From contig NZ_CP047189.1 in the NCBI RefSeq assembly GCF_030440575.1, positions 372,001 through 436,000 of the forward strand: a stretch of DNA of 64,000 bases. Reading direction: 5' to 3'. This stretch comes from Corynebacterium ciconiae DSM 44920 (lineage in GTDB: Bacteria > Actinomycetota > Actinomycetes > Mycobacteriales > Mycobacteriaceae). Both the position numbers and the translations under genes were made by a program. Positions 1-64,000 of the stretch are shown one piece after another. Numbering within the stretch: position 1 is the first letter of the stretch; every line of letters starts with the position of its first letter. A model generated the notes under the pieces. That model was not told the DNA's origin and searched no databases. It worked only from the letters and a program-made list of their open reading frames with translations.

Positions 1-7
1 AGGAAGG

Positions 8-1834
8 CTAGCGCGCTAGTTGCCTGATGCGCAGCGCAAGGTGCACATCGAGGCTGAGGGCGCCGACACTCCAATGGGGGCCCAGCAGGGCATTGATTCG
101 CTCGAGTCGCTGCCGCGCGGTATTGGGGTGGATAAACAGCTGGTTAGCGGTTTCGGTAACAGAGTGGCCGCATTCCAGATAGGTGTAGGCGGTGGTCTCT
201 AGTTCGGTGGAGTTGAGCTGGTCGTAATCCACCAGCGGCGCGATGGTGGAGGAGACTAGGGTATCTACGCTGCGCTGATTCGCCCCCAGCACCAGTCCTA
301 GGGAGCCGAGGTTGGCGGGGGTGATGATCTGGCCGTAGATACCGAGTGCCTTCGCCGCCGCGAGATAATCCATCGCTTGGTCGTGGGCGGTGCTGAATTG
401 TTCCCGCGCCTGCAGTGCGGTGGCGGCGATCGCGACGCGCTCGGTGCGGGCGTAGGCGCACAACTGGTGCAGGCTTCGCTCCAAGGGCTGATCGGTCTGG
501 TGTAGTGCGCACATGTGCTCGTCGTGCCAGGTGATGGCCGTGGTCTCCGGCATGAGGGCGTCGATCTCACGGCGGGAGCTATCGCCGTGGGGCGCGTGCA
601 TCACCACGAAGCTCACCCCGCGGGGCCGCTCAAGGTCCACCCCGGTGAGCAGGTGGAGCCGCCGGATCTCCTCGGGGCCGACGGTACCCAAAGCCACGGC
701 GTGTACCAGATCGTCCACCTTGCGGGTCGTGGCGGCCAACACGGATTCCTCGAAGGCGTTGAGGGCGCGAAACACCGCGGCGGCGCGGGTGAGTGCGGTG
801 ATCTCGAACTCGCTGGCCTCTTTCTCAATACCGATGCCGCCCACCACCTGTTGGTTGAACACCACCGCCATGCCGCTGCGCTCTTCAGTAACCACCACGT
901 CGGTGGTGGCCTCGCAGCGTCGTTGCACAGCGGCGCGGGCGGGGGATAGCTCCGCGGCGGCGTCGGGGGTGTCATCGATAGACCACACCCAGGCGGCGCA
1001 GTCTAGGTGGTGGCTGAGAATATCGGCGATTTGGTGCCGCTGGCTTCTGGAGGTGCGCTGCAGCCGCTGCGCCAGAAGAGACAGCAGCTCGTGATCGATC
1101 TCGGAGAGCCGATGCAGCACGCTGATCCGCTCGGTTTGGCTAGCTTGGGCGGTGGTGAGCTCGGTGACTGAGCGGTGGTGCTGCTCAAGGCGCTGGGTGT
1201 TTTCCAATGCCACCGAGGTGATCGATCCCAGCAACTCTAGAGCGCTGACCTCATCGTGGGTGTATTTCCGCGGGTTACGGTCAGCCACCATGAGCGCACC
1301 GATAGTGCTTCCGCCGATCTCGAGTGGGGCGCCAAGGATCCCACGGATCCCCTCCGCCCGCACCGCGGCATCCACTTCCGGCACGTGTGACACATCGGGG
1401 TCGCGCAGATGATCGCTCGTCCACACCGGGCTTTTAGAGGTGGCTACCAGCCCTAGGACGCCTGTGCCCATGGGCATACTGATGGAGCGAAACTCCTCCG
1501 AGTTCACCCCGGCGGTGACCAAGATGGAGGTGGTAGCCGTCTTCTTATCGTTGAGGCTGATGTAGCACACGTCCGCATTGAGAATGCTGCGCGCCTCATG
1601 CACGATGCTGGAAAACACCGATTCGGTGGCCTCACTGCGATTAAGCATCTGAGACACCCCGAGGATCTCCATGGAGGTGCTGCGCCATTGGCGGTTACGC
1701 ACCATGATCTCTTCGAGCTCGCGTAAGCGGGCCCGCTGCGAGTCCGAAACCCCAGCCAGTAGCGCCTCTGGTACCCGATGGAAGCGCAAGAGGTGGTCGA
1801 GCACCCTATCTACGGCCGTAGCGTCTGCACCCAT
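8..1834 (-). CDS. GAF-domain PucR/CdaR-type transcriptional regulator
   Basis: Predicted cytoplasmic one-component regulator of 608 residues. A GAF-like sensor region lies at about residues 65-220 and includes the stretch around GILGAPLEIGG. The C-terminus carries the PucR-type helix-turn-helix (SVTETANQLFIHPNTARQRL), typical of the PucR/CdaR family, which usually senses a small metabolite and acts on adjacent genes. I chose the ATG at 1834 because GGAGGGG sits five bases upstream. An upstream in-frame start exists but has no ribosome site. It is the last gene of a leftward run after fdhF, the DUF6457 gene and fdhD, 65 bases beyond fdhD. Control of the formate dehydrogenase genes is a reasonable guess, but the ligand is unknown. 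The family is clear; the target is inference. Confidence 0.85.
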   Translation of the reverse strand: MGADATAVDRVLDHLLRFHRVPEALLAGVSDSQRARLRELEEIMVRNRQWRSTSMEILGVSQMLNRSEATESVFSSIVHEARSILNADVCYISLNDKKTATTSILVTAGVNSEEFRSISMPMGTGVLGLVATSKSPVWTSDHLRDPDVSHVPEVDAAVRAEGIRGILGAPLEIGGSTIGALMVADRNPRKYTHDEVSALELLGSITSVALENTQRLEQHHRSVTELTTAQASQTERISVLHRLSEIDHELLSLLAQRLQRTSRSQRHQIADILSHHLDCAAWVWSIDDTPDAAAELSPARAAVQRRCEATTDVVVTEERSGMAVVFNQQVVGGIGIEKEASEFEITALTRAAAVFRALNAFEESVLAATTRKVDDLVHAVALGTVGPEEIRRLHLLTGVDLERPRGVSFVVMHAPHGDSSRREIDALMPETTAITWHDEHMCALHQTDQPLERSLHQLCAYARTERVAIAATALQAREQFSTAHDQAMDYLAAAKALGIYGQIITPANLGSLGLVLGANQRSVDTLVSSTIAPLVDYDQLNSTELETTAYTYLECGHSVTETANQLFIHPNTARQRLERINALLGPHWSVGALSLDVHLALRIRQLAR

Positions 1835-1899
1835 GTCCCCTCCAATTCGCGCCGGGCGGCTTGTTCCTATTCTGCGCTCGAGCGTAGTCCACGCCCGCA

Positions 1900-2742
1900 T
1901 CATGCAGGGGAGGGCTCCTCGCTCTCCGTGGCAAGCTCACCGGAATAGAGGTTGAAACGATCACCGCGGTTGAACCCCACCAGAAGCAACCCAGTATCGC
2001 GGGCGAGATCCACCGCGAGGCTGGTGGCGGCGGAAACCGCCACCAGTCCTGAACAGCCGGCGAGCACCGTCTTTTGCACCAGCTCGAAGGAGGCGCGGGA
2101 GCTCATCACCATGATGTGGCTCGCCAAGGGAAACTCCATGCCCGCCAGCAGCGCCGCGCCGATCACCTTGTCGCAAGCATTGTGCCGGCCCACATCCTCG
2201 CGGATAAACAGCGGCGTGCCATCGGGGGCAAAGAGCCCCGCGGCGTGTATGCCTCCGGTTTTCTCGAAGGCCTTCTGCCCGGTGCGCAGTGCTGCGGGCA
2301 GCCCAGCGATCAGCCGCGGGTCGGGGGCAATGGGGCTCATCGGGTGGCGAAGAGTGCGGGTGATCTCCTGGATGGAGTTGGTGCCACACACCCCGCAGGC
2401 GCTGGTCATGGTGCCTAAGCGAGGACGCAAAGGCAGCAACCGCTTCAGCGTGCACTCGAGCACGTTATAGGTGTTGGCGCCGTCCTCGCCGGTCGCCCCC
2501 GCGCAGTAGCGTGCCTCTGTCACGTCTTCGGCGCTGGTGATCAGCCCCTCGCTGTAGAGGAAGCCGTGCATCCACTCGATATCGTTGCCGGCGGTGCGCA
2601 TGGTGGTGGTGTAGGTGTTTCCGCCCACCCGCAGTTCGAGGGGTTCTTCCACCGCCACCGCATCGCTGCGCTGGTTGAAAAAGATCTCCTCCTCACGCAG
2701 CACTACCCGAGTGATGCGGGGATTATCAATGATTCTTCCCAC
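1900..2742 (-). CDS. fdhD: FdhD, formate dehydrogenase sulfurtransferase accessory protein
   Basis: FdhD moves sulfur from a cysteine desulfurase to the molybdenum cofactor of formate dehydrogenase, which is needed for activity. The family signature SACGVCG is present, with the two working cysteines at about residues 116 and 119. EEPLELRVGG near the N-terminus and the GGIHAAGLF and REDVGRHNA stretches are also typical. I take the GTG at 2742 (reading MGRIIDNP...), giving 280 residues, because a G-rich ribosome site lies about 11 bases upstream. An ATG at 2787 would add 15 atypical residues. It follows the DUF6457 gene and fdhF on the same strand. In C. glutamicum the three equivalent neighbours are, as I recall, all required for formate oxidation. 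Confidence 0.95.
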   Translation of the reverse strand: MGRIIDNPRITRVVLREEEIFFNQRSDAVAVEEPLELRVGGNTYTTTMRTAGNDIEWMHGFLYSEGLITSAEDVTEARYCAGATGEDGANTYNVLECTLKRLLPLRPRLGTMTSACGVCGTNSIQEITRTLRHPMSPIAPDPRLIAGLPAALRTGQKAFEKTGGIHAAGLFAPDGTPLFIREDVGRHNACDKVIGAALLAGMEFPLASHIMVMSSRASFELVQKTVLAGCSGLVAVSAATSLAVDLARDTGLLLVGFNRGDRFNLYSGELATESEEPSPA

Positions 2743-2821
2743 TTCTGTGTCAACCCCCTCGCGCCCACGGTGGGCGCAGCGCCGCATTTAGCATGAGCAT
2801 GCCCACCGTTCGCGTACTGCG

Positions 2822-3139
2822 TTAGTTCTCGATCAATCCGATAAGCCGCTCGGCGCGCTCGCGCACCGCGTCCGCCACCTGCTCGGGGTCGAGCTCGCGG
2901 GAGTCAGATCCGGTGTCTGCGCCCACTGCCAAGCCGAGTAGGAAACAGCTCAGCGGCGCGCCGGGCCGGCTGGGCCCGTGAGCGATGCGGCCGGTAAGGC
3001 CGAGGAGCTGGTCGGAGTTATCGCGGGCGAGCGCGGTATCCAGCCCCAGCTCGGAGCACACTTGCTCAAGCCAGCGCTGCATCGCGGCCATCTTCTCTGG
3101 GTCGTCCTTCTTGGACTGTGAGGATGGAGCGTTAGTCAC
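2822..3139 (-). CDS. DUF6457 protein of the formate dehydrogenase cluster
   Basis: Small acidic cytoplasmic protein of 105 residues, predicted mostly helical. The pattern WLEQVCSELGLD ... GLTGRIAHGPSRPGAPLSCFLLGLAVG matches DUF6457, a domain found alone beside fdhF or fused to MobA-like molybdenum cofactor enzymes in actinobacteria. It starts inside the end of fdhF. The GTG at 3139 has AAGGAG five bases upstream, whereas the GTG at 3145 would touch the ribosome site. The overlap implies translational coupling with fdhF. A role in cofactor maturation or insertion is inferred from position and domain association. The equivalent C. glutamicum gene is, as I recall, needed for formate oxidation. 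Confidence 0.8.
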   Translation of the reverse strand: MTNAPSSQSKKDDPEKMAAMQRWLEQVCSELGLDTALARDNSDQLLGLTGRIAHGPSRPGAPLSCFLLGLAVGADTGSDSRELDPEQVADAVRERAERLIGLIEN

Positions 3140-5459
3140 GCGCACTCCTTCCCAGTGGCTCGATGAATACGCGGCAGGACTTAGACACCGGGGTGTGGGA
3201 AATGTGGGCGCGTGAGTCCAAAGGCACCAGCACGTTCGCCTCGGGGAAGTAGGTGGTCACGCAGTCCTTGGCCACGGGGAACTCCACGATGCGGAAGTTC
3301 GGGGCGCGGCGCTCACCGTCGGCGTAGCGGGAAACCAGGTCCACCAGATCGCCGTCGCGGACACTGCGCTCGCGGGCATCCTCGGGGTTCATGAACACTA
3401 CGCGGCGGCCGTTCTTGATGCCGCGGTAGCGATCGTCCAGCCCGTAAATGGTGGAGTTGTACTGATCGTGCGAGCGCACGGTGTTCATCAGCAGCTCGCC
3501 CTCGCGCAGCTCGATCACATTGGTCTCGTTGACGGTGAGGTGGGCCTTGCCGTCGGAGGTTTTAAATTCGCGCTGGCGGGGGCCGTTGGGTAGCAGGAAG
3601 CCACCTGGGTTTTCGATGCGCTTGTTGTAATCATCGAAGCCTGGGATGGTGGCCTCGATGTGGTCGCGGATCACCGAATAGTCATCGATCATCGGCTGCC
3701 ACCACGCATCGCCGCAGACCATCTTGCCGATGGTGCCCAAGATCTCGATCTCGCTGCGCAGCGAGAGATCATGGTTGGCGGTGCGATGCCCCTCGGAGGC
3801 GTGCACGGCGCCGGCGGAATCCTCCACCGTGACCTTCTGCGGGCCCGAGGGCTTGGTGTCCACATCGGTGCGGGCCAGCACCGGCAGGATGAGGGACTTC
3901 TCGCCGGGCCATGCGTGCGAGCCATTGGGCTTGGTGGACAGATGCACGGTGAGCTCATTGGATTGCATGCCCTGTTCCACCACGGAGGTATCCGAGGCCA
4001 CGCGCACCAGGTTGCCGCCGAGGGAGAGGAAGAACTTGGTCTTTCCATCGCGCATTGCCTGCAGCGATGGCACTGTGCCCAAACCATCCTCGGCGGGGCA
4101 GTCGAAGCCGAAGCGCTCTTCCAGTGCGAGGCGGAAAGGCTCCTTGATCTTCTCCCACACGCCCATGGTGCGATCGCCCTGCACGTTGGAGTGGCCGCGC
4201 AGTGGTGCGGTGCCGGCTCCTGGCTTGCCGATATTGCCGGTCAGCAGCAGGAAGTTAACCATCTCGCGGATGGTGTAGACCGCATTTTCATGCTGGGTCA
4301 CGCCGAGGGTCCAGGTGAGCACCACGGTGCGTGCTTCCTCCACCATGTCGGCGGCCTTCTTGATATCGGCCACGCTCAGTCCGCAGCCGCGCAGCAGCTC
4401 TGCATCGTCCAAGGAGTTAAGGTGGTCGATCGTTTCTTCCACTCCAGAGCAGAAGGTATCGAGGAAGGTGTGATCTAGGGCGTCGCGGCGGATGAGCTCC
4501 TTGTTCAGGGCCTGGAAGAAGGCACGGTCACCATCGAGGCGGACCTGGAGGAATTCGTCCGCCAGCTTGGTGGGCTTGCCCACCAAAGAGGTGGGATCCT
4601 GCGGATCGCGGAAGCCCTTCAGTCCGGTCTCCGGCATGGGGTTAACGGCGAGAATCTTGCCGCCATTTTCCTTGCACTTGGAGAAAGCGCCGAGCGCACG
4701 CGGGTGGTTGGTGCCCGGGTTCTGGCCCACGGAGATAATCAGATCGGTGCGCGAGAAGTCCTCGATCACCACCGAGCCTTTGCCTAAGCCGAGTGTCTCA
4801 CCGAGCGCGGCGCCGGTGGAATCGTGGCACATGTTGGCGCAGTCGGGAAGGTTATTGGTGCCGAAGCGCCGAGCCAGCAGCTGAATCATGTAGGCGGACT
4901 CATTAGAGGCGCGACCCGAGGTGTAGAACACGGCCTCATCCGGGTGGATGGTGCTGAGCTTATCCGCGATGAGAGAGAAGGCATCCTCCCAAGAAATGGG
5001 ACGGTAGTGCTCATCGCCGCTCGAGCGATCGTAGAGCAGCGGCTCGGTAATGCGGCCCTGCTTGCCCAGCCAATAGTCGGTTTTCTCCCGCATCTCGGGC
5101 ACGGTGATGGAGGCCCAAAAATCACGATCGGCGCGCTTCGGAGTGGTCTCCTCCGCAATAGCCTTTGCGCCGTTTTCACAGAACTCTACAATGCCAAGCT
5201 CGTGCTGCGGCGGCTCGGGCCAAGCGCAGCCGGGGCAATCCACACCGCCGGGCTTGTTCATGGTGATGAGCGGGAGTAATCCGCGATTCGGCAGCGCGTG
5301 CTGCATCGCGTGCGCAACACCAGGCACGCCCGCGGCATAGGGCTTGGGCTTGCCGGTCGACTCAGGATTATCAAACTCGTTCGCCACGGGGTTGACGGGC
5401 GCAGGCTTGAAACCGCCTGCGGGAGGGCGGAAACCAGAATCAATGTGTGCGATAGTCAT
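3132..5459 (-). CDS. fdhF: Molybdenum-dependent formate dehydrogenase, alpha subunit (FdhF/YdeP type)
   Basis: Bis-MGD molybdoenzyme of 775 residues, predicted to oxidise formate to CO2 in the cytoplasm. It belongs to the FdhF/YdeP branch (TIGR01701-like), marked near the N-terminus by GGVDCPGCAWP followed by FCENGAKA. Cysteines at about 75, 78 and 94 could bind an iron-sulfur cluster. Molybdopterin stretches include TSGRASNE, GQNPGTNHPRAL and RGHSNVQGDRTMG. The C-terminal dinucleotide-binding domain is complete, including MNTVRSHDQYNSTIYG and FMNPEDA. I chose the ATG at 5459 because a TATACT -10 box ends seven bases before it, suggesting a leaderless mRNA. The ATG at 5465 is also possible. 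It is first in a run with the DUF6457 gene and fdhD. No separate beta subunit is nearby. Confidence 0.93.
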   Translation of the reverse strand: MTIAHIDSGFRPPAGGFKPAPVNPVANEFDNPESTGKPKPYAAGVPGVAHAMQHALPNRGLLPLITMNKPGGVDCPGCAWPEPPQHELGIVEFCENGAKAIAEETTPKRADRDFWASITVPEMREKTDYWLGKQGRITEPLLYDRSSGDEHYRPISWEDAFSLIADKLSTIHPDEAVFYTSGRASNESAYMIQLLARRFGTNNLPDCANMCHDSTGAALGETLGLGKGSVVIEDFSRTDLIISVGQNPGTNHPRALGAFSKCKENGGKILAVNPMPETGLKGFRDPQDPTSLVGKPTKLADEFLQVRLDGDRAFFQALNKELIRRDALDHTFLDTFCSGVEETIDHLNSLDDAELLRGCGLSVADIKKAADMVEEARTVVLTWTLGVTQHENAVYTIREMVNFLLLTGNIGKPGAGTAPLRGHSNVQGDRTMGVWEKIKEPFRLALEERFGFDCPAEDGLGTVPSLQAMRDGKTKFFLSLGGNLVRVASDTSVVEQGMQSNELTVHLSTKPNGSHAWPGEKSLILPVLARTDVDTKPSGPQKVTVEDSAGAVHASEGHRTANHDLSLRSEIEILGTIGKMVCGDAWWQPMIDDYSVIRDHIEATIPGFDDYNKRIENPGGFLLPNGPRQREFKTSDGKAHLTVNETNVIELREGELLMNTVRSHDQYNSTIYGLDDRYRGIKNGRRVVFMNPEDARERSVRDGDLVDLVSRYADGERRAPNFRIVEFPVAKDCVTTYFPEANVLVPLDSRAHISHTPVSKSCRVFIEPLGRSARD

Positions 5460-5466
5460 GCCCATA

Positions 5467-5507
5467 AGTATATAAGTCCGCGTGATACTCCCCTGTGTGG
5501 GGGAAGT
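5467..5507 (-). promoter_or_regulatory. Leaderless promoter of fdhF with overlapping inverted repeat
   Basis: On the minus strand, TATACT (5467-5472) is seven bases from the fdhF ATG. An imperfect inverted repeat, ACTCCCC-TGTGT-GGGGGAAGT on the plus strand at 5487-5507, covers where the -35 box would be, so it is a candidate operator. The -35 itself is poor, which would fit an activator. The call rests on inspection only. Confidence 0.45.
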
Positions 5508-5619
5508 CTTGGGGGTGAAACCATAATGGGGCATGAAAAGTGGCGCGGATGATCCGCGCCACTGCCCACCCTTTGTGTTCGACCCCGTCCTGGGGAGGGG
5601 TTGACCAGCGTTTCTGGTC

Positions 5620-6789
5620 TTAGGCGCCGCGCACCTCGGCGAGGGCGGTGAGCAGAGTATCGATATCCTCGTGCTCCATCGTCGCCTGCACGGTCAGCCT
5701 TAGCATGGCCTCGCCACGGGCCACGGTGGGGTAGCGGATGGCGTTGCAGAAAATCTGGCGTTGCTTCAAGGCCTCGCTGATGGTGAGTGCTTCGCGCTCA
5801 TCGCCGATGACCACCGGAACAATCGGGGAGATCCCAGGGCTCTCGAACCCTTGGATGGCGAGGCCGTGGCGCAGGTAGGCGATGTTGTCGTGCAGGCGCT
5901 GCTGGTGTTCCGGTTCCTGTTTCATGATGGCCAGCGAGGTGCGCGCGGCCGCCACGGTGGCCGGCGGGGACGAGGTGGAAAACACGAAGCTGCGGGCGCG
6001 GTTGCGCAGCAGGGTGGCGGTGTCTTCATCGCAGAGGGCGAAGCCGCCGGCGCAGCCCATCGCCTTCGAGGCGGTGCCGATGAGGACATCGGGGCGCGAG
6101 ATGCCGTCGAGGCTGCCCCGGCCCTGTTCGCCGAGAGTGCCCACGCCGTGGGCGTCGTCAACGAGCAGCCACATGCCGCGGCTCAGCGCGATTTCCTCAA
6201 GCCGCGCGTGATCGGCCACCGCCCCAGACATGGAGAACACACCATCGGAGACGATGAGCCCGAAGGTGGTGGGGCAGGTGGCAGTGAGCTCGGCCAGCGT
6301 GTCGTAGTCGGCGTGCGGGAAGATGGTGGTCTTGCAGCCGGTGGTGTGGCGCGCCATGCGGATGCCGTCGATAAGGCTGGCGTGGTTGAGCGAATCCGAG
6401 AAGATCGTCAGTTCCCGGCCCGCGAGCTGGGCCAAGGTGGCGATGGTGGAGAGATTGGCCTGGTAGCCACTGCCGAACCACACGGCGTCCTCATAGCCAA
6501 AGTGCTCGGCCAATTCCCGCTCCAAGGCGCCGTGCACCGTGGTGCCGGTGGTTAGGCGCGACCCTCCCGAGCCGGTGCCGTAGCGCTCAATGGCAGTGCT
6601 GGCTGCCTCGCGCATGCGGGGGTGGGTGGACAGCCCCAGATAATCCGAGCTGGAGAACTGGAGATAGTACTCGCCGTCGATCGTGCCCCGCGGATGCTGT
6701 GAGCCATCGAAGGTATGGATTTGGCGTGCCAAGCCTTCGGCGGCCCACACCTGGTTGGCGGCGCGGGAGTGGTGGGAGAGTGTACTCAT
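5620..6789 (-). CDS. bioF: 8-amino-7-oxononanoate synthase
   Basis: PLP-dependent alpha-oxoamine synthase of 389 residues. It condenses pimeloyl-CoA with alanine to KAPA, the first step of biotin ring assembly. Visible marks are SSSDYLGLSTHP, the glycine-rich GTGSGGSRLTTGTT (about 71-84), FSDSLNHASLIDGIR, the cofactor aspartate region VDDAHGVGTLG (about 210-220), and the PLP lysine in GTASKAMGCAGG (K242). Its start overlaps the end of bioW by four bases (ATGA), so the two are co-translated and form a complete pimelate-to-KAPA module. The product could be a related CoA-dependent synthase, but pairing with bioW makes BioF very likely. Many corynebacteria lack this step and need biotin. Confidence 0.93.
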   Translation of the reverse strand: MSTLSHHSRAANQVWAAEGLARQIHTFDGSQHPRGTIDGEYYLQFSSSDYLGLSTHPRMREAASTAIERYGTGSGGSRLTTGTTVHGALERELAEHFGYEDAVWFGSGYQANLSTIATLAQLAGRELTIFSDSLNHASLIDGIRMARHTTGCKTTIFPHADYDTLAELTATCPTTFGLIVSDGVFSMSGAVADHARLEEIALSRGMWLLVDDAHGVGTLGEQGRGSLDGISRPDVLIGTASKAMGCAGGFALCDEDTATLLRNRARSFVFSTSSPPATVAAARTSLAIMKQEPEHQQRLHDNIAYLRHGLAIQGFESPGISPIVPVVIGDEREALTISEALKQRQIFCNAIRYPTVARGEAMLRLTVQATMEHEDIDTLLTALAEVRGA

Positions 6790-7490
6790 AGTTCAACTAA
6801 TACTGGGATATTCTCCAGATAGTTAATTGTGGCCGAAAGATCTTCTCGCGTTCCCCTATATATAAGGACACGGGTACCACGTGTGCTGCCCTGCTGCTTC
6901 ATGTTGAGTAGCCGGCGGTACTGTCCGGCGGTGGCGATATAGCCGGTGGTGTAATCGGGGTCATCCGACATGCACAGCTCGGCCACAATACCGGGCGCAC
7001 TCAGGGCTTTTGATGCCAGGGTGAGGGCTTCGCGGTAGTGTTCTTTGTCCGCTGAGAGCGAGCTGCAACTGGAATCGAAGGTGGATACGCGCACCCCGCG
7101 ATGCGGATCGGGCTCGAGTCTGGCGGCGGTATCGGCGTCTACGATCATCGCTCCGCGCAGCCCAGAGACCTCTCGCAGTAGCCGCACACAGGGGTAGGGA
7201 GATCCCACGCCTATCTCGGCGAGAATGTCGGCGATGACAGCATCGGCCTCATCTGGGTTGGCGGTGGCGATGGTGGTGGTGGCCAGCGCCGGCACGCGAA
7301 GGATCTGGTCATCGGCAATGGCCGTTGCCCGCAGGGAGATATCCGCAGCGCGGCCTTTGGGGTGGCGCAGGGCTCGGGTAGTGAGGATCGCAGCCATCTC
7401 CGCGAGCTGCTCCTCGGGCAGGATGCGCTCGGCGCCGGAGATGTGCTGGCCCTGAGCGCTGGCGTGCATCTTGATGCTGTAATAACCCAC
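6786..7490 (-). CDS. bioW: 6-carboxyhexanoate-CoA ligase (pimeloyl-CoA synthetase)
   Basis: BioW activates free pimelate to pimeloyl-CoA using ATP. At 234 residues it has the family's normal length. Family stretches include YSIKMHASAQGQHISGAERI at the N-terminus, RHPKGRAADISLRATAI, the central LREVSGLRGAMIVD, and GVRVSTFDSS. The start is GTG at 7490, with TATAGT eight bases upstream and no ribosome site, so the mRNA is probably leaderless. A BioQ-like box overlaps the promoter. bioW and bioF form a two-gene operon. The remaining biotin genes are not in this window. BioW is not a usual corynebacterial gene in my memory, so gain by transfer is possible but not shown. Confidence 0.93.
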   Translation of the reverse strand: MGYYSIKMHASAQGQHISGAERILPEEQLAEMAAILTTRALRHPKGRAADISLRATAIADDQILRVPALATTTIATANPDEADAVIADILAEIGVGSPYPCVRLLREVSGLRGAMIVDADTAARLEPDPHRGVRVSTFDSSCSSLSADKEHYREALTLASKALSAPGIVAELCMSDDPDYTTGYIATAGQYRRLLNMKQQGSTRGTRVLIYRGTREDLSATINYLENIPVLVEL

Positions 7491-7498
7491 GATTGGTG

Positions 7499-7528
7499 AC
7501 TATACCGCCGCGAGTTGAACGCTGTTAA
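7499..7528 (-). promoter_or_regulatory. bioWF promoter
   Basis: On the minus strand, TTAACA (7523-7528), an 18-base spacer and TATAGT (7499-7504) form a good vegetative promoter. The -10 ends eight bases before the bioW GTG, so transcription should begin at or next to the start codon. Confidence 0.7.
7516..7528. promoter_or_regulatory. BioQ-like operator overlapping the bioW -35 box
   Basis: The 13-mer TGAAC-GCT-GTTAA is an inverted repeat and differs at one base from the corynebacterial BioQ box as I remember it (TGAAC-N3-GTTAC). It covers the -35 box of bioWF, the position expected for a repressor. BioQ is a TetR-type regulator of biotin genes. No bioQ gene is in this window. The match is from memory and needs a motif search. 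Confidence 0.5.
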
Positions 7529-7530
7529 AG

Positions 7531-7608
7531 GCTTGTCGACGCCCCCTCGCTGCCGCCCCTCCACTGCTCGACGGGAGGGGAAGTGGCGGCGGGGAGGCGT
7601 CGATAAGC
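7531..7608. repeat. Long imperfect hairpin after rtcB, arms carrying the recurring 16-mer
   Basis: The left arm (7531-7562, starting GCTTGTCGACGCC) pairs with the right arm (7573-7608, ending GGCGTCGATAAGC). With a few wobble pairs the stem is about 24 bp, extended inside by CCCCTCC/GGAGGGG. It could terminate rtcB transcription on the minus strand or act as a REP-like element. Each arm holds one copy of the GCTTNTCGACGCC motif discussed in the findings. Confidence 0.6.
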
Positions 7609-7626
7609 ATGTGCCGGCGAAGAGGG

Positions 7627-8853
7627 CTAGGTGCCCTTGACGTTAAGCACCTGGCGCAGGGTGTGCCGGACCGCGACGAGATCGGCGGAATCGGCCATCA
7701 CCACGTCAATGTCCTTATAGGCATCGGGAATCTCATCGATCCACTCCTCGCCGTGCCGGTAGACAATGCCATCCATGCGCTTGTCCAGATCCTCCGCGGT
7801 GAAGCGGCGGCGGGCCTCGGTGCGGGAGAAACGCCGGCCAGCGCCGTGGGGTGCAGAGCGCAGTGCCGTTGGGTTGCCCTTACCTTCCACCACGTAGCTG
7901 CTGGTGCCCATGGAGCCGGGGATCAGCGCTGGGCTTCCTTCTTCCGCGCGAATCGCGCCCTTGCGGGTGAGCCACACGCTCCGACCGAAGTGCTCCTCCT
8001 TCTCGGTGTAGTTGTGGTGACAGTTAATGCGCTGCTCTTCCGCCACCTCCGCGCCGAGGAATTCTCCGAGACAGCGGGCGAAGCGATCCATCATTTCCTC
8101 GCGATTGAGATAGGCGAAGCGCTGCGCCCACAACAGATCGTTGATGTAGCGGTCGAACTCGGGCGTGCCATCGACTAGATAGGCCACATCCTTATTCGGT
8201 AGCGGGATCCACCAGCGATCCATGAGCGTCTGCGCGGCACGAATATGGGTGCGGGCGATCTGGTTGCCCACCCCGCGCGAGCCGGAGTGCAGGAACATCC
8301 ACACTCGGTCTTCCTCGTCCAGGCACGGCTCGATGAAGTGGTTGCCGCCACCGAGCGAGCCGAGCTGCTGCCGCTACTTCGGCGAGTGGCTCAGGTCCAC
8401 GCCGGTGGATTCGGCGAGCTCAGTGAGTTCTCGGCAGCGGGCGTCGGCGGAGTCCTCCAAGTGCCAGTCGTTGTAGTTGCCGGGGGATAGGGGGATGGCG
8501 GCCTCGATGGCGTCGCGCAGCTGCTCCAACGTGCGGCCGTCGAGGTCGGCGGCGCTGAACTGGGTGCGCACGCCGATCATTCCGCAGCCGATATCCACCC
8601 CTACCGCGGCGGGGATGGCGGCGTCGATCGTGCCGAAGACGCATCCCACGGAGGAGCCGAGCCCGACGTGAGCGTCCGGCATGAGCGCCACGTGCGGATA
8701 CACGAAGGGCATGGCGGCCAGCTCCTGGGCCTGGCTAAGAACCCCATCCTCGAGCTCCGAGGCGAAGTTCTTCACGATGGGCTCGTGCGGCCGCAATGAA
8801 CGGATGTCCGGTTCTTTCGCACGCCGTCTGCGTCGAGTGCGTTTCGATGACAT
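7627..8853 (-). pseudogene. rtcB: rtcB RNA ligase interrupted by one in-frame amber codon
   Basis: RtcB joins RNA 2',3'-cyclic phosphate ends to 5'-OH ends using GTP and manganese. Read through the TAG at 8374-8376, this gene would make 408 residues, the normal family length. The upstream part (159 codons) has MPDAHVGLGSSVG and the metal cysteine in VGVDIGCGMIGVR (C90). The downstream part (248 codons) has LGGGNHFIEPC, LHSGSRGVGNQIAR and the guanylylated-histidine region SAPHGAGR. Codons on both sides of the TAG stay in one frame (HSPK-stop-RQQLGSLGGGNHF), so only a single base, probably TGG to TAG, breaks the gene. An AAAGGAGAG ribosome site precedes the ATG. It is either a recent pseudogene, a readthrough case or a sequencing error. 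Confidence 0.85.
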
Positions 8854-9472
8854 AGTGCTCTCCTTTGGTGAGCAAGAGGTGACGTGGTGGTTGCTGATTG
8901 CACCGCTGTCTCCTCGAGGTCATGCCTTCGGTGGTGTCATGCTTATCGACGCCACCTCGGCCGCCCACAGGCGTGCCGTGCGCACAAGAAAACCGCGGGG
9001 AGGGGACAGCTGGTGGGTGCTGTCGTGCCGTACCCCGCGGCGGAGAATCGATCCTTAGGTGATCGAGGACTGAATCCGCGTCAAGGCGAGGTATGGCGAC
9101 AGCTGTTGTTGGACACGCTTGGTACCTAGCTGAAAGCTCAACAGGTGCTGCTGGTCAAACATGGGGGCTGCCCCTCCTCTCTGGTGCGAGTAATTAAGAA
9201 TATGCGTGGCGCGCACGATCACACCGAGCCCTAGGTGGGCAGGTGGTGGCGCCTCTATGAAGATCTAGCAGCTGTGTCCACGATTGCGCAATGGTGAGCT
9301 GTGTCATAGGGGGTAGGTGGTGTAGGTAGCGCAGTAGGGGAGGCTGGAGATAAATTGCCAGAACAGACATTCTTAATCGTTCAAGAAATAGTGTATGAGC
9401 TGGGCAAATGCATTTGACACTGTGGTGCTTTCTTCCGTTGAATCAGTACTTATGCTAGGAAATGCCCGCCGT
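8854..9472. other. Intergenic region between rtcB and the sugar ABC operon
   Basis: About 620 bases with no convincing gene. The side next to rtcB is rich in hairpins: GGTGGTGTC/GACGCCACC (about 8933-8957, holding a copy of the recurring 16-mer), CCGCGGGG/CCCCGCGG (8993-9000 with 9033-9040) enclosing GACAGC/GCTGTC, and GCGGA...TCCGC with inner TCGATC/GATCGA (about 9039-9078). This could be a structured rtcB leader. On the plus side TTGACA lies at 9414-9419 upstream of the transporter, but no -10 box fits it well. No tRNA fold was found. Confidence 0.5.
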
Positions 9473-10519
9473 ATGTCGATGCCCTTCTCGAGGCATTCGA
9501 CCCCTGCCCTCACCGCTCTTATCGCTTTACTCGGGGTGCTTGTGCTGATCATGAGCGCCTGCTCGTCCACCGGTGGTGCCCCGCGCCCCGCCGACTCGGC
9601 AGGCGGCAGCGGCGACGGCCCGGGTTTCGGTGGGGCCGATACTGACCGGGCGGTTGTGGCGATGGTCAGCCACGGCGCGCCCGGAGATACCTTCTGGGAT
9701 CTAGTACGCAAGGGGGCCGAGGATGCGGCCAAAAAGAGCAATATTGAGCTGCGCTATTCCTCCGATCCCCAAGCGCCCAACCAAGCCAATCTGGTGAAGT
9801 CTGCGGTGGATGCCGGGGTGGATGGCATAGCGGTCACGATGCCGAACGCCCAGGCGATTGGCCCCGCGGCGCAGAGTGCTGTGGATGCAGGAATACCTGT
9901 GGTGGGACTCAACGCCGGTATGAATGACTACGAACAATACGGCCTGAGCGGCTTCTTCGGCCAAGACGAGTCCGTTGCCGGTGAACTCGCCGGCGAGCGG
10001 CTGGCCAAGGATGGCGCCTCCAAGGCGCTGTGCGTGATTCACGAGCAAGGCAACTCCTCCCAGGAGGCCCGCTGTGCCGGACTGAAGAAGGGGCTGGAAA
10101 AGGCCGGATCCGGCGGAACTGTGGAGATCCTCTACGTCAACGGCATGGATCTCACCTCGGTCACCTCGACCCTGCAGGCAAAGCTGGCGGAAGATCCGAG
10201 TATCGACTGGGTGATGGGGTTGGTCGCGCCCGTGGCCCTAGCGGCGGTGAAATCCAAGCAGCAGGCAGGTTCCGAGGCGAAGATCTCCACTTTCGATACC
10301 AACGCGGAGCTGGTGGCCGCCATCGACAATGGCGAGATCGAGTGGGCAGTGGACCAGCAGCCCTATCTCCAGGGCTATCTAGCGGTGGATTCGCTGTGGC
10401 TGAATATGCGCAATGGCACCACCGTTGGCGGCGGCCGCCCGGTCTACACCGGGCCGTCCTTCGTCGACTCCAGCAATGTGGATGCGATCTCCGATGCGGC
10501 ACGGGCGGGTCTGCGATGA
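9473..10519 (+). CDS. Sugar ABC transporter substrate-binding lipoprotein
   Basis: Periplasmic-binding-protein type 4 (RbsB/XylF-like) receptor of 348 residues, anchored to the outer face of the membrane as a lipoprotein. A signal segment ends in the lipobox IMSAC (C30). The mature part begins with a flexible Gly/Ser/Ala stretch, then VAMVSHGAPGDTFWDLVRKG, typical of this fold, followed by VDGIAVTMPNA, GIPVVGLNAG and a late DQQPYLQGYLAVDS. I prefer the ATG at 9473, with AGGA about 12 bases upstream. The ATG at 9479 is equally possible. The stop overlaps the permease start by four bases (ATGA). The substrate is unknown, a pentose, hexose or polyol by family. Confidence 0.85.
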   Translation: MSMPFSRHSTPALTALIALLGVLVLIMSACSSTGGAPRPADSAGGSGDGPGFGGADTDRAVVAMVSHGAPGDTFWDLVRKGAEDAAKKSNIELRYSSDPQAPNQANLVKSAVDAGVDGIAVTMPNAQAIGPAAQSAVDAGIPVVGLNAGMNDYEQYGLSGFFGQDESVAGELAGERLAKDGASKALCVIHEQGNSSQEARCAGLKKGLEKAGSGGTVEILYVNGMDLTSVTSTLQAKLAEDPSIDWVMGLVAPVALAAVKSKQQAGSEAKISTFDTNAELVAAIDNGEIEWAVDQQPYLQGYLAVDSLWLNMRNGTTVGGGRPVYTGPSFVDSSNVDAISDAARAGLR

Positions 10520-11619
10520 GCGAGACCACATCCAGCGCCGCATCCTCCTCGGCAGCCAAGGCCACAACGGCAGGGCCAGCTGCCTCCGCATCGGCCCCCG
10601 CAGCCACCGATGAGCGCATGCTGCAGCGGTCCTTCTTTCAGAAACTCATTCGCCGCCCCGAGCTGGCCAGTTTGCTGGGCGCGGTGGTGATCTTCACGCT
10701 CTTTATGATCGTGGCCCCGCCCTTCCGCTCCTTCGAATCGCTCGCGACGGTGCTCTACGCCTCGTCCACCATGGGGATCATGGCGCTGGCCGTGGGTCTG
10801 CTCATGATCGGCGATGAGTTCGACCTCTCCTCCGGTGTGGCCGTGACCACCGCGGCGCTCGCCGCGACCATGCTGAACTACAACCTGCACCTCAACTCGT
10901 GGGTTGGGGCGGGCATTGCGCTGGTGATCGCGCTGGCTATCGGCGCGCTCAACGGGTATCTCACCACCACCACGGGCATTCCTTCCTTCCTCATCACCCT
11001 CAGCGCCTTTCTCATGCTGCAGGGATTGAATTTGGCCATCACCAAGTTGGTGACCGGCGCGGTGGCCACCCCCACCATTGCAGACATGGAGGGCTTTTAT
11101 TCCGCCAATATGGTCTTCGCCTCGAATGTGAATGTGTTCGGTGTGCAGGTTCGAGTAACGGTGTTCTGGTGGATTGGTTTCGTAGCACTCGCCTCGATCC
11201 TGTTGTTTAAGACCAAGTTCGGCAACTGGATATTCGCCGTGGGCGGTAATCAGGATGCTGCCCATGCCGTGGGTGTGCCGGTGCGGCGCACCAAGATCAT
11301 CCTGTTTATGTTTGTCGGCTTCGCCGCCTGGTTTGTGGGCATGCACAACCTCTTCGCCTTCGATTCTATCCAAGCCGGTCAGGGTGTGGGCAATGAATTC
11401 CTCTACATCATTGCCGCCGTGATCGGCGGATGCGCCATGAATGGCGGCAAGGGCACAGCCGTAGGAACCGCCATTGGTGCACTGATCTTCGGCATGACCA
11501 ACCAAGGCATTGTGTACGCCGGCTGGAATCCGGACTGGTTCAAATTCTTCCTCGGTGCCATGCTCCTCTTCGCTGTGATGACTAACCTCGGCGTGGCAAA
11601 ATACACGGAAAAGAAGTAG
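10516..11619 (+). CDS. Sugar ABC transporter permease (CUT2/BPD_transp_2 family)
   Basis: Integral membrane channel subunit of 367 residues with about 8-10 membrane segments. Family stretches include MALAVGLLMIGDEFDLSSG and IPSFLITLSAFLMLQGLNLA, a NWIFAVGGNQDAAHAVGVPV loop that contacts the ATPase, and IGGCAMNGGKGTAVGTAIGAL near the end. The first 35-40 residues are an Ala/Ser/Thr-rich cytoplasmic tail. The ATG at 10516 overlaps the binding-protein stop, so coupling is likely. The ATPase gene follows after three bases. This is the usual FrcB-FrcC-FrcA order. Confidence 0.9.
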   Translation: MSETTSSAASSSAAKATTAGPAASASAPAATDERMLQRSFFQKLIRRPELASLLGAVVIFTLFMIVAPPFRSFESLATVLYASSTMGIMALAVGLLMIGDEFDLSSGVAVTTAALAATMLNYNLHLNSWVGAGIALVIALAIGALNGYLTTTTGIPSFLITLSAFLMLQGLNLAITKLVTGAVATPTIADMEGFYSANMVFASNVNVFGVQVRVTVFWWIGFVALASILLFKTKFGNWIFAVGGNQDAAHAVGVPVRRTKIILFMFVGFAAWFVGMHNLFAFDSIQAGQGVGNEFLYIIAAVIGGCAMNGGKGTAVGTAIGALIFGMTNQGIVYAGWNPDWFKFFLGAMLLFAVMTNLGVAKYTEKK

Positions 11620-11622
11620 CCC

Positions 11623-12384
11623 ATGAATGCGATAATCGAGCTGCAGAATGTCGGCAAAAAATACGGGGCGTTCGACGCGCTCCGCGATATTAACCTCTCG
11701 GTCACACCGGGCGAGGTTACGTGTGTGCTCGGCGATAATGGCGCCGGCAAATCCACTCTCATCAAGATTCTCTCCGGCCTGCATGGCCACACCAGCGGCA
11801 CCATGCTTGTCGACGCCACCCCCACCCATTTCACCTCCCCGGCAGATGCCCTAGCCGCGGGTATTGCCACCGTTTACCAAGACTTGGCGGTGGTGGGGCA
11901 GATGAGTGTGTGGCGCAACTTCTTTCTCGGTCAAGAGATCACGAACCGCTGGGGAATGATCAACGAGAAGAAGATGAAGAGTATCGCCGCCGAGGAGCTG
12001 GGGCGCATGGGCATCGTGATTCCAGACATCGATGCTCCGGTGGCTTCGCTCTCAGGCGGGCAGCGCCAAGTGGTGGCCATTGCGCGCGCGATCTACTTTG
12101 GCGCCCGAGTGGTGATCCTGGACGAGCCCACCGCGGCTTTGGGTGTGAAACAGTCCGGCATGGTGTTGAGGTTTATCGCCAAGGCCCGCGAACAGGGCAC
12201 CGCCGTCATCTTCATCACCCACAATCCCAAGCATGCGCTGCTGGTGGGCGATCGCTTCGTAGTGCTCACCTTGGGCCGGCAAACACTCCAGGCGGACCGC
12301 GAGGACGTGGATGTAGACACCCTCACCCTAGAGATGTCGGGTGGCGCGGAGTTGGATGCGCTACAACACGAGCTGCAACGCTAG
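11623..12384 (+). CDS. Sugar ABC transporter ATP-binding protein, single-domain FrcA type
   Basis: Cytoplasmic ATPase of 253 residues with one nucleotide-binding domain, unlike the double-domain RbsA/XylG type. It would work as a dimer. Walker A is GDNGAGKST (about 36-44), the Q-loop lies in YQDL, the signature is LSGGQRQ, Walker B is VVILDEPTAA, and the switch histidine is in FITHN. It closes the three-gene transporter operon. Codons within it contain one copy of the recurring 16-mer (11805-11820), reading LVDAT. Confidence 0.92.
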   Translation: MNAIIELQNVGKKYGAFDALRDINLSVTPGEVTCVLGDNGAGKSTLIKILSGLHGHTSGTMLVDATPTHFTSPADALAAGIATVYQDLAVVGQMSVWRNFFLGQEITNRWGMINEKKMKSIAAEELGRMGIVIPDIDAPVASLSGGQRQVVAIARAIYFGARVVILDEPTAALGVKQSGMVLRFIAKAREQGTAVIFITHNPKHALLVGDRFVVLTLGRQTLQADREDVDVDTLTLEMSGGAELDALQHELQR

Positions 12385-12688
12385 GCCGTGCCGCAGCCTC
12401 TGCGGGCGGTGACGTGCTGAAACATCTTGACCCGCAGGCTCGGAGTGTGTAGTATCTGCTTCTTGGACTCGCGAGATCCCGCGAGATCCTTTTATTTTGT
12501 ACGTTCCTACTTTGTTGTAGGCCTTATATTCGCCCCATAACGTCCAGCGTTCGTGAGCGCAAGGCAGCGAGCTTTCCCACTATTGAGTGCGTGGAAGCGT
12601 TTGAGTCGCCGGCTCCCTAGTGACAGCTGACAACGGTTCTTGGGTGAATTAGGAACCGCAACGAGAAAGGTATCAAGGTCTAAGTCTT
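12385..12688 (+). promoter_or_regulatory. rpsH operon promoter and leader
   Basis: This 304-base gap holds a near-ideal vegetative promoter, TTGACC (12427-12432), 17 bases, TAGTAT (12450-12455). A leader of about 225 nucleotides follows. It contains a GCGAGATCC direct repeat near 12470-12488 and could fold. S8 can repress its own operon in other bacteria, but I see no clear S8-binding helix. The promoter explains how the spc genes are expressed although the accessory block separates them from the upstream ribosomal genes. Confidence 0.75.
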
Positions 12689-13087
12689 ATGACCATGACT
12701 GATCCCATTGCAGACATGCTGTCTCGCATTCGTAACGCTAACCACGCGTACCACGAGACCGTGTCTATGCCGTCTTCCAAGCTGAAGGCGAACATCGCGG
12801 GCATCCTCAAGCAAGAGGGTTACATCAATGACTTCCAGGTCGAGGACGCCAAGGTTGGCAAGACCCTCACCCTGGATCTCAAGTACTCCGCTGCCCGTGA
12901 GCGTTCCATTTCCGGCGTCCGCCGCGTCTCCAAGCCGGGTCTGCGCGTGTACGCAAAGTCCACCAACCTGCCGCAGGTTCTCGGTGGCCTCGGTGTGGCT
13001 ATCATCTCCACATCCCAGGGGCTGCTCACTGACCGCCAGGCTCACGAGAAGGGCGTAGGCGGAGAAGTCCTCGCCTACGTCTGGTAA
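12689..13087 (+). CDS. rpsH: 30S ribosomal protein S8
   Basis: S8 binds the central domain of 16S rRNA early in small-subunit assembly. At 132 residues it has the family size. It opens [17 protein letters not shown] and ends with the conserved [13 protein letters not shown] and GGEVLAYVW. It is first in the rpsH-rplF-rplR-rpsE-rpmD-rplO operon, 18 bases before rplF. A second ATG two codons in exists, but MTMTDP is the usual corynebacterial start. Confidence 0.98.
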
Positions 13088-13105
13088 GAGGGAGGGAATC
13101 TAAAT

Positions 13106-13642
13106 ATGTCTCGTATTGGTAAAGCTCCCATCGCCATCCCCAGCGGCGTTGATGTCAAGATCGACGGCCAGCACGTCGAGGTCAAGGGCTCCAAGGGCAC
13201 TCTGTCCCAGGACATCCCGGCCCCGATCACCGTGGCTGTGGAGGACAACCAGATTGTTGTCTCCCGTCCCGATGATCACCGCAAGAGCCGTTCGCTGCAC
13301 GGTCTGTCCCGCTCGCTCGTGAACAACATGGTTGTTGGCGTGACCGAGGGCTACACCATCAAGATGGAAATCTTCGGTGTTGGTTACCGTGTGCAGGCCA
13401 AGGGTCAGAACCTCGAGTTCTCCCTCGGCTACAGCCATCCCGTGCTGGTCGAGGCCCCCGAGGGCATCACCTTCGCGGTCGATGGCAACACCAAGCTTTC
13501 GATCTCCGGTATCAACAAGCAGCAGGTCGGCCAGGTCGCCGCTAACATCCGTCGTCTGCGCAAGGATGACCCCTACAAGGGTAAGGGCATCCGTTACGAG
13601 GGTGAGCAGGTCCGCCGCAAGCTCGGAAAGACAGGTAAGTAA
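13106..13642 (+). CDS. rplF: 50S ribosomal protein L6
   Basis: L6 sits near the factor-binding site of the large subunit. It has 178 residues and is complete, from [15 protein letters not shown] to the conserved C-terminal [20 protein letters not shown] segment (here [18 protein letters not shown]) that ends the second domain. A GAGGGAGGG ribosome site precedes the ATG. Its TAA shares one base with the rplR ATG (TAATG), so translation is coupled. Confidence 0.98.
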
Positions 13643-14043
13643 TGAGCAACACTGCAGAGAACAAGCGCGTTCCTGTCGGCAAGGACATCTCTACCCGTCG
13701 TCGTCAGGCTCGTGCCCGTCGTCACTTCCGTCTGCGCAAGAAGCTGCGCGGTACCCCCGAGGCACCGCGTCTCGTCGTCCACCGTTCCTCCCGCCACATG
13801 CACGTCCAGGTCATCGACGACCTGGCTGGCCACACCTTGGCCGCCGCATCCTCGATGGATCAGTCCATCCGCGAGATGGAGGGCGACAAGAAGACCAAGG
13901 CTACCGCTGTGGGCAAGCTCGTCGCCGAGCGCGCCAAGGCTGCCGGCATCGAGAAGGTTGTCTTTGACCGTGGTGGCTACCAGTTCCACGGCCGCGTTGC
14001 GGCTTTGGCCGATGGCGCTCGTGAAGGTGGTCTGAACTTCTAA
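13642..14043 (+). CDS. rplR: 50S ribosomal protein L18
   Basis: L18 binds 5S rRNA. It has 133 residues, with a basic N-terminal tail ([17 protein letters not shown]) and the conserved core [23 protein letters not shown], ending [24 protein letters not shown]. It begins at the last base of rplF and is followed by rpsE after 40 bases. Confidence 0.98.
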
Positions 14044-14083
14044 TGATCACCGCAGATAAGTTCAACAACGGAAGGATCGCGTA

Positions 14084-14710
14084 ATGCCAGGACGTGAACG
14101 GCGCGACGGCGGACGCACCGCCGACGAGAACCAGAAGAACAACCGCAACGACCGCCGCGGTGGTCGTCGCAATGACCGCAACCAGCAGGACGAGCGCTCG
14201 CAGTACCTCGAGCGCGTTGTCACCATCAACCGCGTGTCCAAGGTCCAGAAGGGTGGTCGTCGCTTCAGCTTCACCGCTCTCGTGATCGTGGGCGACGGCC
14301 AGGGCATGGTGGGCGTTGGCTACGGCAAGGCCAAGGAAGTTCCCCAGGCTATCCAGAAGGGTGCCGAGGAAGCTCGCAAGAACTTCTTCCGCGTCCCGAT
14401 GATCGCCGGCACCATCACCCACCCGGTCCAGGGTGAGGCCGCAGGTGGCGTGGTTATGCTTCGCCCCGCAGCCCCCGGTACCGGTGTGATCGCTGGTGGC
14501 GCTGCCCGCCCGGTGCTTGAGTGCGCTGGTGTGCAGGACGTCCTGTCCAAGTCCCTTGGCTCGGACAACGCCATCAACGTGGTCCACGCCACCGTGGATG
14601 CCCTCAAGCAGCTCGTGCGCCCCGAAGAGGTCGCTGCCCGTCGCGGCAAGAGCCTTGAAGAGGTCACCCCGGCCCGTATGCTGCGCGCACGCGCAGGTCA
14701 GGAGGCTTAA
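14084..14710 (+). CDS. rpsE: 30S ribosomal protein S5
   Basis: S5 contributes to decoding accuracy and mRNA entry. It has 208 residues. The N-terminus (about 1-40) is a low-complexity basic and asparagine-rich extension common in actinobacteria. It is followed by the S5 double-stranded-RNA-binding-like core ([31 protein letters not shown]) and the C-terminal domain ([21 protein letters not shown]). A GGAAGGA ribosome site precedes the ATG. Confidence 0.98.
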
Positions 14711-14713
14711 ATC

Positions 14714-14899
14714 ATGGCCCTCAAGATCACCATGATCCGAAGCACCGTCGGTGCTAAGAAGAACCAGCGCGACACGCTGCGCAGCCTCGGCCTGAAGCGC
14801 CCGAACAATGTTGTCGTTCGCCCGGACACCCCGATCGTCCGCGGCTACATCAACACCGTTCGCCACATGGTCGAGGTCGAAGAAGTAGCAGGGGAGTAG
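14714..14899 (+). CDS. rpmD: 50S ribosomal protein L30
   Basis: Short L30 protein of 61 residues ([20 protein letters not shown]...), with the conserved [26 protein letters not shown]. It lies three bases after rpsE and seven before rplO, inside the spc operon. Confidence 0.97.
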
Positions 14900-14906
14900 A
14901 TAACTC

Positions 14907-15356
14907 ATGAGCGAACCTATTAAGCTCCACGATCTGCGCCCGGCGAAGGGCGCGAATAAGGCCAAGACCCGCGTGGGTCGCGGTAATGCCTCCAAGGGCA
15001 CCACCGCCGGCCGCGGTACCAAGGGCACCAAGGCCCGCAAGCAGGTGCCAGCAGGTTTCGAGGGTGGCCAGATGCCCATCCACATGCGCCTGCCGAAGCT
15101 CAAGGGCTTCAAGGCCCGCAACAAGGTCATCTTCCAGGTGGTCAACGTTGCCGACATCGAGAAGGCCTTCCCCGAAGGTGGCGACGTGACCGTGGCCGAC
15201 CTCGTGGCAGCCGGCTTGGTGCGCAAGAAGCAGCCTGTGAAGGTGCTCGGCAACGGCGAGATCTCTGTGAAGGTCAACGTGACCGCACAGAAGTTCTCCG
15301 GCTCCGCCAAGGAGAAGATCGAGGCCGCCGGCGGCTCCGTCACCGAGGCCAAGTAA
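14907..15356 (+). CDS. rplO: 50S ribosomal protein L15
   Basis: L15 is a large-subunit assembly protein. It has 149 residues. The glycine/lysine-rich N-terminus ([22 protein letters not shown]) and [21 protein letters not shown] are diagnostic. It is the last gene of this operon. A strong terminator follows at 15409, separating it from secY. Confidence 0.98.
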
Positions 15357-15408
15357 CACCCAAGGCACGAGGGTAGGCCTTAGGCCTCCCTTCGCCTCGG
15401 CGTGAATC

Positions 15409-15449
15409 AGACGCCAGTTTTAGTATTTGCTGAGGCTGGCGTCTTTTTT
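15409..15449 (+). terminator. Rho-independent terminator after rplO
   Basis: AGACGCCAG (15409-15417) pairs with CTGGCGTCT (15436-15444), followed by a run of T. It ends the rpsH-rplO operon. Confidence 0.9.
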
Positions 15450-15734
15450 GTGCCCAAAGTATGTGCCTGGCCCGCTGGGTGGCGTCTATAAGCTGCGTTA
15501 GCCCTGCTCAGCGCCTGCTATCCCTCAAGGTTAGGGTGTGATGAGTGCTCAGACTCGGAGCTTGGGAGCATTGCTGGTAAGGTAGCACCGTTATTAACTC
15601 TTGGTGTCAGTGGCGCGGGTCTGTGCCGCGCGCTGATGCATCCAGTTAGGTATTTGTCACTACGTCCCTTATGTCCGAGACTGCCGCGGTTTATCCGCCG
15701 CTGCTTACGGTAGGGGTGTACAGGAGGATTATTA
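15450..15734 (+). other. Intergenic region upstream of secY
   Basis: The rplO-secY gap is 378 bases with no gene. After the rplO terminator comes GGTGGCGTCTATAAGC (15478-15493), a variant of the recurring 16-mer. The secY promoter must lie here. TAAGGT at about 15578 is a possible -10, but I see no convincing -35. AGGAGG at 15722-15727 is the secY ribosome site. Confidence 0.5.
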
Positions 15735-17057
15735 GTGTCCGCCATTTTCTCGGCCTTCAAGGACGCTGATCTGCGGAAGAAGATTTTATTCACGCTCGCG
15801 ATGATCGTGCTGTACCGCATTGGTGCGCAGATCCCCTCGCCCGGCGTGGATTACCGCGAGATCAGCGCACGGCTGCATGAGATCGCCTCGGAAAACTCGG
15901 GCGTGTACTCGCTGATTAACCTGTTTTCCGGCGGCGCGCTGCTGCAGCTGTCGGTCTTCGCTATCGGCATCATGCCCTACATCACGGCATCGATTATCGT
16001 GCAGCTGCTTACCGTGGTGATTCCGCGCTTTGAGGAGCTGAAAAAGGAAGGCCAGTCCGGCCAATCCACAATGATGCAGTACACCCGCTACCTCACGGTG
16101 GCGTTGGCGTTACTGCAATCCGCCGGCATTGTCGCCCTCGCTGACCGAGAGCAACTGCTCGGCCAAGGCCAGCGGGTGCTGGTGGAAGATGCCAACATCT
16201 TCACCCTCATCATGCTGGTGGTGGTGATGACCTCCGGTGCGGTGCTGGTGATGTGGCTCGGCGAGCTCATTACCGAGCGAGGTATCGGTAACGGCATGTC
16301 GCTGCTGATCTTCGCCGGCATCGCCACCCGACTGCCCACCGACGGTATGAATATCCTGCAGTCCTCCGGTGGGGTCGTCTTCGGTGTCGTGCTTGCCGCC
16401 GTGATCTTGCTCGTGATCGGCGTGGTCTTCATTGAGCAGGGCCAGCGCCGCATCCCCGTGCAGTACGCCAAGCGCATGGTGGGCCGCCGCCAATACGGCG
16501 GCACCTCCACCTACCTGCCGCTGAAGGTGAACCAGGGCGGCGTGATCCCGGTGATCTTCGCCTCCTCCCTCATATACATGCCGGTGCTGATCACCCAGAT
16601 TGTGAACTCGAATAGCCCGACGGTGCCGGATAACTGGTGGATGCGGAACGTGATCGCGCACCTGCAGACTCCCTCCTCGTGGCAGTACATCGTGCTCTAC
16701 TTCGTGCTCATCGTGTTCTTCTCCTACTTCTACGTCTCGGTGCAGTACGACCCCTACGAGCAGGCCGAGAACATGAAGAAGTACGGCGGCTTCATCCCCG
16801 GTATCCGTCCGGGCCGCCCCACCGCTCAGTATCTGGGGTATGTGATGAACCGTCTGCTCTTTGTGGGCGCCGCCTACCTCGGTATCATCGCCGTGCTCCC
16901 GAACATCATGTTGGATCTCGGGGTTGGTAACATTGACGCAGGTGCAACTCCCTTTGGCGGTACCGCACTTCTGATTCTTGTCTCGGTGGCACTAACTACC
17001 GTCAAGCAGATTGAGAGTCAGCTCCTGCAAAGCAACTACGAAGGATTCTTGAAGTAA
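15735..17057 (+). CDS. secY: Preprotein translocase subunit SecY
   Basis: Central channel of the Sec translocon, 440 residues and about ten membrane segments. Typical stretches are [12 protein letters not shown] in the first periplasmic part, [29 protein letters not shown], the cytoplasmic loop [21 protein letters not shown], and [15 protein letters not shown]. The start is GTG at 15735 with AGGAGG seven bases upstream. The stop overlaps the adk start (TAATG), giving a secY-adk operon, usual for actinobacteria. Confidence 0.97.
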
Positions 17058-17602
17058 TGCGACTCGTTCTCCTAGGCCCTCCCGGTGCAGGCAAGGGCAC
17101 CCAAGCTGCGATTCTCTCCGAGAAGCTGGGTGTTCCGCACATCTCCACCGGTGATCTGTTCCGAGCAAATATTGGCGAGGGAACCCCGCTGGGCGTGGAG
17201 GCGAAAAGTTACATCGACGCCGGCAAACTGGTCCCCACCGAGGTGACCGCCCGTATGGTGGAATCACGCCTAGCAGAAGAGGACGCCGCCAAGGGCTTTT
17301 TGCTCGATGGCTTTCCCCGCACCACCGAGCAGGCAGATCTGCTCGCCGAGATGCTCGCACAGCAGGGCGTGGAGCTTGACGGTGTGCTCAACTTCCAGGT
17401 GTCCGAGGACGTGGTGGTTGAGCGCATGTTGGCCCGTGGTCGTGCAGACGACAACGAGGACACCATCCGCACTCGCATGGAGGTCTACCGCGAGCAGACC
17501 GCCCCAGTGATTGACTACTACGGGGACAAGATCTTCACCGTTGAGGCCGAAGGCAGCATCGAAGAGATCAACGAGCGCGCCATGAGTGCGCTGGGCAAGT
17601 AG
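17057..17602 (+). CDS. adk: Adenylate kinase
   Basis: Converts AMP and ATP to two ADP in the cytoplasm. It has 181 residues, the short form without the zinc-type LID insertion, common in actinobacteria. Visible marks are the P-loop [11 protein letters not shown], the AMP-binding [18 protein letters not shown], and the compact LID region [14 protein letters not shown]. It is coupled to secY. The gap to map is 124 bases and holds a hairpin. Confidence 0.97.
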
Positions 17603-17623
17603 CCCCACAATTCAGAAACCATC

Positions 17624-17660
17624 ACGCCGACCCCCTTTGTGTGCAGAGGGAGGTCGGCGT
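17624..17660 (+). terminator. Hairpin between adk and map
   Basis: ACGCCGACC (17624-17632) pairs with GGTCGGCGT (17652-17660), with CCCT/AGGG pairing inside. No T run follows, so it may only reduce readthrough into map or protect the upstream mRNA. Confidence 0.55.
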
Positions 17661-17726
17661 CCTCATGCACGACGCGCAGCGCTAGCGCGCATGAGCTGAA
17701 TCCCGAGCACGAAGGAGACACACCCC

Positions 17727-18536
17727 ATGGGGCGAAAGAAAAATACCCGCCGCATTGCGGCGAAAACCGCGGAGCAGCTCGAACTCATGGCAGCCGCGGG
17801 CGCGGTGGTGGGCCACGCCCTCAGCGAGGTGCGTGCCGCAGCCACGGAGGGAATGAGCACCCTTGAGCTCGACACGCTCGCCGAGACCGTGATTCGTGAT
17901 CACGGTGCCACGCCTACCTTCCTTGGCTTTGAGGGGTTTCCCGCCTCGATCTGTGCCTCCGTCAACGACGCCATTGTCCACGGCATCCCCAACGCCGAGA
18001 CTATCCTCGCCCCAGGGGATCTGGTGTCCATCGATTGCGGCGCCACCCTCAATGGCTGGGTGGGGGATTCCGCCCTCACCTTCGGCATCGGCGAGCTTGA
18101 TCATGCCACCCAGGCGCTCAACGAGGCGACGGCATGGGTGCTGCAACAAGGTATTCAGGCGATGGTGCCGGGTAATCGACTCACCGATATCTCCCACGCC
18201 CTTGAGATGGCCACCCGCGCCGCCGAGGACAAGTTCGATGTGGATCTCTACATTGTGGACGGCTACGGCGGTCACGGTATCGGGCGCACCATGCACGAGG
18301 ATCCCTTCCTCGCGAATGAAGGCCGCGGCAATAGGGGACCGCTCATTCAGGAGGGCTCCGTGCTGGCTATTGAACCGATGCTCGCCGGTGGCACGGAGTT
18401 TTCGGAGGTGCTGGAGGATAACTGGACGGTGGTGACAGAAGACGGCTCGGCTGCCTCGCACTGGGAGCACACCGTGGCCGCCACCGCCTCAGGGCCGCGG
18501 ATCCTCACCCCGCGTCCCGACGGAGAATTCTCCTAG
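17727..18536 (+). CDS. map: Methionine aminopeptidase, type I
   Basis: Removes the initiator methionine from new proteins. It has 269 residues. The metal ligands are visible: aspartates in [19 protein letters not shown], the histidine in [14 protein letters not shown], and glutamates in [10 protein letters not shown] and HWEHTV. The substrate histidine lies in [18 protein letters not shown] ribosome site stands before the ATG at 17727. A 7-bp inverted repeat follows the gene. Confidence 0.96.
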
Positions 18537-18562
18537 GGCGTGTCCCATTGGCATGAGTCCAC

Positions 18563-18586
18563 GTGAAGGGGATAAGATTCCTTCAC
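18563..18586. repeat. Inverted repeat GTGAAGG-N10-CCTTCAC between map and the L,D-transpeptidase gene
   Basis: A perfect 7-bp inverted repeat with a 10-base loop, 104 bases before the transpeptidase ATG. No T run follows. It could be an operator or a weak terminator of map. A possible -10 TATAAC lies downstream near 18621. Confidence 0.45.
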
Positions 18587-18689
18587 GATCGCCTATTCTG
18601 AGGACACTCGCATAGTCTGGGCTATAACTGACACATCACGGCACCTCTTCTCGGTGTCGGTGAAGAAAAGGATAAGGACGTACACAACC

Positions 18690-19517
18690 ATGGGCTCTCG
18701 TCATTCCTCGCGACGCGGATTTGTCACTCGGCTTCTACGCGGAGCCACCGCTATGTGCGCCACCGTTGCTGTAGCTCTTCCGCTCGCCCCCGCAGCGCAT
18801 GCGCAGCTTCCCTTTGGCCTAGACAATGTGATGCCGAACGTCGGCTCCTCTGAGTATCAGCTACCGGATCTGGGCGACTTGAACATTCCCACCCAGTCTG
18901 ATTTCCGCGATCAGGGCGAGGCCCAGGCATGGCGCACCCGTGAGGATCTCCACCGCAGCGCTGATCGCCTCCTGCCGCCGCCGGCGGCGCAGCAAGCTAA
19001 GGATGCGGTGGATCGCACCCTCGAAGCCGTCTACCCAGGTATCGTGGGCCGCCACGCCGCGCCCGCTCCCGCCCCGCAGCCGGCTCCAGCGCCCGCGCCA
19101 GCTCCATCGCCGCGTCCCGCTCCCAACCCGTGCCCGGCAGAGGCCCGTGCCTGCGTAGATGCTAATAAGCAGGTGGCGTGGTTGCAGGATGGTCGCGGCC
19201 ACCGCGTGAGCGATGTGATCCATATTTCCACCGGTGCTAACAACTTCGACACCCCGGCGGGGCGTCACCATGTGACCCGCAAGGTGAAAAACGAAGTCTC
19301 GCGCGAGTACTTCAATGCCCCGATGCCGAATGCCGTGTACTTCGCTGACCATGGTATCGCCTTCCACGGCGGTAACCCGGAGAGGCTCTCCCACGGTTGC
19401 GTGCACGTGCCCATGCGCGAATCTGAGCAGTACTTTAACCACCTCAACATCGGTGACCTCGTCTACGTCTGGGGCGATGTGAATTACGGGGTGCCCAACG
19501 GACCCGTGCGGCGATAA
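18690..19517 (+). CDS. Secreted L,D-transpeptidase (YkuD domain)
   Basis: Predicted cell-wall enzyme that makes 3-3 cross-links or anchors proteins to peptidoglycan. It has 275 residues. A Sec-type signal peptide ends at AHA-Q (about residue 38). A helical stretch and a Pro/Ala linker (about 125-148) follow, then the YkuD domain. Its active site is complete: HGGNPERLSHGCVHVP, with H226, H235 and catalytic C237. I use the ATG at 18690, with AAGGAC about 10 bases upstream. An upstream GTG at 18654 would extend the signal peptide. The domain is short, so a wall-anchoring role is as possible as cross-linking. Confidence 0.9.
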   Translation: MGSRHSSRRGFVTRLLRGATAMCATVAVALPLAPAAHAQLPFGLDNVMPNVGSSEYQLPDLGDLNIPTQSDFRDQGEAQAWRTREDLHRSADRLLPPPAAQQAKDAVDRTLEAVYPGIVGRHAAPAPAPQPAPAPAPAPSPRPAPNPCPAEARACVDANKQVAWLQDGRGHRVSDVIHISTGANNFDTPAGRHHVTRKVKNEVSREYFNAPMPNAVYFADHGIAFHGGNPERLSHGCVHVPMRESEQYFNHLNIGDLVYVWGDVNYGVPNGPVRR

Positions 19518-19544
19518 GTACATCCCTGGCGATTCTCGCAGCTA

Positions 19545-19579
19545 GCGCGCCTATCCCAGCTTCGGGGTGGGCGCGTTTC
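19545..19579 (+). terminator. Terminator after the L,D-transpeptidase gene
   Basis: GCGCGCC (from 19545) pairs with GGGCGCG (to 19575), with TATCCC/GGGGTG pairing inside and TTT after the stem. Confidence 0.65.
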
Positions 19580-19641
19580 GCGCATGGGAGGCGGCAGTCA
19601 ACAGCCTCGCGGTGTGGCGTAGGTCGCTACACTGGTTGGGC

Positions 19642-20133
19642 ATGCAGGACTATACGATCCGCCCAGCCCGTGATACCGACATCCCCGAGATCCTTGATCT
19701 CATCCATTGCCTCGCTGAACACGAGGGCGCGCCCAAAGGAGTGCGTGCCACTGAGGAGCTGCTCGAGGCGCACCTTTTCACCCCGCTGCCCGTGGCACGG
19801 GTGACGGTGCTGCAGGAGAAGGGATCTGAGCGGCTCGCAGGTTTTGCCTTGTGGTTCTACAAGTTCTCCACATGGGAGTCCACGCCGGTCATTCACATGG
19901 AGGATCTCTACGTGCGCGCCGAGCATCGCGGCAAAGGCTATGGCCAGGCGCTGCTGAGCTCGCTGGCCGCCGAGTGTGTGGACCGCGGCTATGCCCGCAT
20001 GGAATGGAACGTGTCCAAGGACAATGACAATGGTCGCGCTTTCTATACCAAGATGGGCGCCGGCCCTCTCACCGATCAGGAGATCTTCCGACTCGAAGGC
20101 GATGCGCTCCTGCGTGCCGGTGGGAGGGAGTAG
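19642..20133 (+). CDS. GNAT N-acetyltransferase (diamine/spermidine acetyltransferase-like)
   Basis: Acetyl-CoA-dependent acetyltransferase of 163 residues. MEDLYVRAEHRGKGYGQALLSSLA holds the acetyl-CoA loop (R/Q-x-x-G-x-G/A type). MEWNVSKDNDNGRAFYTKMGA is the typical C-terminal part, close to the SSAT-like subgroup that acts on polyamines or similar amines. The exact substrate is unknown. I choose the ATG at 19642. TACACT (19628-19633) ends eight bases upstream and there is no ribosome site, so the mRNA is likely leaderless. Confidence 0.85.
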   Translation: MQDYTIRPARDTDIPEILDLIHCLAEHEGAPKGVRATEELLEAHLFTPLPVARVTVLQEKGSERLAGFALWFYKFSTWESTPVIHMEDLYVRAEHRGKGYGQALLSSLAAECVDRGYARMEWNVSKDNDNGRAFYTKMGAGPLTDQEIFRLEGDALLRAGGRE

Positions 20134-20285
20134 GTAGAACCTGCGGCGCGTGACGACGCCACCATTTTGCTATTTCCAGCAGAAACGGTAAGATGGCGCT
20201 TTGGTGTGACGCTGTGGGTGTCACGCCAACGTAGCAGACGACCATCTAACCGGCCACAGCTGTGGCTGGGGAAATGTGTGAGGAT

Positions 20286-20504
20286 ATGGCAAAAGAAGGC
20301 GCAATTGAGGTTGAGGGTCGCATTGTCGAGCCTCTTCCGAACGCAATGTTTCGTGTAGAGCTGGACAACGGCCACAAGGTGCTCGCGCACATCAGTGGCA
20401 AGATGCGCCAGCACTACATCCGTATCCTGCCCGAGGATCGCGTGGTAGTGGAGCTGTCTCCCTACGACCTCTCCCGCGGCCGCATCGTCTACCGCTACAA
20501 GTAG
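20286..20504 (+). CDS. infA: Translation initiation factor IF-1
   Basis: Small OB-fold factor of 72 residues that binds the A site of the 30S subunit. The protein reads [20 protein letters not shown] ... [16 protein letters not shown] ... [16 protein letters not shown], an almost textbook IF-1. The ATG at 20286 follows GTGAGGAT. A longer in-frame extension upstream is not plausible. Confidence 0.98.
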
Positions 20505-20757
20505 AAACTACAGCCTCCTAACTCTACCGAGTGCCCCGAGGCGACTAGGAACCCGACGGATACTTCTCGTTGGGTTCTTGCTCATGTATGCGCCAGCGCG
20601 GCGCCTACGGCATTGGGGACTCAACCAACCTTCGGCAATCGGTGGCTGAAGCCCTACGTATCTTGGCCCACAGTCCGGCACCGTATCCGGGCGAAGCGTC
20701 AATTGGTGGGGACGAGTTGGGAGAAAACCACCGTAACAACCGGAAAGGTAATGCCTC
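20505..20757 (+). other. infA-rpsM intergenic region with a hairpin, no rpmJ
   Basis: GAACCCGACG (20549-20558) pairs with CGTTGGGTTC (20568-20577), probably a terminator or attenuator after infA. In mycobacteria rpmJ lies here, but no L36-like reading frame is present. A GGAAAGG ribosome site for rpsM is at the end. I could not place the rpsM promoter. Confidence 0.6.
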
Positions 20758-21126
20758 ATGGCACGTCTAGCTGGAGTTGACCTCCCGCGCAATAAGCGCA
20801 TGGAGGTTGCTCTCACCTACATTTACGGCATTGGCCCGGCTCGCGCCGCCAAGCTGCTGGAAGAGACCGGAATCTCTCCCGACCTGCGTACTGACGCACT
20901 GACCGACGAGCAGATCTCCGCGCTGCGTGACGTCATCGAGAACTCGTGGAAGGTTGAGGGTGACCTCCGCCGCCAGGTTCAGGCTGACATCCGTCGCAAG
21001 ATCGAGATCGGCTGCTACCAGGGTCTGCGCCACCGTCGTGGCCTGCCCGTGCGCGGTCAGCGCACCAAAACCAACGCTCGTACCCGTAAGGGCCCGAAGA
21101 AGACGATCGCAGGAAAGAAGAAGTAA
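20758..21126 (+). CDS. rpsM: 30S ribosomal protein S13
   Basis: S13 contacts the P-site tRNA and the 50S subunit. It has 122 residues, opening [26 protein letters not shown] and ending with [25 protein letters not shown]. Its stop overlaps the rpsK start (TAATG). It heads rpsM-rpsK-rpsD-rpoA-rplQ. Confidence 0.98.
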
Positions 21127-21530
21127 TGCCTCCGAAGACTCGCTCCGGCGCTCGCCGTTCTGGCCGTCGCGTCGTAAAGAAGAATGTGGCACAGGGTGCC
21201 GCATACATTAAGTCCACCTTCAACAACACCATCGTGTCTATCACCGACCCGAATGGTGCCGTCATCTCCTGGGCCTCCTCCGGCCACGTCGGGTTCAAGG
21301 GCTCCCGTAAGTCCACCCCGTTCGCTGCGCAGATGGCTGCCGAGAACGCTGCCCGCAAGGCAATGGATCACGGCATGAAGAAGGTTGACGTCTACGTCAA
21401 GGGCCCGGGTTCGGGCCGCGAAACCGCTATCCGCTCCCTCCAGGCCGCCGGCCTCGAGGTTCTCTCGATCTCGGATGTGACTCCGCAGCCGCACAACGGT
21501 TGCCGTCCGCCGAAGCGTCGTCGCGTTTAA
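21126..21530 (+). CDS. rpsK: 30S ribosomal protein S11
   Basis: S11 lines the mRNA exit path. It has 134 residues, with the conserved [35 protein letters not shown] and [20 protein letters not shown], ending [13 protein letters not shown]. It starts on the last base of rpsM. Confidence 0.98.
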
Positions 21531-21558
21531 GAATTCGGGAAAGGAAGGTTAGAAAAAC

Positions 21559-22164
21559 ATGGCTCGTTATACCGGCCCAGCAACCCGTAAGTCCCGCCGT
21601 CTCCGCGTCGACCTCGTCGGTGGAGATATGTCCTTTGAGCGTCGCCCGTACCCCCCGGGACAGGCAGGCCGCGCTCGCATCAAGGAGTCCGAGTACCTCC
21701 TGCAGCTGCAGGAGAAGCAGAAGGCTCGTTTCACCTACGGCGTGATGGAGAAGCAGTTCCGCCGCTACTACGCTGAGGCGAACCGTCGCCCCGGCAAGAC
21801 TGGCGACAACCTGCTCATCCTGCTCGAGTCCCGTCTCGACAACGTCGTCTACCGTGCAGGCCTCGCCCGCACCCGTCGTCAGGCTCGTCAGCTTGTCTCC
21901 CACGGTCACTTCACCGTGAACGGCAAGAAGATCAACGTGCCGTCTTTCCAGGTTTCTCAGTACGACATCATCGATGTCCGTGAGAAGTCCCGCAAGATGG
22001 TGTGGTTCGACGAGGCCCAGGACAACCTGGTGGACGCCGTCGTTCCGGCATGGCTGCAGGTCGTGCCCTCCACCCTGCGCATCCTCGTGCACCAGTTGCC
22101 CGAGCGCGCCCAGATCGACATCCCGCTGCAAGAGCAGCTCATCGTCGAGCTTTACTCGAAGTAA
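21559..22164 (+). CDS. rpsD: 30S ribosomal protein S4
   Basis: S4 is a primary 16S rRNA-binding protein. It has 201 residues. The conserved ESRLDNVVYRAGLARTRRQARQLVSHGHFTVNGKK (S4 domain) is present. The N-terminus (MARYTGPATRKSRRLRVDL) lacks the zinc cysteines of some S4 forms. A GGAAAGGAAGG ribosome site precedes the ATG. A 177-base gap separates it from rpoA. Confidence 0.98.
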   Translation: MARYTGPATRKSRRLRVDLVGGDMSFERRPYPPGQAGRARIKESEYLLQLQEKQKARFTYGVMEKQFRRYYAEANRRPGKTGDNLLILLESRLDNVVYRAGLARTRRQARQLVSHGHFTVNGKKINVPSFQVSQYDIIDVREKSRKMVWFDEAQDNLVDAVVPAWLQVVPSTLRILVHQLPERAQIDIPLQEQLIVELYSK

Positions 22165-22341
22165 TAGCAGCCACTCGCTGGCCCACACAGGCCGGCGGGG
22201 CGCCATTACCGAAGAGGAATCTTCATGTGCCGGTGCCAGGGCGATGCCGCCGAGGTGGCGTCGTCCATGGCCGCACAACAACGTCATATGTTCCTTATCT
22301 CAGGCGTCATATAGCGGGCGCCACACAAGGAGTTTTAACCC

Positions 22342-23367
22342 ATGCTCATTTCGCAACGCCCTGCCCTCACCGAGGAGTTCGTTGATCAGGCTCGTTCGCG
22401 CTTCGTGATCGAGCCGCTGGAGCCCGGCTTCGGCTACACCCTCGGTAACTCGCTGCGTCGCACCCTGCTGTCGTCCATCCCGGGCGCGGCCGTGACCAGC
22501 ATCAAGATCGACGGTGTGCTGCACGAGTTCACCACCATCTCGGGTGTGAAGGAAGATGTCTCCGACATCATCCTCAACATCAAGGGCCTCGTGCTGTCCT
22601 CCGACTCTGATGAGCCGGTTGTGATGTATCTGTCCAAGGAAGGCGAGGGCGACGTCACCGCAGCTGATATTCAGCCGCCGGCCGGCGTGGAGATCCACAA
22701 CCCGGATCTGCACATCGCCTCGCTGAATGAGCAGGGTCGTTTGGACATCGAAATGGTGGTCGAGCGTGGCCGCGGCTACGTTCCCGCCACCATGTACAAC
22801 GGCAGCAAGGAAATCGGCCGCATCCCCGTGGACCAGATTTACTCGCCGGTGCTCAAGGTGAGCTACAAGGTTGAGGCAACGCGTGTTGCGCAGCGCACCG
22901 ACTTTGACAAGCTCATCATCGATGTGGAGACCAAAAACTCCATCACTGCCCGCGACGCTCTTGCCTCCGCCGGCAAGACCCTGGTGGAGCTGTTCGGTCT
23001 CGCCCGCGAGCTGAACACCGCCGCTGAGGGCATCGAGATCGGCCCCTCCCCGCAGGAGACCGAGAACATCGCCGCCTACAGCATGGCCATTGAGGATCTG
23101 AACTTCTCGGTTCGTTCCTACAACTGCCTCAAGCGCCAGGACATTCACACCGTCGGTGAGCTCGCAGAGTGCACCGAGTCGGATCTGCTGGATATCCGCA
23201 ACTTCGGCCAGAAGTCCATCAACGAGGTCAAGGTGAAGCTCGCAGGGCTGGGCCTAACCCTGAAGGATGCGCCGGAGGATTTCGATCCCACCCAGATCGA
23301 GGGCTACGACGCTGAGACCGGCGATTTCGTGGACACTGACGCCTCCGACGCTGAAGATTCCGAGTAA
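22342..23367 (+). CDS. rpoA: RNA polymerase alpha subunit
   Basis: Scaffold for RNA polymerase assembly and a contact for activators. It has 341 residues. The N-terminal domain carries [31 protein letters not shown]. The C-terminal domain carries [46 protein letters not shown], followed by an acidic tail. AAGGAG lies about nine bases before the ATG. Confidence 0.98.
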
Positions 23368-23460
23368 GACATATCCGGGCGAAACCGCCGCCGGCCAGCT
23401 CACTAGCCGGTGCGCGCGGCGGGAATAAGCTCACAACATTCCTATACGAGGAGAACCATT

Positions 23461-23949
23461 ATGCCTACCCCGAAGAAGGGTGCCCGTCTGGGCGGCTCGG
23501 CTTCTCACCAGAAGAAGATTCTGGCGAACCTGGCAGCCCAGCTGTTCATGAACGAGCAGATCGTTACCACCCACGCCAAGGCGAAGATGCTGCGCCCCTA
23601 CGCGGAGAAGCTCATCACCAAGGCCAAGAAGGGCACCGTCGCTGATCGACGCAACGTGGCCAAGCACATCCAGGACAAGGATGTGATCTTCCACCTCTTC
23701 CACGAGCTGGCTCCCCAGTTCGAGGGTCGTGAGGGCGGCTACACCCGCATCATCAAGCTGGAGAACCGTCGCGGCGACAACGCCCCGATGTCCCAGGTGT
23801 CTCTGGTGCTGGAGCCCACCGTCTCCACCGAGGCCGAGCGCGCCACCCGCGCCGCCGCCTCCAAGAAGGCTGAAGAAGCCAAGGCCGACGAGGCTGAGGT
23901 AGAGGTCGAGGAGACCGAGGCTGCTGAGGCAGCTGAGGACAAGGCCTAA
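23461..23949 (+). CDS. rplQ: 50S ribosomal protein L17
   Basis: L17 has 162 residues. The conserved first 115 residues ([21 protein letters not shown] ... [17 protein letters not shown]) are followed by an acidic Glu/Ala-rich tail of about 40 residues, common in actinobacteria. The ATG at 23461 follows GAGGAGAACC. A terminator follows. Confidence 0.98.
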
Positions 23950-23994
23950 GCCAGACCATAAGGGCCAACACGTGTTGGTTCCTTAAGTTCACGC

Positions 23995-24023
23995 ACACCG
24001 CAGGGTTGTATGCCCTGCGGTGT
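23995..24023 (+). terminator. Terminator after rplQ
   Basis: ACACCGCAGGG (23995-24005) pairs with CCCTGCGGTGT (24013-24023), followed by a T/G-rich stretch. It ends the rpsM-rplQ operon. Confidence 0.85.
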
Positions 24024-24155
24024 TTGTGTGTATAAGGGCTGTGTGGGGTTCGGGTTTCAGTGGGCATTGTCTAGCGCAGCGTCCGCACATGCGGTGTGGT
24101 GGGGTAGAGGCGCAGCCCGGCGCGGCTGGTGCCGGTGATCGGTTAGGGTAGAGGC

Positions 24156-25043
24156 GTGAATGAAACCAGTGGCGCCTCGGAGTCCCCGTCGCCCGCCTCG
24201 ATCAGCGAGGCGGAGGTAGACGCATCCGCCGCCGCCCGCACCAGCTCTGCCGCGGCCGCAGATCCGGCGGAATCGGTAGATACGCCTGACTCCCAGCGTC
24301 CTCGGCCGCGCTATGAAGATCGCGCCTCGAATGCCGCAATCCAGTGGTCGCGGATTCGCACCATCGGTTGGATGATCTTTCTCGGCCCGCTGCTGATGCT
24401 CATGGCCCGGATGTATGCGGCGCGGGTGTATATGGGCACCTTCAGTATTGACGCCAACCGCATCGACGATCTCGGCGCCCGCACCTGTGGCAGCCTGCCG
24501 ATGGAGATCCCCGCGGTGGAAATATGCTCCCCCGGTTTCTTCGTGTTCAATGGCTCCTTGCTGGCCACCGGGGTGCTGATGCTCACCGCCTCCCTCATGT
24601 GCGAGCAGCTGCGTATGGGAATCACCAGGCTGCATCCGCTTCTCGATGCCCGCGTGACCCGGCTCATCGGTGTATGGGGTGTGGCTGTGGGCCTGTCTGG
24701 GCTAGCGCCGCTGGACATTATGCCGTGGGTGCACGAGGTGATGCTGGGGCTGGTGTATCTCTCCGCGTGGTCCACCTTGGTGGTCACATTCATCGTGATC
24801 GTCGGCGCTCGGGCGGCCCACGGAGTGAAGGCCGCAGGGTGGGCGTTTATCGTCACCACCGCGCTGATGCTGTTTTTCTCCATCGTCTCCGCCATGATGT
24901 TTTTGGTGGCGATCACCGGCGCCAGCGGCGGGATTTTCCAGCGTATTTCCCTCGATACGCTCGCATTGTGGCTACAGTTTTATGGTCTCACGGTGGTACT
25001 TACCGGCTCCAAGCGATTCACCAAGTACTTTATGAAGGACTAG
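24156..25043 (+). CDS. DUF998-like integral membrane protein
   Basis: Membrane protein of 295 residues. The first about 65 residues are an Ala/Ser/Glu-rich soluble tail. About six hydrophobic segments follow, beginning with IGWMIFLGPLLMLMARM. Two cysteines in the first outer loop (TCGSLP and EICSPG) could form a disulfide. The spacing resembles DUF998-type proteins, but I am not certain of the family. The start is GTG at 24156. TAGGGT (24144-24149) lies six bases upstream, suggesting a leaderless mRNA. It stands alone between rplQ and truA and its function is unknown. Confidence 0.7.
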   Translation: MNETSGASESPSPASISEAEVDASAAARTSSAAAADPAESVDTPDSQRPRPRYEDRASNAAIQWSRIRTIGWMIFLGPLLMLMARMYAARVYMGTFSIDANRIDDLGARTCGSLPMEIPAVEICSPGFFVFNGSLLATGVLMLTASLMCEQLRMGITRLHPLLDARVTRLIGVWGVAVGLSGLAPLDIMPWVHEVMLGLVYLSAWSTLVVTFIVIVGARAAHGVKAAGWAFIVTTALMLFFSIVSAMMFLVAITGASGGIFQRISLDTLALWLQFYGLTVVLTGSKRFTKYFMKD

Positions 25044-25087
25044 TTTCTCGTTTGAGCCCATCCCTACCTCAAGGAGGAGTCCTTAGC

Positions 25088-25984
25088 GTGCCTGACATGG
25101 ACACCGCGCAGCCACAGCGGGTGCGCCTACGCCTCGATGTGGCCTATGACGGCACGGATTTTCACGGCTGGGCCAAGCAGTTCAACCGCGCCACCCCGGA
25201 TGCGTCGCGGCCCCGCACGGTGCAAGAGGAGCTGGAGGATCGGCTGTCGACGATCGCTCGCGAACCCGTGGAGCTGGTGGTAGCCGGTCGCACCGATGCT
25301 GGTGTGCACGCCCTCGCCCAGGTGGCGCACGTGGACGTGCCGGCAGAGCTCCTGCAGTCCCGCTCGCTCGCTGGCGATCCTTCACGGCTGGTGACTCGGC
25401 TGAACAAGATGCTCGACGGCGACATCCAAGTTCGCGATGTGCAGCTAGCCCCGCCGGGATTCGACGCACGCTTTTCTGCTTTACGACGCCACTACGTCTA
25501 CCGCCTCACCTGCGCCCGCGCCGGAGCCCACCCCTTACGCCGCCGCGATACCGCCGAGGTCCGCCGCGAACTGGACATCGAGGTGATGCAACAGGTCGCC
25601 GACAGGGTGGTGGGCCTGCACGACTTCGCTGGGTTCTGCAAGGCCAAGCCCCACGCCACCACCATCCGCACGCTGCAGTATTTCCAGTGGGAGGATATCT
25701 CCACCGCGTCGGAGCCGCAGTTGTATCAGGCGTCTATCAGCGCCGATGCTTTTTGCTGGAATATGGTCCGCGCGCTGGTGGGTGCCTGCATCGAGGTGGC
25801 CCGCGGCGCCGAGCCGGTGGAGTTTGTGGATGATCTGCTCGCCCGCACGAGTCGCTCGCCGCGACTGCGGCTGGCTCCGGCTAAAGGGTTGGCGCTCGCG
25901 GGAGTGGATTATCCTGCGAGCGTCGAGGAGCTCAGCGCGCGCACGCTCGTGACGAAGCAGCGCCGCGACGATCCTCAGCGTTGA
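25088..25984 (+). CDS. truA: tRNA pseudouridine synthase A
   Basis: Makes pseudouridine at positions 38-40 of tRNA anticodon arms. It has 298 residues. The catalytic aspartate lies in VVAGRTDAGVHALAQVAH. Other marks are VAYDGTDFHGWAKQ, FSALRRHYVYRL and the late FCWNMVRALVGACIEVA. The start is GTG at 25088, with AAGGAGGAG about nine bases upstream. An ATG three codons later is possible. rplQ-truA neighbourhood is conserved in actinobacteria. Confidence 0.95.
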   Translation: MPDMDTAQPQRVRLRLDVAYDGTDFHGWAKQFNRATPDASRPRTVQEELEDRLSTIAREPVELVVAGRTDAGVHALAQVAHVDVPAELLQSRSLAGDPSRLVTRLNKMLDGDIQVRDVQLAPPGFDARFSALRRHYVYRLTCARAGAHPLRRRDTAEVRRELDIEVMQQVADRVVGLHDFAGFCKAKPHATTIRTLQYFQWEDISTASEPQLYQASISADAFCWNMVRALVGACIEVARGAEPVEFVDDLLARTSRSPRLRLAPAKGLALAGVDYPASVEELSARTLVTKQRRDDPQR

Positions 25985-26073
25985 GCGCGGATGCACGGTC
26001 CTAAGCATGCGGGGCATTAAGATGGGAGTCCGTGTACTTATCCCCACGCGAGAAGTAAGGCAGGGTCGACGCG

Positions 26074-28521
26074 TTGTTCCTCTCGGTGCTCACCGCCACC
26101 AGTCTGGTGTTTTTGCTGCCCGGCTTTGTTTTCGCGCTTCTCAGCGGGCTGCGGCCGTCGAGCTCAGCAGCCATGTCTTTGCCGTTGAGCTTCGGTATCT
26201 ATGGGCTTCTGGCTTGGCTGGCTGGGGCGATCGCCAAGGATTATGACGGCGGTTTCATCCGTGGCGGCATCATCAGCCTGTGGGTGCTTGCCGCCCTCTG
26301 GGGTGTGGCTCGGCTCGTGGTTGCCCAGCGTCGTTTCGCGCGGGACCGCGGTGGCGAGGGCTGGGGCGAGGCGTCGTCCCGCATCACGGCAACGGTGAAG
26401 CGGCGCCTGCGGGATAGTCGGACCTATACGTGGCTGATCGCGGCGGCTGGTGTGCTCCTTGGCGTGAGTATGTTCCTGCGCCGCGGGCTGGATATTCTTG
26501 CTGACACTCCAGAAGGGATCGGCTCCATCCACCAGGGCTGGGACGTGGAGTGGCACGCCAATGTGGTGCGCTATATCGCCGAGAATCACATGGCCTCCCC
26601 GACACGGATGGGCGAGGTGCTCTCTCCCGAGCCGGAAGTCACACAGTTTTATCCCTCCGGCTGGCACGCTGGTGTGTTTGCGCTTGTCGACGCCACCGAC
26701 TACTCCGTGATCGAGGCGCTCAATATCTCCTCCATCATGCTCCCCGCCATGGGCTTCGTCATGGCCTCTGCCTACGTGGCATGGCGCATCCTCGGATCCC
26801 GCGGCATGGCGGCCGGGCTGGCGGCGGGCTTCGCTGCGATTATTGTCTACGCCATCCCGGCTGTGTTCTGGATCGGGCACTTTGTGGGCGCTTGGCCCTA
26901 TATCGCGGGCGTGGGCATGGCCATGATCGCCGGCTGCGCCATGATGAAAGTGCCAGACAATCCTGGTCGCGCCCTCGCCGCCGGCATGGCTTTTCTCGGC
27001 GCCACCCAGGTGCACTCCGCAGTAGCCACCATCGTGGTTACTCTCGTGGCCTGCTACTGGCTGTTTCACCAGCTGTTCTCTCCTTCAACCGCCCCAGAAA
27101 ACTGGCGCGAGCGCATCCTCGTGCGCGCCAAGGATGTTGGCCTGCTCGCCGCCACCGGGGCTGGGGCGATGCTGGTGCTGCTGCCACAGATCGTGGCTGG
27201 TCTCGGCGCCACGGAGGAAGTTGAGGCCTTTGGCGAGGACTATGACTTGAGCCGCTCCGATGCCTGGTATCACGCGGCAACGCTTCAGACCCGCCACACG
27301 GACATGTTCGAGATCCACATGGGGTTGATCTGGCTGGCGCTCGCCGGCGGTATCGTGGCCATCGTGTGGCGGCGGGCCGTGTGGGCGGCGGCAGCCTATG
27401 GGCTGTTCTTGGCAGTGACCACCCAGGCCTTCGAGCCCTTCGGCACCTGGGTTGAGGGGCCCCTGCAGTCCATTTCTGCACTGCATTACAACGCCCCGCA
27501 TAGGCTCGTGATCCCGGTAGGCATCTTCGTGGCCGCCGGTGCTGGGGTGGCCGTGGCGGCCGCGGTGCGTCTGGTGTCTCTCGCGCCGGTGTCGTGGTGG
27601 CTGCGTCGCCGCCAACTCCGCCGGGCGCGCGCCGCGGCAGGCGAGCATGTACACGGCCACGACTACCAGGATCCCGCCCCCACCAGGCAGGTGCGCACCT
27701 GGGCGGCGGCATCCGCGGCTGTGTCGCTGCTCTTCGCTGGGATTGTGGCCATCATCACCACCGACGAAGCCGAGGCCGCTGTGCGCGGCGGCGACTCGTG
27801 GGCCGTGGGCTCCACGTACACCGTGGAGCGGATGGTGACCCCCTATGATCGCCACGCCTTCGACTGGCTGGCTCAACAACCCGGCGCATACGAGGGAACG
27901 ATCATCGGCGAGCCCGCCGATGGTCATGGCTGGATGTATGCCTACAACGGTCTGCCCTCGGTGTTTAAGCACTACCAATGGCCCGAGCCGCCCATTGGTT
28001 CCCCCACCCACATCGCCCACGACTACCCGAATCTCGTTGGCGCCGGTACCGCCTATGATCCGGACGAGGAGAACTTCGCCGATGAGATGGTGAAGAAACT
28101 CAACGTGAAGTACTTCATCTCCTCGCCGCCGATCTTCTGGCCTTTCCAGCACCCACACCTGCGTCTCGACCACGGCAGTTGGGAGGCCCCTGGGCTCACC
28201 CCGGTGTATAAGGATCACGACACCGTGATCTGGGCGGTGAACGAGAACTTCACCGACGAGGAGCTGCTCGAGATCCGCGCCAACTCCCGCTTCTCTCCGG
28301 AGAAATTGCCGCCGCTGCCCACGCGTGTCAACGACGAGGGCGAAGAAGTGCCTTATTTCCACCGGCCCACCACCCCCAACAAGAACCACGATCGCGACCC
28401 CAAGAAGCTCTCGGCCACGATGCAAGGCTGGCGCTTCAAGGGTGATCATCTTGACGAGCCGCCGCGCGGACCGGCACCCCAGCCGCTTAACGAGAGCGAC
28501 TCAGACACGGATAATTCCTAG
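26074..28521 (+). CDS. Large DUF6541-like membrane protein, possible GT-C-type transferase
   Basis: Membrane protein of 815 residues with about 12-14 hydrophobic segments in the first 580 residues, then a soluble domain of about 230 residues facing outside. The pattern QGWDVEWHANVVRYIAENHMASPTRMG after the second membrane pair, and the general layout, match the actinobacterial DUF6541 family, whose fold resembles GT-C glycosyltransferases of the cell envelope. That role is inference. The soluble part carries FDWLAQQP and NGLPSVFKHYQWP. The start appears to be TTG at 26074, with AAGG about 13 bases upstream, a weak choice. The small protein gene follows after 31 bases. Confidence 0.75.
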   Translation: MFLSVLTATSLVFLLPGFVFALLSGLRPSSSAAMSLPLSFGIYGLLAWLAGAIAKDYDGGFIRGGIISLWVLAALWGVARLVVAQRRFARDRGGEGWGEASSRITATVKRRLRDSRTYTWLIAAAGVLLGVSMFLRRGLDILADTPEGIGSIHQGWDVEWHANVVRYIAENHMASPTRMGEVLSPEPEVTQFYPSGWHAGVFALVDATDYSVIEALNISSIMLPAMGFVMASAYVAWRILGSRGMAAGLAAGFAAIIVYAIPAVFWIGHFVGAWPYIAGVGMAMIAGCAMMKVPDNPGRALAAGMAFLGATQVHSAVATIVVTLVACYWLFHQLFSPSTAPENWRERILVRAKDVGLLAATGAGAMLVLLPQIVAGLGATEEVEAFGEDYDLSRSDAWYHAATLQTRHTDMFEIHMGLIWLALAGGIVAIVWRRAVWAAAAYGLFLAVTTQAFEPFGTWVEGPLQSISALHYNAPHRLVIPVGIFVAAGAGVAVAAAVRLVSLAPVSWWLRRRQLRRARAAAGEHVHGHDYQDPAPTRQVRTWAAASAAVSLLFAGIVAIITTDEAEAAVRGGDSWAVGSTYTVERMVTPYDRHAFDWLAQQPGAYEGTIIGEPADGHGWMYAYNGLPSVFKHYQWPEPPIGSPTHIAHDYPNLVGAGTAYDPDEENFADEMVKKLNVKYFISSPPIFWPFQHPHLRLDHGSWEAPGLTPVYKDHDTVIWAVNENFTDEELLEIRANSRFSPEKLPPLPTRVNDEGEEVPYFHRPTTPNKNHDRDPKKLSATMQGWRFKGDHLDEPPRGPAPQPLNESDSDTDNS

Positions 28522-28552
28522 CGCACTCCGAGAATAGATGGAGGTTATCAGC

Positions 28553-28732
28553 ATGGGAGTAGGACAGATCCTCCTCATCATTGTTATCTTCCTCGTTACT
28601 CTGGTGACACCCACCGTGGTGCTCGTGGCGAAGCTCGGTGGTGGATTCTCTCGCCCGTCGGAGCAGTCCAGCTTCGATGAGCAGGCAGCAGAGGAAGATA
28701 CTGAACGCTTCCGCCCAAGGCAGGGCGAGTGA
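28553..28732 (+). CDS. Small single-pass membrane protein
   Basis: A 59-residue protein with one N-terminal membrane segment (ILLIIVIFLVTLVTPTVVLVA) and an acidic, hydrophilic tail. I prefer the ATG at 28553 over 28538, because the GGAGG inside the longer form is then a correctly spaced ribosome site. It is co-directional with the large membrane protein gene just upstream and may be its partner. Function unknown. Confidence 0.6.
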   Translation: MGVGQILLIIVIFLVTLVTPTVVLVAKLGGGFSRPSEQSSFDEQAAEEDTERFRPRQGE

Positions 28733-28800
28733 GCGCTGCTCGGGTGAGCGCCGGGCCACCGTGCTGGCGGCCCCAGCGCCGAGATGCCGACAGTGCGGCT

Positions 28801-29382
28801 TTAGCTCTTGTTTCGCGGGTGGGTGTCGATGAGCTGGGCGAAGCGATCGATATAGCCCTGAAGAAACGCCACCGTCGAGTCCGCGTTGATCTTGCCGTGG
28901 GCGTCAAACAGTGTTGGTGACTGGCCAAGGAACACCTCCGGCTGCCCGAGCATGGGCATGTCGAAGTAGGACAACGCCAGCTTGAGGTTCTTATGGGCGG
29001 AATAGCCGCCCATCCGGCCCACGGAGTGGCTGATGATCGCGGCTGGCAGGCCCTTCCACGCCACGTGGTTCGTGGGTTTGGATCCCACGTCGATGGCGTT
29101 TTTCAACGCCGCGGGAATGGTGCGGTTATTTTCCGCCGTAATAAAGAGCACGCCATCGGCGTTCGTAATCCTTTCGCGGAAGTCGGTGTATTGCTCGGGG
29201 GTCTTCTTGTCGGTGACGGCGGGATCGTCATAGTCGAAGTCGTACAAAGGCAGGTTGCGGATCTCCACGATGGAGGCGGTGATGCGCTCGGGGAACATGG
29301 GGATCACAGTGTGCGCAAGCTTGCGGGCATAGGACCCGCGCCGCAAGCTTCCGATAAGCACGGCAACGTTCGTAGTAGGCAT
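28801..29382 (-). CDS. NAD(P)H-dependent FMN reductase / quinone reductase family
   Basis: Flavodoxin-fold reductase of 193 residues (FMN_red, PF03358-like). The phosphate loop is GSLRRGSYARK. The flavin region TAENNRTIPAALKNAIDVGS corresponds to the family's PEYN-x-x-(I/L)PxxLKNAID, with GRMGGYSA further on. It probably reduces FMN or quinones in the cytoplasm. TAAGGAGCGCCC stands directly before the ATG. Its likely promoter is about 250 bases upstream, leaving a long leader with a strong hairpin. Confidence 0.88.
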   Translation of the reverse strand: MPTTNVAVLIGSLRRGSYARKLAHTVIPMFPERITASIVEIRNLPLYDFDYDDPAVTDKKTPEQYTDFRERITNADGVLFITAENNRTIPAALKNAIDVGSKPTNHVAWKGLPAAIISHSVGRMGGYSAHKNLKLALSYFDMPMLGQPEVFLGQSPTLFDAHGKINADSTVAFLQGYIDRFAQLIDTHPRNKS

Positions 29383-29634
29383 GGGCGCTCCTTACAGCAC
29401 GGCCAGATGATGAGCTGCGGCGAGGGCGTACCGCATGGGAACTTAACTCCGGCGAATTGGCCGGGTTGGGGCACCACTCTCACTGGGCTGGTGCCGCTGG
29501 GGCGATGCGCCCGCTGTGGCCGCAGGCTCCTAGCCCCAAGGTGTGGCACTGAGCCTGCAGCCATGCTTTGTAAATTTGCAGGTCAGTACTGTTTCTTGGG
29601 GGTGGCGGATGCCGTGGAGTGGTTATCCACGGCA
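29383..29634 (-). other. Long, structured 5' leader of the FMN reductase gene
   Basis: About 250 bases between the promoter and the ATG with no convincing gene. It contains the hairpin GCAGGCTC/GAGCCTGC (29522-29529 with 29551-29558). I could not match it to a known riboswitch. Confidence 0.4.
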
Positions 29635-29664
29635 ATTATGGCCGCCTGTGCTAGCCTGTGTCAA
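29635..29664 (-). promoter_or_regulatory. Vegetative promoter facing the FMN reductase gene
   Basis: On the minus strand TTGACA (29659-29664), an 18-base spacer and CATAAT (29635-29640) form a strong consensus match. A GTGT-CAA-ACAC palindrome overlaps the -35 and could be an operator, shared with the divergent small gene at 29831. Confidence 0.65.
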
Positions 29665-29830
29665 ACACTAATCTTCGACGAGACGAACTCTATTGTTCTG
29701 AATAGTCACAAAGCATGCGGGCGGGTGATGGTGCACCTGTGTAGCTGCAGGTCATGGTGTCGCTGCCACTGGACGTCGTGCCTGTGCGCTCGGGTGGAGG
29801 GATCTCGGAGTAGGAGGAAAGGAGACACAA

Positions 29831-30091
29831 ATGGATGCGCAACCAGTATCCGATGGTCACTGGATTGAAGCCGTGGGCATGTTTCGGGAACTCATCGAGG
29901 GGAACGCAGCGTCGGCTGCCCAGATTATGGCGAGCTCCCATGCGCCCGGAGAAGTGATGGAGTACTTCCTAAGGATGGTGAGCCTCTATCTGCGCAGCGC
30001 TGATAAGGGCGAGGTGACTCGATTTGTGGATGCGGCGTGGAAAATGGGGCCGCCGCCTCGAATCCCTGATGTGCTCCGCCGATACTTCTGA
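29831..30091 (+). CDS. Small hypothetical protein
   Basis: An 86-residue soluble protein (MDAQPVSDGHWIEAVGMFRELIEG...), mostly helical by appearance, with no family I recognise. It has an exceptionally strong ribosome site, AGGAGGAAAGGAGA, just before the ATG, which supports expression. It is convergent with the DtxR/MntR-type gene 18 bases downstream and divergent from the FMN reductase. Function unknown. Confidence 0.6.
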   Translation: MDAQPVSDGHWIEAVGMFRELIEGNAASAAQIMASSHAPGEVMEYFLRMVSLYLRSADKGEVTRFVDAAWKMGPPPRIPDVLRRYF

Positions 30092-30109
30092 CCGTATCGC
30101 GCAGCGGTG

Positions 30110-30796
30110 TTATTGCCCTGGTTGCGAGGGAATGGCGAAGATGGACTCCGCAATGGTGGTGCTGATGGTGAGTTCTACGTGGCCGTTGTCCGGAGTGATA
30201 GTGATCGACTCGCTAAAAGGTGGCCCTTCACTAACGCGCACCCGCGTATCTAGGCCGATGTTATGGTTGGCCAAGTATTGCAAAAGCTCAGGGTCATCAT
30301 CAGCGATACGGGCAATGCTGACCACAGACTCCGGTTCGCATCTCGCCAGAGACACCGCAGGTGGACGGTGAATAGCGCCCTGTGCAGTGGGAATCGGATC
30401 GCCGTGCGGGTCTCGTTGGGGATGGCCGAGATGCTCATCGAGCCTTTCGATCATCAGGTCGCTCACCACATGCTCGAGAGCATCCGCTTCGAGATCGACC
30501 TGTTCCCAGCGATATCCCAACGTGTCCACAAGAAAGGTTTCGATCAGCCGGTGCCGCCGCACCATGGCTAGCGCGTATTCCCTGCCTTGGTCTGTGAGGG
30601 TGACTGCAGAGTAGCGAGAATGCTCCACCAGCCCAGCGTCGCTAAGCTTGCGCAACGCGTCCGAGACCGTGGACTTTTTCACCCCAGCCTTGTCCGCAAT
30701 CATGCCTGTGGTCACGGGCTCCGTGCTCCACTCGCTCAGCCCCCAGATGATCTTCACATAATTTTGGGTGCTGGCAGATAGGGAGCTCACAGTCAT
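30110..30796 (-). CDS. DtxR-family metal-dependent repressor, probably MntR-type
   Basis: Metal-dependent transcriptional regulator of 228 residues. It has an N-terminal winged helix (MIADKAGVKKSTVSDALRKLSDAGLVEHS), a dimerisation and metal domain (RRHRLIETFL, EHVVSD, HPQRDPHGDPIP), and a C-terminal FeoA/SH3-like domain. Aligned by eye with DtxR, H82, E86, E108 and H109 are kept. The residue for Cys102, important for iron sensing, is aspartate (D105), and Met10 is asparagine (N12). Hard oxygen ligands suggest manganese rather than iron. The target genes are not evident. Confidence 0.85.
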   Translation of the reverse strand: MTVSSLSASTQNYVKIIWGLSEWSTEPVTTGMIADKAGVKKSTVSDALRKLSDAGLVEHSRYSAVTLTDQGREYALAMVRRHRLIETFLVDTLGYRWEQVDLEADALEHVVSDLMIERLDEHLGHPQRDPHGDPIPTAQGAIHRPPAVSLARCEPESVVSIARIADDDPELLQYLANHNIGLDTRVRVSEGPPFSESITITPDNGHVELTISTTIAESIFAIPSQPGQ

Positions 30797-30882
30797 GGCT
30801 TCAGATTACCCGCACACCCCACCTACTTAGCCATCACACCAGTCCATGCACCGTGGGAATACGCTGTGGGGCTATCGCTGCT

Positions 30883-31545
30883 CTACAGGCCCAGTGCCTT
30901 GGCTTTTGCGGCGGCGAATTCCTCGTCGGAGAGAATTCCCTGAGCACGAAGATCTGCGAGTTTCTTAATCTGTTCCATGCTTTCATCCAGGTTAGAGGCC
31001 TCGGCGGAGGTGTGGGACGCGGAGGTGGGCTGAGCTGCGGACCCCTGACGCTTCCGGATGATCTCCTTCAAGGGTTCGAAGTCCTGGGAGGATTTTTCGA
31101 GCTGAATCATCTGGGCGTTAGACCAGAGGCTGATCCAGCATCCTCGCAGATTTCGACCGAGGTCAATGCGATCAATCGCACTATAGGGCAGCTCGACATG
31201 AGCGAAGTTAAGCGACTTCGTGTAGGCAATAAAAATCCGAGCCTCCGTGGCGACGAGAATGCTTGTGATCCCCGACTCCGCCTCCTTCGCAATAGCGGCG
31301 AAAAGTACCTCTTCGCCGTCTCGGAGGACCTGCGCACCCTGCGCAATGACGATTCCCTCCGTGCTGCGCTCAATGGCGGAAAGATGCTGACTGATGATCT
31401 TTGAGTTGGTGCGAAGGCGTTTGTGCTCGTCGATCTCAGCATCGACTTTTGAGCCGAGCTTTTCCACCATCGATCCCACAAGGTTGGTGGTGCGTCCCTC
31501 GGTCGAAGAGGGAGTCTGGGCAGATGAGCGCCTAAAAATACCCAT
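30883..31545 (-). CDS. PH-like domain protein with C-terminal SHOCT domain
   Basis: Cytoplasmic protein of 220 residues. A bacterial PH-like domain covers about 65-150 (EEVLFAAIAKEAESGITSILVATEARIFIAYT ... VELPYSAIDRIDLGR). A variable linker and a SHOCT motif end the protein (MEQIKKLADLRAQGILSDEEFAAAKAKAL). SHOCT domains mark proteins of oligomeric or membrane-associated assemblies, with no known catalysis. I choose the ATG at 31545, with GGAGAAACACT upstream. An in-frame start at 31578 lacks a ribosome site. Confidence 0.8.
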   Translation of the reverse strand: MGIFRRSSAQTPSSTEGRTTNLVGSMVEKLGSKVDAEIDEHKRLRTNSKIISQHLSAIERSTEGIVIAQGAQVLRDGEEVLFAAIAKEAESGITSILVATEARIFIAYTKSLNFAHVELPYSAIDRIDLGRNLRGCWISLWSNAQMIQLEKSSQDFEPLKEIIRKRQGSAAQPTSASHTSAEASNLDESMEQIKKLADLRAQGILSDEEFAAAKAKALGL

Positions 31546-31831
31546 AGTGTTTCTCCACAAGATGGTTGATGTATCCAACCTCTTTACAATAGCGAGCAGA
31601 CCCTCATGGGGCGGGGCATTCTCAGTCCGGCAGATCGGTGGTGTAGCTCACACCGCTCGCTCTGCGCGGTAGTGGTGCACGGTTTAGAGTGAGGGAAGCG
31701 TCGTACAGCATGCGAAGCTAGATTAGGCCTCGCGTTTCACGCTCGCCGTCGGGGGACGTCGGCGACAGGTGTAGCTGATGTGCGCACGCTGTAGCTCAAC
31801 AGTCTTTTTTGGGGGAGGAGTCTGGTGCCAC

Positions 31832-33157
31832 ATGGGTGAGCACTCTGATAAGCATCATCATCCGCTGCGGGCGATATTGCAGCCCACGACGCAAGCGCAG
31901 GTGAGCGGCTATAAGTTTTTGCTGCGTCGCGCTGAACATGGGGTGGTGATGGGTGATATACGTATGATCCACGATCCGCTCGGCGCTAGGAAGAAGGCGC
32001 TCGCCTTCGGCGCCGCTGCGGCGCTGGTAGTGGGGTTGGGGGCGGGCGCGATGGCTGTGTTTTCGCCCCAGCGCGATCCCGGTGAGGTGCCGATCATGGT
32101 GGCAGAGTCGGGAGCGCTGTTTGTGCGCTCGGAGGATGGTCTTCATCCGGTAACCAACCTCGCCTCGGCGCGGCTGGTGGTGGGTGAAGCCGCCACCCCG
32201 GCGCGCGTCTCGGATTCGGTGTTGGCCTCGCAGCGTTTTGCCCACGAGGTGGGTATTGGTTTAGCGCCCTCGGCCTTGGCGGAGTCGGCCCCCGAGCAGC
32301 CGCTGGTGGCCTGCCATGAGGTGGTCAGCGATGAGCTGCACGTGGGCGCGGGCATTGGCTACCGGCCGTTGGCTGAATCGGAGGCCTTTGTGGCGCGGGA
32401 TGATCGTGGCACGGAGTGGCTGGTGACATCGCTGGGGCGGCGCCGGTTGCCCTCGGCTAGCGATGAGCTGGGTGCGGCGACTCGGCAGGTACTGGGGATT
32501 GATCGTTCCACCCCGGTGGTGGACACGTCGAGGGCCTGGCTGAATACGGTGCATGCGCTGCCTGACTTTGTGCTGCCCGCAGCTCCGTGGGAGATCGCGG
32601 ATGTGGGAGATGCGGCCTATTTGATGCGCCGCGAGGGGCTCATTGAGCTCACGCCCACCCAGCGCGACATTCTCGTGCAGCTGGGGGCAGATAGCCGCCG
32701 CCGCACTCGGGAGCAGTTGGAGGGGTATAGCGATAGTGATGCGCAGTTGCAGTTGCTGCGGCGAGAATATGAGCTTATCGACGCTCCGTTTATCGGTGCG
32801 CCAGAGGGGCATCCGGTGGCGGTGTGTTCAGCTGGTACGCAGCGCGGGCCTGGGGTGCGCGCGGCGGCGGTGGAGGGATCGATTCCTGTGCTGGGGGCGC
32901 ACGCCACCCACTATCGGCCGGCGTATGAGGATGAGCACCGCTCGGGCTTGGCCTTTGGGGTGGATACCGCCGAGGGCACGCATGTGATCTCCGAGGCGGG
33001 GCGTCGGCACGCGGTGCCGTCGGGGCGGGAGCTGGCGGTGCTAGGCATCGAGTCCACCACTGCGGCATCGTGGCCGGTGGTCTCTCTGTTGCCACAAGGC
33101 GAGGCCCTGTCTTTTGAAGCGGCTCGCTCTCCTGCACATCGCCCCGCCCAGGACTAG
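31832..33157 (+). CDS. eccB: ESX-4 type VII secretion protein EccB
   Basis: Membrane-anchored core component of the type VII translocon, 441 residues. The cytoplasmic N-terminus PTTQAQVSGYKFLLRRAEHGVVMGD is the EccB signature. One membrane segment follows at about 56-77. The rest is an outer-face repeat domain with two cysteines (VACHEVV and AVCSAG) that probably form the conserved disulfide. GGGGGAGGAG stands about 11 bases before the ATG. It faces mycP and eccD end to end, as in the M. tuberculosis ESX-4 order. The upstream gap of 286 bases has the small hairpin CGCCG/CGGCG near 31745-31765. Confidence 0.95.
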   Translation: MGEHSDKHHHPLRAILQPTTQAQVSGYKFLLRRAEHGVVMGDIRMIHDPLGARKKALAFGAAAALVVGLGAGAMAVFSPQRDPGEVPIMVAESGALFVRSEDGLHPVTNLASARLVVGEAATPARVSDSVLASQRFAHEVGIGLAPSALAESAPEQPLVACHEVVSDELHVGAGIGYRPLAESEAFVARDDRGTEWLVTSLGRRRLPSASDELGAATRQVLGIDRSTPVVDTSRAWLNTVHALPDFVLPAAPWEIADVGDAAYLMRREGLIELTPTQRDILVQLGADSRRRTREQLEGYSDSDAQLQLLRREYELIDAPFIGAPEGHPVAVCSAGTQRGPGVRAAAVEGSIPVLGAHATHYRPAYEDEHRSGLAFGVDTAEGTHVISEAGRRHAVPSGRELAVLGIESTTAASWPVVSLLPQGEALSFEAARSPAHRPAQD

Positions 33158-33189
33158 CTCCGAGGCGGCGGGGATGTACCTGTGGAGTT

Positions 33190-34404
33190 TTAGGTGCTGG
33201 GCCCGGCGCGCCAGCCGCGGATGATGGCGCGCACGGCGATAACCGCGAGGGCTAAGCCTGCCATCATGGCCACGCGGCCGCGGGTGGGATCGGCCTCTGC
33301 GGTGGTGACGGTGATGCTCCGCTGGGTCTCGTCGGGCAGGGTGGTGGTTTCGAGATGGGTGAGGGCGTGGTGGATGTCGAAGCTGCCGCGGGCGGGATCA
33401 GCGGCAGCGGCTAGCCGCTGCCGAATCTCGGCGGGGCTGGTGTGTGGTTGCTGCTGAAGCATCAGCGCCACGGTCCCAGACACCACGGGCGCGGCGAAGC
33501 TGGTGCCGAGGTACTGGCGCAGCTGCTGGTTGTCTGCATATACCCCTGTGGCCAGTCCGGATCCGGTTGAGCTGAGCGCTACCGGCACATCACCGTCGGC
33601 GCTGAGGCGCAGCCCCGTGGAGTCCGAGGCGGGCAGCGCGTAGTCGGCGAGGCCACGCGCCGGGCGGTCCACCGCGCTCACTGAAATCACCGTTGGGAGA
33701 TGCGCGGGATACACCACATCTCCGGGCGAGCAATTCTCTGAGGTGTTGCCGGCGGCAGCCACTATTACTACGCCGTTCTCTTCGGCGCGCTGTACGGCTG
33801 CCACGAGGTCACGGGTGTTGAGTGTCGCCGCGTCGGCGGGTGAGACGCAGGAGACCACCGACACGTTGATCACTGCTGCCTCGGCGTCGAGGGCGGCGTG
33901 GATAGCCTCGGCTAGATTCGCGAGATTGCCTGCGGTTTCGTGCTGCGGGCTACGGTAGTGGGCGCTGGTTTGGCGAACGCTGAGGATCTCCGCATCGGGG
34001 GCGATGCCCACCAACTCATCCTGGTCGGGATCGGCGCGCATGCCGATGATGCCCGCCACCACGGTGCCGTGAGAGTCGCAGTCGATATCTGCCCGTGGAT
34101 GATCGGGGCTGACCATATCCGCGTGGGGGCTCATGTGCAGCCGAGGATGCGCCGCCACGCCGGTGTCCACCACGGCGACTTTCACCCCGTAGCCGGTGGC
34201 GTGTGCATGCGTGGCGCGCAGCGCGCGGGAGCGCCGCGTGGCCTTATCCCAGGCGGCGCGATCGGCCGCCGCGGCGCCGAGTGCCACCGGTTCGGCGCAG
34301 GCAATGGATGGAGGCTGAGGTTCCGGAGGTTCTTGGGCGGTGGCAGTGGGGCAGCAGCCGATTGCCAGCGCGGCAGTACCTAGTAGGCGATAGAGGCGAT
34401 ACAT
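33190..34404 (-). CDS. mycP: Mycosin, type VII secretion subtilisin-like serine protease
   Basis: Membrane-bound protease of 404 residues, needed for type VII secretion in mycobacteria. A signal peptide (about 1-23) is followed by the subtilase domain with a complete triad: D80 in VAVVDTGVAAHP, H112 in DSHGTVVAGI, S301 in GTSFAAPVVSGT, and oxyanion N219 in AAAGNTSEN. A C-terminal membrane segment (MMAGLALAVIAVRAII) anchors it. It lies three bases after eccD on the same strand, so both are likely transcribed together. Confidence 0.95.
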   Translation of the reverse strand: MYRLYRLLGTAALAIGCCPTATAQEPPEPQPPSIACAEPVALGAAAADRAAWDKATRRSRALRATHAHATGYGVKVAVVDTGVAAHPRLHMSPHADMVSPDHPRADIDCDSHGTVVAGIIGMRADPDQDELVGIAPDAEILSVRQTSAHYRSPQHETAGNLANLAEAIHAALDAEAAVINVSVVSCVSPADAATLNTRDLVAAVQRAEENGVVIVAAAGNTSENCSPGDVVYPAHLPTVISVSAVDRPARGLADYALPASDSTGLRLSADGDVPVALSSTGSGLATGVYADNQQLRQYLGTSFAAPVVSGTVALMLQQQPHTSPAEIRQRLAAAADPARGSFDIHHALTHLETTTLPDETQRSITVTTAEADPTRGRVAMMAGLALAVIAVRAIIRGWRAGPST

Positions 34405-34407
34405 CGC

Positions 34408-35835
34408 CTACCACCCCCACGCGCGGATAGCGGCGAATACGCCCATGAGGTGCGCAGACAGCGGAAGAATGGCGGCTAGGGCGATGTGCTCAACCCGTTC
34501 GAGCCGGCGCTGCCAGGTGGGCTCCATGCTGCCAAGCACCCCGGTGAGCAGCGGGGCCGCCCCTGCTGCTGCGAGTGCGGCGCCGGCGATCACCAGCGGC
34601 CAGATAATCCACGCACCCTGCCCCGCAAGATCCGCGGTAGCCAGGCGCAGAGAGCACAGCGCGAGTGCCGCCACGCAGGCGCAGCTCGAGGCCCACAGCG
34701 CCCACATGCTCCACACATCGTGATGGCGGGCGGCATGCACTACCAGCGCGCCCGCGGTGCAGGCGATCAGCGCGAGAGCGAAACCATCGGCGCGGTGTGC
34801 AAGCACCACCACAAGCGGTGCGAGCACCACGGTGAGCCCCAGATAGAACCCGCCCATGATGTGTGCCGTGGTGCGGGCCTTCTTCTCCGGCTCGGCGATC
34901 AGGTGATCCGCCACCTCTAGGTCTTGGCCCGCTGAGGGGATCAGCGGCACCCGCAGCCCAGCGGTCTTGAGTGCCACGGACGGTGCGGTGCTGATCGCAA
35001 TCATCGCTGCGGCGATGGTGCCGGCGCTGGCTGCCGTCCATGCCCCCACACCGGTCAGAAGCCCGCCGCACAGGGCCACCAGCGCCGCCACGGTGATAGC
35101 CGCCGCACAGTGCCTGGTGTGTATCGCCTTTGCGCCAAGCGCCGTGGCCGCGGCGATACCACCGGCGGCAGCCACCAGCGCCCAGCCGGCGGCGGATGGA
35201 GAGCCCCAGACGGTGAGAAGACTTCTTTGGCTCACCGCGCTCGCCGCCGCCACCGCAGCGCTGAGCTGGGCGATCGCCACATAGCAGGCCGTGGCCTCTG
35301 CGCTGAGTCGGCGTCGTGCGCGCATGACCACGCCGCAGGCGCCCACGGCGAGACTGGCGCACCACCACGCCACCGCTGTAGCGCTCAGGGGCGCGGCCAC
35401 GGCACCAAGGCTCAGTACAAGTCCCGCCACCAACAAGGGAAGAGTGTCGAGACCGCGGCGGGATGGGGTGCTGGCGGCGTCGGCAAGCGCATGGGCGGCA
35501 TCCTTGACCACGGGCGCGGCGTGCTGCTCGTAGGGTGCAAGCACCAACACACCGCCGTGCAGGAAGGGCACGCTGTGCAGCGGGCGGGTGGCGTCGATAG
35601 GCACCCCCGCGGCGGTACGGCCCTGCCATGGAACGCTGATCGTTGGGGCATCCAACAGGTCCAGAACCTCGTCTAGAACCTCCGCGAGCGAGGAGCGCGG
35701 CGGCAACACAATATCGAGTTGGCGGTTGCGGTCGGGCTGCTCCGGCACCTGCAAACGAATAGTGGTGGTAACGGCCGTGGTAGCCGGGCGCGGCTCGGCA
35801 AGCGGCGCCGGTGATGCAGGAAGTGACACGGTCAT
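34408..35835 (-). CDS. eccD: ESX-4 type VII secretion membrane protein EccD
   Basis: Polytopic core subunit of 475 residues. The N-terminal about 110 residues form a ubiquitin-like YukD domain (TIRLQVPEQPDRNRQLDIVLPPRSSLAEVLDEVLDLL). About 11 membrane segments follow, starting at about residue 130. This matches EccD. AGGGGGAA stands before the ATG. It is divergent from eccC, with 386 bases between, and runs into mycP. A GGAAC/CGTCG pair on the minus strand at 35928-35956 is a possible ECF promoter. Confidence 0.95.
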   Translation of the reverse strand: MTVSLPASPAPLAEPRPATTAVTTTIRLQVPEQPDRNRQLDIVLPPRSSLAEVLDEVLDLLDAPTISVPWQGRTAAGVPIDATRPLHSVPFLHGGVLVLAPYEQHAAPVVKDAAHALADAASTPSRRGLDTLPLLVAGLVLSLGAVAAPLSATAVAWWCASLAVGACGVVMRARRRLSAEATACYVAIAQLSAAVAAASAVSQRSLLTVWGSPSAAGWALVAAAGGIAAATALGAKAIHTRHCAAAITVAALVALCGGLLTGVGAWTAASAGTIAAAMIAISTAPSVALKTAGLRVPLIPSAGQDLEVADHLIAEPEKKARTTAHIMGGFYLGLTVVLAPLVVVLAHRADGFALALIACTAGALVVHAARHHDVWSMWALWASSCACVAALALCSLRLATADLAGQGAWIIWPLVIAGAALAAAGAAPLLTGVLGSMEPTWQRRLERVEHIALAAILPLSAHLMGVFAAIRAWGW

Positions 35836-36221
35836 AAAAAATCATTCCCCCTGATGAATAGATGCGTGATCACGCCCATGAGAAGAGAGAGCAAGAAACT
35901 CGCCTGCACCAGCGAGCGCCTCAACAACGACGCTGCGGTGCGGCTGCGGTGGTTCCCCCGAACCACATCCCCCTTAACCCCCACGGGGTGCTAACTCAAT
36001 ACCGCAGGCTCTGAAGGAGTTGGCCTGCAGCACCCACCAGCTTGGCTTAGGATCAGTGCCGTGTCCACTCGAGAGCACCCGCCTTGGGTGCCAGCACCGC
36101 CGAGTACCTAAGGCCAGCTAGCTCGAGGGGCGAGAGAAACAACGCCGCCGGCGCGGGGATGGGGGACATACCTGCGCGCCGGGGCGAGACCACAGCCACT
36201 GCTATGGGGGGAGTTTGAACT
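35836..36221. promoter_or_regulatory. Divergent eccD-eccC regulatory region
   Basis: 386 bases with no gene. A perfect inverted repeat GTGGTTC-CCCC-GAACCAC (35949-35966) is present. Read on the minus strand it contains GGAAC (35952-35956), with CGTCG (35928-35932) 19 bases further, resembling an ECF sigma promoter towards eccD. GGGGGGAG at about 36204 is the eccC ribosome site. I could not place an eccC promoter. Confidence 0.5.
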
Positions 36222-39200
36222 ATGGCTGTCGCATATCCGCAGGCAGTAGAAGAAACCAAGGCGATCGAGAGAATCGCGGCGCCGCCGCTGCCCAGTGGCA
36301 GCATCCAGCCCGAGGCCGTGCCGGAGGCCCAGACTCGGCAGCCAGTGCCGCTGGTGCGGATCATCATTCCGGTGGTGATGGTGCTGGCCATGGTGGGCAT
36401 GGTCGCACTGATGCTCACCGGAGATCGGCAGCTCAATCCCATGATGCTGCTCTTTCCGCTCATGATGGGCGCCTCCATGCTCGCGATGTTTATGCCCCAG
36501 GGCGGAGACGATACCGATGAGACTCGGCGCACCTATCTGCGTCACCTCTCGCACATACGGCGCGCCGCGCTGAATAACGCCGCTGCCCAACGCGCCCACG
36601 AGCTGCACCGGCACCCCGATCCGAAAGCGCTGTACTCGGCAGCCAGCTCGCCGCGGCTATGGGAGCGCAGCCTCGGTGATCCGGATGTGGGTGAAATACG
36701 CATTGGTCTCGGCACCACGGCGCTGTGCACCCCGATCGAGCTGCACACCATCAACGCCACCGAGGATCTCGACCCAGTGTGCGCTGTGGCGTTGCGCCAC
36801 GTCGTGACCGCCGTAGACGCGGTGCCGGCCATGCCACTGGTGGTGCAGGTGGGCTCGTTCAGCGTGCTCTCCCTCCACGGGGAGAAAGCCCGAGGGCTAG
36901 CCCGAGCGATCATCGCCCAACTGGTCTTCCACCACGGACCCGAGGCCATGGGGATCGAGGTGCTCAGCGGCCCGCGGCCGAAAGCCACCGCAGCGCACAA
37001 CAGTGAGCAACACACCGCGCAGTCTGACTCCACGCGCTCCGCCGAGGCTGCGGCCGAGAATGAGTGGCAGTGGCTGAAATGGCTACCGCACACCCGCACC
37101 CCCAGCGAGGCCGCCTGCCGGGTGCTCATTGTGGATGTCGACGATTCCGAGCAACCCGCCCACGTGGTGGGCTCCACCCGCTGGGATCTCATCATCGCCA
37201 TCGATGTTCACCCCGCCACCCCGCTCTACGAGGCGGCCTATAACGACGGGCTGATTCTGCGCGCTGGCGCCAACCTCGAGGTGGTGATCGTCGGCGGCGA
37301 TGAGACTATTGGGCTTCCCGATACGCTCAGCATCGCCGAGGCCACCAGCCTGGCCAAAGCCCTGCACCCCTACGACAGGCCCGAACGCCACAACACCGGG
37401 GTATCGGGGGAGCTTCTGCCGCTGCTGGGTTATCACGAGCTCGAGCATCTGCGAGCCGAAACCCTGTGGGCGCCGCGCGCGCCGGGCGACCCCACCCGGC
37501 TGAACGTGCCCATTGGGGTAGGCAGCGACGGCCAGCCGCTGCTGCTCGACATCAAAGAGTCCGCCCACGGCGGAGTAGGCCCACACGGGCTGTGCATCGG
37601 CGCCACCGGCTCCGGCAAATCCGAGCTGCTGCGCACCCTCGTGGTGTCTCTCGCGCTCAGTCACTCCCCAGCGGAGCTGAACTTTGTGCTGGTGGACTTC
37701 AAAGGCGGAGCCACCTTCCTCGGCCTCGATGGCCTGCCGCACACCTCCGCGGTAATCACCAACCTCAACGACGAGGCCGAACTCGTTGAGCGCATGAGCG
37801 ACGCCATCTCGGGAGAGATGAACCGCCGCCAGGAAGTTCTCCGCGCAGCTGGCAATGTGCCCAATGTCGATGCCTTCAATGCCGCGGCTGCAGCCAACGG
37901 CACCGAGCCCATGCCGGCGCTGGTGATCGTGATCGACGAGTTCTCGGAACTTCTGGGCCAACACCCGGATTTCGCTGACCTCTTCGCCGCAGTCGGTCGC
38001 CTCGGGCGTTCGCTGCACATTCACCTGCTGCTCGCCAGTCAGCGTCTCGAGGAGGGGCGGCTGCGTGGCCTCGATTCTCATCTGAGTTACCGCATTGGCC
38101 TCCGCACATTCTCGGCCATGGAATCGTGCCAAGTGTTGGGCGTGCCAGACGCCTATGAGTTGCCGAATCAACCCGGCCGCGGCTTCATCAAATCCGATGC
38201 CGCCCAGGTACGCGGCTTCCAGGCCAGCTATGTCTCCGGTCCCGTCAGCGCCAGCACCGGCTCGGGCGGGGATGCGATTATGCGGGTCGGCCGCTTCGAT
38301 ACTCGCGCCGATACCGTGCCCGAGCGCGGTCTGCCCAGCGCGAGCGCCAGCGAGGAGCACACCGGATCGGCCGCGCAGTCGCTGGTGGATCTCACCGTGG
38401 AGATCACCACCGCCCGCGCCGCTCAATTGGGGATGTCGGCGCACAAGGTGTGGCTGGATCCGCTGCCGGCGGCCATCCCACTCGGCGGGGTAGTAGAAGA
38501 CATCGGCGAGTTGCGGGCGCCGGTCGGGGTGATCGATCGCCCCTATGAGCAGCGCCAAGATCCTTTCGTGGTGGATTTTAACGGTCAAAACGGGCATCTC
38601 GCCGTGTGCGGCGGGCCCCAAACAGGCAAGACCACCATGTTGCGCAGTATCGCCACCGCGCTCGCCTCCACCCACAGCACGACGACGCTGCGCTTCTATG
38701 CGCTGGATCTCGGCGGCGGTGGGCTGGCCAGCTTGGATCGACTGCCGCACACCGCTGGGGTGGCCGGGCGTGAGAACGAAGAAACCATTGCACGGGTGGT
38801 GGATGAGGTACTCGGCTTCATCGACGAGCCGGAACAACGCCACACATTTCTGCTTATCGACGGCTGGCAGGCGCTCACCACCGACTTCGAGGAGCTCACC
38901 CCAGGCCTGCAGCGCATCGCCAGCGAGGGGCTGGCGGCTCGCGTGCACCTCGTGATAGCCACCTCCCGCTGGACCGCGCTGCGCCCCTCGGTGCGGGATC
39001 TCATCGGCCAGCGCTACGAGCTGCGCCTGCCTGAGCCCATGGACTCGGTGATCGATCGCCGCCGCCAGGAAAAACTGCCCGCCCTGCCCGGGCGCGGGCT
39101 GAACGCGGTAGGGGAGAACATCCTCATCGCCCAGTCCAGCGCCCAAGACATCGCCCATGTGGCCCGCCAGAGCGAGGACGCCGGCATGGTGGCCGTTCCG

Positions 39201-39920
39201 GCTCTGAAAACCCTGCCGCACCATTTGCCGGCAACGAGCCTGCCCACCAGCGACGAGGTGGTGCTCGGTGTGGGTGGTTCCAGGCTGGAGCCGGTGGTGG
39301 TGGACTTCACCGACACCCAGCACCTGGTGGCCTTGGGCAATAAGGGCTGCGGCAAATCCCAGCTTCTGCGGGTAGTGGGGCGCCAGCTGGCGCAGCTGCC
39401 CCGCGAGCAGGCCCGACTGCTGGTGATCGATCACCGCCGGCGCCACCTCGGGGCTTTCGAGGAAGAGATGCTTGCCGGTTACAGCGGCGCAGCCGAGACC
39501 AGCCGCAACCTCATAAGCGAGCTGTGCACCACACTGAGCCAGCGTCTGCCGAGTGAAGACATCACCCCGCAGCAGCTGCTACAGCGATCCTGGTGGAGCG
39601 GGCCTGAGCTCTATGTGCTCATCGACGACGCCGAACTATTGCCCCCAGGTCTCGTAAATCCACTCGCGCCCTTGATCCCGCACGCCGCCGATATTGGCCT
39701 GCACGTGATCTACGCCCGCAAATCTGGCGGTGCTTCCCGCGCCTTCTACTCACCGGGGCTCGCCGAGATCAAGGACTCCTCCCCGATGATGCTGCTTTTC
39801 GACGCTGACAAGGACGAAGGCCCGCTCTTCGGGGCGAAACCGACCCCGCTTCCACCTGGTCGCGCCCAATTGATACGCGGCGGCACCAGCGAAGGACTGA
39901 TCCAGATGGTGAGTGACTAA
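36222..39920 (+). CDS. eccC: ESX-4 type VII secretion FtsK/SpoIIIE ATPase EccC
   Basis: Motor of the secretion system, 1232 residues. Two membrane segments lie at about 45-92 (IIIPVVMVLAMVGMVALML and MMLLFPLMMGASMLAMF). Three ATPase domains follow: Walker A1 GATGSGKS (about 460), A2 GGPQTGKT (about 797) and A3 GNKGCGKS (about 1039). The first Walker B is intact (LVIVIDEFSELL). The second (LLIDGWQAL) and third (YVLIDDAEL) lack the usual glutamate, as is common for EccC, where the first domain does the hydrolysis. EccCa and EccCb are fused in one protein, as in ESX-4. The accessory gene follows after one base. Confidence 0.97.
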   Translation: MAVAYPQAVEETKAIERIAAPPLPSGSIQPEAVPEAQTRQPVPLVRIIIPVVMVLAMVGMVALMLTGDRQLNPMMLLFPLMMGASMLAMFMPQGGDDTDETRRTYLRHLSHIRRAALNNAAAQRAHELHRHPDPKALYSAASSPRLWERSLGDPDVGEIRIGLGTTALCTPIELHTINATEDLDPVCAVALRHVVTAVDAVPAMPLVVQVGSFSVLSLHGEKARGLARAIIAQLVFHHGPEAMGIEVLSGPRPKATAAHNSEQHTAQSDSTRSAEAAAENEWQWLKWLPHTRTPSEAACRVLIVDVDDSEQPAHVVGSTRWDLIIAIDVHPATPLYEAAYNDGLILRAGANLEVVIVGGDETIGLPDTLSIAEATSLAKALHPYDRPERHNTGVSGELLPLLGYHELEHLRAETLWAPRAPGDPTRLNVPIGVGSDGQPLLLDIKESAHGGVGPHGLCIGATGSGKSELLRTLVVSLALSHSPAELNFVLVDFKGGATFLGLDGLPHTSAVITNLNDEAELVERMSDAISGEMNRRQEVLRAAGNVPNVDAFNAAAAANGTEPMPALVIVIDEFSELLGQHPDFADLFAAVGRLGRSLHIHLLLASQRLEEGRLRGLDSHLSYRIGLRTFSAMESCQVLGVPDAYELPNQPGRGFIKSDAAQVRGFQASYVSGPVSASTGSGGDAIMRVGRFDTRADTVPERGLPSASASEEHTGSAAQSLVDLTVEITTARAAQLGMSAHKVWLDPLPAAIPLGGVVEDIGELRAPVGVIDRPYEQRQDPFVVDFNGQNGHLAVCGGPQTGKTTMLRSIATALASTHSTTTLRFYALDLGGGGLASLDRLPHTAGVAGRENEETIARVVDEVLGFIDEPEQRHTFLLIDGWQALTTDFEELTPGLQRIASEGLAARVHLVIATSRWTALRPSVRDLIGQRYELRLPEPMDSVIDRRRQEKLPALPGRGLNAVGENILIAQSSAQDIAHVARQSEDAGMVAVPALKTLPHHLPATSLPTSDEVVLGVGGSRLEPVVVDFTDTQHLVALGNKGCGKSQLLRVVGRQLAQLPREQARLLVIDHRRRHLGAFEEEMLAGYSGAAETSRNLISELCTTLSQRLPSEDITPQQLLQRSWWSGPELYVLIDDAELLPPGLVNPLAPLIPHAADIGLHVIYARKSGGASRAFYSPGLAEIKDSSPMMLLFDADKDEGPLFGAKPTPLPPGRAQLIRGGTSEGLIQMVSD

Positions 39921-39921
39921 C

Positions 39922-41001
39922 ATGCAGCCGCGTTGGGAAATATCCATCACCGAGGCCGTGACCATCGTGGTGAACGCCGCCACCGCCGAGTCACACTACT
40001 TTTATGATCTCGGCTCCTCCGCCCTGTGTGAACCGGAGCGAGCCCGCGAGCTTGTGGACCAAGTGCGAGACTGTGCCGGTAGCCACTGGCCACACGTGGA
40101 GGTTGTGATCGATGCCGATGACACCCCAGCCGAGCGGGTGCTCGAGCACTGCCACGCCGCCGGCGTCCGGGCCTGGCGCTACGGCGAGAGCCCACCTGCG
40201 GCGCCCACCCCGCGCAGAAACCTGCCGCGGCCCGGCGCTCTCGGCCGCACCGAGCCTCCGCACCCGCCCACAACCGCCTCAACGGGCGAGCAGAGGGAGC
40301 ATGCTCAGCCTCCGCGTTCGCTGCGCCGGCGTTCCCTCCGCGGCTCGGCGGCAGCCCAGCTTTGGGAACGGGTCAATCTATTTAGCGTGGGAATAGTTGC
40401 CGTGGTGCTGCTGGTGGTGGGGGTGAGCTGGTGGTCAACAAGACAGTCGCTGGATCCCGCGCCGGTGAGTGCTCGGGCAGAACCGAGCAGCGCTGATGCC
40501 CCGTCGCCGGTGGGCGAGAATGACGGCGAGGAGGCGTCGACAAGCGCAGATGCTCCGCAAGAGAGCGTGGTGGAGCTTGGGCCGGTGCGGGTGCGCACAC
40601 CGGGAGGGTTTCAGATCGTTGATCGTGGGGACGGTAGCTTCCAGCTCAGCGGCGCCGATCCTGATCTGCGCATCATTATCTCTTTCGATGAGGTCTACTC
40701 GGTGGATCCAGCGGCGGTGATCGCCGAGGTGGAGGCGATGGTGGCGGTGGATGAGACGCTCCGCACCGAGCCGGCGGTGTTTGCCCGCCACGGGCAGCCA
40801 GTGCACACCAGCTATGTAGAGGAGCCAGGGGATGGCTCGGTGGTGCGCTGGATCAGTTGGGTGGAGCACGGCAGTTTAGTGAGCGTGGGATGCCATTCTC
40901 GGGGTGAGCCGAGCCATGCCCACACCGCGAGTTGTCGCATGGCGGTCGACAGCCTTGAACGGCGCGAGACCGGCACGGGGGAGGGGGAGAAAATTTTTTA
41001 G
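39922..41001 (+). CDS. Type VII secretion-associated membrane protein (Rv3446c/TIGR03931-like)
   Basis: A 359-residue protein. The N-terminal about 110 residues form a compact domain (MQPRWEISITEAVTIVVNAATAESHYFYDL). A basic linker, one membrane segment at about 152-172 (SVGIVAVVLLVVGVSWW) and an outer C-terminal domain (ELGPVRVRTPGGFQIVDRGDGSFQLSG ... HTASCRMAVDSL) follow. It stands one base after eccC and before the esx pair, as Rv3446c does in the ESX-4 locus of M. tuberculosis. The family occurs only in such loci. Its exact job is unknown. Two cysteines near the end may form a disulfide. Confidence 0.88.
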   Translation: MQPRWEISITEAVTIVVNAATAESHYFYDLGSSALCEPERARELVDQVRDCAGSHWPHVEVVIDADDTPAERVLEHCHAAGVRAWRYGESPPAAPTPRRNLPRPGALGRTEPPHPPTTASTGEQREHAQPPRSLRRRSLRGSAAAQLWERVNLFSVGIVAVVLLVVGVSWWSTRQSLDPAPVSARAEPSSADAPSPVGENDGEEASTSADAPQESVVELGPVRVRTPGGFQIVDRGDGSFQLSGADPDLRIIISFDEVYSVDPAAVIAEVEAMVAVDETLRTEPAVFARHGQPVHTSYVEEPGDGSVVRWISWVEHGSLVSVGCHSRGEPSHAHTASCRMAVDSLERRETGTGEGEKIF

Positions 41002-41010
41002 AGCCATCGG

Positions 41011-41040
41011 GGGAACCTCAGCTACTGGCAGAAACGTCTA
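41011..41040 (+). promoter_or_regulatory. ECF (SigM-like) promoter of the esx pair
   Basis: GGGAAC (41011-41016), 18 bases, CGTCTA (41035-41040). The first ten bases, GGGAACCTCA, and the CGTCTA are identical to the promoter at 47092, with the same spacing. M. tuberculosis SigM uses, as I recall, GGAAC-N16-18-CGTC and controls ESX-4 esx genes. The leader to the first WXG100 gene is about 155 bases. Confidence 0.65.
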
Positions 41041-41203
41041 TATCCCATGAAGCCACTTGGTTTCACCATCACAGGGGGATTGTGAGGACCATTCGGGGGA
41101 CCATCGCATCCGATCACTGTGTTGTCCAATTCTCTACACATTCGGCAGCAGTCGCTGCCGTTTACGCACACCGGATTTACATAGACCTCTCAAAGGAGCA
41201 GAA

Positions 41204-41518
41204 ATGTCTGGGCTTTTTCGCACAGAATCACAAACCATGGTCGCCACCGCGGGAAAGGTGGATCAGACTAACCACGACGTTCAGGCTGAGCTCGCTAGGC
41301 TGCGCGGCACCGTCGATGCCATCGGCGGTAGCTGGCAGGGCAGTGCGCAGCTGGCCTTCACCAATCTCATGAGTCGCTGGGACGCCTCGGCTAGGCAGCT
41401 GCAGGAGGCGCTGAGCTCCATTTCGGAGAACATCCGCGCTAACGCCCGCGCCTTCGATGTGTCCGAAGCGGATAACGAAAGCGCGTTCCGCCAAGTCGGC
41501 GGCGGCCTGGCGCTGTAG
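41204..41518 (+). CDS. WXG100 protein (EsxU/EsxB-like)
   Basis: Small helical hairpin protein of 104 residues, exported by ESX-4 as a dimer with its neighbour. The WXG turn is SWQGSAQLAF (W44-G46). The C-terminus is FDVSEADNESAFRQVGGG. A YxxxD/E export signal is not present in classic form (FDVSEAD is similar). AAAGGAG precedes the ATG at 41204. The second WXG100 gene follows after 66 bases. Confidence 0.93.
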   Translation: MSGLFRTESQTMVATAGKVDQTNHDVQAELARLRGTVDAIGGSWQGSAQLAFTNLMSRWDASARQLQEALSSISENIRANARAFDVSEADNESAFRQVGGGLAL

Positions 41519-41584
41519 CGCTCTAGCGGTCGACCGCATCGCACCATCCCGCAAAGTTACAAGCAGTACTACCTAGAAAGGCCT

Positions 41585-41881
41585 ATGCCAGCAATGGACA
41601 CTATTCGCTATCAATTCGGCGCCATCAGCCAAGCAGCTGAGGACATTCGCGCCACTTCCGCCAAGATCAATGCCAACCTCGAGCAGCTCAAAGCCCAGAT
41701 TGCGCCGATGACCGCAGCGTGGGAGGGCGAATCCTCCTCCGCCTATCAGGAGGCGCAGCGCGCCTGGGATGCCGCCGCGCTGGAGATCAACACCATTTTG
41801 AACACCATCTCCCGCACGGTCGCCGAGGGCAATGAGCGCATGAGCGACGTCAATCGACGCGCCGCCGCCAGCTGGAGCTAA
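41585..41881 (+). CDS. WXG100 protein (EsxT/EsxA-like)
   Basis: Small helical hairpin protein of 98 residues, the likely partner of the preceding WXG100 protein. The turn is AWEGESSSAYQEAQ (W46-G48). It opens with IRYQFGAISQAAEDIRATSAKI, typical of EsxA-like proteins. GAAAGG precedes the ATG at 41585. An ATG three codons on is possible. A terminator follows at once, closing the ESX-4 locus. Confidence 0.93.
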   Translation: MPAMDTIRYQFGAISQAAEDIRATSAKINANLEQLKAQIAPMTAAWEGESSSAYQEAQRAWDAAALEINTILNTISRTVAEGNERMSDVNRRAAASWS

Positions 41882-41896
41882 CACTGTGAAAAACGA

Positions 41897-41934
41897 TCAC
41901 GCCCACGCCGGCTCATAGCCCTGCGTGGGCGTGA
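41897..41934 (+). terminator. Terminator after the esx pair
   Basis: TCACGCCCACGC (41897-41908) pairs perfectly with GCGTGGGCGTGA (41923-41934). No long T run follows, but the stem is 12 bp. Confidence 0.8.
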
Positions 41935-42275
41935 AACCCCGTACCACGAAGAGTCGTATCCACCGGTTCTACGGCGCAGCAGCCGGTAGGAGAGTGTGTG
42001 CCCGTGGCACCCCCGCAGCATCAGTTGTCTGTAGTCCATTGTCCACCCACTAGGGACGCCAACCATGCCTCTCCAGCGGCGTAGCCTCGAGCCGGCACTG
42101 TCGAAGCAGTGCAGATACACGCACACCCCGGAAGCACCATCGGTGTGCTCGCACGTAGAGATACCTGCGGGCCGGTGCCGCCGGGGTGTGCGCCTGTGCG
42201 CAGTGCCTCCTGCTCGCCGCGAAGCGCTGGGGAGCTGCGAGTTTCGAGGCAATGCGCGAGCGGCTAGGCGAGCGG
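41935..42275. other. Intergenic region after the esx terminator
   Basis: About 340 bases between convergent units. I see no gene, repeat or promoter in it that I can support. Open frames here are short and unlike known proteins. Confidence 0.5.
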
Positions 42276-42959
42276 TTAGGCGATATCCGAGTATTCCTCT
42301 GGCACATCGGCCACCGCCTCGGTGATGGGGGTGGAGCCATCAACAAAGGGGATCACGCGCCGGATCGTGGCCGGCTGATCCAGCACGGCGGCAGCCACCT
42401 TGGCGACGGTGCCGCGGGAGGTATCAGGCGAGACCCCCTCGCCGAGCGGAGTGACCCGCACGGTATCCGCTGCCGGCTCATCGCTGAGGGTGCCGGGGCC
42501 TAGGATGGTCCACTCCAACTCGGTTCCCACCAAGTGGGTATCGGCCGCTAGCTTGGCCACTGCGTAATCGTAGAGCGGATGATCCTTCGGGATCTGCAGC
42601 GGCGAGCGGGAGCCATTGAACGAGACCATCACATACCGCCGCACCCCTGCGGCGTGAGCCGCGTCCATGCTGCGGATAGCCGCATCTCGATCCACGGCAT
42701 AGGTGCGCTGCGCGCCACCCTTGCCGCCGGCGCCGGCCGACCACACCACTGCATCGGCGCCGCTAAGTGCCGCGGTGAGCTCTTCGGTGCTGGCATGTTC
42801 CACATCCACCACCACTGGGCGTGCACCGGCGGCCTCGACATCGGCTGCGTGCTCCGGATTGCGGATCAAGGAGGTCACGCTGTCGCCGCGCTCCTTGAGA
42901 AGAGGAGCAAGCTTGAGTGCGATCTGCCCGTGGCCACCAATAATCACGATGTGAGACAT
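42276..42959 (-). CDS. NAD(P)-binding atypical SDR protein (SDR5/NmrA-like)
   Basis: Rossmann-fold protein of 227 residues. The dinucleotide loop is VIIGGHGQIALKLAPLL near the N-terminus, with the second strand ARPVVVDVE and an active-site-like YAVAK later (YDYAVAKLAADTHL). The family includes YwnB/YtfG-type reductases and stress proteins. The substrate is unknown. I use the ATG at 42959, with AAGGAG eight bases upstream on the minus strand. It is divergent from rplM. Confidence 0.85.
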   Translation of the reverse strand: MSHIVIIGGHGQIALKLAPLLKERGDSVTSLIRNPEHAADVEAAGARPVVVDVEHASTEELTAALSGADAVVWSAGAGGKGGAQRTYAVDRDAAIRSMDAAHAAGVRRYVMVSFNGSRSPLQIPKDHPLYDYAVAKLAADTHLVGTELEWTILGPGTLSDEPAADTVRVTPLGEGVSPDTSRGTVAKVAAAVLDQPATIRRVIPFVDGSTPITEAVADVPEEYSDIA

Positions 42960-43394
42960 AAACAATTCTCCTTAAACAATGACGTGTCGTGTTGTGTCCC
43001 TCAGGGAAGACGCCGCGCCAACTGAAGCGTTGGGCATCTCCTCATGGCAGCACTAACGGCAGTAGCGGGCGAACTATTCCAGCCGCATCCCATCGCTGGG
43101 TTTTTCTTGGAGCCACAGGCGGCTGCTCCAGCCAGCTGCCCAGCCAGCCGTCCAGCCAGCCGCGGGCTAGCGTAGGTGACTGGCTGTGCGAGAGAGTTTG
43201 CGCAGCATAAGGGAGAGAAGCTAAACTGCATTCTTCGTGTGTACTCACACCTATCGCGCCTGCCCTTTTATTGAAGAGGTTTCCAGGCGGGGAGGCTGAG
43301 TACTGATATCGCGGGTCTCCACCGGCCGCCGCGCTATCGCTTGACTGACACGCTTGGCTGGCAGCTAGCAGAATAGACTTTGAAAGGTTTTGCA
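42960..43394. promoter_or_regulatory. Divergent SDR-rplM intergenic region
   Basis: 435 bases without a gene. It holds a 12-bp tandem repeat (separate entry). TTGACT at 43341-43346, with TAGCAG 19 bases on, is a weak candidate for the rplM promoter. AAAGG at 43383-43387 is the rplM ribosome site. Confidence 0.45.
43128..43163. repeat. Three tandem 12-bp repeats
   Basis: CCAGCCAGCTGC, CCAGCCAGCCGT and CCAGCCAGCCGC stand head to tail at 43128, 43140 and 43152. The copy number could vary between strains. They lie about 230 bases upstream of rplM. Confidence 0.7.
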
Positions 43395-43838
43395 TTGTCT
43401 ACTTATCACCCGAAGAGCGGTGACATCACCCGCAAGTGGTATGTCATCGACGCCACTGACGTGGTGCTGGGTCGCCTGGCAGTGACCGCCGCAGGCCTCC
43501 TGCGCGGCAAGGGCAAGCCCCAGTTCGCACCGAACGTCGACTGTGGCGACCACGTCATCATCATCAATGCTGACAAGGTTGCTGTTTCCTCCAACAAGCG
43601 CGAGCGCGAGTTCCGCTACCGTCACTCCGGCTACCCGGGTGGTCTGAAGACCATGACCCTGGGTCGCTCCCTCGAGCTGCACCCGGAGCGCGTTGTGTTC
43701 GAGTCCGTTGAGGGCATGATGCCGCACAACCGTCTCTCCCGCGCCTCGGTGAAGAAGCTTCACGTCTTCGCCGGCTCCGAGCACCCGTATGCAGCCCAGA
43801 AGCCCGAGACCTTCGAGATCAAGCAGGTGGCCCAGTGA
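43395..43838 (+). CDS. rplM: 50S ribosomal protein L13
   Basis: L13 is an early large-subunit assembly protein, 147 residues. It reads [19 protein letters not shown] ... [26 protein letters not shown] ... [16 protein letters not shown]. The start is TTG at 43395, with AAAGG seven bases upstream, and the length agrees with C. glutamicum L13 as I remember it. An upstream in-frame TTG at 43380 lacks a ribosome site. It overlaps rpsI by four bases. Confidence 0.97.
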
Positions 43839-44383
43839 CCGAACAGAATCAGAACGAATCCCAGGTAGCCTCCGCTGAGGACATCGCTGCAGCGCAGGCC
43901 GCAACCGAAGAGTTCACCAACACCATCGGTGACTCCCTCGTGGACGAGTCCGCCGAGACCGCCGAGGCTCCCGCAGCCGAGGGTCCGGCCGACCTCAGCC
44001 AGCCGATCCAGACCGTTGGTCGCCGTAAGCGCGCCGTCGCCCGCGTCACCATGACCCAGGGCACCGGCAAGATCACCGTCAACGGCCGTGACTTCGAGGA
44101 GTACTTCCCCTCCAAGCTGAACCAGCAGGACATCAAGACCCCGCTGACTCTGCTGGAGCGCGAGGGCCAGTTTGACATCCGCGCCCGCATTTCCGGTGGC
44201 GGCCCCACCGGTCAGTCCGGTGCTATGCGTCTGGCTATCGCCCGCGCCCTCAACGAGTACAACCCGGCTGAGCGCAAGGTGCTGAAGAAGGCTGGCCTTC
44301 TCACCCGTGACGCCCGTGCCGTAGAGCGCAAGAAGGCAGGTCTGCACAAGGCCCGTCGTGCTCCTCAGTACTCCAAGCGTTAA
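43835..44383 (+). CDS. rpsI: 30S ribosomal protein S9
   Basis: S9 touches the P-site tRNA through its C-terminal SKR tail, present here (RRAPQYSKR). It has 182 residues. An acidic N-terminal extension of about 55 residues, usual in corynebacteria, precedes the core [26 protein letters not shown]. The GTG start overlaps the rplM stop (GTGA). Confidence 0.97.
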
Positions 44384-44402
44384 ACACACGCTCTATATGG
44401 TT

Positions 44403-44446
44403 CAATGCCCGTGGCTTATATGCCACGGGCATTGCCCTTTTCTTGG
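44403..44446 (+). terminator. Terminator after rpsI
   Basis: CAATGCCCGTGGC (44403-44415) pairs with GCCACGGGCATTG (44422-44434), followed by CCCTTTTCTT. Confidence 0.93.
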
Positions 44447-44568
44447 CCGCTTTTCTTCGCCCCTTTTTTGGGCCCTAGTTCTTGGCAATGGTCGCGATGT
44501 TCGCGATACTCTTGGCAGATTCACAACCCCCTGCGCCGGCGTGCACGAGCAGCCGGCAGCAGCGTGTG

Positions 44569-45552
44569 CTATGCCCACTTAGGCGTCGGTGCCCTCCATG
44601 TGCGCAGCTGGTGCAGTAAGTCATCAGGGCTGTCGGTAACGATCAACGCCTCATAATCCTCGGCGCGAACGAAACCCTCATCCACCATGATCTTCAGCGC
44701 CTGCATGGTCGGCGCCCAGTAGTCGCTTCCAAGAAAAGCAATGGGTTTTGCGTGATAGCCCAGCTGCTGGCCGGTCCACACATCATAGAACTCATCCAAG
44801 GTGCCGGTGCCGCCGGGAAGGCAAATGAAGGCGTCGGCAAGCTCGCTCATGCGCTGCTTGCGGGCGTGCATCGAATCCACCACATCGAGCTGGCTTAAGC
44901 CGGGGTGGGCGATCTCACCGTCTACCAGTTTCTTCGGCATCACTCCGGTGACGGCCCCGCCGGCGTCGAGCGCCGCGGAGGCCACTGCCCCCATGAGCCC
45001 CACCGCGCCACCGCCATACACCAGACGCGTGCCGGTCGCCGCAAGCGCGGCGCCAAGCTCGCGGGCGGCGAGCAGATGCCGTCCATCCTTGCCGGTGCTC
45101 GCGCCGGTAAACACCGCCACCGAGTGCACCGGCTGCTCGCTGAGATAGGGCAGCACGGTCTGCTTTAGCAGCGGTGCCACGTGTTCTCCGGGTGCGTATG
45201 GATCCACCCAACGCACCGCCACATCGCGCTCGCGATCGGCCTGCTCGGCAGCGGCCTCGACTGGCTCGGTGCACAGGAAAAGCGTGGTGGATACCTGCTG
45301 CGGCGCGGTGGGGTCTGTGCTGTGCTCAGGCTCGGCGGTGAACACCCCGCAGCGGGTCAGCTGCTCGGCCTCTAGGCTGATACCGAGCTGTTCGCTCAGC
45401 GCCCGCAGTGCGGCCTGTTCTGCGCTCTCCCCGCTGTGCTGCGGCTGAAGTGGCAGGGTGTAGTCGCCCGAGTCACTCGGCGCAAGGGTGAGTACCCTGC
45501 GGCGAGGGTCGCGGATAATGACGGCACTGATAGCACTGGAATCAACAGACAT
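44569..45552 (-). CDS. Fusion of a degenerate Nudix-like domain with a LOG-family phosphoribohydrolase
   Basis: A 327-residue two-domain protein. The N-terminal about 130 residues have a Nudix fold by pattern, but the Nudix box is broken: [14 protein letters not shown] keeps the arginine and one glutamate of REUxEE but has Ala and Gln where catalysis needs Glu. The C-terminal about 185 residues are a complete LOG domain ([36 protein letters not shown]), which releases the base from nucleoside 5'-monophosphates of cytokinin type. I prefer the ATG at 45552 ([11 protein letters not shown]). TAGCCT seven bases upstream suggests a leaderless mRNA. The next ATG upstream is at 45573. Confidence 0.85.
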
Positions 45553-45704
45553 GGCTGCAAGGCTACTACCCATTCGCTGCGGCGCAATCGCAGCCTGTGC
45601 CAGCGCTCAGGCGCGTTCGACGCGGTACGCATCATACGTCTGACTACCTGCGCTGCTGCATGTCAGGCGTAGGTGCGAGCTGGTTCAGCATGCATAATGG
45701 AGGA

Positions 45705-47048
45705 ATGACTCGACTCTTCGGAACTGACGGTGTACGCGGACTAGCCAATAAGAAGCTGACGGCGCCTCTGGCTCTGCAGCTGGGCGCAGCAGCGGCAGAG
45801 GTACTGACTAAGGAGTACCGCAACTCCAAGCGCCGCCCTGTGGCCATCGTGGGCCGCGACCCGCGCGTCTCCGGCGAGATGCTGGCCGCCGCTATCTCTG
45901 CGGGCATGGCCTCCCGCGGGGTGGATGTGCTGCGTGTGGGCGTGATCCCCACCCCGGCAGTAGCGTTTCTCACCGATGATTATGGTGCAGACATGGGCGT
46001 GATGATCTCCGCCTCGCACAACCCGATGCCGGACAATGGCATCAAGTTTTTCTCCGACGGCGGGCACAAGTTGCCCGACGAGGTCGAGGACGAGATCGAG
46101 CGCCGCATGGATCATATCGGGCCTGAAGGCCCTACCGGCCACGGTATCGGGCGCGTGATCGAGGAAGCCTCGGATGCCCAGGAGCGCTACTTGATGCACC
46201 TTGCGCAGGCGGTGCCGCAGGATCTCACCGGCATCAAGGTGGTGGTCGACTGCGCCAATGGTGCTGCCGCCGAGGTGGCGCCGTTGGCTTATGGTGCCGC
46301 TGGCGCCGAGGTGATCCCGATCCACCACAAGCCCAATTCCTACAACATCAACGATGGCTGCGGCTCTACCCATATTGAAGAGGTTCAGCGCGCAGTCCGT
46401 GAGCACGGCGCGGATATTGGTTTGGCGCACGATGGTGATGCCGATCGTTGTTTGGCGGTGGACGCGGAGGGAAACATCGTTGACGGCGATCAGATCATGG
46501 CCATTCTGGCGTTGGCCATGAAGGCTAATAACGAGCTGCGTAAGAACACCCTCGTGGCCACGGTGATGTCCAACCTGGGGTTGAAGCTGGCCATGCAGGA
46601 TGCGGGTATCGACATGGTCACCACCAAGGTGGGCGATCGTTATGTTCTCGCCGAGCTCAACCGCAGCGGCTATAGCTTGGGCGGCGAGCAGTCCGGCCAC
46701 ATTGTGATTCCTGATCATGGCACCACCGGCGATGGGGTGCTCACCGGTTTGTCGCTGATGGCCCGCATGGCAGAAACTGGCTCCAGCCTTAAGGAACTGG
46801 CCACGGTGATGACAGTGCTGCCGCAGGTGCTCATCAATGTGCCGGTTTCAGATAAGTCGGTGATTGTGGATCATCCGAGCGTGAAGGAGGCCATCACCAA
46901 GGCTGAGCAGGAACTGGGCGATACTGGCCGTGTCCTGCTGCGCGCCTCGGGCACGGAGGAGCTTTTCCGCGTCATGGTTGAGGCCGCTCACGAAGAGCAG
47001 GCCCGCAAGGTGGCTGGCCGCTTGGCCGCTGTGGTGGCCGAGGTATAG
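45705..47048 (+). CDS. glmM: Phosphoglucosamine mutase
   Basis: Converts glucosamine-6-phosphate to glucosamine-1-phosphate for UDP-GlcNAc and cell-wall synthesis. It has 447 residues. The phosphoserine loop is [12 protein letters not shown], the magnesium loop [11 protein letters not shown], the sugar loop GGEQSGHIV, and the phosphate loop [12 protein letters not shown]. It opens [22 protein letters not shown] precedes the ATG at 45705. It follows rplM-rpsI, as in mycobacteria. Confidence 0.97.
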
Positions 47049-47091
47049 TCTCGCCCTTTTTGCGCGGCGCTGACATTTTTATGAGCGCTGT

Positions 47092-47121
47092 GGGAACCTC
47101 AAGGGTTGCGACGTGCGTCTA
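47092..47121 (+). promoter_or_regulatory. ECF (SigM-like) promoter of the operon after glmM
   Basis: GGGAAC (47092-47097), 18 bases, CGTCTA (47116-47121). It begins GGGAACCTCA and has the same spacing and -10 as the esx promoter at 41011. Transcription would begin about 70 bases before the first gene. Confidence 0.65.
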
Positions 47122-47195
47122 ACTCGGTGAGAAGGTGCGCTCCTGTTTTCTACAGGGGCACTCCGCCGTTGCTTTGACCACACCTGGGGGAGGCT

Positions 47196-47519
47196 ATGTC
47201 GCATACCCACCTAGCATTCGATCCACCGACCGCACTGGCCCGCACGTCCGAGCTGCTGCAGAGAATCGCCGACAACGCGCATCTGCACCAGCGCCAGGCG
47301 CCGCAGTTTCCACCTGGCGCCGCAGGCGCGGGCCTGCGTGATCGTGGCGAGGCTCTTGCTCGTTTATTCACTCAGCTCCACACCGATACCGCGGTGGCGT
47401 TGGATGCTGTTCGCTTATCGACGCACACCGCCAGCGATCACCTCCGGGCGCTTTCAGAGAGTGACCGTGATGTAGCCGGTGCCCTCTCCCGTATCAATGC
47501 CGGAGGTGAGCCTCGATGA
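47196..47519 (+). CDS. Small helical protein, EspC-like (Rv3440c position)
   Basis: A 107-residue all-helical protein. The layout resembles the ESX-1 EspC family (PF10824-like): FDPPTALARTSELLQRIADNA, a glycine turn near GAAGAGLRDRG, a long second helix, and LSESDRDVAGALSRI at the end, where EspC has a YxxxD/E export motif. Here the tyrosine is leucine. GGGGGAGG precedes the ATG. Its stop overlaps the next gene by four bases (ATGA). It occupies the place of Rv3440c after glmM. That it is a type VII substrate is inference. Confidence 0.65.
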   Translation: MSHTHLAFDPPTALARTSELLQRIADNAHLHQRQAPQFPPGAAGAGLRDRGEALARLFTQLHTDTAVALDAVRLSTHTASDHLRALSESDRDVAGALSRINAGGEPR

Positions 47520-49003
47520 GAGAGTCCGTGACCTGTTACGCCTCCACGGTAGAGGCCTTCCAGAACGCAGCTGGGCCGCTCTATAGTGGGCCGCAGATCA
47601 GCTCAGCGGAGCTTCACGCCGCTGCCGACCATCTCTTGGGCCTAGACACCGGCGCGCTACGCACCGCCGCGCGCAGCGCGATGGGAGAATCCGCCCCGCA
47701 CGATACCGCCCGTTGGGTCGGGCAGATGCTCAATCCCGCTCTCAGCGGGGTGGCCGATGGGGGGATTAGTGGTGGACTCACCCAAGCCGTGGGGCAGTGG
47801 CAGTGCCGCGTCGACGGTGCAGCCACGGTGAACGCCGCGGCACATGCCTGCGCCGACAGCATCGACGCGGTGGGCCACAGCGCCCACGACGCCGCCCACA
47901 CCATGACCTTAAGTTTGGACGAGGCGGTACGGGCGGTGTGCCAAGCGCTGAATCTGGTGGGCACTGTGGGTGGCGGTGGTCTCGCCCAGCAGTTGGTGCA
48001 CATGGGCTCTGGTCTCATCGACAGCGCCGGCCAGCAGCTCCTTGGCATCATTCGCGATCACGACACCGCCGTGTCCGGATGCTTGGATGATCTCATTAGC
48101 CACGCCGAGCAGCAGTGCCTTGTGCAGCCGCCACTGTGCACCCCTGAGCCGCCCTGTGAACCTGCCGCCAGTGCGCCACCGACGGCTCCGGGAGCAAACT
48201 GTCCAGAACCAGCACCCTGCCCACCGCCTGCACCGGCACCAGTCCCGCAGCCAGGCCCGGTATGTGAACCCGCTCAAGCCGCGCCGCCTGCTCCGCCACC
48301 ACAGCCGACCCCACCGGCGCCACCACAGCCAGAGCCGCAGCCCTGTCCGCCGCCACCGCCAGTCGCACCGGCGATGCCACCCGCGGCGCCTGCTGAGCAG
48401 TGTGTCACGCATCCAGCGGCCGCGCCGCCGTGCCCCGTCGCAGAACTGGGGCGGGTAATGGGAGAGTCCGTGGCGCTGGCGAGCAACGCCATGGCTACTG
48501 CGGCCGCAACCGGAATGGCAGAGGCCCAAGCGGCACTAAGTGGGCACCTCGACGCGGCGCTCACGATCAATGCTGATGTCTCTGCACACCTCGGCTCTGC
48601 GCCTGTCGACTGCCCACCGGCAGCGGTGCCCGACTGTCCGCCAGTGGCAGAGCAACCCTGCGAACCTCCCGTACCGGAGCCGCAGCCGGCACCAGAGCCG
48701 GAGCCGCAGCCAGAACCCGACCAGCCTTGCCCGCCGCAGGATCTCGATGCTGTGCCGGAGCCGGAGCCGCCGGCACAAAAGGTGGCAATGCTCGGTGGTG
48801 AGCACAACCCTGAAGCTGCGGCCGCACCGGATCCCAGCCCAGCAGAGACTCCAGAGCAATCTACCCCAGATCCGGCACCTGCCGCCCAGCCAGAACCTGA
48901 ACCACCTTCGCCCCCAGCTGATCCGGCAGATATCGCCCCGCCACAGAATGAAGGAGCTGCTGATGAGCGCACCGTCTCTCCCCGAAAGGCAGGTACGTGG
49001 TGA
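47516..49003 (+). CDS. Pro- and Cys-rich protein, possible type VII effector (Rv3439c position)
   Basis: A 495-residue protein with no signal peptide. A helical N-terminal domain (about 1-205) is followed by Pro/Glu/Cys-rich low-complexity segments (about 206-310 and 370-495), interrupted by a second helical stretch (about 315-370, ELGRVMGESVALASNAMATA). I count 18 cysteines, most in P-C-P or similar context, unusual for a cytosolic actinobacterial protein and fitting an exported one. M. tuberculosis has an Ala/Pro-rich protein of similar size at this place (Rv3439c). Its function is unknown. It overlaps the gene before and is coupled to the gene after. Confidence 0.7.
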   Translation: MRESVTCYASTVEAFQNAAGPLYSGPQISSAELHAAADHLLGLDTGALRTAARSAMGESAPHDTARWVGQMLNPALSGVADGGISGGLTQAVGQWQCRVDGAATVNAAAHACADSIDAVGHSAHDAAHTMTLSLDEAVRAVCQALNLVGTVGGGGLAQQLVHMGSGLIDSAGQQLLGIIRDHDTAVSGCLDDLISHAEQQCLVQPPLCTPEPPCEPAASAPPTAPGANCPEPAPCPPPAPAPVPQPGPVCEPAQAAPPAPPPQPTPPAPPQPEPQPCPPPPPVAPAMPPAAPAEQCVTHPAAAPPCPVAELGRVMGESVALASNAMATAAATGMAEAQAALSGHLDAALTINADVSAHLGSAPVDCPPAAVPDCPPVAEQPCEPPVPEPQPAPEPEPQPEPDQPCPPQDLDAVPEPEPPAQKVAMLGGEHNPEAAAAPDPSPAETPEQSTPDPAPAAQPEPEPPSPPADPADIAPPQNEGAADERTVSPRKAGTW

Positions 49004-49275
49004 ATAACGTACACCCAGATTTTGCTCGGCACCTTGAGAACTTTCAGCGTCATACCAGCGCACGGCTAGCGGAGTTTTCCCGTTCTCTCGACGAGCTCAC
49101 CGCCCAGGCCCGCCGCGAGGCGAGGGCGAGCGCAGAGCAGGCGCCTAGTCCGCGTCACCCTGCCACGGGCCACCGCGATGGCGGTGCAATGGGGGAGGGG
49201 AGGTGGCGTCGACAAGCGCATACGCGCAACGCCCCGCGCGGGCCAGTACGGGGAGTGCTGAGAAACTCGCCGTAG
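48997..49275 (+). CDS. Small hypothetical protein, third gene of the operon
   Basis: A 92-residue protein. The first about 48 residues are a likely amphipathic helix (FARHLENFQRHTSARLAEFSRSLDELTAQARREA). The rest is basic and glycine/arginine-rich. It starts at GTG 48997 or 49000, inside the end of the preceding gene, so translation is coupled. A copy of the recurring 16-mer (GGTGGCGTCGACAAGC, 49202-49217) lies inside its 3' part, and the reading frame may have been extended by it. No family recognised. Confidence 0.5.
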   Translation: MVNNVHPDFARHLENFQRHTSARLAEFSRSLDELTAQARREARASAEQAPSPRHPATGHRDGGAMGEGRWRRQAHTRNAPRGPVRGVLRNSP

Positions 49276-49314
49276 ACGATCGCGCGGGGCGTGCAATTAA
49301 AGAAGGTCTAAGAG

Positions 49315-50181
49315 CTACTCCTGCTCGGAGTCAGCGGGGGAGGAGTCCACGTAGGGATCGTGCCGAGCTACCTCTTCGCGCAGCTCCTGGCGGGTCCATG
49401 CGCTCACACCCTTGCCCTCGGCGGCGAAAGCAGAGAATGCGGAGTACTTGTTCTCCCCAGCCAACTGGTGCAGCAGGAAGCCGGTGACGAGCCCGCGGGC
49501 CGCCTCCTGGGCGCCGAACTCCAGCCCGCCGATACCGGTGAGCAGCTTGCGGGCGGCTGCCTCGTGGAAACCAGCCTGGCTGGCCTTATCCACGACGCGG
49601 AAGGCCACATCGCCGCCCCAGTTGAAGGCCACCTTCGGCGGGTTGCCCATGTCTAAGAATTCGCCGCGGCCCGGGGAAAGCACCAGCCCGGGGGCGGTGA
49701 CGTGGCGGGCAGCCTCCTCACAGGAGGGGGCGGTGACAGAAGGATAAATGGCGGCCACGGCCTTTACTAGCTCGCGATCCACGGCGGCGAGAATAGCGGC
49801 GCCGGCACCCATGCCATGGCCCACCACCCCGATCTTGCCGGGAGCGACAGTAATGTTTCCCTGGCCGAGTTTTACGCCCGCAGCGATCTGCATGCAGGTT
49901 TCCAAATCGGCGGCGAAGCCGCGGTGATCCGGGGCGAATCCGGTTTCGGTGTCCGGAGCCACCACCACAATGCCCCAGCTAGCCAGGTGCCGCAGGGTGG
50001 CGTGATAGCGCTTGATGCCTTGGCGCCAGTCATGGCCGAAGGCCACTGCGGGCAGTCCTTTACCTTCGGCGGGGGTGTACACCTTGCCGGGGATGCCGGC
50101 GTAGGAGAGATCCCCTACGAGCACCCGGTGGGGGCCGCGCTTGGACAGTTTGCTTAGGTGTTTCTTCAAGTTCTCAGCCAC
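49315..50181 (-). CDS. Alpha/beta-hydrolase-fold protein lacking the nucleophile serine (Rv3438-like)
   Basis: A 288-residue dienelactone-hydrolase-like protein. Strands and the oxyanion region LPAVAFGHDWRQG are typical. The nucleophile elbow reads VVGHGMGAGAA, so the serine of GxSxG is glycine and normal esterase chemistry seems impossible. It takes the position of Rv3438 between glmM and glmS. I choose the GTG at 50181 (VAENLKKHLSKLSKRG). TATTCT ends eight bases upstream, so the mRNA is probably leaderless. An ATG at 50229 would add 16 residues. Confidence 0.75.
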   Translation of the reverse strand: MAENLKKHLSKLSKRGPHRVLVGDLSYAGIPGKVYTPAEGKGLPAVAFGHDWRQGIKRYHATLRHLASWGIVVVAPDTETGFAPDHRGFAADLETCMQIAAGVKLGQGNITVAPGKIGVVGHGMGAGAAILAAVDRELVKAVAAIYPSVTAPSCEEAARHVTAPGLVLSPGRGEFLDMGNPPKVAFNWGGDVAFRVVDKASQAGFHEAAARKLLTGIGGLEFGAQEAARGLVTGFLLHQLAGENKYSAFSAFAAEGKGVSAWTRQELREEVARHDPYVDSSPADSEQE

Positions 50182-50324
50182 GTTGTTTAAGAATAGTCTA
50201 TGCGCGTTGGGCCGTGGTGCTGCGGCCATGTGGGCGGGCCATGCCAGTTAGCTGTGGCAGTGAAGAAAAGGGGCGCTTCAGCCACGCGGTGAGCTGCTGC
50301 GAGGGAAGTGTCCGTGGGTTGGGT

Positions 50325-50337
50325 TAGGATGAACGGC
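50325..50337 (+). promoter_or_regulatory. Leaderless promoter of glmS
   Basis: TAGGAT (50325-50330) ends seven bases before the glmS ATG, so transcription should start at the ATG. There is no room for a glmS ribozyme or a ribosome site. Confidence 0.6.
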
Positions 50338-52203
50338 ATGTGTGGAATCGTTGGATACATCGGTCATCGTGAAGGCTTGGACGTGGCGCTTGGCGCCCTC
50401 AAGCGCATGGAATACCGCGGCTATGACTCGTCGGGAATCGCCGTCGCTGATGGCTCGGGCAGCATCAATGCTGTGAAGAAGGCCGGCAAGATTAGCAACC
50501 TCGAAATGCGTATCGACGAGGAAGGCGCGGAGAACTTCCGCGGCCACACCGCCGTGGGGCACACCCGCTGGGCTACTCACGGCCGCCCCACTGATACCAA
50601 CGCTCACCCGCACCTGTCCGCTGACGGCAAGGTGGCCATCGTGCACAACGGCATCATCGAGAACTTCGCGGTGCTGCGCGATGAGCTGGAGCGCAGCGGG
50701 GTGGAGCTGCTCTCGGAAACCGATTCGGAGGTGGCCGCCCACATGCTGGCCGCCGCCTACAACGAGGGCGAGACCAAGGGTGATTTCCAGGCCTCGGCAC
50801 TGCATGTGCTCAACCGCCTCGAGGGCGCGTTCACGCTCCTGTTCACCCACGCTGACCACCCGGACACCATCATCGCCGCACGCCGTTCCACCCCGCTGAT
50901 CGTGGGCATCGGCGAGGATGAGATGTTCCTCGGCTCGGATGTGGCGGCCTTCATCGAATACACCAAGGACGCAGTCGAGCTGGGCCAGGACAACGTGGTG
51001 GTCATCACCCGCGATTCCTATGAGATCCTCAACTTCGATGGCACCCCCACCGAGGGCAAGCCCTTCACCATCGACTGGGATCTGTCCGCAGCCGAGAAGG
51101 GCGGCTTCGATTCCTTCATGATGAAGGAGATTCACGAGCAGCCCGCCGCTGTGCGTGACACCCTGGCCGGCCACTTCCAAGACGGCCGTATTGTCTTGGA
51201 CGAGCAGAACTTCAGCCAAGCTGATCTGAAGGCCATTGACAAGATTTTCGTGGTGGCCTGCGGCTCGGCCTATCACTCGGGTCTCTTGGCCAAGTACGCC
51301 ATAGAGCACTGGGCTCGCATCCCCGTTGAGATTGAGGTGGCCAGCGAGTTCCGCTACCGCGACCCGGTGCTGGACAAGAACACCTTGGTGGTGGCTGTGT
51401 CCCAGTCCGGTGAGACCGCCGATACCTTGGAAGCTGTGCGGCACGCCAAGTCCCAGGGAGCGAAGGTGCTGGCGGTGTGCAATACCAACGGCGCCCAGAT
51501 TCCGCGAGAGTCCGATGCGGTGCTTTACACCCACGCCGGCCCGGAGATCGGTGTGGCATCCACCAAGGCGTTTTTGGCGCAGGTGGCCGCCAACTACATC
51601 GTGGGTTTGGCTTTGGCGCAGGCGAAGGGCACCAAATACCCGGATGAGATCACCGATATTTATCGTGATTTGGAGTCCATTCCGGAGAAGATTGAAACCC
51701 TGCTCGCTGTGGAGGCAGAGACGAAGCGCATCTCCGAGGTGCTTGGCGCGATCCGCACGATGCTCTTCTTGGGGCGCGGCGTTGGTTTCCCCGTGGCCCT
51801 CGAGGGCGCGTTGAAGCTGAAGGAGCTGGCCTATATTCACGCCGAGGGATTCCCGGCGGGCGAGCTTAAGCACGGCCCGATCGCCTTGATCGAGGACGAG
51901 CTGCCGGTGGTTGTGGTGGTTCCCTCGCCGCGCGGGGTGAAGCTGCTGCATTCCAAGATCGTGTCCAATATTCAGGAGATTCGCGCCCGCGGTGCGAAGA
52001 CGATCGTGATCGCCGAAGAGGGCGACGATGCAGTGGAGCCCTACGCCAACTGGCTCATCCGTATCCCCGAAACCTCCACGATCATGCAGCCGCTGCTGGC
52101 CACGGTGCCGCTGCAGTTCTTGGCGGCATTCATCGCCCGCGAGTGCGGCAACGAGGACATCGATAAGCCTCGTAACTTGGCTAAGTCCGTGACCGTGGAA
52201 TAG
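50338..52203 (+). CDS. glmS: Glutamine-fructose-6-phosphate aminotransferase
   Basis: Makes glucosamine-6-phosphate from fructose-6-phosphate and glutamine, the first step to UDP-GlcNAc. It has 621 residues. The N-terminal glutaminase begins MCGIVGYIGHREG, with Cys2 as nucleophile after methionine removal, and GHTRWATHG. Two SIS domains follow (CGSAYHSGL, VSQSGETADT), with KELAYIHAEGFPAGELKHGP near the end and the final KSVTVE. I use the ATG at 50338; upstream in-frame starts would bury Cys2. Confidence 0.97.
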   Translation: MCGIVGYIGHREGLDVALGALKRMEYRGYDSSGIAVADGSGSINAVKKAGKISNLEMRIDEEGAENFRGHTAVGHTRWATHGRPTDTNAHPHLSADGKVAIVHNGIIENFAVLRDELERSGVELLSETDSEVAAHMLAAAYNEGETKGDFQASALHVLNRLEGAFTLLFTHADHPDTIIAARRSTPLIVGIGEDEMFLGSDVAAFIEYTKDAVELGQDNVVVITRDSYEILNFDGTPTEGKPFTIDWDLSAAEKGGFDSFMMKEIHEQPAAVRDTLAGHFQDGRIVLDEQNFSQADLKAIDKIFVVACGSAYHSGLLAKYAIEHWARIPVEIEVASEFRYRDPVLDKNTLVVAVSQSGETADTLEAVRHAKSQGAKVLAVCNTNGAQIPRESDAVLYTHAGPEIGVASTKAFLAQVAANYIVGLALAQAKGTKYPDEITDIYRDLESIPEKIETLLAVEAETKRISEVLGAIRTMLFLGRGVGFPVALEGALKLKELAYIHAEGFPAGELKHGPIALIEDELPVVVVVPSPRGVKLLHSKIVSNIQEIRARGAKTIVIAEEGDDAVEPYANWLIRIPETSTIMQPLLATVPLQFLAAFIARECGNEDIDKPRNLAKSVTVE

Positions 52204-52218
52204 CCGACTCAACACAGA

Positions 52219-52256
52219 AAAAAACTCGAGCCCACAGCGCGTGGTGCTCGAGTTTT
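52219..52256 (+). terminator. Terminator after glmS
   Basis: AAAACTCGAGC (52221-52231) pairs with GCTCGAGTTTT (52246-52256), with A and T tracts on both sides. It probably serves glmS and the convergent CPBP gene. A copy of the recurring 16-mer follows at 52259-52274. Confidence 0.9.
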
Positions 52257-52274
52257 GTGCTTGTCGACGCCTCC

Positions 52275-53024
52275 CTACAGCCACGTCCACGCCGCAGCCG
52301 CCGCGAGAGCGCCGGTGGCGTTGAGGGCCCAGTGCAGCCCGATGGGGGCTATGACGCTGTCGGTGTGGTGGCGCAGCCAGGTCAGTACCGCGCCGGCACC
52401 GGCGGTGGCCACGACCGCCAATCCCACGCCGATCCATTTGGCAAGGCTGCCTGAGCCGAGCAGCTCGGTGAGTCCGGCGTTGGAGGCAGTCAGGCCGAGA
52501 GAGGAGCTGACATGCCACAGCCCGAACAACAGTGAACCTGCGCCGAAGACGAGCTTGGTGCCGCCGAGGCGGTCGAGTGCCGAGTGCAGCATGCCGCGAA
52601 AGGCGAGTTCCTCGGGCACCACCGTCTGCAAGGGAATGATCACGAGCGCGGCGACAAGCGCGCGGCGCAGATTGGCGTAGGAATCATTAAGGAAGAACTC
52701 GCGGGTGAAAGGCAGCGCCAAGCCGGCGCCCACCACCAAGGTGACTGCGCCGATGGAGATCCCGGCCCAGCGCAGGCCGCGGCGCAAGCTGGCTTGGGAG
52801 ATACCCATGGATTGCGGGGTGTAGCCCCGGGCGATGGCCACCAGCACCATGGCGATTACTCCGAGCGGCACGGTGGAGCGGTAGGAGGCCAGCTCGGTGA
52901 AGTGGGCGAGGGAATTGATTACGGCGAGGCTGCCAACCAACAGGGCGACGTCGATAAGCGCGGTGCGCCGAGCATCAGACAGTCGCGGGAGGCGGCGGGC
53001 AGCGGAAACAAACATGCGGTTCAT
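52275..53024 (-). CDS. CPBP-family intramembrane metalloprotease
   Basis: Membrane protease (ABI/CAAX type) of 249 residues with about seven hydrophobic segments. The three motifs are present: VPEELAFRGML (EExxxR), FGLWHVS (FxxxH) and LHWALNAT (HxxxN). Substrates are unknown; relatives act in protein maturation or bacteriocin immunity. I use the ATG at 53024, with GAGG about seven bases upstream. It is divergent from alr, with 34 bases between. Confidence 0.9.
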   Translation of the reverse strand: MNRMFVSAARRLPRLSDARRTALIDVALLVGSLAVINSLAHFTELASYRSTVPLGVIAMVLVAIARGYTPQSMGISQASLRRGLRWAGISIGAVTLVVGAGLALPFTREFFLNDSYANLRRALVAALVIIPLQTVVPEELAFRGMLHSALDRLGGTKLVFGAGSLLFGLWHVSSSLGLTASNAGLTELLGSGSLAKWIGVGLAVVATAGAGAVLTWLRHHTDSVIAPIGLHWALNATGALAAAAAWTWL

Positions 53025-53058
53025 CCTACGCCTCAGTGCCAGTGGCACAATGTGATCT

Positions 53059-54237
53059 ATGGACTTGCTCACCACCACCATTGATCTTGAGGCGATCGCG
53101 CACAACACTCGCACGCTCAAGGCGCGTGCCGGAAACGCCCAGCTCATCGCGGTGGTGAAGGCAGATGCTTATGGTCACGGCATGGCGGAATGCGCCGCGG
53201 TGATGGCGAAAGAAGGCGCCGATATGTTCGGCGTGGCCACCCTGCCGGAAGCGCTAGAGCTTGTTGCTTCGCTGCAGACGGAGGGTGCCCAACAACCGGT
53301 GCTGTGCTGGCTGTGGCATCCCGAACAAGATCTTGCCGCCGCGATCGCAGCTCATGTGGTGCTGGGGGTGGCCAATCTTGAACAGGTGCGGGCACTCATC
53401 GCCGCCGCAGGTGATCAGCAGGTGCGTGTGCATGTGAAGGTCGATACGGGGTTGAATCGCTCTGGGGTGGATGAAGACGAATGGGAGGAGATCTTTAACC
53501 TGCTCGCCGCGTCCCCCAAGCTTCAGGTAGAGGGGATCTTCAGTCACCTCGCCTGCGCCGATGAGCCGGGACACCGCAGTATTGATGAGCAAGCCGAGTG
53601 CGTGCAGCGCGCCTATGAGTGCGCCCAGCGCTGCGGGCTCAGCCCCACACTGCGGCATGTGGCCAATTCTCCGGCCACGCTCACCCGCCCTGATCTGTAC
53701 TTTGAGGCGATCCGCCCAGGTTTGGCGCTCTACGGCATTTCGCCCATCGCCGGGCGAGACGCCAGCGAGTGGGGGCTGATCCCAGCGATGCGCTGGACTG
53801 CGCGGGTCACCACCGTCAAAAAGATCCAAGCTGGGGAAGGGGTGAGCTACGGGCTGACCTGGCGCGCCCCGTGCGACAGCGTGACCGCGGTGGTGGCGGT
53901 GGGCTATGCCGATGGGATGCCGCGGGCGGTACAAACCAGGCGCGGGGAATCCGATCTGTGGGTGAGTATCCACGGCCACCGCTATCGCCAGATTGGTCGC
54001 GTGTGCATGGACCAGATCGTGGTGGATCTCGGCAGCAACCCGCACGGGGTCAGCGCCGGTGATGAGGCGGTATTAATGGGCGATGGGCAAAGCGCAGAGA
54101 TGACAGCAGCTGAGCTCGCGGCGGCCGCGGGCACGATCGCCTATGAGATGGTGTGCGCACCGAAGGGGCGCACCGTGCGACACCACCTGCCTGCCGGCCG
54201 GAACAACACAGCTCAAGGAGAGAAAGCAGATGGATAA
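53059..54237 (+). CDS. alr: Alanine racemase
   Basis: PLP enzyme that makes D-alanine for peptidoglycan, 392 residues. The PLP lysine is in AVVKADAYGHG near the N-terminus. HVKVDTGLNRSG, GIFSHLACAD and the tyrosine-bearing GRVCMDQIVVDLG in the C-terminal beta domain are present. No ribosome site stands before the ATG; CACAAT ends seven bases upstream, so it may be leaderless. Its stop lies within the start of tsaE (8-base overlap). Confidence 0.95.
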   Translation: MDLLTTTIDLEAIAHNTRTLKARAGNAQLIAVVKADAYGHGMAECAAVMAKEGADMFGVATLPEALELVASLQTEGAQQPVLCWLWHPEQDLAAAIAAHVVLGVANLEQVRALIAAAGDQQVRVHVKVDTGLNRSGVDEDEWEEIFNLLAASPKLQVEGIFSHLACADEPGHRSIDEQAECVQRAYECAQRCGLSPTLRHVANSPATLTRPDLYFEAIRPGLALYGISPIAGRDASEWGLIPAMRWTARVTTVKKIQAGEGVSYGLTWRAPCDSVTAVVAVGYADGMPRAVQTRRGESDLWVSIHGHRYRQIGRVCMDQIVVDLGSNPHGVSAGDEAVLMGDGQSAEMTAAELAAAAGTIAYEMVCAPKGRTVRHHLPAGRNNTAQGEKADG

Positions 54238-54718
54238 GAACTGGCCTGTCTCTGGGCAGGTGCGCTGTGAGGAACTCGAGGACACCCATGCCTTCGGTGA
54301 ACGGCTCGGTCGTGCCCTAGAGGCCGGCGATCTGGTGATCCTCCACGGCCCGCTGGGCGCGGGCAAAACTAGCCTCACCCAGGGCATTGCCCGCGGGATG
54401 GAGGTAAAAGGTCGGGTCACCTCGCCTACCTTCACCATCGCGCGGGAACACCGCAGCCGTGGGACGGGCCCCAGCCTGATCCACGTGGATGCCTACCGGC
54501 TGCTTGGGGAGGCATCCGGGGCGGTGGATCCCGTGGCGGCCATGGATTCTCTAGATATGGATAGTGAGCTGCACGAGGCCGTGGTGGTGGCCGAATGGGG
54601 TGCGGGGCTGATGGAGCAATTGGCCGAGCACTATCTCCTCCTCAGCCTTGATCGCACCTCCGCGGTGGAGGAAGACCCCGACTCGGAGGCGCGGATCATT
54701 TCGTGGCAGTGGCACTAG
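54230..54718 (+). CDS. tsaE: tRNA threonylcarbamoyladenosine biosynthesis protein TsaE
   Basis: P-loop ATPase partner of TsaB and TsaD in making the t6A37 modification of tRNA. It has 162 residues. Walker A is GPLGAGKTSLTQGIARG (about 42-58), followed by VTSPTFTIAREH, VDAYRL and VVAEWGAGL. The ATG at 54230 lies within alr, with AAGGAG about ten bases upstream. The other t6A genes are 3.8 kb downstream; the usual block is split by two unrelated genes and ogt. Confidence 0.95.
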   Translation: MDKNWPVSGQVRCEELEDTHAFGERLGRALEAGDLVILHGPLGAGKTSLTQGIARGMEVKGRVTSPTFTIAREHRSRGTGPSLIHVDAYRLLGEASGAVDPVAAMDSLDMDSELHEAVVVAEWGAGLMEQLAEHYLLLSLDRTSAVEEDPDSEARIISWQWH

Positions 54719-56216
54719 CTACCGCTGCTTGGGCCTGCCTGTTAGGCGCTGGTGCCAGCACCCAGTGCGGGTAGTGTGCAGGTGCGTTGTTTGCTGCCCT
54801 GTCTGATGCGCCGCCGCTGACGCTGAGTCGGTGCAGCACATACTCGAGCGGGCCGCGCCGCCACCGCAGTCGATACAGCGGAGTGAGAAGCACACTTGCG
54901 ATCGCCTGGATGGCAAAGACGCTGAAGTCTGTCCAGCTGTAGCTTTCCCCGCCGCTCGTCGGCTGGTAGATATCCTCAGAATCGGTGCCCGAGGACTGGC
55001 GCTGAATGTAGTCATCCACCACGGTATTGGCCTCATCGGCGGAGCTGAGCTCCAGCAGTTGATCGCGGAGTTGCTGCTGCTCGGGTGTCATGGGGGTGGC
55101 GAGCATCCCCGTTTCCTCTGGATCGGCTAGAAGATAGTCCGTGGAGTAATCGTAGATCGCTTGTTCCACCTCCTCGGCTGTGCTGGCGGCTCTCAGCCGT
55201 GTCTGCAGCACCTCCATGGCAGTGCGCCGGTGTTGTTCCAGGGCGCCCTCAGCAGCACTATCCGCCGCGCCGCGAGATGTATCGCTGGTGGGCGAAGGGG
55301 CATCCGTCATGTTCATCGGCTCGGAGCGCTCTTCGCTGGGACTGAAATAGGATGTCCACGCGCTAGAGGTAGCCTCCGAGGCATTCTTAGATAATCCTGC
55401 GGCATCGACCATCGGCGCGGCCAGCAGCACGTGCACGACATAGACGCTGAAGGCCATAGACCCCATGGCCTGGAGAGGGTAGAAGTGAGCGCGTCGCAGC
55501 GCCACAATGATGCCCGCAGCTACCAGCCCTGTGCACACCACATCGCCTATGGCGCCACTGTGCGGGGTGGGCACAATATAGGACAGCGGCGAGCCGCCGA
55601 AGGAGGGGTCAACCATCATCTCCACCGGGCCAGGCCGTGTGCCCACATGTGCCAGGACCACGCCCCGAACCACCAAAGCTAGGACACCAGCGGGGATGCA
55701 CCACAGCACGCCCCGCGACCAGTAGATGCGTGCCAGCACAACACCAATAAGGGTGTAGGCCAGCCAGGCCGGCAAGGGATAGACACCAAAACCGACCATG
55801 CCGAAGGGGCTGGCGGATCGGGTGAGGGCGGCGTCTATAAGCGGCCCCGCAAGCACCAGCACCGTGACGAGAATAACGATCCGCCGAGTGCGCCACCGGG
55901 CGATGGGGGCGAGCAGAATCTGTGCCACCCCGATGGTGCCGAGTACCACTGCGATATCCCCGCTGAACGCAGACAGCGGAATGCTCACCGCGATAAGCAC
56001 AATGCCGCGAATCATGGCCACCGTGGCGTTGTATCTATCCAACACGATGGCCAAGCTGATACCACTGAGCACCGCGAAGAGGGTGGAGGGGTAGCCATCT
56101 GTGAGCTCCCTGAACACCGCTGGGCCATTGAAGACCGTGTGGGCGTACATCATCCCCACGATCGCGATCGCGCGGGCAATATCGAGCCCATCGACCCTCC
56201 GATTAAGCGTAGTCAT
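54696..56216 (-). CDS. DUF418-like membrane protein with a large soluble insertion
   Basis: Polytopic protein of 506 residues. It opens RVDGLDIARAIAIVGMMYAHT, the acyltransferase-type start of DUF1624/DUF418 proteins, and about nine membrane segments follow to about residue 275. The DUF418 end signature RLRWRRGPLEYVLHRLS is also present. Between the two lies a hydrophilic stretch of about 140 residues (about 280-420), rich in Ser, Glu and Gln, not usual for the family. A last hydrophobic segment lies near 425-445. It may acylate a cell-envelope compound. Its 3' end overlaps the tsaE 3' end by 23 bases. Confidence 0.75.
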   Translation of the reverse strand: MTTLNRRVDGLDIARAIAIVGMMYAHTVFNGPAVFRELTDGYPSTLFAVLSGISLAIVLDRYNATVAMIRGIVLIAVSIPLSAFSGDIAVVLGTIGVAQILLAPIARWRTRRIVILVTVLVLAGPLIDAALTRSASPFGMVGFGVYPLPAWLAYTLIGVVLARIYWSRGVLWCIPAGVLALVVRGVVLAHVGTRPGPVEMMVDPSFGGSPLSYIVPTPHSGAIGDVVCTGLVAAGIIVALRRAHFYPLQAMGSMAFSVYVVHVLLAAPMVDAAGLSKNASEATSSAWTSYFSPSEERSEPMNMTDAPSPTSDTSRGAADSAAEGALEQHRRTAMEVLQTRLRAASTAEEVEQAIYDYSTDYLLADPEETGMLATPMTPEQQQLRDQLLELSSADEANTVVDDYIQRQSSGTDSEDIYQPTSGGESYSWTDFSVFAIQAIASVLLTPLYRLRWRRGPLEYVLHRLSVSGGASDRAANNAPAHYPHWVLAPAPNRQAQAAVASATATK

Positions 56217-56550
56217 ACCTCATAACACTAGGTGCATGAAGGGGTCTGTGCTCGCCGGAGAAGAGTGCGAGTAGGGTGGTGCTGCGCTGGGTCCACGAGC
56301 ACTGGCAGCAGCGCCAGCCGTGAAGGGCCCAGGCGATGCGCGTGAAGACACGACCGCGCAGGCCCACGCGCGCAGCAGCTTCGCAGCCCACCGTCGCCGA
56401 CGGACACCACCTCCGCGCCCGCCGGCGCCGCGACGGCTCACCACACCCGCTACGAGTGCGAGCAATGAGGCCTGCGAGCAGGTGCGAAACAGGAAAGACA
56501 CGTCACAGCCTACGGCTGTGCATTGGATGGATTGTGAGGAGATAAAGCAG
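56217..56550. other. Intergenic region between the DUF418-like and MFS genes
   Basis: 334 bases. A perfect inverted repeat CACAGCC-TAC-GGCTGTG (56504-56520) stands 31 bases before the MFS start and may be the site of a local repressor. The frame upstream of the MFS start is open, but its composition (Arg/Pro/Ala runs) is not protein-like. No other gene seen. Confidence 0.5.
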
Positions 56551-58005
56551 GTGAGTACCACCCCCGCTGCGGCAGACCCTATTCGCTGGCGAATCTTGGG
56601 GCTCATGCTCGTGTCCGTGTTCATGTCCCTGATGTCAGTGAGCATCATGAACGTGGCGCTGCCCTCCATCCAAGCCGGGCTGGGAGCCACCCACACCGAT
56701 ATCCAGTGGGTACTGTCCGGCTACACCCTCGTCTTCGGCGCCTTCCTCGTACCCGCAGGACGGGCCGGGGACATCTTCGGTCGCGCCGGGCTGTTTCTCA
56801 TCGGGCTCACCGTGTTTTTGAGCGGCTCCACGGCGGCAGGGCTGGCACCAAGCCCCAACTTCCTGGTGGCGGCACGCTTGTTGCAGGGTATGGGTGCCGG
56901 TTTGATGAACCCGCAGCTCATCGGCATGATCCAGTACTACTTCACGGGCAAAGAGCGCGGCCGGGCCTTTGGGTTCTTCGGCTCCACCGTGGGCATCGCC
57001 GTGGCCATCGGGCCGGTGCTGGGAGGCTTTCTCATTGGCCTTGGCGGGGAAGATCTGGGCTGGCGTCTAACGATGTTTGTCAATCTCCCCATTGGCATGA
57101 TCGTGCTGCTGCTTGGCCTGTTGTGGTTTCCGAGGCCTCTCGCCAGCGCCGATCCGGTGCGCGCCGCCGATGGCAGCTACAAGATATCCTCGGTAATCCG
57201 CTCCCTCGACCCCGTGGGTGTGGTGCTCTTGACCAGCGCCGTGCTGCTGTTTCTTTTGCCCTTCGTTGAGAGCAAAGAAGGGCTGTGGGTGTGGCTGCTT
57301 CTGGTGGTGTCGCTGCTGCTGCTCGCTGGATTCGTGCGCTGGGAGCGCTCCTACAAGGCATCGGGGCACGCGCCCATGGTGGATCTGGATGTGCTGGCCG
57401 TGTCGAGTTTCCGTAATGGGGCGGCGCTGTCTTCGCTGTACTTTATGGGCATCACCAGCATCTGGGTGATCGTGGCCATGTACTTCCAACAAGGTCTGGG
57501 CTATTCCGCGCTGGTGGCGGGGTCGGTGGGTATTCCGGCCGCCTTGGCCTCCTCGGTGTCGGCGGACTGGGCCGGCAGGCGCGTGATTGATCTTGGTCGC
57601 CCGCTAGTGGTCGGCGGCATGCTGGTGGCCACCACCGGCATGATCTTGAGCATCCTGGTGATTATCGGTGAGCATCGTGGCATGGTCAGCGAATGGTGGC
57701 TGGTGGGCACCCTCGGTGTTGTCGGTATCGGCCAAGGCAGCGTGATCAGCCCCAACCAAACCCTGTCGCTGGCGGATGTGCCCCAAAACTATGCCGGCTC
57801 CTCCGGGGCGGTGCTGCAGGTGGGCCAGCGCATCGGCACCGCCATTGGGCTTGCCATGATCACCGCCGCGCTTTTCGCCCTGCTCGAGCATGTGGATTGG
57901 CCCATGGCGGTGGCCGGCGGCTTCGGCATCATCGTGGTCATTATGCTCAGCGCCACCAGCATTGGGGTGCACGATGTGCGCCAGCGCCGTGCCGCCGCCG
58001 ACTAG
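56551..58005 (+). CDS. MFS multidrug transporter, 14-segment DHA2 type
   Basis: Proton-driven exporter of 484 residues (EmrB/QacA-like) with about 14 membrane segments. Motif A is GRAGDIFGRAGLFL between segments 2 and 3. WVLSGYTLVFGAF, RLLQGMGAGLMNPQ and motif C AIGPVLGGFLIGL are present. The substrate is unknown. I choose the GTG at 56551 (VSTTPAAADPIRWRIL), with GAGGAGA about ten bases upstream. Confidence 0.9.
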   Translation: MSTTPAAADPIRWRILGLMLVSVFMSLMSVSIMNVALPSIQAGLGATHTDIQWVLSGYTLVFGAFLVPAGRAGDIFGRAGLFLIGLTVFLSGSTAAGLAPSPNFLVAARLLQGMGAGLMNPQLIGMIQYYFTGKERGRAFGFFGSTVGIAVAIGPVLGGFLIGLGGEDLGWRLTMFVNLPIGMIVLLLGLLWFPRPLASADPVRAADGSYKISSVIRSLDPVGVVLLTSAVLLFLLPFVESKEGLWVWLLLVVSLLLLAGFVRWERSYKASGHAPMVDLDVLAVSSFRNGAALSSLYFMGITSIWVIVAMYFQQGLGYSALVAGSVGIPAALASSVSADWAGRRVIDLGRPLVVGGMLVATTGMILSILVIIGEHRGMVSEWWLVGTLGVVGIGQGSVISPNQTLSLADVPQNYAGSSGAVLQVGQRIGTAIGLAMITAALFALLEHVDWPMAVAGGFGIIVVIMLSATSIGVHDVRQRRAAAD

Positions 58006-58027
58006 CACCGCTCACTAGTGCTGCCCA

Positions 58028-58513
58028 CTAGCTCCGCCGCACATCATGGCCTCGGCCGGCCTGGATCTCTACGCCTTCGAGCCGTAGCAGCTGCCGCTTC
58101 AGCTCAAGGCCGCCGGCATAGCCGCCGATGGAGCCGTCGCCGCGCAGCACCCGGTGGCAGGGCAGAAAGATCGGCAGCGGATTGAGCTTCAGGGCGGTGC
58201 CGGCGGCACGCACGGCCTTGGGGTGCCCTGCCCGTGCCGCGAGGTGGCCGTAACTTATGGTTTCGCCATAGTCGATGGCGCTGAGGGCGGCGTAGAGGTG
58301 GCGTCGAAAAGCGGTGTGCGCCGGGAGATCGAGAGCCACTGTGAACGTCTGGCGCGTGCCGGCGGCGTACTCCTGGAGCTGGGCGCAGGCGCGGCGAAGC
58401 AGCTCGCTGGCTGGGGCGATGGGCTGGTCCGCCCCGAAGCTCACTCGGGTGATACCGCGCGGGGAGGCGGTGAGAGTAAAACCGCCACATGCGGTGTCTA
58501 CTGTTGCCTGCAT
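58028..58513 (-). CDS. ogt: Methylated-DNA-protein cysteine methyltransferase
   Basis: Suicide repair protein that takes methyl groups from O6-methylguanine. It has 161 residues. The acceptor cysteine is in LPCHRVLRGDGSIGGYAGGLELKR (C119). The helix-turn-helix part ISYGHLAARAGHPKAVRAAGTALKLNP precedes it. I use the ATG at 58513, with GGAG five bases upstream. An ATG at 58549 would nearly touch the divergent tsaB start. A variant of the 16-mer lies inside (58297-58312). Confidence 0.92.
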   Translation of the reverse strand: MQATVDTACGGFTLTASPRGITRVSFGADQPIAPASELLRRACAQLQEYAAGTRQTFTVALDLPAHTAFRRHLYAALSAIDYGETISYGHLAARAGHPKAVRAAGTALKLNPLPIFLPCHRVLRGDGSIGGYAGGLELKRQLLRLEGVEIQAGRGHDVRRS

Positions 58514-58550
58514 AGGCTCCGAGCCTAGCGGGTAGGTAGGCTGATACATC

Positions 58551-59225
58551 GTGTTGTGCCTAGCCATCGATACCTCCACCCCCACGCTTGTCGCGGGCAT
58601 CGTTGATACCCTGCGCGGCGAACTCGCCGCCGAGCTACTGCCCGAATGCCGCAAGCACAATGAGGTGCTCATCCCCACCATCCAGCACTGCGCCGCGCGC
58701 GCCGGCTGTACCCTCGCTGATCTCGACGCAATCGTGGTCGGCTGCGGACCCGGCCCCTTCACTGGCCTGCGCGTGGGCATGGCCACGGCCGCAGCCCTCG
58801 GCGATGCCCTCCAGATCCCCGTACACGGGGTGGTCTCTCATGACAGCATCGCCCAGCAGCTTCTCGACGCCACCTCCCCGCCCACCAGCCTGGTGGTGGC
58901 CACCGACGCCCGCCGCCGCGAGGTCTACTGGTCCCGCTATGACCATGGTGAGCGCGTTGCCGGTCCCGAGGTGCACAGCCCAGCGCATGTGGCTGAGCTT
59001 CTCGACGCCCAGCCCGCGGATGTGCTCAACTGCCCCACCCACATTGACCTAGCCGCTGCAGCACAGCGAGTGGATCTGAGCCCCACCCCAGCCGCACTGG
59101 TGGCAGTGGCCGACCTTGAGCGCAGCCCAGAGCCGCTGGTGCCGCTGTATTTACGCAGGCCTGACGCGGCGGAGCCGGCGCCCCAGCCGCTCTCCCCGGC
59201 AATCCCAGACATCGATCTGGGTTAA
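58551..59225 (+). CDS. tsaB: tRNA threonylcarbamoyladenosine biosynthesis protein TsaB
   Basis: Inactive TsaD paralogue that forms the TsaB-TsaD heterodimer for t6A37. It has 224 residues. It opens LCLAIDTSTPTLVAGIV and carries GCGPGPFTGLRVGMATA, the TsaB mark. The start is GTG at 58551 (or TTG one codon later). TAGGCT ends eight bases upstream, suggesting a leaderless mRNA. Two copies of the 16-mer family (58859 and 58997) lie in it as LLDAT/LLDAQ codons. Confidence 0.94.
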   Translation: MLCLAIDTSTPTLVAGIVDTLRGELAAELLPECRKHNEVLIPTIQHCAARAGCTLADLDAIVVGCGPGPFTGLRVGMATAAALGDALQIPVHGVVSHDSIAQQLLDATSPPTSLVVATDARRREVYWSRYDHGERVAGPEVHSPAHVAELLDAQPADVLNCPTHIDLAAAAQRVDLSPTPAALVAVADLERSPEPLVPLYLRRPDAAEPAPQPLSPAIPDIDLG

Positions 59226-59338
59226 AGGCTGCGTATAGTTACAGAGAAACACGGCGCTGCGCACAGCCGCTGAGAGCGGCCAATCGCAAGCGCCATCAAC
59301 ACCGAGTGAGACCTGTCAAGGAAGTGTGAATCTTTCCC

Positions 59339-59884
59339 GTGAGTGACTCCCAACCAGCGCCTACATCCACCCCGCGTCCCGTGATCGTCGATGACAACGG
59401 CCAGCTGGTGCTGCCCGAGACGCTGCGCCCGCTCAACAACGAGGACGCCCCGCGCTGCGCCCAGCTGGAAAAGCAACTCTTCGGCAGCGATGACCCCTGG
59501 AGCGAGCAGGCGTTCTACTACGAGTTCGCTGGCCGCACCATCTACTTGGGCTACGAGGATAACGGTGTGCTGGTGGGCTACGCCGGTCTGGCGATGCTCG
59601 GGCCCGAGGATGATCCGGAGTTCGAGATTCACACCATCGGCGTGGACCCGGACTATCGCCGCCAAGGCATCGGCACCCAGATGCTGCAGGTGTTCGTGGA
59701 CGTGGCCGATCACTACAACGGCCCGATCTTCCTCGAATGCCGCACCGATAACACCGCCGCGGTGACTTTGTACAAGAGCTACGGCTTCTTCGTTATCGAC
59801 GAGCGCAAAAACTACTACCAGCCCTCCGGTGCCGACGCGTACGTCATGCAGCGCAACCCGCACGGCGCCCCCAACCCCAGCTAG
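59339..59884 (+). CDS. rimI: Ribosomal protein S18 alanine N-acetyltransferase (RimI)
   Basis: GNAT acetyltransferase of 181 residues. The core reads [34 protein letters not shown], then [19 protein letters not shown] (acetyl-CoA loop) and [18 protein letters not shown]. An N-terminal stretch of about 25 residues is extra. Its place between tsaB and tsaD is the usual one. The start is GTG at 59339, with AAGGAA about 14 bases upstream, a loose spacing. The gap from tsaB is 113 bases. Confidence 0.92.
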
Positions 59885-59898
59885 GTGTAACCCCAGTC

Positions 59899-60927
59899 GT
59901 GTCACGCTTTATCTGCGGGATCGAGTCATCCTGCGACGAAACCGGTGTCGGCATCATCGAGCTTTTCGACGATGGCCGCATGTCCGTGCGCGCCAACGTC
60001 GTGGCCTCCTCCATGGACCAGCACGCCCGCTTCGGCGGGGTGGTGCCCGAGATCGCCTCCCGGGCCCACCTCGAATCCATCCAGCCGGTGATGCGCCAAG
60101 CCTTGGCCGAGGCCGGCATTGATGCTCCCGATGCCGTAGCCGCCACCGTGGGGCCCGGGCTGGCGGGGGCGCTGCTGGTCGGTGCCTCCGCCGCGAAGGC
60201 CTACGCCGCCGCGTGGGGGGTGGACTTCTACGGCCTTAACCACCTAGGTGGGCACGTGGCCGTGGCCAACCTCGATGGCGAGCCGCTGCCGCACTGCGTG
60301 GCGCTATTGGTCTCTGGCGGGCACACCCAGCTGCTCGAGGTGCGCTCCGTCGGCGAGCCCATGGTGGAACTGGGCTCCACCGTGGATGATGCGGCCGGTG
60401 AAGCCTACGACAAGGTCGCTCGGCTGCTGCGGCTGGGCTATCCCGGCGGGCCCGTGATCGATCGCCTGGCCCGCAGCGGCAACCCGAAGGCCATCGCCTT
60501 TCCCCGCGGCATGCGCAAATCCGCCTACGACTTCTCCTTCTCTGGGCTCAAAACAGCCGTGGCCCGTTATGTGGAACAAGCCGAGCGCGAGGGGCGAGTC
60601 ATCGACATCCCCGATGTGTGCGCCTCCTTCCAAGAAGCCGTGGTGGACGTGCTCACAGCCAAGGCCGTGCGCGCCTGCCGCGACACCGGTGCAGGCGTGC
60701 TGCTGCTCGGCGGGGGAGTGGCTGCCAACTCGCGGCTGCGGGAGCTCGCCCAGCGCCGCTGCACCTCCGCCGGTATTCAGCTGCGCGTGCCGCCGCTGGA
60801 ATACTGCACCGACAACGGGGTGATGATCGCCGCGCTCTGCGCCGAGCGGATCCGCGCCGGGGCCGCCCCCTCGGACCTCAGCGTGGGCACCGATCCCTCG
60901 CTCGAGGTGGAACAACCCCAGGCCTAG
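59899..60927 (+). CDS. tsaD: tRNA N6-threonylcarbamoyltransferase TsaD
   Basis: Transfers the threonylcarbamoyl group to A37 of tRNAs reading ANN codons. It has 342 residues. It starts [19 protein letters not shown]. The metal motif is NHLGGHVAV (HxxxH type), and [33 protein letters not shown] and [10 protein letters not shown] are also present. The start is GTG at 59899, 14 bases after rimI. Confidence 0.97.
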
Positions 60928-61081
60928 CCGTGGCCGGCACACCCGCTGGGTGAAACTTTGGGAAACAGCCGCTGAATTGTGCAGCGTAGGCGTCGTTAGG
61001 TGCGAGAAACTCTGTTAGACACAACAGGTGTTCCCGCGCCTGAAAGCGCCCCATTTACGACACAAACAAAGGTTGTTTCCC

Positions 61082-61510
61082 ATGCCCCGTGGCCTGCTCG
61101 TGCACCCCGACACCTCCTCGCAGCTGATCACCGTCGAGCTTGACGAGGCCGCCAGCTATCTCAACGCCGACGGCCAGCGTCTCTCGGTCAGCTTCCGCGA
61201 TGACGGCACCACCGTGGCCGCCCTCTACGCCGCCGAGGCGGCCGCCAGCGGCGCCGAGCCTAATCCGGTGGCCTCCATGGGGCGCCAAGAGGCAGCCACG
61301 GGAAACTCCGCATTCTTAAGCGATCCCACCGCCGCTATCTGCGGGCCAGTGATCTTTGTGGGAGCCGATGGCACCGACATCACCGACGCCGACATCGAGC
61401 AGGTGCGCGCCGGGATCCGCGCCGTGCACAACTACCGAGAAGACGAGCCGGAAGACTACGCCCTCTGGCGCGGAGCAGTACTCAACCTCGCCCGCGGGGC
61501 CGCGGACTAG
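61082..61510 (+). CDS. Hypothetical protein between tsaD and gltS
   Basis: An acidic 142-residue soluble protein (MPRGLLVHPDTSSQLITVELDEAASYLNADGQR...). I do not recognise its family. It shows two segments, a beta-rich N-terminal part with HPDTSSQLITVEL and a part ending TDADIEQVRAGIRAVHNYREDEPEDYALWR. AAAGG lies about ten bases before the ATG at 61082. Codon use is like that of its neighbours. Confidence 0.7.
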   Translation: MPRGLLVHPDTSSQLITVELDEAASYLNADGQRLSVSFRDDGTTVAALYAAEAAASGAEPNPVASMGRQEAATGNSAFLSDPTAAICGPVIFVGADGTDITDADIEQVRAGIRAVHNYREDEPEDYALWRGAVLNLARGAAD

Positions 61511-61735
61511 CTGATTTTCGGGTGCTTAGCCTCTGGGGTTGGGCTTCGCTGAACCGACCGCGGGGTGAGCGGCGGCCCTCGCCGCTCCAGCGGCCGCTTG
61601 GCCCACGCGGAAAGAGCTGCAGCACGCAGCAGGAATGCCTCCACCGCATCCCCTGGCGCCAGAGATGCTGAGAAAAGCCTGTATTCTGGCTGACATTGTT
61701 GTGAATATGGCTTAGGTCATAGAGTTCTCAAGGAT

Positions 61736-63106
61736 GTGAGGTGCGGCTATGGACGATTTTCACCCTATGTTTTGCTACTAGACCTCGGCTGGATCTCAGT
61801 GTTGCTCATGGCGGGCAAACTTCTCCGCCGATTCGTACCGGTGTTTCAGAAGCTGATGATCCCCGCGCCCATCACGGCAGGCATTCTCGGCCTCGCACTG
61901 GGGCCCGAGGGGCTGGGATGGATTCCCTTTTCTGATCAGCTCAACACCTACACCACGATGCTTATTGCCGCGGTGTTCGGCGCCTTGCCCTACACCATGG
62001 ACTTCTCCAGCGAGGTGCGCTCCGGTGCCCGCACCATGTGGTCGGTATCGGTATCGATGTTTCTCACCCAGTGGGGCATCTTCGCGCTTTTGGGCGTGAT
62101 CCTCTTCGCCCCGCTGCTCGGCACACCGGACTGGTTCGGTGCGATGGTGCCGGTGGGCTTCGTCGGCGGCTTCGGCGTGGCCGCGGCTGTGGGTGGCTCG
62201 CTGGAAAACCAAGGTCAAGAGGCGGCGATGACATTAGGCTTCACCGCGGCCACGGTGGGCACCCTAGCTGCGGTGGTTGGTGGTGTGATCATTGCCAAGT
62301 GGGGATCATCCACCGGCAAAACCTCGCAGCTTCCTGACTTTTCCAAACTGTCTGACGACATTCGCACCGGCTGGATCGGCCAGGGCAGCGAGCGGCCCAG
62401 CGTGGGTAAAGCCACCACGAACCCCTCCTCGATCGAGCCGATCGCCCTGCACGTCTCCGTAGTAGGAATCACCGTGTTCGTGGGCTACCAAATCAAGCTG
62501 CTGCTAGAGGCACTGTTTCCGGTGCTTTCAGTGCCGCTGTTCGCCTCCTCCTTCGTGGTCGGCATGCTCGGAGTGGGATTCTTGCATCTGGTGAAGGCCC
62601 CGCACTTCGTGGATAAAGACCTCGTGGGATCGATCTCTGGTGGTTTCACCGACTACCTCGTGGTCACCGGAGTGGCGGCGATCATTCCTGCCGTGGTGGC
62701 CGACTATGCGCTCGCGCTCGTGGTGCTCTTCGCCCTGGCATTGGGCTTCTGCTGTGTCTACGCCTTTGTGGTCGCGCCGCGCGCCTTTAAGGATCCGTGG
62801 TTCGAGCGGGCCCTGTTCGGCTGGGGCTGGTCCACCGCCTCGGTGGCTACCGCCATCGCCATCTTGAAGATCGTGGATCCCAACATGAAGTCCGGCACCC
62901 TAGAAGAATTCGGTGTGGCCTATGTGGGATTCGCGCCCATCGAGATTTTCGTGATCATCATTGCGCCCATGCTCATCATCGGTGGGTTCATCGTGGGCTT
63001 TGGTGCCGCCACCCTTGCGGCAGGGCTGGTGATTCTGTCGCTGCCGTTTATTGCGAAGCGACGGCGCTCCTCCTCTGGAGCCGCCGCCTCACTGCCTCGC
63101 CCCTAG
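61736..63106 (+). CDS. gltS: Sodium/glutamate symporter GltS, 5' end possibly frameshifted
   Basis: Membrane carrier of the ESS/GltS family, about 450 residues and 10-12 membrane segments. Marks include LLLDLGWISVLLMAGKLLRR, FGALPYTMDFSSEVR, FVGGFGVAAAVGGSLE and a matching second half. It probably imports glutamate with sodium. The start is doubtful. The open frame begins at GTG 61736, whose ribosome site is too close. The ATG at 61749 has GAGG seven bases upstream but reads into a stop after ten codons. One extra T in the TTTT run at 61757-61760 would join it to the main frame as MDDFSPYVLLLDLGW. TTG at 61772 is another option. Confidence 0.85.
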   Translation: MRCGYGRFSPYVLLLDLGWISVLLMAGKLLRRFVPVFQKLMIPAPITAGILGLALGPEGLGWIPFSDQLNTYTTMLIAAVFGALPYTMDFSSEVRSGARTMWSVSVSMFLTQWGIFALLGVILFAPLLGTPDWFGAMVPVGFVGGFGVAAAVGGSLENQGQEAAMTLGFTAATVGTLAAVVGGVIIAKWGSSTGKTSQLPDFSKLSDDIRTGWIGQGSERPSVGKATTNPSSIEPIALHVSVVGITVFVGYQIKLLLEALFPVLSVPLFASSFVVGMLGVGFLHLVKAPHFVDKDLVGSISGGFTDYLVVTGVAAIIPAVVADYALALVVLFALALGFCCVYAFVVAPRAFKDPWFERALFGWGWSTASVATAIAILKIVDPNMKSGTLEEFGVAYVGFAPIEIFVIIIAPMLIIGGFIVGFGAATLAAGLVILSLPFIAKRRRSSSGAAASLPRP

Positions 63107-63172
63107 CCAACGGCGGGGCGGGCCATGGGTGAGAACAACGCCAAGAGATCTGGCAGTGCGCACAGTTGAGTG

Positions 63173-63199
63173 TTAGCACTCACGGGGGTAGAGTGCCAA
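63173..63199. promoter_or_regulatory. CIRCE operator (HrcA site) of groESL
   Basis: TTAGCACTC (63173-63181), nine bases, GAGTGCCAA (63191-63199). It differs at one base from the CIRCE consensus TTAGCACTC-N9-GAGTGCTAA. It indicates heat-shock control by HrcA. Confidence 0.92.
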
Positions 63200-63301
63200 T
63201 AGGTTGTGTGACCCACAGTTGTTCACCCGCGACGACGGCTGTGCTGGAACTACCAACCGGCACATGGAAACCTTTCTTGCTATGTCACATGGAGGAATAT
63301 C

Positions 63302-63601
63302 GTGGCGAACGTAAACATCAAGCCGCTGGAGGACCGCGTCCTCGTCCAGATCAACGAGGCCGAGACCACCACCGCATCCGGTCTGGTTATCCCGGACTCC
63401 GCTAAGGAAAAGCCGCAGGAGGCCACCGTTATCGCCGTGGGCCCGGGCCGCTGGGGCGACAAGGACGAGCGCGTCCAGATGGATGTGAAGGAAGGCGACG
63501 TCGTGGTGTTCTCTAAGTACGGCGGAACCGAGCTGAAGTACGACGGCCAGGAGTACCTGCTGCTGTCCCAGCGCGACATTCTCGCAGTCATCGAGAACTA
63601 A
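63302..63601 (+). CDS. groES: Co-chaperonin GroES
   Basis: Ten-kDa lid of the GroEL chamber, 99 residues. It reads [37 protein letters not shown], with the mobile loop [10 protein letters not shown], and ends RDILAVIEN. The start is GTG at 63302, after ATGGAGGAATATC. It lies 100 bases downstream of the CIRCE operator and 18 bases before groL1. Confidence 0.97.

Positions 63602-64000
<399 letters not shown>

Follow-up and report, generated by a model that had tools for sequence, protein, structure and literature searches.

Two transcription units in Corynebacterium ciconiae DSM 44920, the WXG100 pair of an ESX-4 cluster and the operon behind glmM, appear to lie behind one and the same ECF-type promoter, which raises the question of what these genes share and which sigma factor would read the promoter. 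The window, i.e., the whole stretch of DNA that was analysed, comprises 64,000 nucleotides (contig NZ_CP047189.1, positions 372,001 to 436,000).

The two sites and the genes behind them

An exact sequence check of the window finds GGGAACCTCA at positions 41011-41020 and again at 47092-47101. CGTCTA follows at 41035-41040 and 47116-47121, leaving a gap of 18 bases between GGGAAC and CGTCTA at both sites. The identical motif with 18-base spacing that an earlier note had described at 41011-41040 and 47092-47121 is exact on re-check: the 30-base pattern GGGAACCTCA-N14-CGTCTA has two copies in the window and none in 100 dinucleotide shuffles. The pattern GGAACC-N16..18-GTCTA matches the same two places only (shuffle mean, 0.02), and five stretches of the window fit GGGAAC-N16..20-CGTC (shuffle mean, 0.83). 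The two sites are unlike each other in spacer and in flanking sequence. As in other ECF-type promoters, a GGAAC-type −35 element and a short −10 element at a distance of 16 to 19 bases are present at both. The predicted promoter features are as follows:

41011..41016, + strand: −35 element of the esx promoter, GGGAAC (GGGAACC with the next base), from letters, shuffles, and a footprint in 28/30 Corynebacterium loci
41036..41041, + strand: −10 element of the esx promoter, GTCTAT (core GTCtAa), from letters and footprint, with the register from leaderless start codons elsewhere
about 41047-41048, + strand: predicted transcription start of the esx promoter, placed from the −10 register
41042..41203, + strand: long 5′ leader of the esx transcript, highly conserved in the alignment with the closest relative (L028)
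47092..47097, + strand: −35 element of the post-glmM promoter, GGGAAC, from letters and shuffles, kept in 26/27 glmM-holding loci
47117..47122, + strand: −10 element of the post-glmM promoter, GTCTAA, from letters, footprint, and leaderless register
about 47128-47129, + strand: predicted transcription start of the post-glmM promoter, placed from the −10 register

The esx promoter belongs to a type VII (ESX-4) cluster in which EccB, EccC, EccD, a mycosin (below the cutoff of its model), and a WXG100 pair are encoded together:

31778..33157, + strand: eccB (ESX-4), TIGR03919 above cutoff
33190..34404, − strand: mycP (mycosin), TIGR03921 at 245 bits, below the cutoff of 278.75; Peptidase_S8
34408..35835, − strand: eccD, TIGR03920 above cutoff
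35929..35957, − strand: weak, doubtful ECF-like site before eccD, a match to GGGAAC-N16..20-CGTC
36222..39920, + strand: eccC, TIGR03924 and TIGR03925 above cutoff
39913..41001, + strand: Rv3446c-type T7SS-associated protein, TIGR03931 above cutoff
41204..41518, + strand: esx gene 1, WXG100 protein of 104 aa, Pfam PF06013, E = 1.9e-18
41585..41881, + strand: esx gene 2, WXG100 protein of 98 aa with the C terminus RRAAASWS, Pfam PF06013, E = 3.3e-18

In C. glutamicum, the ESX-4 genes are eccB (Cgl0571), mycP (0575), eccD (0576), eccC (0577), and the WXG100 pair (0579-0580), according to the excerpted text of PMC12607788; by locus number, this order equals that in C. ciconiae. Residues E8 and M12 of esx gene 1 are invariant in 11 aligned sequences, and by its position and the presence of Glu8 and Met12 this gene is the counterpart of C. 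glutamicum ExsI (Cgl0579; PMC12607788).

The operon behind glmM contains three genes:

47196..47519, + strand: op1, gene 1, 107 aa, predicted EspC-like helical protein, with a profile link to other genera
47516..49003, + strand: op2, gene 2, 495 aa, with an N-terminal part, a long Pro-rich part, and a conserved C-terminal tail; 21 orthologs aligned
48983..49000, + strand: codons of the op2 C-terminal tail, RKAGTW, with G and W invariant in 21/21 aligned sequences
48997..49275, + strand: op3, gene 3, an ORF of 92 aa that overlaps op2 and is 68% identical in L028

Comparison of op1 with a profile of the same-position genes in other genera gives an hhalign probability of 75.6 (E = 2.4e-5). One of five op1-position proteins of other genera matches T7SS_ESX_EspC above the Pfam cutoff, and their profile touches Esx structures weakly (3ogi, 0.014). 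None of 26 Corynebacterium op1 proteins matches EspC (Pfam PF10824), Pfam and PDB profiles give nothing convincing for op1 in Corynebacterium, and a homology search retrieves one relative besides op1 itself. For op2, searches of Pfam, NCBIfam, and PDB profiles show no convincing family in Corynebacterium, and a homology search with residues 1-210 has no match; among four op2-position proteins of other genera, one has a WXG100 match (E = 6.6e-4, below the cutoff). No Pfam family matches op3. The pair behind glmM resembles an EspC-like protein with a long, substrate-like partner, both possibly linked to secretion. As in pairs of the EspA-EspC type, a small protein is followed by a long one in the same operon, and the small one matches EspC in another genus. 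However, the Corynebacterium pair has no family match and includes the long Pro-rich part and the RKAGxW tail.

Conservation and the wider set of sites

Upstream of esx, the pattern GGAAC-N16..20-NGTC was found in 28 of 30 Corynebacterium loci, and the post-glmM site in 26 of the 27 Corynebacterium loci that hold glmM; all scans demanded GTC, leaving GTT or GAC sites uncounted, including at the three footprint misses. A stricter pattern is found in 23 of the 30 esx loci and 25 of the 27 post-glmM loci, with 16 matches elsewhere in those loci (1.33 Mb), several of them before eccB, eccC, or eccD. Alignments with the closest relative show both elements kept at each site and the spacers diverged. 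Of 20 loci fetched from other genera, 14 have a detectable esx gene, and all 14 carry the esx site; the post-glmM site is present in 14 of 26 other-genera loci. Both occur together in 11 of these genomes, and 20 other-genera loci yield 18 matches versus none for the reversed pattern. Judged by this comparison, both sites are real promoters, conserved as phylogenetic footprints. An origin of the two similar stretches by chance or from duplicated DNA has a negligible probability: loose versions of the motif do occur at the chance rate, but the absence of the full motif from all 100 shuffles and the unlike spacers and flanks speak against it, and it is contradicted by the footprints, i.e., sites kept in other species despite diverged spacers.

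The TCA that follows GGGAACC in the window is not conserved in other species, whereas GGAACC and GTCnA are, giving the working consensus GGGAACC-N17/18-GTCtAA. The genome-wide check proposed in the earlier note, GGGAAC-N17-19-CGTC, is uninformative, with 27 matches in the genome versus 37 for the reversed control, i.e., the chance rate. The refined pattern has 834 matches versus 85 for its reverse across 151 genomes of the genus. Of the additional site that had been suggested before eccD, the letters are real (35929-35957, minus strand), but its −10 part is lost in the closest relative and misfits the refined consensus; no consensus site was found before eccB or eccD of the C. ciconiae genome.

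Close examination covered 163 sites in 24 genomes, with a pattern that allowed spacings of 16 to 18 only. The distance from GGGAACC to GTC is 17 bases at 122 sites, 18 at 39, and 16 at 2, and the base before GTC is A at 118 sites, C at 31, G at 12, and T at 2. At 63 sites, the start codon of an ORF of at least 80 aa lies 5 to 7 nt behind the −10 element (+5 to +7; 43 of them at +6), i.e., the gene is predicted to be leaderless. These start codons back the −10 register indirectly, with predicted transcription starts 6 to 7 nt downstream.

A gene of a listed class is found downstream of 125 of the 163 sites (123 when only classes present in at least two genomes are counted); the other 38 have no assigned class, and some of them are surely chance matches. 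The classes include esx (11 of the 24 genomes), the NlpC/P60 hydrolase (14), the HNH nuclease (13), recA (8), the post-glmM pair, the SAF protein, tag, a DUF3558 lipoprotein plus a long protein, the gene before treY, and others. The promoter is also seen with LexA in one genome and with prepilin peptidase in two. The site at genome position 1288086, with an ORF of 525 aa running opposite it, was discarded as a chance match. The idea of one ECF sigma factor for the ESX-4 genes and the three-gene operon is borne out insofar as one promoter class is found ahead of both the esx pair and the operon behind glmM, throughout Corynebacterium and in other genera. The small secretion regulon once drawn from it proves too narrow: the promoter also stands before recA, tag, the HNH nuclease, the SAF protein, and the gene that precedes treY, which makes more than two operons.

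The candidate sigma factor

The consensus of mycobacterial SigM promoters is GGAAC and CGTC; M. tuberculosis SigM presumably recognises GGAAC-N16-18-CGTC and activates the ESX-4 esx genes. In the excerpted literature, mycobacterial SigM activates esx-4 (PMC10117145), and its direct targets are ESX-4, a wall hydrolase, and a nuclease (PMC9514802, citing Clark 2018). The same gene content is present among the Corynebacterium sites, as compared by class with the excerpt of PMC9514802. The C. glutamicum consensuses, as excerpted, are GGGAACT/CGACTA for sigma-C, GGAAT/GTT for sigma-H, and GGAAC/cGTT for sigma-E, and sigma-D has a T at the second −35 base. Because these misfit GGAACC/GTC and the reported targets of mycobacterial SigM are those named above, SigM is, by elimination and mycobacterial analogy, the best candidate sigma factor for both promoters. 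Located at genome position 2,573,526-2,574,158, the candidate gene stays below the cutoff of the NCBIfam model for SigM (146 versus 190 bits).

A SigM match of 1.2e-32 or better is found in 28 of 29 genomes. In the remaining one, the best match is only 1.1e-12, and its locus (L052) is the only one found without both promoters, a single event in a MAG that is 91% complete if it is the same genome as G058. The esx site is absent from L042 although the SigM match there is strong. Among the 151 genomes, the SigM match is strong in 111 and weak or missing in 40, and the median number of sites per genome, uncorrected for phylogeny, is 7 in the former and 1 in the rest; the exceptions are 9 of the 40 with at least 4 sites and 10 of the 111 with 1 or none. 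None of the 29 sigM loci scanned has such a site at sigM, autoregulation being common but not obligatory. No covariation of the base before GTC with SigM residues is visible by eye, and this base differs between the two promoters within some species (e.g., L051 and L053).

Ownership of the promoters by SigC, which would couple ESX-4 to respiration defects, is unlikely. The SigC consensus differs from GGGAACC/CGTCTA by one base per element, and the factor is encoded in C. ciconiae and matched at 8.8e-66 or better in 150 of the 151 genomes. However, the scan that demanded GTC finds this triplet, not GAC, in front of esx (28 of 30 loci) and behind glmM (26 of 27), and strong SigC matches occur both in genomes with few sites and in G058, the genome of L052, which lacks both promoters; the excerpted reports assign mycobacterial ESX-4 control to SigM. 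Still less probable is recognition by SigE, or by SigE and SigH, as GGAAC-N17-18-cGTT. An identical −35 element, GGAAC, a similar spacing (as excerpted), and the overlap of the two sigma factors in C. glutamicum are outweighed by GTC rather than GTT at those esx and post-glmM loci (28/30 and 26/27 in the same GTC-demanding scan) and by downstream genes unlike the heat and surface stress sets in the published excerpts. Control of ESX-4 by Fur and iron, with the ECF-like motif secondary, is about as improbable: the excerpted text of PMC12607788 has Fur binding upstream of eccB in C. glutamicum, exsI going up on iron limitation and H2O2, and no sigma factor assigned to the esx promoter, but the reported Fur site is located at eccB rather than at either of the two promoters, and the motif footprint extends over several genera. 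Fur control is compatible with that by a sigma factor, not exclusive of it.

The predicted programme and its known relatives

The sequences themselves show both promoters and how well these are conserved, as well as the larger collection of sites and the leaderless register. Both sites are probably promoters of one ECF factor, most likely SigM, that switches on a secretion-plus-envelope-plus-DNA programme. The SigM holoenzyme would recognise GGGAACC and, 17 to 18 bases on, GTCtAA. Transcription from the 41011 site would yield the mRNA of the ESX-4 WXG100 pair, its leader some 155 nt long, and transcription from the 47092 site that of the post-glmM operon, its leader some 67 nt long. There, op1 would be an EspC-like helper and op2 a long, putatively secreted T7SS substrate, which may use its RKAGxW tail to dock on EccC in the way expected of the Esx tail RRAAASW. 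With the same promoter before the NlpC/P60 wall hydrolase pair, the HNH nuclease, the SAF protein, the lipoprotein plus long protein, tag, and recA, the sigma factor would turn on the whole programme, whose presumed purpose can be stated tentatively. It might run DNA acquisition in Corynebacterium, as a counterpart of the contact-induced SigM/ESX-4 response in mycobacterial DNA recipients. ESX-4 with its substrates, the wall hydrolase, and the HNH nuclease would then open the envelope and process DNA, and RecA and Tag, plus LexA and prepilin peptidase where present, would complete uptake and recombination.

The SigM regulon of Mycobacterium (M. smegmatis and M. tuberculosis) likewise includes ESX-4 genes, transcribed from an ECF promoter whose elements are GGAAC and CGTC. 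In contrast to it, the Corynebacterium −10 element is AGTC at 118 of the 163 sites, and the promoter stands before recA, tag, the SAF and DUF3558 lipoprotein genes, and the gene that precedes treY; some Corynebacterium members, op1 and op2 included, may already be known in the mycobacterial regulon. The ECF factor SigM of C. glutamicum is, by synteny, presumably encoded near trxB, where the split sigM of G117 was observed to lie. According to the excerpt of a 2017 study in which all seven C. glutamicum sigma factors were tested, no SigM promoter was confirmed, and four reported SigM promoters proved SigH dependent (PMC5483222); a 2025 paper, as excerpted, still calls one of these four, the sufR start, SigM dependent, after Nakunst 2007 (PMC11995493).

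The footprints supply a consensus, a candidate target list, and predicted starts for SigM, all testable in C. glutamicum with its one ESX-4, and offer a concrete answer to the role of SigM in Corynebacterium, after the excerpted 2017 study of C. glutamicum had confirmed no SigM promoter (PMC5483222). The post-glmM gene pair and the hydrolase pair become candidates for ESX-4 cargo, and the link of ESX-4 with recA and tag would make its role in DNA exchange testable outside mycobacteria. The programme would reach DNA-repair genes in part of the genus. By eye, a RecX-like gene lies behind recA, and the HNH nuclease has a hydrophobic N terminus.

Twin promoters within and beyond the genus

The 30-base pattern, with the -35 element GGGAAC(C), an 18-base spacing and the -10 element CGTCTA, is found at exactly the two places named in the earlier note:

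41011-41040, promoter before the esx pair (WXG100 genes of ESX-4)
47092-47121, promoter of the three-gene operon behind glmM
47196-47519, op1, first gene of that operon (107 aa)
47516-49003, op2, its second gene (495 aa)

None of 100 shuffled windows contains this pattern. The window covers 64 kb of a chromosome of 2,584,365 bases, across which the check proposed in the note, GGGAAC-N17-19-CGTC, yields 27 matches versus 37 for the reversed control and is therefore uninformative on its own.

For the genus, 29 fetched loci with an eccC relative were set against the window (30 in total). In 28 of the 30 (exceptions, L042 and L052), GGAAC-N16..20-NGTC is found no more than 400 bases before esx gene 1. 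Of the 27 loci with glmM, 26 have it behind this gene (exception, L052); glmM was not detected in L042, L043, and L048. The letters kept across species are GGAACC and GTCnA, and the base preceding GTC is A in most species compared and C or G in others. The stricter GGAACC-N16..18-GTC[ACT][AT] is retained at 23/30 esx and 25/27 post-glmM places, against 16 matches in the 1.33 Mb (both strands) elsewhere in the same loci. Alignment with the closest relative (locus L028) shows that the elements of both promoters and the stretch 3' of the -10 are kept and the spacers altered. The site proposed upstream of eccD fares unevenly in this comparison, its -35 being conserved but not its -10. A consensus site was looked for and not found upstream of eccB in this genome; some other species have one before eccB, eccC, or eccD. 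The esx mRNA leader (41042-41190) is far better conserved relative to L028 than its promoter spacer, which hints at a function of the leader.

In other genera of the family, 14 of 26 glmM loci read by inspection show GGAACC-N17-CGTC before a small ORF followed by a longer one. An esx gene is detectable in 14 of 20 fetched loci upstream of rplM, and GGAACC-N-CGTC lies about 55 to 530 bases before it in all 14 (in L426 on a second look); L408 and L426 have distances above 450 bases, and their first esx gene is not clearly identified. The 20 loci contain 18 matches to GGAACC-N15..17-CGTCNNA versus 0 in reversed sequence. Both sites occur together in 11 genomes. The twin promoter thus probably predates the genus Corynebacterium.

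A wider set of sites

The pattern GGGAACC-N16..18-GTCHAA gives 99 matches versus 6 in the reversed control in 15 Corynebacterium genomes and 834 versus 85 in 151, of which 130 have at least one. Neighbourhoods of 163 sites in 24 genomes were inspected: the 99 of the 15-genome scan (14 genomes with matches), 4 further ones from this genome, whose esx and op1 sites are outside the 163 (in two of the 4 the last base of the pattern is relaxed), and 60 from nine genomes, covered completely (G143, G098, and G137) or partially (G149, 12/13; G117, 7/11; G012, 6/8; G006, 3/5; G089, 3/5; G029, 1/8). A gene of 18 classes, with reference proteins taken mostly from these very sites, lies within 1.5 kb downstream of 125 sites, or 123 without two single-genome classes.

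Gene classes behind the promoter (genomes with the promoter, of 24; Pfam result for one representative)
Gene before treY (named by eye); 17; no convincing family
op1/op2; 14
NlpC/P60; 14; NLPC_P60 supported
HNH nuclease; 13; GmrSD_C/HNH_4 supported
SAF protein; 12; SAF supported
esx; 11
Long partner of lipoprotein; 9; no convincing family
tag; 9; Adenine_glyco supported
DUF3558 lipoprotein; 8; DUF3558 supported
recA (named by eye); 8
AbiEi-like; 6; AbiEi under cut-off
Prepilin peptidase; 2; Peptidase_A24 supported
eccB, eccC, eccD; 2 each
LexA; 1; LexA supported
DUF4192; 1; DUF4192 supported

Further sites of this genome (chromosome positions)
2069798, before an NlpC/P60 pair
1843589, before a SAF gene
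1559360, before recA
1274058, lipoprotein and partner, more than 600 bases from the site

The spacers of the eight recA sites share only 29% of bases on average, so it is the motif that is kept and not the entire stretch. The treY-preceding proteins (treY assigned by eye) have about 200 aa (e.g., in L250, L273, L185, and L298), and the single member scanned has no convincing Pfam family.

A start codon (ORF of at least 80 aa) is found 5 to 7 nt behind the motif at 63 of the 163 sites, 43 of them at exactly +6; any other offset up to 39 accounts for 0 to 7. The mRNAs from these 63 sites would be leaderless, and this register therefore predicts starts at about 41047-41048 and 47128-47129 in the window, in agreement with the 41047 and 47128 of the note.

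The idea of shared regulation put forward there was right in essence and too narrow, as further gene classes carry the promoter. The site set probably represents a further version of the SigM/ESX-4 regulon of mycobacteria, enlarged by additional members, with SigM as the candidate regulator. Among the titles listed from the openly accessible literature, none deals with SigM and ESX-4 in Corynebacterium. These promoters make the function of corynebacterial SigM directly testable.

SigM as the candidate sigma factor

Four of the seven sigma genes of this genome were scanned with NCBIfam. SigE and ShbA (SigD) are above cut-off; the SigC candidate has a sigma factor model above cut-off and the SigC model second; for the SigM candidate, SigM is the best model, yet under its cut-off. 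The remaining three are presumably SigA, SigB, and SigH.

Published C. glutamicum promoters read GGGAACT/CGACTA for sigma-C, GGAAT/GTT for sigma-H, and GGAAC/cGTT for sigma-E (PMC5483222; PMC10012870); for sigma-D, the second base of the -35 is T (PMC6338062). The 2017 C. glutamicum study could confirm no SigM promoter (PMC5483222); a 2025 paper still cites one sufR start as SigM-dependent (PMC11995493). In mycobacteria, esx-4 genes are reported to go down 2-4 fold on sigM deletion in M. tuberculosis (PMC10117145), and a review names ESX-4, a nuclease, and a wall hydrolase as direct targets of M. smegmatis SigM on cell contact (PMC9514802), the same kinds of genes as those behind the Corynebacterium sites.

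The 111 genomes with a SigM match at E ≤1e-25 have a median of 7 sites (4 with none), and the remaining 40 a median of 1 (17 with none; Mann-Whitney p 3.6e-12, uncorrected for relatedness), a comparison that mixes distance and absence, since similarity was measured to the protein of this genome. L052 (a MAG taken as G058, 91% complete), whose best SigM match is 1.1e-12, has neither promoter, and G058 has 0 matches to GGGAACC-N16..18-GTCHAA. Against the link, however, 9 of the 40 weak-SigM genomes, including G077 and G117, have at least 4 sites, 10 of the 111 strong-SigM genomes have 1 or none, and the esx site is missing from L042 although SigM is present there. A further point against it is that the 29 sigM loci scanned contain no consensus site for sigM itself.

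G077 encodes a diverged SigM-like gene near the chromosome end. In G117, sigM is in two pieces about 10.6 kb apart (loci L164, 1414-3231, and L180), the first followed by a serine-recombinase ORF (Pfam Resolvase) and the second by a trxB-like ORF (by eye). This looks like the insertion of a mobile element in sigM, resembling the phages inserted in comK.

Post-glmM proteins and ESX-4

The op1 and op2 genes overlap by four bases, and op2 and op3 by seven. An alignment of 26 op1 proteins has one invariant Gly. Against same-position proteins of other genera, op1 gives an hhalign probability of 75.6 (E 2.4e-5), and against the esx profile no match. Pfam assigns one of five op1-position proteins in other genera to EspC with a score above cut-off; one of four op2-position proteins there has a weak WXG100 match. 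We take op1/op2 to correspond to Rv3440c/Rv3439c, and the papers listed in a search for these names include no title on SigM.

The op2 tail (48983-49000) has invariant G and W in 21 aligned proteins, mostly as RKAGxW, and the product of esx gene 2 terminates in RRAAASW[SG] or a variant of it. The two ends resemble each other, and we infer that they may form a common docking signal for EccC.

G114 (99% complete) carries the promoter before both its esx pair and its post-glmM genes and has a strong SigM match; a search for eccC at 1e-50 gave no match in this genome. A second, different EccC-like ORF (about 1350 aa) is found in a number of Corynebacterium genomes (G026, G035, G071, G076, G121, G126, G127, G134, G136, G141, G142, and others), possibly on mobile elements.
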